22,490 bases of DNA from a virus, in the IMG/VR virus record IMGVR_UViG_3300025896_000197, positions 1-22,490 of that record; one strand, 5' to 3'. Position 1 is the first letter of the stretch. Every line of letters starts with the position of its first letter. A model generated the notes under the pieces. It saw only the letters and a list, made by a program, of their open reading frames with translations. It did not search any database and was not told the origin of the DNA. The position numbers and the translations under genes were made by a program. Below, one piece after another: positions 1-22,490 of this stretch.

Positions 1-63
1 TATGTTCCAAAATTTAGTGTTATAATAACATACAAAGGAAAAACAATAGAAAAATATGAATAA
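1..63 (+). CDS. C-terminal end of an upstream gene (partial)
   Basis: Frame 1 is open from the window edge and ends at TAA 61-63, giving 20 residues that end in KTIEKYE. The next gene starts at ATG 56, inside this frame, with the overlap ATGAATAA. The same overlap joins the 42-aa gene to thyA, which supports this being a real gene end. Nothing can be said about function from 20 residues. Confidence 0.55.
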   Translation, partial: YVPKFSVIITYKGKTIEKYE

Positions 64-184
64 AATAGAATTAATCGATGATGAATTGTGGGACCACTAT
101 AGTGGGTTGCCAAGTCCAATGTGGTATCAACAAATAAAAGAATCAGAAGAAAATCAAGAATCAGAAGAAAATGAAGATGAATAA
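56..184 (+). CDS. 42-aa acidic small protein
   Basis: This short ORF begins at ATG 56 behind an A-rich leader (AGAAAAAT) and ends at TAA 182-184. The product has a tryptophan-containing N-terminal half (ELWDHYSGLPSPMWYQQ) and a Glu/Asn tail in which ESEEN occurs twice, separated by one Gln. It overlaps both neighbours by 8 nt through ATGAATAA junctions, so it is probably translated in a coupled chain leading into thyA. I recognise no family. The overlaps and ordinary codon use support it as a real gene; the acidic tail is low complexity. Confidence 0.6.
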   Translation: MNKIELIDDELWDHYSGLPSPMWYQQIKESEENQESEENEDE

Positions 185-1388
185 ATTAGACAAACAATAC
201 ACCGATTTACTTCAAGATATCATGGATAACGGTGTAAAAAAACAAGACAGAACAGGAACTGGGACTATATCAGTATTCGGAAGACAAATACGTCACGATA
301 TGAAAGATGGTTTTCCTCTTTTGACTACAAAGAAAATGCCATTCAAAACAATCGTAACAGAACTTCTTTGGTTCTTACGAGGTGAAACCAACATTAAACC
401 ATTGGTTGATAATAATTGTCATATTTGGGATGGTGATACTTATAAGAATTATTTAATTGAAGACGCTAAAATCTTACCTAATATGTCAAAGGAAAAAATG
501 ACTGAGTTAGGGTATGTATTAACACAAGAAGAATTCATCAACAAAATAAAAACTGATGATGAGTTTGCTAAGAAGTGGGGTGATTTAGGTCCAATTTACG
601 GTAAGCAATGGAGAGACTGGGGAAGTAAGAAAGAATATGGTCAAGATGGAAGTATAATATACGGGGGTCACGACCAAATCCAAAACCTAATCAACGACCT
701 TAAAACAAACCCAGATTCAAGACGATTGATGGTTAATGCTTGGAATGTTGGAGAATTAGACCAAATGGTTCTTCCACCTTGTCATTATGGATTTCAAGTT
801 TATACAAGAGAGTTAAGTTTGGAAGAGAGAAGAAAGTTATATTTAGATAAATGGTTTGAGAAATGGGGTAAAGCCACAGTACAATTTTCTGTAGAGGATA
901 TGGATAGTCAAAACATACCAACCAGAACAATCTCTTTAATGTGGAATCAACGTTCAGTAGATACATTTTTAGGTTTACCATTTAACATCGCTTCTTATGG
1001 ATTGTTGTTGATGATATTAGCTGAAGAAACTAATATGGTTCCAGACCAATTAATTGGGAACTTGGGTGATGTTCATTTGTATTCAAACCATTTGGATGCT
1101 GCTAAAGAACAAATTGGAAGAGAATTAACGTTTGAAGAAAAAATACAATGGGTTATGAAAAACACAGATGTTGAATTGGAAAATCTTTACATTACTGAAG
1201 CAGCCGCTTCTTTATCCAAAAGAACAAGAGAACCTTTTCCTTTACCTAGTGTAAGAATTAACACCGAATTTTGGGCTAAGAATTGTGGTCATGAAAGTGA
1301 TAAGTCATACAGAGATGTACAGGTTGAAGATTTTCAATTAGAGGATTATCAATCGCACGCTACAATCAAAGCACCTTTAAGTAACTAG
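177..1388 (+). CDS. thyA: Thymidylate synthase with three insertions
   Basis: The product should make dTMP from dUMP using methylene-tetrahydrofolate, supplying thymidylate for phage DNA synthesis. Counting from ATG 177 (403 aa), the ThyA hallmarks run in order: DRTGTGT near 24-30, ELLWFLRGETN near 62-72, GDLGPIYGKQWR near 135-146, the catalytic Cys202 in PPCH, RSVDTFLGLPFN near 259-270, HLYSNH near 300-305 and a final IKAP. Bacterial ThyA is usually about 264 aa. The extra length lies in three insertions, after IWDGD, after GFQVYTRELS, and between the HLYSNH helix and the PLPSV strand. ATG 171 (two residues longer) is an alternative start; I prefer 177 for the ATGAATAA overlap with the preceding gene. 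No dihydrofolate reductase gene is nearby in this window. Confidence 0.96.
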   Translation: MNKLDKQYTDLLQDIMDNGVKKQDRTGTGTISVFGRQIRHDMKDGFPLLTTKKMPFKTIVTELLWFLRGETNIKPLVDNNCHIWDGDTYKNYLIEDAKILPNMSKEKMTELGYVLTQEEFINKIKTDDEFAKKWGDLGPIYGKQWRDWGSKKEYGQDGSIIYGGHDQIQNLINDLKTNPDSRRLMVNAWNVGELDQMVLPPCHYGFQVYTRELSLEERRKLYLDKWFEKWGKATVQFSVEDMDSQNIPTRTISLMWNQRSVDTFLGLPFNIASYGLLLMILAEETNMVPDQLIGNLGDVHLYSNHLDAAKEQIGRELTFEEKIQWVMKNTDVELENLYITEAAASLSKRTREPFPLPSVRINTEFWAKNCGHESDKSYRDVQVEDFQLEDYQSHATIKAPLSN

Positions 1389-1390
1389 AT

Positions 1391-1729
1391 ATGAATATAA
1401 TAACTGGAAGAAGAGGAACAGCGTATTTGGGTGCGGTAGAAATGGTTGGATATATGTGGCACAACACTGAAGATGGTGTTTCTCGTTGGTCATTGACCTT
1501 GGATTTGATTCCAGAACCCATGGTTTATTCTTTAAATTTTATTCATGAATATGGTAACGGAGAGTTTAACTCTAATCAGACTTTTATTAAAACACCCATA
1601 GATGAATTAGGTCAACAACTAACTTTAATCGCTAGAGTTAATATTGGAATACGCAGAAAAATTGTATATCTAGAGAGATATATTAAAACTTTAAAAACAA
1701 ATAAAAATGGAAATGAGGAACAAGGCTAA
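1391..1729 (+). CDS. Hypothetical protein, 112 aa
   Basis: The gene starts two bases after the thyA stop and overlaps the next gene by 23 bases, so it belongs to the same transcript. The product is soluble-looking, with N-terminal MNIITGRRGTAYLG, a central segment rich in beta-prone residues (SRWSLTLDLIPEPMVYSLNF) and a basic C-terminal part. I recognise no domain and see no signal peptide or membrane segment. Codon use matches the neighbours. Confidence 0.8.
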   Translation: MNIITGRRGTAYLGAVEMVGYMWHNTEDGVSRWSLTLDLIPEPMVYSLNFIHEYGNGEFNSNQTFIKTPIDELGQQLTLIARVNIGIRRKIVYLERYIKTLKTNKNGNEEQG

Positions 1730-2024
1730 GGTTAGGAAGCTAGTTAGAGAATACAACAATGCGACCAATCATGAAATATGGGAAGGTGTTAGAGATAACT
1801 TTTTGTTTGGATTGATTGGGGCCACGCTGGTAGTATTTATCGCAACTAGGACTGACATAGCTGTTTTGGTGGGTTATATAGTTTATTATATGTTCATGGG
1901 AAAGATTGTCAATCGACCAAAATATGTAACGGACTTGGGAAAGCTGATAATCTTTCCAATACCTTCGGCACTGGGTGCATTTATAGGTTATAAGTTATCA
2001 TACATATTACTAGGTTTATTATAA
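1707..2024 (+). CDS. Small integral membrane protein, possible holin
   Basis: This 105-aa protein has a charged N-terminus (MEMRNKAKVRKLVREYNN) and three hydrophobic segments at about residues 31-46, 50-66 and 80-105. A basic loop (KIVNRPKYVTDLGK) lies between the second and third. Small phage proteins with two or three membrane helices are often holins or inner-membrane modifiers, but nothing in the sequence fixes that role and no endolysin lies beside it. It starts inside the end of the preceding ORF and is the last gene before the terminator at 2038. The C-terminus ends inside the last helix. Confidence 0.8.
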   Translation: MEMRNKAKVRKLVREYNNATNHEIWEGVRDNFLFGLIGATLVVFIATRTDIAVLVGYIVYYMFMGKIVNRPKYVTDLGKLIIFPIPSALGAFIGYKLSYILLGLL

Positions 2025-2037
2025 GATTTAAACAAAT

Positions 2038-2062
2038 AAAGCACCACATGGTGCTTTTTTTT
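2038..2062 (+). terminator. Rho-independent terminator after the thyA unit
   Basis: An 8-bp stem (AAAGCACC / GGTGCTTT, loop ACAT) runs into an eight-T tract, 13 bases after the stop of the membrane-protein gene. It separates the thyA unit from the next one, which has its own ATATTTAT motif. Confidence 0.9.
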
Positions 2063-2071
2063 GTTTTTCTT

Positions 2072-2083
2072 AATATTTATTAT
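2072..2083 (+). promoter_or_regulatory. Candidate late promoter (ATATTTAT motif)
   Basis: AATATTTATTAT lies just after the terminator at 2038 and 16 bases before the ATG at 2097. It matches the motif shared by nine intergenic sites in this window. No -33 TTG is visible at the expected distance. Confidence 0.5.
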
Positions 2084-2096
2084 AAAAGAAAATATT

Positions 2097-2348
2097 ATGG
2101 CAAAAATTAATGATATACATAGCATTATAGTTCCAGCACAGTCACCAAACTTTACTGCACATACATACACTGAAATTTATGGTGGAACGGCTGGTTGTAA
2201 TATAGTTGTAAACGGTGTTTCCGTGGCTATAGCCTCATCTTCTAACATAGCATTATGGGTTAGAAGTGTTAGCGGTGGTACAGGTACTGGGTGTTGGTTA
2301 CTTGGTGAAAATAAGGATGTTCTATTAGGTAGCCCTAATTATAATTAA
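2097..2348 (+). CDS. Small Gly/Ser-rich protein, 83 aa
   Basis: The frame is open from ATG 2061, but that start would lie in the terminator T-tract and upstream of the candidate promoter. ATG 2097 (MAKINDIHS) behind AAAATATT is the likely start. The product is rich in Gly, Ser, Thr and Val with two Cys (in TAGCN and GTGCW), suggesting a beta-rich fold. No signal peptide is present. Its position at the head of a late unit suggests a small virion or decoration protein, but that is inference from context only. The 84-aa ORF at 9584 is of similar size and composition type, although I see no clear sequence match. Confidence 0.75.
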   Translation: MAKINDIHSIIVPAQSPNFTAHTYTEIYGGTAGCNIVVNGVSVAIASSSNIALWVRSVSGGTGTGCWLLGENKDVLLGSPNYN

Positions 2349-2367
2349 TAACTTTGAATTAAAGTTA

Positions 2368-2380
2368 GATATTTATATAA
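2368..2380 (+). promoter_or_regulatory. Candidate late promoter (ATATTTAT motif)
   Basis: GATATTTATATAA lies 31 bases before ATG 2408. Its surroundings (TTAGATATTTATATAAAAA) are repeated exactly over 19 bases on the minus strand upstream of the 464-aa gene (around 21907-21925). That match between two unrelated intergenic regions is good evidence for a conserved control element. Confidence 0.6.
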
Positions 2381-2407
2381 AAATAAGAAAAACAAACAAT
2401 ATACGAT

Positions 2408-3277
2408 ATGAAAAACAATAAAATAAACCCAGTTGGCCTAAAAGGTAACGAAATTAATGAGCGTATGAAAGAATTGATGGGTATTTCATCTATCAATGAA
2501 AATCATTCAAACTCTGTTGTGGAATTAACTAAAGTTGGTCCAGACGGTAAATCTTATGCTATCGTAAGAGAAAACCACGAATACTATATCAAAGTAACAA
2601 ATAAAGTTTCTAGCATTTTAGCTGAAGACTTTAAATACATTGGTGGTTTACAAAACAAAAAATCAGAAGCTTATGGTTCATATGCTAAAGCAATCAAACA
2701 CTTAAATCTTAATTTTAAATCTTTGGCTGAAGCTTACGGACAAGGTGGAGATATCAACGTATTCAAAAATGATAACTTATTAACTGAAAATGTTGCTGGG
2801 TTCTCACAATATGGTGGTAATGGGTTTTCTAATGAAGGAAACATGGAACACAATACACCGTTATTCGAAGAGGAAGAACAAGAAGGTGAAGATAAAAACA
2901 ATCCCTGGGCTATCTGTACTGCAAGTGTTGGTAGAGAAGACAAAGCAAAATACGAAGCTTGTGTAAGAGACGTTAAGAAAGAAAAAGGTATTGATGAATC
3001 GGTTGAGGAAGAGGAAGATGAAAAATTAACTGAAGCTGAAGAAGCAATAGATGAAATGATTAAAAACCCAGGAAAATATACTGGAAACGATAAAGAAAAA
3101 TTAGGTATTGATGATGATGGTGATGGTGTTCCAAATGGTGCTGATAAAGACCCAAAAGACGGAGCTATCAAAGAATCTCACAAACTTTCAATAATTAGAG
3201 CTATGGAAAACATGGATTCAATCATTGATAGTTTAACTGAAGGGACTTTAAAAAAAAAAGTATACACTCTAAAGTAA
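2408..3277 (+). CDS. Modular acidic virion-type protein, N-terminal part of a split gene
   Basis: 289 aa from ATG 2408. Visible parts are an N-terminal globular region (about 1-125), a segment NPWAICTASVGREDKAKYEAC at about 165-185 (a short Cys-containing module I recall from other large-phage proteins), an acidic stretch at about 198-215, and an Asp-rich calcium-binding-like repeat (GIDDDGDGVPNGADKDPKDG, 233-252) of the thrombospondin type-3 kind. Candidate prohead-protease sites are INE31 and LTE127, both followed by Asn. The frame stops at 3275-3277 just after a ten-A run, while the -1 frame is open from 3241 and continues into the next ORF. The end KKKVYTLK would read smoothly into VNEETKYKLK if one base were added, so this is probably the first part of one protein of about 870 aa. 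Expected role: internal head or other virion protein. Confidence 0.75.
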   Translation: MKNNKINPVGLKGNEINERMKELMGISSINENHSNSVVELTKVGPDGKSYAIVRENHEYYIKVTNKVSSILAEDFKYIGGLQNKKSEAYGSYAKAIKHLNLNFKSLAEAYGQGGDINVFKNDNLLTENVAGFSQYGGNGFSNEGNMEHNTPLFEEEEQEGEDKNNPWAICTASVGREDKAKYEACVRDVKKEKGIDESVEEEEDEKLTEAEEAIDEMIKNPGKYTGNDKEKLGIDDDGDGVPNGADKDPKDGAIKESHKLSIIRAMENMDSIIDSLTEGTLKKKVYTLK

Positions 3278-3303
3278 ACGAAGAAACAAAATATAAGTTG
3301 AAG

Positions 3304-5037
3304 ATGGCTACTGCTACCCCAGCAGCAGCCGCTCCAGCTCAACCTGTTGCTGCCGATACTGAAACTTCTGGTTTTGGCGACACTGGTGCTGATACAACTG
3401 ATGCTGCTCCCGCAGCTGATGATAAGCCATTTGATGACGAACCGTTTGATGCTGGTGTTGCGGCTGATGAAAAAACAGACCCAAAAAAATACATTGAACA
3501 ACTAACTGGAAAGTTAGGACAATCCTTAAGAAAATACAACGAAGAACAAGGTCAGCCAGATTTCGAATTAGAGAAGTTTGCTATCAATTCTTTATTGTCT
3601 GCAACTCACACTTCTGAGATGGATGAAGAAGACAAAAAAGATATAATTAAAAAAGTTAATACAGCTGGAAACGATGAGTCGAACGATTCTGATATGGGTA
3701 CTCAAGATGATACCGATAGTGGAGAGGATAATAATGATGGAACCAATGACAGCGATAGTGGTGACAGTGGTTTTGGTACTGAAGATGATTCTGAAGACCT
3801 TGAAGAATACACTATCTACGAAAATGAAAATTTCATACTTCCTGGTCACGGTAAAAGAATGAGCATATTCGCACCAGAAGGTAGCGAAGAATTCATGGAA
3901 CAAAACAGGTTAGATGAAATGAAACCATGTTGGAAAGGATATAAACAAGTTGGTATGAAAGAAAAAGGTGGGAAAGAAGTTCCTAACTGTGTGCCAGTTA
4001 ATGAAAATCATCAAGGTGGTGAATCTTTGAACTATATGTTCTGGCAAAACCTTAAAACAATACATCACGCTGCTGGTGAGTTATTAGAAATGAATCAACA
4101 ACAAATCGATGAAATGTGTGCCAATGGGCATGCGTGGGCTGTTGACCATGTTGCTAGTTCTGCTGATGATATCGAAGAAGTATATCACTTCTTTGAAGCT
4201 AACATCGAAGATGAATCTCAAGACTATGATGGTGAAACTGAAATCGGTTATAATGATGAACATGGTAGTGTTGAAGGTGGTGACTTATATGAAGGTCAAT
4301 ATGATGGTAAACCACTTGGAAAGCCTATGAAAGGTGACGTTAAAAAATTCAAGGTTTACGTTAAAAACGCTAAAGGTAATGTAATAAAAGTTAATTTTGG
4401 TGACCCAAACATGGAAATCAAAAGAGATGACCCAGAAAGAAAAAAATCTTTTAGAGCAAGACATAAATGTGCACAAGCCAAAGACAGAACAACGCCTAAA
4501 TACTGGTCATGTAAAATGTGGTCTAGCACACCTGTATCAAAAATGGTAGCTGAAAACTTGATTAATCCAAAAAAAATTAGTATCTTTGATAAAAGTTATT
4601 TAACTTTAAAATTACACGAAAGTTTTAATCAAAATGATATGACAAATTCAGAACCAGCTATTGCTCCAGAGCCAGTAACTAAACCAACAACCAAACCAGT
4701 TGAAACACCTGTACAACCTAGTAGAAGAAATAAACCTTTTACAGTTCAACCAGCTGTTCAACCAGACCCTAAAGCTATCAAAGAAGGTAAATTCGATTAT
4801 GAAACTTACCATAAAACACTTTCTAGTACTTTAGATGAAGTTAGAACTTACGTAGTTAATAGAGGTTTTGACGATGTTGAATTTACTCTAAATGATGTAC
4901 AGCATGTTGCTTATGGTCATACTGAAAGATTCCACAAAGAATTAACTAAAAATGGTAAACCAGTAAAAAATACTATAAATGTTCAAATTTATAGAATGGA
5001 TAGTGGAACTTATGAATTAAACATGTACATAGCATAA
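3304..5037 (+). CDS. Modular acidic virion-type protein, C-terminal part of a split gene
   Basis: 577 aa from ATG 3304; the frame is open back to about 3241 and probably joins the preceding ORF. In order: an Ala/Pro/Asp-rich N-terminus (1-60), a helical module (KYIEQLTGKLGQSLRKY to KKDIIKKV, about 62-118), an acidic Asp/Ser/Gly linker (about 122-166), CWKGYKQVG to VPNC (209-229), a helical module with HHAAGELLEM to EVYHFFEAN (about 240-300), then KFKVYVKN to WSCKMW (about 348-406) containing KVNFGDPNMEIKRDDPE, and a C-terminal domain after a Pro/Thr linker (about 455-480). The Cys-containing modules resemble short modules I recall from large-phage structural proteins; their function is not known to me. 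(I/L)xE sites suggest trimming by the prohead protease. The stop overlaps the next start (TAATG). Confidence 0.78.
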   Translation: MATATPAAAAPAQPVAADTETSGFGDTGADTTDAAPAADDKPFDDEPFDAGVAADEKTDPKKYIEQLTGKLGQSLRKYNEEQGQPDFELEKFAINSLLSATHTSEMDEEDKKDIIKKVNTAGNDESNDSDMGTQDDTDSGEDNNDGTNDSDSGDSGFGTEDDSEDLEEYTIYENENFILPGHGKRMSIFAPEGSEEFMEQNRLDEMKPCWKGYKQVGMKEKGGKEVPNCVPVNENHQGGESLNYMFWQNLKTIHHAAGELLEMNQQQIDEMCANGHAWAVDHVASSADDIEEVYHFFEANIEDESQDYDGETEIGYNDEHGSVEGGDLYEGQYDGKPLGKPMKGDVKKFKVYVKNAKGNVIKVNFGDPNMEIKRDDPERKKSFRARHKCAQAKDRTTPKYWSCKMWSSTPVSKMVAENLINPKKISIFDKSYLTLKLHESFNQNDMTNSEPAIAPEPVTKPTTKPVETPVQPSRRNKPFTVQPAVQPDPKAIKEGKFDYETYHKTLSSTLDEVRTYVVNRGFDDVEFTLNDVQHVAYGHTERFHKELTKNGKPVKNTINVQIYRMDSGTYELNMYIA

Positions 5038-5447
5038 TGAAAGATTTATTTTTAATATATGTTAATCGAATCGGTAAAGACTACAAAGGAAACTATGTGT
5101 ATGAATTTATCTTTTCAGATACAACAGAAAACATTGATGGTGAGGAATGGGATACATACCCAGCTGCTGGGCGACCAGAGGCTCCACATGACAATTTTAT
5201 TAAAAATGTTGGTAGACTTGAATCTGAATTGAAGTTAGATTTAATTCAAGAGAGTTCAGAGTTTGCTGTATGGGATTCTGTTGATGGTGTACTTCCGTTA
5301 GCATGGGAAAATATAAATGCTTATGATGCTTACCCAGAAAAAAGACTTCATTTCCACTTTGGTTTACCAATAGAGGAAGTAGAAGAAAAGTTATACGAAA
5401 AAGACCTAATACTTAATTATAATATAAAAAAACATGAACAAAAATAA
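5037..5447 (+). CDS. Conserved phage protein of unknown function, 136 aa
   Basis: The start codon shares a base with the upstream stop (TAATG), and the end overlaps the next gene by 14 bases, indicating translational coupling. The protein has the pattern YVNRIGKDYKGNYVYEFIFSD, then GEEWDTYPAAGRPEAP, WDSVDGVLPLAWEN and RLHFHFG. This combination of Trp, aromatic and acidic motifs looks like a family of small conserved phage proteins, but I cannot name a function. It has no signal peptide or membrane segment. Its place between internal-head-type genes suggests a structural or assembly role. Confidence 0.85.
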   Translation: MKDLFLIYVNRIGKDYKGNYVYEFIFSDTTENIDGEEWDTYPAAGRPEAPHDNFIKNVGRLESELKLDLIQESSEFAVWDSVDGVLPLAWENINAYDAYPEKRLHFHFGLPIEEVEEKLYEKDLILNYNIKKHEQK

Positions 5448-6402
5448 AATACAAGAAGCAACGTATGTGGTTGGAGACCCAAATGCTGCTGTAACGCTAG
5501 CTAGTACTAATAAATTAAAACCTGTTGATAAGGTGGTAGTTGATAAAAATGCAGCGGCTAAAGCTGGTACAACGCCATTGGCTGAAGAAGATGATGTATT
5601 GGAACCAGAAGCGGTGATTGCACCACAAGATAATGCAACAATCAAGTATTTGTCTAACGTGAAAGATAGCAAAACTGGTGAAGTTTCTAAACCATTTACA
5701 ATTGGTGCTCAAAAATACCAAATGGTTAGAGGGGTTACATCCGATAAACAAATTGTAATGGCAGTATATTGTCATGATGAAAAAGATGAAATGGGTAATA
5801 ACGTTATCCATGCGGTTGACCACTTTGAGAAAACAATAGCTATGCCAATGTTAGAAAAAGAAAATAGAGGAATTTCAGAAGTTAAAGAAGAAAATGAAGA
5901 AACATATGAAGGTTCTAAACACTTTTTAGTTGATACTAAAACAAATAAAGTGCGTAAGTTCAAAACTGTCGAAGATTTGCTTTCAGCAAATAAATCTGAA
6001 AATGAAGTTTATATGAATGCTCCAAAGTTTAAAAAATACATGACTGAAAGATTATTCGGTAAACGTAAAAAAATGAATGAATTAGATGCTGAACCAACTG
6101 TTGGTGGTGAAGAAGATATGTCTAATAAAGCTAATAAATTAATGGATATTATTGATGATAATAAGTCGGTACAAAATGCCATAAAAACAATAAAAACTCC
6201 AGATGCTCAAAAAGAAGTGATTGCTGCTTTTGCTAACCTTATTGGTGTACCTACAGCTGGTTTAAGTAATTTGGTTGGTCAGATAAAGGATATTTCTAAA
6301 CAACCAAAAACTGAAAATGTTGTAATGACAAAAAATGAATTATTGGAATCTATTAAACCAAAAACCGTAATAAAAACTATAAAAGTTAAAGATATAAAAT
6401 AA
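5434..6402 (+). CDS. Probable virion/internal protein, 322 aa
   Basis: ATG 5434 follows AATATAAAAAAC and overlaps the previous gene. An Ala/Val/Lys-rich N-terminal third with an acidic patch (AEEDDVLEPEAV, near 50-61) is followed by a beta-type domain (about 66-135, YLSNVKDSKTGEVSKPFTIG onward), a Lys/Glu-rich middle, and a helical C-terminus (ANKLMDIIDDNKSVQNAIKT, then KKEVIA-like and TKNELLESIKPK). It shares the acidic, linker-rich style of its neighbours. I recognise no enzyme motif. The stop overlaps the next ATG (TAATG at 6400-6404). Confidence 0.82.
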   Translation: MNKNKIQEATYVVGDPNAAVTLASTNKLKPVDKVVVDKNAAAKAGTTPLAEEDDVLEPEAVIAPQDNATIKYLSNVKDSKTGEVSKPFTIGAQKYQMVRGVTSDKQIVMAVYCHDEKDEMGNNVIHAVDHFEKTIAMPMLEKENRGISEVKEENEETYEGSKHFLVDTKTNKVRKFKTVEDLLSANKSENEVYMNAPKFKKYMTERLFGKRKKMNELDAEPTVGGEEDMSNKANKLMDIIDDNKSVQNAIKTIKTPDAQKEVIAAFANLIGVPTAGLSNLVGQIKDISKQPKTENVVMTKNELLESIKPKTVIKTIKVKDIK

Positions 6403-7697
6403 TGGCAGACTACAAAAAAATAGCTGAAGAAGCTTTAAGAAAGGCTAAATTAGCTAAAGAAAACAAAGGAAAAACCCTTAATGAAGGTGTTGTTTATCCA
6501 GAAGGTCTTTCGGAAAGAATGGACCCTATATTGGAAATGGAATTAGCTGAAGGGAAACACTCTTTAGAAAAAAATCCAATATTACCATCTGGTGATGAAA
6601 CTTCTTTTGAACAAAAGATTATGGGTGAAAGATTCAATGAAGTGGCTAAACGTTACAAAAGAGCCTTTGACTGTGATTCAATTGATAACTCTAAGCTTAT
6701 TAGTGAAATGATGCCTTTGGTTCATGATAGTATGGCTTTAGAATCTAAACATAAAAGAAAGTTAGAAAAACTAGCTATAAAAATGATTCGTGAAGAATAT
6801 GATATGGGTGAAGATGTTGTTGAAATACACGCTGAATTAACACCAAATATCAATATGATTGGTACAAAGAAAAATCCTAAACCAATTACAAAGGAAATGG
6901 AATTCAAAGACCACGAATCTATGGTTAACGCTAACGAAGAAGTCCATAAAAGAAGATTTCTTAACGCAATGACACAAGGTGCTGCTAAAAAATGTAGCCA
7001 CATGTTCCATATGGTTGATGATGAATTAACTGAAATGGACCCAAAACTACCAAACAAATATGCAAAAATGATGGCTGCTGCTGATTATATGTATTATGTT
7101 ATTCCTAAGATGGAAAATGGTGTAAATGGTGGTGTTGTTAGAGTTATATTCCCAACCAAAGATAACCCAAAACCTGTAATACATGTACAAGCCATGGTGT
7201 TCCCAGTTCTTATTCATGAATTGGTTAAAGGTGTTATGGAATTATTATCAGCACACGGGTTGCCACAGAACAAAAAGGTAGGTGAATATGTTATAAACAA
7301 AGCCGATTACTTGGCTGCCGAACCATGGGATATGAGAATCGGGCCAGCATTATGGAATAGATTTACTGAAGCTATCGACCCAGATGATTTTGAATTAAAA
7401 CATCATATCTATAGTGAAATGGCCGCTTTACCAGTTAGAGAGTTCAATCAAAAGATGAGAGAAATTGTTGCTGGAACCAAAGAAGGTAAAAAAATTATCA
7501 AAACTATCGTAGAGGAAGTTAGAAATGGATTACATGAAGACGAATTCAACGAAGCTATGAATGAAATCTCTGGTAATAACATTGAAGACGAAGACGAAGG
7601 ATTTGATTTAGAAGAACTTATGGGTGGAAAACACATGGATGAATCTGAAGATGATTCTACTGAAGATGACGGGTTTGATATTGGCGAATTATTCTAA
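6402..7697 (+). CDS. Probable virion/assembly protein, 431 aa
   Basis: The start MADYKKIAEEALRKAKLAKE gives a basic amphipathic helix. The central part (about 120-390) looks like a folded, mixed alpha/beta domain with many Met residues (MATAAADYMYYVIPK-like text, HVQAMVFPVLIHELVKG). The C-terminus is acidic and contains two similar short blocks, DEGFDLEELMGG and DDGFDIGELF, which may be peptide tags for docking. A candidate protease site, LNE28, lies near the N-terminus. No catalytic motif is recognised. It is the last gene of the unit begun at 2408 and is followed by the terminator at 7721. A head-core or assembly role is inferred from position and composition. Confidence 0.82.
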   Translation: MADYKKIAEEALRKAKLAKENKGKTLNEGVVYPEGLSERMDPILEMELAEGKHSLEKNPILPSGDETSFEQKIMGERFNEVAKRYKRAFDCDSIDNSKLISEMMPLVHDSMALESKHKRKLEKLAIKMIREEYDMGEDVVEIHAELTPNINMIGTKKNPKPITKEMEFKDHESMVNANEEVHKRRFLNAMTQGAAKKCSHMFHMVDDELTEMDPKLPNKYAKMMAAADYMYYVIPKMENGVNGGVVRVIFPTKDNPKPVIHVQAMVFPVLIHELVKGVMELLSAHGLPQNKKVGEYVINKADYLAAEPWDMRIGPALWNRFTEAIDPDDFELKHHIYSEMAALPVREFNQKMREIVAGTKEGKKIIKTIVEEVRNGLHEDEFNEAMNEISGNNIEDEDEGFDLEELMGGKHMDESEDDSTEDDGFDIGELF

Positions 7698-7720
7698 CAA
7701 AAAATACTAGATTATTATAA

Positions 7721-7746
7721 ATAAAGGCTCCGTTTGGGGCCTTTAT
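7721..7746 (+). terminator. Hairpin terminator before the terminase gene
   Basis: An 11-bp stem (ATAAAGGCTCC / GGGGCCTTTAT, one G-T pair, loop GTTT) lies 24 bases after the stop at 7697. The T-tract after it is weak (ATCATTTAAC), so termination may be partial. Confidence 0.75.
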
Positions 7747-7778
7747 CATTTAACATTATTGATTTTACTATATTTTAG

Positions 7779-7790
7779 CATATTTATAAC
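7779..7790 (+). promoter_or_regulatory. Candidate late promoter for terminase
   Basis: CATATTTATAAC lies 13 bases before ATG 7801, between the terminator at 7721 and the terminase gene. It matches the shared ATATTTAT motif in the same orientation. Confidence 0.5.
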
Positions 7791-7800
7791 TAAAAAGAAT

Positions 7801-9579
7801 ATGCTAACGACACACGAAATATTTAAAGAATATACGAAATGTCTGATGAATCCATCTTACGCTATTGAAACGTATTTGGAAACATTCGATAAAACGCAAG
7901 AGGGTTTTGTACCCTTTAAGTTATTTCCGAGACAAAAGGAAATTATTCTCGCTTACGAAAAACATAGATTTAATCTAGTAACTAAACCTAGACAGGCTGG
8001 TGTATCAACTACAACTGCTGCTTATATGTCAATCAAGGTCGGCTGGGCCGATGCTGACAATCCAGAAAACATTCTAATTATTGCGAATAAACAAGAACTT
8101 GCTTTTGAGTTCTTAGCCAAGATTAAAGATTTCTTATCTCAACTACCTAGATGGATTTGGGGTGATGAATATTACGGTAACGCAAAGAATGAAGCTAAAT
8201 CAATATTTATTACTGACTCTAAGAAAGAGATTAGACTTCCTAATGGTAGCCGTGTTAAAGCCGTTGCAACATCTAAAGATGCCTTGCGTGGATTTACACC
8301 TACTTACCTTATCATGGATGAGGCTGCCTATATCGATAACGGTGCCGAAGTATTTGGTGCCGCTCTTACCGCTTTAGGTACTGGGGGAAAAGCAACTCTT
8401 ATTTCAACACCTAAAGGTATGGATGCTTTGTACTACAAAACATACGACCAAGCTAAGAATGGTAAAAATAACTTTAATATCGTTGAAATGAAGTGGTATG
8501 AAGATTTACGTTACAATAAAGACTTACGATGGTTTAAAGGTGATGAGTTGGAAGTAGAAACTGAATTTACATTTGATTCTTACAATAGAAGACTAGATGA
8601 TGGTTGGAAACCGACTTCATCATGGTATGAAGAAATGTGCTTAGGTATGAACAACGATGCTAAGATGATTGCACAAGAGCTAGATGTATCTTTTATTGGG
8701 TCTGGTGGTAACGTAATCAACGAAGAACACATAGCTTTCCAAGAAAAAACAAACGTAATGAAACCATTATTAACTTATGGTGCAGAAGAAGAAATTTGGA
8801 TTTGGGACCAACCTAGAGAAGACCACCAATATATCATGGGTGTCGATGTATCTAGGGGTGATGGTGAAGATGCTTCTACAATCATTATACTAGACTTTAC
8901 AACGATGGAACAGGTTATGGAGTATCAAGGTAAGATACAACCAGATTTACTAGCTCAAATCGTAGAAGAATACGGTGAATTATATAAAGCTTATACTGTA
9001 GTCGATGTGACTGGTGGTATGGGTGTTTCGACAGTTTTAAAGTTACTTGAATTTGATTACAAATTACTTCACTATGACAATGCCAACGGTAAGATACTTT
9101 CAGCTAGACAAAGAGAATTAACGTCTTACGATAAAGACAATAAAATACCAGGGTTCCACGCTACAAGTGTACGTTTACCTATGATTTCAAACCTAGAATA
9201 TCAAATTAGAACCAATGGTGTTAAGATTCGTTCTTCTAGAATGGTATCAGAAATGAAAACATTTATTTACAAAAATGGTAGACCAGACCACATGGAAGGA
9301 TATCACGATGATTTACTTATGGCTATGGGTATGGCTTTATGGGTAATCGAACATGCTTTCAAAAAATTAGAAAGACTTGAAAAACAAAACAAAGCTATGT
9401 TGAATAGTTGGTTATCTAGTGCTAATTCAGCACAAGGTCCAGCGACTACAACATCAGTAGATACTGTTACTGGTAAAGAAGTAACGAAAATAAACCCACA
9501 ACATGTAGCGTACAAAAATGTTCAAGACCCTAGAGGTGAATATATGTGGTTATTTGGTGGGATGAATAAACAAAGATAG
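7801..9579 (+). CDS. terL: Terminase large subunit (gp17-like)
   Basis: This is the ATPase and nuclease that packages phage DNA into the prohead through the portal. ATG 7801 (MLTTHEIFKEY, 592 aa) is preferred over the in-frame ATG 7759, which lies upstream of the candidate promoter. The ATPase half has the Walker-A-like KPRQAGVST (62-70), Walker B YLIMDEAAY (169-177, Asp173-Glu174) and the coupling motif LISTPKG (200-206). The RNase-H-type nuclease half has acidic residues in GVDVSRGDG (Asp349), VDVTGGMG (Asp402) and YHDDLLMA (Asp503/504). The length is close to T4 gp17 (610 aa). The C-terminal 70 residues form a basic helix and a Ser/Thr/Ala linker. No small-subunit gene (gp16) is adjacent in this window. 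Confidence 0.97.
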   Translation: MLTTHEIFKEYTKCLMNPSYAIETYLETFDKTQEGFVPFKLFPRQKEIILAYEKHRFNLVTKPRQAGVSTTTAAYMSIKVGWADADNPENILIIANKQELAFEFLAKIKDFLSQLPRWIWGDEYYGNAKNEAKSIFITDSKKEIRLPNGSRVKAVATSKDALRGFTPTYLIMDEAAYIDNGAEVFGAALTALGTGGKATLISTPKGMDALYYKTYDQAKNGKNNFNIVEMKWYEDLRYNKDLRWFKGDELEVETEFTFDSYNRRLDDGWKPTSSWYEEMCLGMNNDAKMIAQELDVSFIGSGGNVINEEHIAFQEKTNVMKPLLTYGAEEEIWIWDQPREDHQYIMGVDVSRGDGEDASTIIILDFTTMEQVMEYQGKIQPDLLAQIVEEYGELYKAYTVVDVTGGMGVSTVLKLLEFDYKLLHYDNANGKILSARQRELTSYDKDNKIPGFHATSVRLPMISNLEYQIRTNGVKIRSSRMVSEMKTFIYKNGRPDHMEGYHDDLLMAMGMALWVIEHAFKKLERLEKQNKAMLNSWLSSANSAQGPATTTSVDTVTGKEVTKINPQHVAYKNVQDPRGEYMWLFGGMNKQR

Positions 9580-9583
9580 AAAA

Positions 9584-9838
9584 ATGGCATTTGTAGGGAA
9601 AAAAATATTTACATTAAAATCTGGTGGAGCTCAATTATATAAATGGTCACCATTACCAAATGATTTAACAAAAAGAACAGCAAGTGGTGCGTTAAATAAT
9701 AACGCAAAACCTTACTATTGTTCAGCACTACCTAACTCGCAAGGGCAAGATTGGATAACAACTTATGTGTATAGTTTAGGGGTTGTAGATAATAAACAAG
9801 CTCATCTAGCATATGTAGAGTGTGATTATGTTCAATAA
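9584..9838 (+). CDS. Small protein between terminase and portal, 84 aa
   Basis: The gene starts four bases after the terminase stop behind GAAAA and is probably co-transcribed with it. The product (MAFVGKKIFTLKSGGAQLYK, ending HLAYVECDYVQ) is neutral, rich in Ala, Asn and Tyr, with two Cys, no signal peptide and no membrane segment. I recognise no family. In T4 the sheath and tube genes 18 and 19 lie between 17 and 20; this short ORF is far too small to be either. Confidence 0.75.
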   Translation: MAFVGKKIFTLKSGGAQLYKWSPLPNDLTKRTASGALNNNAKPYYCSALPNSQGQDWITTYVYSLGVVDNKQAHLAYVECDYVQ

Positions 9839-9883
9839 CCCTTTAATTTTCTAAAAAAAACATTATAATTTAATAAAAAAGTT

Positions 9884-11920
9884 ATGGCAAATAAAAATTT
9901 AACATTATTTCAAAGATTAGGTCAAGTAATTAGCCCAGATGCTGTTAAGCACACGCAAAAACAACCAACTCAACGTTACAACTTGGGTAAAGGTGAATTA
10001 CTTAGAACTACTGACAAAGCTGAATTTGACGCAGCAAAGTTACAAGCACAACAAAACAAGTTATTAGGAAATACTTGGAAAAAAGTTGAGAGCGGATTGT
10101 TCCAACAATCTATCAACTATGAAACAACTCGTATCGGTTCTTATTCCGATTTTGAAGCTATGGAGTTTTACCCAACAATTGCGGCTGCATTAGACGTAAT
10201 GATGGAAGAATCTACAACAGTAAATGATAACGGTAGAGTTATGAATATCTACTCAGATAGTAAACGTGTAAAAGGTATCTTAGAAGACTTATTTTTTAAT
10301 AGACTTGATTTGCACACTTCTTTACCTATGTGGACTAGAAATACATGTAAATACGGTGATAACTTTGTTTATTTGAATATAGATGATACTCATGGTGTGT
10401 TAGGTGGTAAACAAATGCCTAACTATGAAATGGAACGTAGAGAAAGCGGATTGTTTGATATGATTTCTGGTAGAGAATTACCAAACGAAGAAGTTAGTAG
10501 CACAGATAAAGTAAAGTTCTTCTGGAGAGGACGTGATGTTGAATTCAACTCATGGCAAATTGCTCACTTTAGACTTTTAGGTGATGATAGACGTTTACCT
10601 TACGGTACATCTATTTTAGAGAAAGCTAGACGTATTTGGAAACAACTTATCCTATCTGAAGATTCGATGCTTGTTTACCGTGTTACTAGAGCTCCAGAGC
10701 GTAGAGTATATAAAATCTATGTTGGTAACATTGATGATGCCGATGTTGAAGCTTACGTAAACCAAATTGCCGATAGATTTAAACGTATGCCAATTACTGA
10801 CCCACAAACAGGTCAAATCGATTTACGTTACAATCAATTAGCGAATGACCAAGATTTCTTTATCCCTATGAGAACTGAAGGTGCTCCTAACCCTATTGAT
10901 ACATTGCCTGGTGCTCAAAACTTGGACCAGATTGCGGATATTGAATACCTACAAAGAAACTTATTCACTGCGTTGCGTGTTCCTAAACCTTTCTTAGGTT
11001 TTGAAGAAGCAACAGGTGAAGGTAAAAACTTAGCTTTACAAGATATTCGTTTCTCTAGAACCATAAACCGTATCCAACAATCAATGCTTCAAGAGCTTAA
11101 CAAGATTGCGATTATCCATTTGTATATACTAGGATTTGAGGAAGACTTGGATAACTTTACACTTACACTTAATAACCCATCTACACAAGCTGAAATGCTT
11201 AAGATAGAACATTTACAATTGAAGATTACTCTTTACAAAGATGCTGTCGCTGATGCTGGTAATGGATTTGGTGCTATGTCTATGACAAAAGCACACAGAG
11301 ATATCCTAGGTTGGTCTGATGATGAAATCAAACAAGATTTACTTGAACAAAGAATGGAAAAAGCCGCTTCAGCTGAATTGGCTAATTCTGGTAATGTGAT
11401 TAAACATACAGGTATGTTTGATGTTGTGGATAGAATCTATGGTGATTATCAATTGGCCTTAACTGGTGGTGGTGGTGCTGGTGATGGTGCCGAAGGAGAA
11501 GAAGGTGCTGCTGGTGGTGGCGGTGGTGGTCTAGGTGGTTCATTCGGTGGCGGTGGCGGTGCTGGTGAAGATTTAGACTTCGGTGATACTGAAGGTGGTG
11601 CTGAAGGAGAAGAAGGTGCTGCGGCAACTGAAGCTGGTGGAGAAGAAGGTGCTGCGGCAACTGAAGAAGCCTCAGAAACTGTAGCTGAATCCGTAAATAA
11701 ATTAAAAAAATTACTCAAAGAAGAAAAAAGTATTTTAAGTGAAAAACTTAATGCTAGAAACAAAAAATATGAGGGTAGATTTGTTGATTTGTTAATAGAA
11801 TCAGTGAAACCGACTGAAACAAACAAAGAGGAAAAAGTTAAGATTTACGACAAGAATGTTAAGATAAACGAAAACATCGATGACATGATTAGCGGGATTG
11901 ATAAAATGTTGGAAGAATAA
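9884..11920 (+). CDS. gp20: Portal vertex protein (gp20-like) with long C-terminal extension
   Basis: The portal ring sits at one vertex of the head, nucleates assembly and is the channel for DNA packaging. The gp20-type core includes INYETTRIGSYSDFEAMEFYP (about 77-97), DVMMEESTTVND, TRNTCKYGDNFVYLN, RRLPYGTSILEKARRIWKQL and VTRAPERRVYKIYVGNI (about 241-285), and FGFEEATGEGKNLALQDIRF-like text near 370-390. T4 gp20 is 524 aa; this protein has 678. The extra part begins at about residue 527 with a Gly-rich and then Gly/Ala/Glu-rich stretch (to about 605), followed by a Lys/Glu-rich helical tail with candidate protease sites (LSE, LIE, INE). The start MANKNLTLFQRLG lies behind an A-rich leader. 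No promoter motif is obvious directly upstream. Confidence 0.95.
   Translation: MANKNLTLFQRLGQVISPDAVKHTQKQPTQRYNLGKGELLRTTDKAEFDAAKLQAQQNKLLGNTWKKVESGLFQQSINYETTRIGSYSDFEAMEFYPTIAAALDVMMEESTTVNDNGRVMNIYSDSKRVKGILEDLFFNRLDLHTSLPMWTRNTCKYGDNFVYLNIDDTHGVLGGKQMPNYEMERRESGLFDMISGRELPNEEVSSTDKVKFFWRGRDVEFNSWQIAHFRLLGDDRRLPYGTSILEKARRIWKQLILSEDSMLVYRVTRAPERRVYKIYVGNIDDADVEAYVNQIADRFKRMPITDPQTGQIDLRYNQLANDQDFFIPMRTEGAPNPIDTLPGAQNLDQIADIEYLQRNLFTALRVPKPFLGFEEATGEGKNLALQDIRFSRTINRIQQSMLQELNKIAIIHLYILGFEEDLDNFTLTLNNPSTQAEMLKIEHLQLKITLYKDAVADAGNGFGAMSMTKAHRDILGWSDDEIKQDLLEQRMEKAASAELANSGNVIKHTGMFDVVDRIYGDYQLALTGGGGAGDGAEGEEGAAGGGGGGLGGSFGGGGGAGEDLDFGDTEGGAEGEEGAAATEAGGEEGAAATEEASETVAESVNKLKKLLKEEKSILSEKLNARNKKYEGRFVDLLIESVKPTETNKEEKVKIYDKNVKINENIDDMISGIDKMLEE
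11495..11666 (+). repeat. Gly/Glu-coding direct repeats inside the portal gene
   Basis: GGAGAAGAAGGTGCTGC occurs at 11495, 11606 and 11639. The last two copies extend to 28 identical bases (11606-11633 and 11639-11666, period 33). They encode the GEEGAA(ATE) repeats of the portal's C-terminal extension. The stretch is GC-richer than the rest of the window and prone to copy-number change. Confidence 0.85.
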
Positions 11921-11941
11921 TAATTTTTTCAAGTAAATTAT

Positions 11942-11953
11942 AATATTTATTAA
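11942..11953 (+). promoter_or_regulatory. Candidate late promoter (ATATTTAT motif)
   Basis: AATATTTATTAA lies 16 bases before ATG 11967 in the 46-base gap after the portal gene. It closely resembles the site at 2072 (AATATTTATTAT). Confidence 0.5.
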
Positions 11954-11966
11954 TAAATAAAAACAT

Positions 11967-12737
11967 ATGCAAAATTTTGGTAAAATAAAAAATGCGTTTA
12001 ATGGAATTTTGGCTGAAGGGCTTATCGGTAACGATAAACTTTATAGAGGGATATTCAAAAAATACATAAAAGCTATTAATGAGAACGAGATTCTAAGAAC
12101 TCAATTTTTAGTTTATAATAATATTGAAAATAAAGTAGAAGAAAACGAATTTAAAGCAAATTTGTTTTTACAAGAAAATATTGCCCTACTTAAAAAGTTT
12201 TCAAAAAGAGACATATCTAAAGCTAATTTTGATTTAACAAGTCCTATCTTGTTTGAACAAGCTAAAAGTGATGAATACGCAAATGAAGAGTTACACGAAA
12301 ACATTTCAAAATTAATCTTCACTGATAAAACAACTAGCAACATTGACGCAATCGTTGAAGCTACTGCTAGCATTATCAATTTCATGAAAACAAATAAAGC
12401 AAAAGAAGTTAAAGAATCAATCGATTTACCTAACAGTATGATTTCAACTATCATGGTTGAAAAATACAATGAAAAATATTCAATGTTAGACGAATCTGAA
12501 AAACAAATTCTTAAAGCTTTGATTGATTCAGACGATGCTAAAAAATCTGAAGTATATACATCAACAGTTAGAGAGTGTATCGATATGATAAACTTGAAAC
12601 TTGAAAATTCGGATTTAAACGCAAAAGATAAACTATTACGTGTTAAAGACAAATTATTAAATGACAAAATAGAAATCAATGAAGATTTTTTCAAAAATAT
12701 ATCAAAATTGGTAGAATTGAGAACTAGTTTAAAATAA
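11967..12737 (+). CDS. Helical protein downstream of portal, 256 aa
   Basis: The product is almost entirely helix-prone and Lys/Glu/Ile/Asn-rich, starting MQNFGKIKNAFNGILAEGLI and ending KNISKLVELRTSLK. It has no Cys, signal peptide or membrane segment. A candidate prohead-protease site, LAE17, occurs near the N-terminus, where T4 core proteins are also cut. In T4 the small prohead core genes 67 and 68 lie between genes 20 and 21; this gene has the same position, so a core or scaffold role is plausible. Sequence similarity to gp67 or gp68 is not apparent to me. A long antisense ORF across it is a shadow. Confidence 0.82.
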   Translation: MQNFGKIKNAFNGILAEGLIGNDKLYRGIFKKYIKAINENEILRTQFLVYNNIENKVEENEFKANLFLQENIALLKKFSKRDISKANFDLTSPILFEQAKSDEYANEELHENISKLIFTDKTTSNIDAIVEATASIINFMKTNKAKEVKESIDLPNSMISTIMVEKYNEKYSMLDESEKQILKALIDSDDAKKSEVYTSTVRECIDMINLKLENSDLNAKDKLLRVKDKLLNDKIEINEDFFKNISKLVELRTSLK

Positions 12738-12750
12738 TAGATAATTAAAC

Positions 12751-12990
12751 ATGAATACCATGAAAAGCGTTCCAAGTGATAACATTCTACAGTTAAGAGT
12801 ATTGACTGAAAAGATATGTTCACAAAACCCAGATAACTCTTATAAAGAAGTTGTCAAACAATTGAAAGAAATAGTTGATGTCGGTAAAGAGGAAATCGAT
12901 GAGGCAAAATCAACGAAAACTAAAATTAAATGTTATGAATCAATGTGCATAGCAGTAACTAACATATTAAATAAAATTAATATTAAATAA
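12751..12990 (+). CDS. Small helical protein, 79 aa
   Basis: The gene starts 13 bases after the previous stop (ATG 12751; ATG 12760 is an alternative) and ends one base before the next ATG. The product is helical with heptad-like spacing (LQLRVLTEKI, VVKQLKEIV) and two Cys. It has no recognised domain. Tight spacing puts it in one transcript with the 256-aa and coiled-coil genes. It could be a small head-core or accessory protein, by position only. Confidence 0.75.
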   Translation: MNTMKSVPSDNILQLRVLTEKICSQNPDNSYKEVVKQLKEIVDVGKEEIDEAKSTKTKIKCYESMCIAVTNILNKINIK

Positions 12991-12991
12991 A

Positions 12992-13333
12992 ATGGCAGAA
13001 GAAAAAGATAGTTGGGGAGATTACAGTAAGTTAGTTCTAAAAGAATTAGAACGTTTGAATGATAACCACGAAAAAATGCGTTCAGACTTTGATGGGAAGC
13101 TAAACGAAATGAACCTTAAATTAAATGATGTTAAAAGCATCGAAAAAAGTGTTAGCACTAATTCTGCATGGATTGATAAAGTGAATGAAGTTTGGTCACC
13201 TAGTCAAATGAAAGAGGCTAAAGATGAACTTTATAAACAAAAAACACTTGTGGCTACGGCTATTGGGATTCTAGCTTTTATCCAAATAGCTATTGGTATT
13301 GCCATTTCAATTTGGGGTAAATTTAGTCATTAA
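12992..13333 (+). CDS. Coiled-coil protein with C-terminal membrane anchor
   Basis: 113 aa with a charged helical N-terminal part (about 12-55, KLVLKELERLNDNHEKMRSD, likely coiled coil) and one membrane segment near the C-terminus (about 86-107, LVATAIGILAFIQIAIGIAI), leaving a tail of a few residues. This resembles the layout of XhlA-type phage lysis accessory proteins and of other tail-anchored coiled-coil proteins; no specific family can be assigned. ATG 12992 follows the previous stop by one base (TAAAATGG). Its presence in the head cluster is unexpected for a membrane protein; it might anchor the prohead assembly site to the inner membrane or take part in lysis. Confidence 0.8.
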   Translation: MAEEKDSWGDYSKLVLKELERLNDNHEKMRSDFDGKLNEMNLKLNDVKSIEKSVSTNSAWIDKVNEVWSPSQMKEAKDELYKQKTLVATAIGILAFIQIAIGIAISIWGKFSH

Positions 13334-13340
13334 CCTAGAT

Positions 13341-13370
13341 TTGACTTTCCTGGAAAAATGCGTATATTTG
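13341..13370 (+). promoter_or_regulatory. Host-type Bacteroidetes promoter
   Basis: TTG at 13341-13343 and TATATTTG at 13363-13370 fit the Bacteroidetes -33 TTG / -7 TAnnTTTG promoter with a 19-base spacer. The spacer contains the palindrome TTTCCTGGAAA (13346-13356). It serves the single gene at 13389 and differs from the ATATTTAT sites of the surrounding genes, suggesting host-polymerase, earlier expression. Confidence 0.75.
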
Positions 13371-13377
13371 TATTAAA

Positions 13378-13388
13378 ATACCAGGTAT
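13378..13388 (+). repeat. Palindrome at the transcription start, possible operator
   Basis: ATACCAGGTAT (5-bp arms, one-base centre) lies between the -7 box and ATG 13389, about where transcription should begin. Like the spacer palindrome at 13346 it has a CCWGG centre. A repressor site or a 5' mRNA hairpin are both possible. Confidence 0.35.
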
Positions 13389-13832
13389 ATGAAAACAGGA
13401 AAAGAAATTAAGAATAACAACTTCAAAAACTATAATGTAGTTTTTGGTAGTGTTAACAACAAAAACCCAAAAGCGGTTTATATTAATATCTCAGCATGGG
13501 CTGAACCGTTAGAGGAAGAAGGTGTGAATTATACTAGAAGTATAAAAGATATCAACAAGAAAATAAAAAATGTACTGTTTAGTCATTTTTATTCAGAGTC
13601 AGATAGTGATTTTGTTCGCAACGATACAATCGTTGACTTAGACATAAGGGAGTCTGGAATAAGATATGGCAAGCGTAGCTTTATGAATTGTGAGATTACT
13701 TTGTTCTTACATACTGAACTACCAGTAAACTCGGATAAGATGAGTTATAATTTAGATAGGATTACACCTATGGTTATTAAATCGGTATTTGATGAAAATA
13801 AAACATTCAAATTCCACAAGAAAAAAATATAA
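13389..13832 (+). CDS. Hypothetical protein with its own promoter, 147 aa
   Basis: The product starts MKTGKEIKNNNFKNYNVVFG and alternates beta-prone and charged segments (AVYINISAWAEPLEE, NDTIVDLDIRESGIRYGKRS, NCEITLFLHTELP), ending FHKKKI. It has one Cys, no signal peptide and no membrane segment. I recognise no domain. It forms a monocistronic unit with a host-type promoter and a strong terminator inside the late head cluster, which suggests a separate, earlier role than its neighbours, such as a host-interaction or regulatory protein. That role is inference from the control signals only. Confidence 0.8.
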   Translation: MKTGKEIKNNNFKNYNVVFGSVNNKNPKAVYINISAWAEPLEEEGVNYTRSIKDINKKIKNVLFSHFYSESDSDFVRNDTIVDLDIRESGIRYGKRSFMNCEITLFLHTELPVNSDKMSYNLDRITPMVIKSVFDENKTFKFHKKKI

Positions 13833-13845
13833 AATAATAAAATTT

Positions 13846-13877
13846 AAACCCTCGATAGTGATATTGGGGGTTTTTTT
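13846..13877 (+). terminator. Strong rho-independent terminator
   Basis: A 12-bp stem (AAACCCTCGATA / TATTGGGGGTTT, with two G-T pairs) is closed by a GTGA (GNRA-type) tetraloop and followed by a T-tract at 13871-13877, 13 bases after the stop at 13832. Confidence 0.92.
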
Positions 13878-13887
13878 ATTTATTGTC

Positions 13888-13897
13888 GATATTTATA
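13888..13897 (+). promoter_or_regulatory. Candidate late promoter for the prohead protease
   Basis: CGATATTTATAT, with TATTTAT at 13890-13896, lies directly after the terminator and 19 bases before ATG 13916. It matches the shared motif. Confidence 0.55.
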
Positions 13898-13909
13898 TCT
13901 ATATAGATA
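13896..13909 (+). repeat. Perfect 14-bp palindrome upstream of gp21
   Basis: TATCTATATAGATA starts on the last base of the TATTTAT motif and ends 6 bases before the ATG. It could be a protein-binding site or the 5' end of the mRNA. It has no loop, so a stable hairpin would need some unpairing. Confidence 0.4.
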
Positions 13910-13915
13910 GCAAAC

Positions 13916-14641
13916 ATGGACATAAATTATAAAGACTTTAGAGTATTAAAACGTGGTGAAAGCGGTTGGGGTGGGTTAATCGAGCATGATGCTGGGTTTA
14001 TTAGCCCAGAAGAACCTAGAAATCAACCATTTATTAACGAAATTAAAAAACTAGATACTGGTGGGAAACTAGCAATAGTTGAACCACTTATAGTTTACGT
14101 GGTATTACAGAAATACGGTATCCTTAATCGTAATGGTAGAATCTATCCAGAAGCTATCCTTAAACATCAAGACAGATTATATCAAGAAGCAATACGTGAA
14201 CGTAGAGCTGTAGGTGAATTAGACCACCCAGAGTCTTCAATTATTGCTGGTGATAGAATATCACACAATATCGTTGAAACATGGTGGGAAGGTCACACAC
14301 TTATGGGTAAGATGGAAATCTTAATGACACCTGGTTTTATTAACCTAGGTATTGTTTCAACCAAAGGTGATGAAGTTGCTAACCTTTTGAGAAATAGAAT
14401 TAAGATTGGTGTATCTTCTAGAGGTGTTGGTTCACTTAAAGAAGGTAAAAATGGTGAACAAATTGTTCAAGATGATTTCGAGATTATTTGTTGGGATGTT
14501 GTTACCGCACCATCTACTCCAGATGCATGGATTGGAAGAAATAGAGAAGAGATGGCACCATATGTTGAAAACGTAGAAATTAAAAAACCAATATTAAAAG
14601 AAAACCTACTAAATAATTTAGATAAATTTTTATCTGAATAG
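13916..14641 (+). CDS. gp21: Prohead core serine protease (gp21-like)
   Basis: This protease is expected to be built into the prohead core and to cleave scaffold, capsid and internal proteins after (I/L)xE during head maturation. The 241-aa protein shows the gp21-type motifs: LNRNGRIYPE (70-79), ELDHP with the probable catalytic His104, GKMEIL (131-136), IGVSSRGVGS with the probable catalytic Ser at 167 or 168 (164-173), and DVVTAPSTPDA (194-204). The length is close to T4 gp21 (212 aa). The C-terminal tail (ILKENLLNNLDKFLSE) contains LKE and LSE and may be self-cleaved. The gene order protease-scaffold-capsid is as in T4. Confidence 0.93.
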   Translation: MDINYKDFRVLKRGESGWGGLIEHDAGFISPEEPRNQPFINEIKKLDTGGKLAIVEPLIVYVVLQKYGILNRNGRIYPEAILKHQDRLYQEAIRERRAVGELDHPESSIIAGDRISHNIVETWWEGHTLMGKMEILMTPGFINLGIVSTKGDEVANLLRNRIKIGVSSRGVGSLKEGKNGEQIVQDDFEIICWDVVTAPSTPDAWIGRNREEMAPYVENVEIKKPILKENLLNNLDKFLSE

Positions 14642-14692
14642 TAATTTTTTTTTAATTTTTTTATGGTTAAAATGATTTTTGATAAAATTACA

Positions 14693-14703
14693 CATATTTA
14701 TTA
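14693..14703 (+). promoter_or_regulatory. Candidate late promoter for scaffold and capsid
   Basis: ACATATTTATTAAC includes TATTTAT at 14695-14701. It lies 68 bases before the scaffold ATG, so these genes would have the longest leader among the + strand sites. The 128-base gap 14642-14769 otherwise holds only A/T-rich sequence and the stem-loop at 14707. Confidence 0.5.
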
Positions 14704-14706
14704 ACA

Positions 14707-14723
14707 AATGAGTATATCTCATT
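14707..14723 (+). promoter_or_regulatory. 5' leader stem-loop of the scaffold/capsid transcript
   Basis: AATGAG and CTCATT form a perfect 6-bp stem with loop TATAT, starting 5 bases after the late motif. At that place it would sit at the very 5' end of the mRNA, where stem-loops can protect transcripts from decay. Confidence 0.4.
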
Positions 14724-14769
14724 GTTTATTTAATTGAAATAAAATAAATAAAAAAAACAAAAAACTAAA

Positions 14770-15987
14770 ATGGCAGAAAACAAATCAATACTTGAAGAAG
14801 CATTATTGGATATCAAAAATATTCAAAGTGCTCTTAATGCTAACACAAAAGAAATACTTCGTAGCGTAGCTAAAGAAGAAATTGACAGTGTAGTGAAAGA
14901 ATCTCTAGTTAAAGAGATTTATGAAGAAGAAGACTTAGAAGCACCAGAAGAATTAGACTTGGATACAATGTCTGATGAAGAAGGTACGGAAGATGATTCA
15001 ATCGAAGGTGGCTTAGGCGACATGGAAGACTCTGAAGAAGTGGCACCAGAAATGGAACCAGAATTAGGAATGGACGTTGATACGTTAGGTGGAGAAGAAA
15101 TGGATATGACCGCAGCATCTGATGATGACGTAATCGCAATTTACAAAAAATTAAGTGGCGAAGACGAAATCGAAATCGTGGGTGACGAAATTCACTTGAA
15201 CATCTCAGAACCAGGTGAGTACGTTGTAAAATTAGATGGTAAAACACCAGAAGCGGGAGCTGAGGATTTAGATTTGGATACAGCCGAAATGGGTGGAGAA
15301 GATGAAGAAGGTTCAGAAGACGATGTGGAGTATGAAATCGAAATGGATGACGAAGAAGAAGGAAGTGATATTCCAGATGACTTAGTACCTGTTGGTGATG
15401 AAGAAGGTGAAGAAGAAGAAGCAGAGGAAGAAGAAGAAGTTGAAGAACTAGACGAAAAATTAGTTATCGGTTTAGCTCAAAACGGAAAATCTTATTCTGA
15501 TTTGACAAAAACTGGCGGTGCTGGTAAAATCAAAACTGAATCTATCGCAGCAAAAAAATTAGTTTCTGAAACAACTAAAAAATATAACAGTTTATTAACT
15601 GAAGCAACTAAACTAAAAGCTGAAAATGACGAGTTCAGAACTGCTCTTAGAGAATTTAGAAGCAAATTAGTTGAAACTGTAGTGTTCAATAGTAATCTTA
15701 CTTATGTAACTAGATTATTAACAGAGCATTCAACTACAAAAGCTGAGAAACAAAATATCATCAAAAGATTTGATGGAGAAGTTTCTAACCTTGTAGAATC
15801 AAAAAAACTTTACAAAACTATTTCTAACGAATTGGATTCAAGAAAACCAATTAACGAATCAGTAGAACGTAAAATTATTAAAGAAGCATCTACTAGTACT
15901 TCAAAACAATTAAACGAAAGTACAGCATATGTCGACCCTTCAACAAAAAGAATCATTGATTTGATGAACAGAGTTGAAAAAAGATAA
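14770..15987 (+). CDS. gp22: Prohead scaffold/core protein (gp22-like)
   Basis: The main prohead core protein is expected to be copolymerised with capsid subunits and then degraded by the protease. The 405-aa product is extremely acidic between about residues 50 and 235 (long Glu/Asp runs with EEDDVEYEIE-type text). A helical, Lys-rich C-terminal half (about 255-405) contains coiled-coil-like NSLLTEATKLKAENDEFRTA, followed by many (I/L)xE sites (LTE, INE, LNE, VKE). T4 gp22 is 269 aa and also acidic and helical. Identification rests on composition and on its place between gp21 and gp23, since scaffold sequences are poorly conserved. ATG 14770 follows an A-rich leader (AAAACTAAA). Confidence 0.88.
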   Translation: MAENKSILEEALLDIKNIQSALNANTKEILRSVAKEEIDSVVKESLVKEIYEEEDLEAPEELDLDTMSDEEGTEDDSIEGGLGDMEDSEEVAPEMEPELGMDVDTLGGEEMDMTAASDDDVIAIYKKLSGEDEIEIVGDEIHLNISEPGEYVVKLDGKTPEAGAEDLDLDTAEMGGEDEEGSEDDVEYEIEMDDEEEGSDIPDDLVPVGDEEGEEEEAEEEEEVEELDEKLVIGLAQNGKSYSDLTKTGGAGKIKTESIAAKKLVSETTKKYNSLLTEATKLKAENDEFRTALREFRSKLVETVVFNSNLTYVTRLLTEHSTTKAEKQNIIKRFDGEVSNLVESKKLYKTISNELDSRKPINESVERKIIKEASTSTSKQLNESTAYVDPSTKRIIDLMNRVEKR

Positions 15988-16021
15988 AATAAAATAACCC
16001 AAAAAATAAAACAAACAAATT

Positions 16022-17062
16022 ATGTCACATTTATTAACATCTGGACAGGTTGGAAATATCGGATTAAACCACATGAAGGCTATCCGTAAAGAAACACAAT
16101 CTAAATGGGATTCATTAGGATTCCTAGACGGTCTAAAAGGACACGTTAAAGAAAACATCGCTCAGTTATATGAAAACCAAGCGTCTACATTATTAACTGA
16201 AAACACTACTACTAACTCTTCTGGTTCTTTCGAAACAGTTGTATTCCCAATTGTACGTAGAGTATTCTCTAAATTATTAGCTAACGATATCGTATCTGTA
16301 CAAGCTATGAACATGCCAATTGGTAAATTGTTCTTCTTCGTTCCAGTTACATCTCAACGTGTTGACGCTGCTGGTTTACCAGGTTCTGACTACGCTGCTA
16401 ATGGTGGTAACGGTGCTTACGGTCTTACTTACTCTGCTCACACAGCTATGAACGGTGGTGTTCCATCTTGTATCAACCAAGCTAATTGTGCAGTAACTTC
16501 ATTCGCTGGAAAAAATCTTTACGATGCATTCTACAATGACGGTTTATTTGATAACTCTAAAGGTACTCTTACTATCCAACCTGGTGTTAACGCTGTTTTC
16601 ACTTTAGGACTTGATGGTAACTACACAATCGCTACAGGAAGTATGTCTGCTGGACCTACTGCAACTGACGGTTCATTAAGAGGTATTATCTTAGGAATTT
16701 CTGGTTTCTCTGCTGGTGTAACAACTGGTGGTAGAGAAGTTATGACAGGTGCTGATGGTAACAACATGGATACTGAGTCATTCTTAGCTTCATTACACGT
16801 TATTAACTCTGCTGTAACAGGTATCTTAGACCGTGACGGTAACACAATTATCGCTGCTGGTAAAGAAATCCCTTTCAGATTAGTTACTCAACAATATGGT
16901 AAAGGAATTGTTTCTGGTTCAAAAGCATTGACTGATGGTACTGGTACACTTTACTTAGAATTAGACTTACGTCACCCAGTAGGAACTACAGCTAATGGTC
17001 TGGTAACACTCCTGGTACTGCAACTTATGATGGTTATGTTGGTGCTTCTGCAACTACTGTAA
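16022..17062 (+). CDS. gp23: Major capsid protein (gp23-like), N-terminal part of a frame-broken gene
   Basis: This ORF carries residues 1-326 of the major capsid protein, up to HPVGTTANG, after which its frame runs into unrelated Leu-rich text and stops at 17060-17062. The N-terminal propeptide ends at LTE60, followed by NTTTNSSGSF and the gp23-type stretch FPIVRRVFSKLLANDIVSVQAMNMPIGKLF (about 75-104). T4 gp23 is cut after Glu65 at the equivalent place. The body is rich in Gly, Thr and Ala with NNT/NNA codons typical of a highly expressed gene in this genome. Restoring one base near 16997-17000 joins it to the next ORF as a 614-aa protein (T4 gp23 is 521 aa). The start MSHLLTSGQVG lies 34 bases after the scaffold stop, without a promoter motif of its own. 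Confidence 0.93.
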   Translation: MSHLLTSGQVGNIGLNHMKAIRKETQSKWDSLGFLDGLKGHVKENIAQLYENQASTLLTENTTTNSSGSFETVVFPIVRRVFSKLLANDIVSVQAMNMPIGKLFFFVPVTSQRVDAAGLPGSDYAANGGNGAYGLTYSAHTAMNGGVPSCINQANCAVTSFAGKNLYDAFYNDGLFDNSKGTLTIQPGVNAVFTLGLDGNYTIATGSMSAGPTATDGSLRGIILGISGFSAGVTTGGREVMTGADGNNMDTESFLASLHVINSAVTGILDRDGNTIIAAGKEIPFRLVTQQYGKGIVSGSKALTDGTGTLYLELDLRHPVGTTANGLVTLLVLQLMMVMLVLLQLL

Positions 17063-17121
17063 CAGCGTTCACATTTGCATCTGCATGGGCTGAATACGCA
17101 ACATTAGAGCTTGAAACTGAA

Positions 17122-17865
17122 ATGGGAGAAGTATCTTTCAAATTAGACGAAGTTGTTGTTGCTGTTGAAGAAAGAAAATTACGTGCTACTTGGTCTCCAG
17201 AGCTTGCTCAAGACGTTAGTGCATTCCACAACATTGATGCAGAAGCTGAATTAACAGCTATGTTATCTGAACAAGTTGCTGCTGAGATTGACCGTGAAAT
17301 CCTTAGAGATATCCGTAAAGCTGCTGCATGGCAATTGAGATGGGATTACAATGGTTGGAGAAAAGCTTCTTCTGCTGCAAGTCCATACACTCAAAAAGAC
17401 TGGAACCAAACTTTAATCACTAGATTAAACCAAGTTTCTGCTCAAATACACAAATCTACTCTTAGAGGTGGTGCTAACTTTATCGTAGTTTCTTCTGAAA
17501 TCTCAGCTATCTTTGATGATTTAGAATACTTCCACGTAAGTGATGCTAACCCAGAGCAAGACCAATACAACATGGGTATTGAAAGAATCGGTTCATTAAG
17601 TGGACGTTACCAAGTGTACCGTGACCCTTATGCTCCAGCTTACTCAGTAATCATCGGACACAAAGGTAAATCATTACTTGATACTGGTTATATCTATGCA
17701 CCATACGTTCCATTACAATTAACTCCAACAATGTACAACCCATTCAACTTTGCTCCAGTTAAAGGTATTATGACACGTTACGCTAAAAAAGTTGTTAATA
17801 ACAGATTCTACGGTCACGTAAGAGTTGATGGTATTCCAACATTTGATATCAACGAATTAAGATAA
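17122..17865 (+). CDS. gp23: Major capsid protein (gp23-like), C-terminal part of a frame-broken gene
   Basis: This is the -1 frame continuation of the capsid gene. ATG 17122 is an internal Met; coding text is clear back to about 16999 (SGNTPGTATYDGYVGA, then FASAWAEYATLELETEMGE), and a stop at 16993-16995 limits it upstream. Typical gp23 C-terminal features follow: MGEVSFKLDEVVVAVEERKLRATW, SPELAQDVSAFHNIDAEAEL, EQVAAEIDREILRDI, FIVVSSEISAIFD and the end YGHVRVDGIPTFDINELR. Without the N-terminal part this could not build a head, so the two ORFs must be one gene in the living phage. No start signal suggests independent translation. A terminator follows 18 bases after the stop. Confidence 0.9.
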   Translation: MGEVSFKLDEVVVAVEERKLRATWSPELAQDVSAFHNIDAEAELTAMLSEQVAAEIDREILRDIRKAAAWQLRWDYNGWRKASSAASPYTQKDWNQTLITRLNQVSAQIHKSTLRGGANFIVVSSEISAIFDDLEYFHVSDANPEQDQYNMGIERIGSLSGRYQVYRDPYAPAYSVIIGHKGKSLLDTGYIYAPYVPLQLTPTMYNPFNFAPVKGIMTRYAKKVVNNRFYGHVRVDGIPTFDINELR

Positions 17866-17883
17866 TCATAATCTTTATAAATT

Positions 17884-17913
17884 AAAAAAGGCTACCTAAC
17901 GGTGGTCTTTTTT
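17884..17913 (+). terminator. Rho-independent terminator after the capsid gene
   Basis: A 13-bp stem (AAAAAAGGCTACC / GGTGGTCTTTTTT with two G-T pairs, loop TAAC) ends in six T, 18 bases after the capsid stop. It separates the head genes from the nuclease unit. Confidence 0.9.
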
Positions 17914-17922
17914 GTTTATATA

Positions 17923-17932
17923 GATATTTATA
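17923..17932 (+). promoter_or_regulatory. Candidate late promoter for the nuclease/CAP unit
   Basis: GATATTTATA (TATTTAT at 17925-17931) ends only 4 bases before ATG 17936. If it acts as a -10/-7 element, transcription would start at or near the start codon and the mRNA would be almost leaderless. Confidence 0.45.
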
Positions 17933-17935
17933 GGT

Positions 17936-18580
17936 ATGAAGAAAATATTTTTAATCATAGCTGTTTTATTTACAATAAATACTATATCTCAAACCGTTAC
18001 TACTGGTAACAAACTTATAATCAACCACGGAGATATTACATTATACCTAACTAAAGACACCTGTACACTAGCATCTAAACACACTATTTCTTATTCTAAT
18101 TTTTTAAAGTTGGATAAAGAAAGAGATAATCGTTGGTTCCAAGATACGTACAAAGGGAAATACAAAAAAGAATTATTTTTACACACTGGTTATGACCTAG
18201 GTCATTTGACACCTTCTCACATAACTTCTTACGATAATGACTTAAATCATCAGTCTTTTAGCTTATTTAATCAAGCTCCACAATTAGCACCCTTCAATAG
18301 AGGCAAATGGGCCCAATTAGAGGCAAGTGTTCAAGATTCGATATCCAAGTACCAACATGATGCTATTATCATCACAGGAGTCATTTATGAAGGTCAAAAA
18401 AAACAATATTTACCAAAAAGTAAGATTCCGATACCTATTTCATATTTTAAAATACTATATATTGACAAACTTAGATATTGTTGGGTTGGTTCAAATATTA
18501 ATGGTGAGATAATACCAATAACACTAAAAGAGTTAAATGAATTGTTTCGATTAAATAAAATGACACTAAAAATAGATTAA
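17936..18580 (+). CDS. Secreted DNA/RNA non-specific endonuclease
   Basis: 214 aa with an N-terminal signal peptide (MKKIFLIIAVLFTINTISQ, probable cut near 19-20) and the core of the DNA/RNA non-specific endonuclease (beta-beta-alpha-metal) family. HTGYDLGHLTPS (83-94) holds the catalytic His90; SLFNQAPQLAPFNRGKWAQLE (109-129) holds the metal-ligand Asn region (Asn112 or Asn121), Trp125 and Glu129; TGVIYEG and PIPISYFKILYID follow as usual. The family motif is DRGH; here the Arg is Leu88. The product should act outside the cytoplasm, in the periplasm or beyond. It is followed after two bases by the CAP lipoprotein gene and shares its promoter. Possible roles are destroying DNA injected by competing phages or scavenging nucleotides. 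Confidence 0.93.
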   Translation: MKKIFLIIAVLFTINTISQTVTTGNKLIINHGDITLYLTKDTCTLASKHTISYSNFLKLDKERDNRWFQDTYKGKYKKELFLHTGYDLGHLTPSHITSYDNDLNHQSFSLFNQAPQLAPFNRGKWAQLEASVQDSISKYQHDAIIITGVIYEGQKKQYLPKSKIPIPISYFKILYIDKLRYCWVGSNINGEIIPITLKELNELFRLNKMTLKID

Positions 18581-18582
18581 TT

Positions 18583-19032
18583 ATGAAAAAGATATTTGCT
18601 TACTTATTATTTATAATAATATTAACAACATGTGATGAGAAATCAAGTATCAGTGTTTATACCCCTAATAGTAACATTACTTTATCCCCTAACGAACATG
18701 TTTTAGATTCTTTGATAAATAATTATAGAGTTCAACATAATCTTCAAGAATTAAAGATAGATTCTTTAACAACAAGATTAGCTATTGGCCATGTACTGTA
18801 TATGATTGATAAGGGTGTTCCATCACACGATGGTTTCAATACTAGAGCAAACCTAAGCCATGCTAAATATATGGGTGAAATAGTTGCTTATAATTATAGT
18901 TCATCAGCTTCAATATTAGCAGCTTATTTAGCTTCACCACCACATAAAGCAGTGTTAGACAATCCAAAATTTACACATATAGGAATTTCAACAATCGAAA
19001 ATTATAATTGTTGTATCCTTACAGCATATTAA
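18583..19032 (+). CDS. CAP-domain (SCP/PR1-like) lipoprotein
   Basis: 149 aa with a lipoprotein signal: MKKIFAYLLFIIILTTC has the lipobox LTTC with Cys17. The following DEKSS is acidic/polar, like lipoprotein export signals that send Bacteroidetes lipoproteins to the cell surface. The CAP domain follows: LINNYRVQHNLQELKID (44-60), LAIGH (His70), SHDGF (His82), MGE (Glu99), SPPHKAVLDNPKFTHIGIS (His121). These are the His/Glu positions that line the CAP cavity. The domain is compact and ends soon after THIGIS. The biochemical role of bacterial CAP proteins is mostly unclear. Being co-transcribed with a secreted nuclease suggests a joint role in the envelope of the infected cell. Confidence 0.9.
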   Translation: MKKIFAYLLFIIILTTCDEKSSISVYTPNSNITLSPNEHVLDSLINNYRVQHNLQELKIDSLTTRLAIGHVLYMIDKGVPSHDGFNTRANLSHAKYMGEIVAYNYSSSASILAAYLASPPHKAVLDNPKFTHIGISTIENYNCCILTAY

Positions 19033-19034
19033 AT

Positions 19035-19066
19035 AAAAAAGCCGAAGACTATCCTCGGCTTTTTTT
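19035..19066. terminator. Bidirectional terminator between convergent genes
   Basis: An 11-bp stem (AAAAAAGCCGA / TCGGCTTTTTT, nine-base loop) has A- and T-runs on both sides, so it can end transcripts from the CAP gene (+) and from the zinc-ribbon gene (-, ending at 19091). Confidence 0.92.
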
Positions 19067-19090
19067 ATTACGTTAACTCTTGTAATTTAT

Positions 19091-19369
19091 TTAGGCTTTT
19101 GTACCACAGCTAGAACAGAATTTATCTGTCTTACCTAATTTAGCACCACAGTTCGTACAATATCTTTTTACATTGATGTCTTCAGCTGTGTTAATTTTTT
19201 GAGATACTGGAAGCATCTTACACTCGATAGTGTGGAAAGCAAAGTATTCAAAATCTTTATTGGTTGTTTTAAATTTTTGGTCAGAATCTGAACCTTGTTC
19301 AACTCTACCAGTTTCAATTGATTTTGATTTTTTTGCAGAACGAAGTATTCCACCTTTAGGTGCTGACAA
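19091..19369 (-). CDS. Zinc-ribbon C-terminal part of a frame-broken gene
   Basis: This frame encodes SAPKGGILRSAKKSKSIETG, a beta-type region (KTTNKDFEYFAFHTIECKML) and a C-terminal zinc ribbon with paired CxxC motifs: YCTNCGAKLGK then FCSSCGTKA. The only possible start of its own is TTG 19367-19369, with no supporting signal. A stop (TAG, 19376-19378) bounds the frame upstream. It therefore reads best as the end of the protein begun at 20004, reached by a -1 shift between 19375 and about 19327. Joined, the protein would be about 304 aa with an N-terminal beta domain, Gly/Ser/Thr linker and zinc ribbon. Confidence 0.75.
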   Translation of the reverse strand: MSAPKGGILRSAKKSKSIETGRVEQGSDSDQKFKTTNKDFEYFAFHTIECKMLPVSQKINTAEDINVKRYCTNCGAKLGKTDKFCSSCGTKA

Positions 19370-20004
19370 TAAGAGCTAAGAGCATCTGTCGTTACGCTTG
19401 ATGAAAAGCTGCCACTACAATTAGTTATGTTAGCATTATAATAAGCAGTAGAAGTTGTTCCAATTAGTCCATTGGTTGATAGTGTTGAGCACACCGCAGT
19501 TGGTACGTTGGTTGAAAGTGTTGTATGTGCGTATCCACCACCATAAGTACCGCTACCATAATTTGGTCCACCAAAAGAACCACCATAAGAACCACCAATA
19601 CTTAAATTAGAGGGTATAAAACGTACTGGTAATTGTTCTTTAAAGAATTCAACTTTAAAATCACCATTTTTTTCTATGGCTTTTTTAGTTTCTTCAGAAT
19701 TTGATACTTCATAGGTATCAAATAAGAATTTCTTAGCTACGTCTAAATAACGGTCTAAAAATACTCTTTGGCCAGGTTTTAAAACCAAACCACCTTGAGA
19801 GATTGCTGTGTTGTTAAGGAAAATTTTTGCTAATACAGTTCCTTGAGTCGGATTGTATAATTCAATTTGGAACTCTTGTCCTTTTTGAAGATAGTAAGTT
19901 GGCATGTCGCCATCATTTTCGTAGATTTTAATTCTACTTTTGTTTACAGCAATGTTAGCTGTTGGAACCGCTTTTGACGGTTCAGTGATAAATTGTTTTT
20001 TCAT
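19168..20004 (-). CDS. N-terminal part of a frame-broken zinc-ribbon protein
   Basis: The N-terminal 140 residues (MKKQFITEPSKAVPTANIAV onward) form a well-behaved beta domain with LYNPTQGTVLAKIFLNNTAI, GLVLKPGQRVFLDRYLD and KKFLFDTYEV. I recall this pattern from conserved proteins of large viruses and phages, but I know no function. A Gly/Tyr/Ser linker (GGSYGGSFGGPNYGSGTYGGG) and a Ser/Thr-rich segment with the repeat TLSTN follow. After about residue 210 the text (SYCQHLKVEYFVLQKNQNQLK) has poor codon use, and the better frame is -1, leading to the zinc ribbon; the last 65 residues are probably not real. It is expressed from a host-type promoter with a leader of about 100 bases. Confidence 0.8.
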   Translation of the reverse strand: MKKQFITEPSKAVPTANIAVNKSRIKIYENDGDMPTYYLQKGQEFQIELYNPTQGTVLAKIFLNNTAISQGGLVLKPGQRVFLDRYLDVAKKFLFDTYEVSNSEETKKAIEKNGDFKVEFFKEQLPVRFIPSNLSIGGSYGGSFGGPNYGSGTYGGGYAHTTLSTNVPTAVCSTLSTNGLIGTTSTAYYNANITNCSGSFSSSVTTDALSSYCQHLKVEYFVLQKNQNQLKLVELNKVQILTKNLKQPIKILNTLLSTLSSVRCFQYLKKLTQLKTSM

Positions 20005-20090
20005 TTTGTTTAACTTTTAATGTTTGTTATTAGTGTACTAATACCTTTGTTTATTTCTAAACTCTAAACCGTTTTAATGGTCGGGACTAA

Positions 20091-20107
20091 TACGTTGAGT
20101 TAACGTA
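20091..20107 (-). promoter_or_regulatory. 5' leader stem-loop
   Basis: TACGTT and AACGTA form a perfect 6-bp stem around a five-base loop. On the minus strand it lies directly after the -7 box, so it would be at or near the 5' end of the mRNA of the zinc-ribbon gene. The rest of the leader (20005-20090) shows only ATTAGT/ACTAAT (20029-20042) as a further inverted repeat. Confidence 0.4.
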
Positions 20108-20141
20108 AATATAAATATACGACAAATGTTTTATTTGTCAA
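20106..20141 (-). promoter_or_regulatory. Host-type promoter overlapping a late motif
   Basis: Reading the minus strand, TTG (20141-20139) and TATATTTA (20119-20112) are 19 bases apart, the same spacing as the promoter at 13341, and both -7 boxes are preceded by CG. The -7 box departs from TAnnTTTG only in the last base. ATATTTAT (20118-20111), the late motif, overlaps it, so the gene may be transcribed both early and late. Confidence 0.65.
20121..20139 (-). repeat. Palindrome filling the promoter spacer, possible operator
   Basis: GACAAAT and ATTTGTC are perfect 7-bp arms around five bases. The palindrome reaches from the -33 TTG to one base before the -7 box, a classic place for a repressor to block polymerase. 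As RNA it lies upstream of the start, so a terminator role for the gene at 20161 is less likely and no T-tract follows. Confidence 0.5.
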
Positions 20142-20160
20142 GTGTTTTTTTTAAAATAAT

Positions 20161-20499
20161 TTATTGAAAGTCTGAACCCATCTCACAAAGTGTTGATTGA
20201 ATTTGAGTCCAATACGTGTCAGCCTCATCTGGCATTGAGTCTCCAGACATATGAGCTGTTTTAACTTCATCGGTAATTTTATTTTGTTCGTTCTTTAAAT
20301 TTTCTAAAGGTGCGTGAATTTTTTGCATAACACGTGTTCTAGTTTCTGGGCTAACACCTTTCAAAGCTCGTTCAACATTTTCCAACGCTTCAGAATAACT
20401 ACCGATAGTCATTTTATTACACGCATATTGGGTACCATGGTTCATGTTTTGACCGTCAATCATTTGTTCTCTAAGTAATCTTTTTATAAAACTTTTCAT
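20161..20499 (-). CDS. Small protein, 112 aa
   Basis: The gene starts three bases after the stop of the 464-aa gene and is surely co-transcribed with it. The N-terminus MKSFIKRLLREQM is a basic amphipathic helix like the leading helices of other phage virion-associated proteins. Then come two helical segments (SEALENVERALKG, RVMQKIHAPLENLKNEQNKI) and a C-terminus with an acidic patch and a Cys. No domain or enzyme motif is recognised. A structural or chaperone role beside its large neighbour is possible. Confidence 0.78.
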   Translation of the reverse strand: MKSFIKRLLREQMIDGQNMNHGTQYACNKMTIGSYSEALENVERALKGVSPETRTRVMQKIHAPLENLKNEQNKITDEVKTAHMSGDSMPDEADTYWTQIQSTLCEMGSDFQ

Positions 20500-20502
20500 A
20501 AT

Positions 20503-21897
20503 TTATCTTAATTCCACTTGGTTGACGATATCGAATTGAATCGCTCTTTTTATTGTTGTTACTTCTAAATTAGATGTAACCAATACGTCTAAATAATAAG
20601 TGTTTGAAACAAGACTAGCCGTATCTAATAAGAAATAGTAATTATTGATTGCCATCTCAACTGGTTGGAAATCAATTACGGTTAATTCACTAGAACCTTC
20701 CGAAACATAAAGTCTATATTTTAAACCACTAATTGCTTGTGATTGTTCAATAGTATAAGGTATTCTAGCCGAAACCAATACCTTGCGAATATCACCACGT
20801 TTTATCTTCTCTTTGTTTTGTAAACCAGAAATTGATACCGCAACTTTTTTAGGTAATGAATCACCGTTGCTTAAATCATAATAACCCATAGAATCTTTAG
20901 TAACAAAATCCATAGAAATATCTGGTCTAACAACACCATTGATGCTGATATTTGTCCACACATCATTATACATAACACCTTCGTTACCAGATGTTGGTAC
21001 GAGGATATCAATTGAGTAAACACCTTTAGTTACATGATTGACTTGTGATGGTGAATAATTCATAAATAAATTACCACTAGCATCGTAAACATCTACACTA
21101 GGGATATAATCCAAATTAGTAGGGTTTCCAGCAAGATTAACATAAAGGTATAACTTGTTAGGTTTATCTAAGAAAAAGTTGTTTCTATCGTCTGTAATGT
21201 GGTTATCATAAATAGATTCCACAAATGGTTCATAGAATGTTTGTGTATTGTTTGTAAAGAATCCAACGTATTGAAGACTAGTAGTATTCATTTGTTCAAA
21301 TGGTCTAGCATACGCAATACCTAAACCGTAATTATCGTCACCATTAAGAACACCGTTAACATAAGCGGTTATATCCATTTCGATATTTTCGTTTCCTTTA
21401 TCAAAATGTTGTGTTGATACTGTGATACCAGATGGTGAACCAGAATACGTTCCAGTACCGTTAGCCCATTCAATACCTGTTTGTGCATTAACCCAATTAG
21501 AAACTCCATTGCTAAATGCAGCGTCACCATAGGCTAATATTGGGATTTCATAATCATACCCAACACCATTGTCCCATGGCTGTTCTATTTTAAATACAAT
21601 TAAATCAAAAGAAGTTGTTCTAGATTTTGACCCCATGTTAGTATTTAAAAGTTCCTTATCAAAGGAACCAGTATTTGTAAGTCTAAGTGTGTGTTTAAGT
21701 TTACTCAAATCAGTAAATGTACCATCATTATACATAGCTTTTAATCTAGTTTCATCGAAATGAAATAAGAATCTACTGTATTGTTGTTGACCGATAGCAC
21801 CACCGTAAAACAATTCAGTAACTGGGTTTAATCCAGTGTTGACGTTTAGGTTGCTAACGATTGTGTTGTTCTTGTCAAAATATGTGCGTATTACCAT
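20503..21897 (-). CDS. Probable virion structural protein, 464 aa
   Basis: The protein is rich in Asn, Thr, Ser, Gly and Tyr and looks all-beta. The first about 200 residues (MVIRTYFDKNNTIVSNLNVN, SRFLFHFDETRLKAMY, LKHTLRLTNTGSFDKE, MDITAYVNGVL) follow the order seen in carbohydrate-module-like (DNRLRE/CBM96-type) domains: nonpolar lead strand, FxFD strand, then helix and ITxYVNxxL. The C-terminal half has repeated immunoglobulin-like beta text (NKLYLYVNLAG, VYSIDILVPTSGNEGVMY, YYLDVLVTSNLEVTTIKRA). No signal peptide. This fits an external virion or tail-associated protein, but the exact part cannot be named. A late motif lies 13 bases before the ATG. Confidence 0.85.
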   Translation of the reverse strand: MVIRTYFDKNNTIVSNLNVNTGLNPVTELFYGGAIGQQQYSRFLFHFDETRLKAMYNDGTFTDLSKLKHTLRLTNTGSFDKELLNTNMGSKSRTTSFDLIVFKIEQPWDNGVGYDYEIPILAYGDAAFSNGVSNWVNAQTGIEWANGTGTYSGSPSGITVSTQHFDKGNENIEMDITAYVNGVLNGDDNYGLGIAYARPFEQMNTTSLQYVGFFTNNTQTFYEPFVESIYDNHITDDRNNFFLDKPNKLYLYVNLAGNPTNLDYIPSVDVYDASGNLFMNYSPSQVNHVTKGVYSIDILVPTSGNEGVMYNDVWTNISINGVVRPDISMDFVTKDSMGYYDLSNGDSLPKKVAVSISGLQNKEKIKRGDIRKVLVSARIPYTIEQSQAISGLKYRLYVSEGSSELTVIDFQPVEMAINNYYFLLDTASLVSNTYYLDVLVTSNLEVTTIKRAIQFDIVNQVELR

Positions 21898-21906
21898 CTT
21901 ATCTTT

Positions 21907-21920
21907 TTATATAAATATCT
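21907..21920 (-). promoter_or_regulatory. Candidate late promoter for the 464-aa gene
   Basis: On the minus strand AGATATTTATATAA (motif TATTTAT at 21917-21911) lies in the 30-base gap between the two genes. Nineteen bases, TTAGATATTTATATAAAAA, are identical to the site upstream of ATG 2408. Confidence 0.6.
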
Positions 21921-21927
21921 AAAAAGA

Positions 21928-22490
21928 TTAATTAATTCGAATGTTTTTAGATAACATTGATTTTTCTAAATCGTCAGCTTTTGCTTTAAATGCGGCCAAT
22001 GGTTGTTTGTTACCAGAAGCTGTTAAATCTGTAGCTGGATTACCGCTACCATTATGAACGTGAGCGAATAAGGCTTCTTTCAAAAGCTTTAAATATTCAA
22101 TCAATACATCACCGAAAGGTAATTGGTGTGCTTCATTTAGGATTCTATCCATCTCATCTGTAGATATAAGACTTTCTTGACCAGTAACGTTGAATCTTGG
22201 CGTACCGTCTTTATGAGTGATTAAATTTATTTTATTAGAAACAATTGTGGTTATTGTACCAAAAGCACTATCTAGATTTGAACCACCATTAAAATTTTTA
22301 AGTAATTCATCAGTACTATAAATTTGAACGTCATTTTGTATTTGAATGTATCCTTGCGTTTTAGTGTTGAATTGAAATGGATATGGATTTTGAAATGATT
22401 TTGGTGATGATTCAAATTTACCAGCTCTAATAACAATTTCGTTAACTTTTTGTGTAATATCTGTATTATATCTACCTTGAATTGAGATAT
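21928..22490 (-). CDS. C-terminal part of a virion-type protein (partial)
   Basis: The frame is open from the window edge (first whole codon at 22488) to the stop at 21928, giving 186 residues; the gene starts outside the window, and ATG 22152 is internal. The text includes DITQKVNEIVIRAGKFESSP, PYPFQFNTK, YIQIQNDVQIYS, IVSNKINLITHKDG, then a helical C-terminal region (DRILNEAHQLPFGDVLIEYL) and HVHNGSGNPATDL, ending SKNIRIN. The last part resembles C-terminal regions of structural proteins in large T4-like phages, from memory only. It is in the same direction as the 464-aa gene, which has its own late motif. Confidence 0.82.
   Translation of the reverse strand, partial: ISIQGRYNTDITQKVNEIVIRAGKFESSPKSFQNPYPFQFNTKTQGYIQIQNDVQIYSTDELLKNFNGGSNLDSAFGTITTIVSNKINLITHKDGTPRFNVTGQESLISTDEMDRILNEAHQLPFGDVLIEYLKLLKEALFAHVHNGSGNPATDLTASGNKQPLAAFKAKADDLEKSMLSKNIRIN

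Follow-up and report, generated by a model that had tools for sequence, protein, structure and literature searches.

Gene content of the locus

The window (the whole stretch of viral DNA analyzed here, 22,490 nt) is a fragment of a T4-like phage: profile searches and the ORF list reveal terminase, portal, prohead protease and capsid genes, with a convergent set of minus-strand genes. Its source is a large virus, probably with a Bacteroidetes host. The two parts of the major capsid protein gp23 match PF07068 of Pfam (E 1.2e-59 and 9.2e-9). Of the cultured phages listed, Flavobacterium phage immuto (41.2% over 96%) and Microcystis phage Mel-JY01 (42.3% over 91%) come closest to the C-terminal part. 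The gp23 gene occupies two frames in the window (16022-17865); in relatives, the convergent gene (19091-20004 in the window) has its C-terminal part in another frame. These splits are perhaps sequencing or assembly errors.

An earlier note on this DNA took the two genes after the capsid gene, for an exported nuclease and a CAP-domain lipoprotein, as a co-transcribed pair and a possible cassette for superinfection exclusion. Both ORFs are indeed present, with 2 nt between them, and they come next after the capsid gene. That adjacency need not mean read-through, because a terminator-like hairpin and a promoter-like motif lie between the capsid and nuclease genes (Table 1).

Table 1. Features of the locus (window coordinates)
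Feature	Position	Strand	Remarks
GATATTTAT sites	2368, 13888, 17923, 21919		upstream of ORF 2408-3277, gp21, the nuclease gene and ORF 20503-21897 (- strand), respectively
gp23, N-terminal part	ORF 16022-17062	+	frame other than that of 17122-17865
T4-type major capsid protein gp23, C-terminal part	17122-17865	+	left border of variable slot
Intrinsic-terminator-like hairpin	17883-17914	+	capsid gene/nuclease gap; 14-pair stem and T run
Promoter-like motif GATATTTATA	17923-17932	+	begins 13 nt 5' of nuclease start codon
Exported non-specific nuclease	17936-18580	+	214 aa; PF01223, alignments, fold match
Nuclease signal peptide	residues 1-18		predicted mature N-terminus Gln19
Nuclease candidate catalytic residues	His90 18203-18205; Asn121 18296-18298; Glu129 18320-18322	+
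CAP-domain protein	18583-19032	+	149 aa; N-terminal signal; lipobox-like Cys17 (18631-18633)
Terminator-like hairpin	19035-19065		between nuclease-CAP unit and - strand tail-side genes; 14-pair stem
Convergent gene	19168-20004	-	right border of variable slot; homologs 3' of nuclease in relatives

Nuclease family and active site

The first gene encodes a Serratia/EndoG-type non-specific nuclease by its Pfam profile (PF01223, Endonuclease_NS; E 2.1e-24, 86.8 bits against a cut-off of 23), and its N-terminus is a hydrophobic signal, so the identification originally made from the ORF stands. A wider scan gave 46 loci which, with the window and after merging identical proteins, reduce to 35 distinct sequences (one, L095, is a truncated copy of the L128 protein). 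An alignment of 15 homologs shows no variation at His90, Asn121 and Glu129, and these residues align with NucA too; we take the histidine to be the general base and the other two to be metal-binding. The histidine lies in a DxGH motif in all 35 sequences, and the NxxxWxxxE block is found in 34, the exception (L159) being cut by a contig end. The arginine of the textbook DRGH motif is replaced throughout (DLGH, DIGH, DMGH or DKGH), and nuclease activity may therefore be reduced or altered; since the nucleases of phages K64-1 (DKGH), immuto (DKGH) and XaC1 (DMGH) likewise do without it, we do not treat this arginine as strictly defining for the family.

The predicted structure (pLDDT 64.6, pTM 0.67) is poor over residues 64-120, mostly below 50, a segment that holds His90. 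Its best fold matches are all of the beta-beta-alpha-metal fold: CPS-6 (EndoG) with Z 13.0, NucA with 12.7 and Serratia nuclease with 12.5. Both Serratia marcescens nuclease and Anabaena NucA are exported, as the window nuclease appears to be. The likeness thus covers Pfam profile, fold and the conserved His, Asn and Glu, while identity to the three in the fold alignments listed is 11-17%, the DRGH arginine is replaced, and the window protein is shorter and phage-encoded. Purifying selection is evident (dN/dS 0.06-0.22 in seven nuclease pairs; for the window and its sister contig L082, 0.16 by NG86 and 0.18 by a second estimator). Enzymatic activity is predicted on DNA, and maybe on RNA.

No NCBIfam model matched the nuclease, and the PADLOC defence-system library matched neither it nor the CAP protein. 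Two pattern-limited scans of 84,980 genomes, which relatives outside the patterns could escape, confirmed no bacterial relatives of this nuclease subfamily.

Probable export of the nuclease and its occurrence in other phages

In Bacteroidetes most signal-peptidase-I products start with Gln, the 'Q-rule' as described in PMC5837995. The nuclease follows this Sec/SPI pattern: all 34 sequences whose N-terminus is intact have Gln right after the signal peptide (the 35th, L139, is without its start). That regularity is good support for export in a Bacteroidetes host. A hydropathy test for the signal was passed by 32 of the 34, with L141 falling just below the threshold and L153 having a Glu in the core; the background for this test is 23 passing ORFs among 371 (at least 100 aa, 23 loci), nine of which are the nuclease and one a CAP gene. 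The fold match reaches the last residue, so a type IX sorting domain would not fit; the predicted location is the periplasm.

Related nucleases appear in 39 records by tblastn, of which nine from other phage records were read, unannotated gut fragments being left out. The nuclease of the Acinetobacter 'phage' MD-2021a was set aside, as its record appears to be chromosomal (kup and rhtB neighbours). A signal peptide is found in seven of eight: those of YerA41 and its near twin GN1, K64-1, XaC1, immuto, Phosso and CJIE4-3; in the eighth, from a Helicobacter prophage, the annotated start is not ATG. The nuclease of K64-1, which like RaK2 is a Klebsiella phage, is annotated 'periplasmic DNA/RNA non-specific endonuclease'. 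The K64-1/RaK2, XaC1, YerA41/GN1, Phosso and immuto enzymes resemble the window nuclease in having a signal peptide and in belonging to phages of Gram-negative hosts, the relationship being one of tblastn and annotation only. They differ in lacking a capsid gene in the inspected flanks, and they are distant: where found, they are 27-35% identical to the window protein over 42-57% of its length. Those of immuto and Phosso turned up only when the L009-contig nuclease served as query. Another Endonuclease_NS nuclease is encoded on the L009 contig; at its N-terminus is a signal-like stretch whose last residue is Cys. In immuto (L111:1917-3507), the gene next to that for the exported EndoG-type nuclease encodes an exported C-type lectin protein.

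The enzyme is thus very probably exported, and its substrate would be DNA, as the earlier note had reasoned, or RNA outside the cytoplasm. Exported phage nucleases are already known and the window nuclease is an additional case. No other argument for the usefulness of an exported nuclease to phages is as strong as this recurrence.

The variable slot behind the capsid gene

The set of genes between gp23 and the convergent genes varies widely among relatives. The nuclease is behind gp23 in 24 of the 35 distinct sequences, while the other 11 have no gp23 match in the fetched flank; near some of these 11, an ORF reads as NusG-like or dCMP-deaminase-like. One nuclease without a gp23 match in the fetched stretch belongs to a very large phage contig (L135, 596,785 bases). 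Viewed from the slot, the nuclease occupies 14 of 57 non-redundant loci having both borders, a set that leaves out 14 loci judged redundant and loci lacking both borders; 13 of the 14 are represented by loci fetched via the nuclease and the 14th is the window, while fetching via the capsid gene gave 3 of 46 among the matches listed. The whole capsid-gene fetch, of at least 80 loci, had the nuclease in 3 and a CAP gene in none among the matches listed.

Comparison with the sister contig is consistent with a mosaic history. Identity between the window and L082 falls from 99.6% in the capsid part to 81% in the nuclease and 67% in the CAP protein, and synonymous divergence is 0.02 for the capsid part, 0.21 for gp21, 0.66 for the nuclease and 0.88 for CAP. 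Because the tail-side gene D464 has also diverged (0.56), mosaic exchange of the whole right side and a separate history of the nuclease-CAP unit fit equally well. Distances among nucleases correlate best with those of D464 (Mantel r 0.55, 11 loci), then gp21 (0.28, 12 loci) and capsid (0.24, 13 loci), and gp21 correlates with D464 at 0.32; as these values are moderate to weak, that between gp21 and D464 included, nuclease, gp21, capsid and D464 all seem to have mosaic histories. The nuclease occurs in differing neighbourhoods and is best read as a mobile phage gene. In L084 and L093, a stretch of about 1.1 kb that may be an intron or a homing element splits the prohead protease match of gp21 at residue 107.

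Other cargo in the slot has its own peculiarities. (i) Leaders of the MKKLIKKLLRE type begin 15 of 102 slot genes, compared with 18 of 1221 internal control windows; by a looser test, the numbers are 64 of 102 slot genes and 18-29 of 93-102 controls. (ii) T4 head-targeting sequences end in LxE and are cut by gp21; leaders ending in LxE near gp23 were seen in L082:7459-7998, L087:6935-7957, L088:7238-7999 and 8646-9167, L091:8647-9099, L097:7288-7767 and the window at 20161-20499 (minus strand). (iii) A slot gene with a head-targeting-like leader (L100:6058-6876) matches the ART-PolyVal ADP-ribosyltransferase family (E 1.7e-10), recalling T4 Alt, a packaged ADP-ribosyltransferase. (iv) The slot gene L009:9701-10951 encodes a metallopeptidase of the M43 type that is exported; its match to a type IX secretion tail stays under the Pfam cut-off.

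These leaders bear on whether the nuclease too might be carried in or on the particle and act at the start of the next infection. Such a role is conceivable because the YerA41 homolog is annotated as phage-particle-associated (the proteomics is described in PMC7354516), and slot neighbours do have leaders resembling head-targeting sequences. However, what the nuclease carries at its own N-terminus is a Sec signal and Q-rule site and no head-targeting-like leader, and co-purification of a periplasmic protein would account for the YerA41 result; we consider a virion-associated nuclease highly unlikely.

Transcription of the nuclease and CAP genes

From its sequence features, the nuclease-CAP pair is a putative transcription unit with its own promoter-like motif and terminator-like hairpins on both flanks. 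The scan lists the downstream hairpin on the minus strand, and a T run is also visible on the plus strand. Since positions 12900-22490 hold 7 such sites, compared with 4.4 (sd 2.1) in shuffles, each hairpin is suggestive only.

The motif GATATTTAT is associated with gene starts. All four of its occurrences in the window lie 13-40 nt upstream of a gene start on the same strand. Among 51 sites in 20 relatives, 40 are intergenic with a same-strand gene start within 150 nt downstream, while 10 lie within genes and have no such start; the same reading applied to controls gave 1 of 51 for the reverse complement and 3 of 80 for six permuted motifs pooled. Spacings form two peaks, one at 13 nt (slot genes) and one at 20-28 nt (mainly tail-side and head genes). 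The motif is strand-specific, and at the 13 nt spacing the transcript might be nearly leaderless. A sigma-70 promoter scan found no excess (38 observed, 43.4 in shuffles).

We infer that GATATTTAT is a phage promoter of a late class. As it also precedes the prohead-protease gene gp21 and tail-side genes, the nuclease unit is probably expressed late, together with virion genes; the timing here is read from the genes that the motif precedes. An exact motif stands within 45 nt upstream of the nuclease in 12 of the 35 sequences, all in the gp23 slot, whereas none of the 11 without gp23 has it and half of the gp23-slot copies lack it, so timing may differ among phages.

Probable late expression bears on two further uses of the enzyme. 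A periplasmic nuclease could degrade the host DNA that is freed with the virions at lysis, cutting viscosity and virion trapping. This would agree with a motif that head genes and tail-side genes have as well; lysis would set free an enzyme that is soluble and exported, and no partner is required. Set against this are the 11 nucleases of 35 with neither gp23 nor motif nearby, some with a NusG-like or dCMP-deaminase-like neighbour (by reading) that suggests other timing. Lysis clean-up is a genuine possibility without being the outcome we expect. Nucleotide scavenging, in which breakdown of extracellular DNA would supply phage replication, might draw on the thymidylate-synthase-like gene read in the window (171-1388), but the motif is of late type and the products would need dephosphorylation and uptake, with no transport gene recognised when reading the ORF list. 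We regard scavenging as extremely unlikely, and rejected it on account of the late-type motif and the need for dephosphorylation and uptake.

The CAP protein

The second gene has the CAP domain claimed for it (PF00188, E 4.3e-11, 44.1 bits with a Pfam cut-off of 21.1; 37.1 bits for the L082 ortholog). In alignments to 4ifa and the L082 ortholog, His82, Glu99 and His121 are kept, presumably the residues of the CAP pocket. The gene is under purifying selection between window and L082 (NG86 dN/dS 0.30; the second estimator gave no value). A two-sequence structure model was too poor for a fold search (pLDDT 43, pTM 0.36).

The residue before a lipobox Cys is usually Gly, Ala or Ser. Cys17 is conserved in the window and L082, preceded by Thr in both, and the protein scores 14.8 bits with LPAM_1, the Pfam lipoprotein-site model, whose cut-off is 20; for these two reasons its lipoprotein status is likely, not certain. 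The proposal that DEKSS after the Cys is a surface-export signal does not hold up. The Capnocytophaga signal has two acidic residues after a positive or polar one, best C-X-K-(D/E)2, and in Flavobacterium johnsoniae the consensus is SDDFE, with SDDDD also a comparison signal, as given in PMC5080379; window C-DEKSS and L082 C-SKEHV fit none of these. With no match to a published export signal in either ortholog, a periplasm-facing lipoprotein is as likely as a surface one, and nothing in the analysis supports the suggested receptor blocking.

CAP relatives are few. A Pfam search of 45 relatives' records found matches in two, L082 and G027, and in G027 the gene is far from the capsid gene, with a signal-like stretch ending in Gln that begins at an internal Met of the ORF. 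We found no CAP homologs in phage records by tblastn, and in IMG/VR back-translated patterns found none at first and then the sister contig only. Matches to the NCBIfam YkwD and DalA models are far below their cut-offs (DalA 21 bits, cut-off 200); DalA, a Rhodobacterales outer-membrane lipoprotein to which the likeness is thus weak, is described as binding peptidoglycan and associating with the divisome (PMC10470522). Bacillus phage Stills is reported to encode a secreted CAP protein of unknown role (PMC4541274).

In the cassette of the earlier note, the nuclease would cut incoming phage DNA while the CAP lipoprotein blocks surface receptors. The two genes are adjacent, both proteins have export signals, and the pair recurs in the sister contig. 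But that contig and the window are the only 2 of the 35 distinct nuclease sequences that a CAP gene adjoins, close to the lack of conservation which the note itself named as contrary to its proposal; it is the nuclease alone that recurs. Given this adjacency and the few CAP homologs in relatives, one of them far from gp23, the pair is not a conserved system. The missing published surface-export signal counts against the cassette as well, as does a motif common to virion genes, which points to late expression rather than to classical superinfection exclusion. We judge the two-gene cassette very unlikely.

Function of the nuclease

The explanation that we favor, and hold to be somewhat better than an even bet, has a one-gene core: a phage-borne, Sec-exported periplasmic nuclease that degrades extracytoplasmic DNA, serving as a barrier or at lysis. 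Expressed with virion genes from the variable slot behind gp23, under its own promoter-like motif and terminators, the enzyme would be exported by Sec and mature in the periplasm of the Bacteroidetes host, where it would degrade DNA, perhaps also RNA, outside the cytoplasm. Later in the infection its targets may be DNA brought into the periplasm by competing phages or by transformation; after the cell bursts, it may degrade DNA in the lysate. The CAP protein would be a rare envelope protein, probably a lipoprotein, in the same transcript and no obligate partner of the nuclease.

A barrier to DNA entering the periplasm has, we estimate, not far short of an even chance of being the role, slightly ahead of lysis clean-up alone. 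Three cases favor it. Periplasmic endonuclease I degrades superinfecting DNA in cells infected with T4. Reports on the Campylobacter CJIE1, CJIE2 and CJIE4 prophage nucleases, one of which is of the kind of the window nuclease, state that they prevent natural transformation (PMC10893306, PMC3995785). The CJIE4 enzyme (nucA/dns3) is likewise phage-borne, has a signal peptide and is related by tblastn and annotation, while the phage is temperate, the benefit lysogenic, the host of another phylum, and no capsid gene precedes the nuclease in the inspected flank. The third case is SNIPE, described as a nuclease bound to the membrane and cutting phage DNA as it is injected (PMC13190303). Its likeness is one of principle, an envelope nuclease meeting DNA on entry; SNIPE has a cytoplasmic-side GIY-YIG domain, is a bacterial defence gene and is described as associating with host entry proteins and the tape-measure protein.

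Superinfection exclusion is a plausible function, though not as a two-gene system. The exclusion genes imm and sp of T4 are early genes, and the nuclease differs from imm in that its motif suggests late expression. Imm and Sp are phage-made envelope proteins acting on incoming phage (PMC9311878), with Imm described as blocking DNA passage and Sp as inhibiting the tail lysozyme; unlike the window protein, neither is a nuclease. The T4-type Imm family PF14373 matched none of 27 records, and as the control also matched none, this is uninformative.

A more specific picture, which we hold to be doubtful, is of a 'DNA moat': a T4-like Bacteroidetes phage lineage would keep interchangeable late cargo behind its capsid gene, much of it with head-targeting-like leaders and packaged, the nuclease with a Sec signal and exported, and its periplasmic nuclease would cut up the genomes of competitors that arrive late.

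Exported nucleases turn up repeatedly in phages whose hosts belong to several phyla, and in the titles and abstract openings of the papers listed by our literature searches we found no test of a phage-encoded exported nuclease against superinfection. This subfamily offers a clean test case, being a small single gene with a strong export signature and mutable catalytic residues, and having close relatives with and without the nuclease. If the enzyme does protect the infected cell, it would be a simple mechanism of phage-phage exclusion; if its task is to clear DNA from the lysate, it would show how virions get free of DNA-rich debris.
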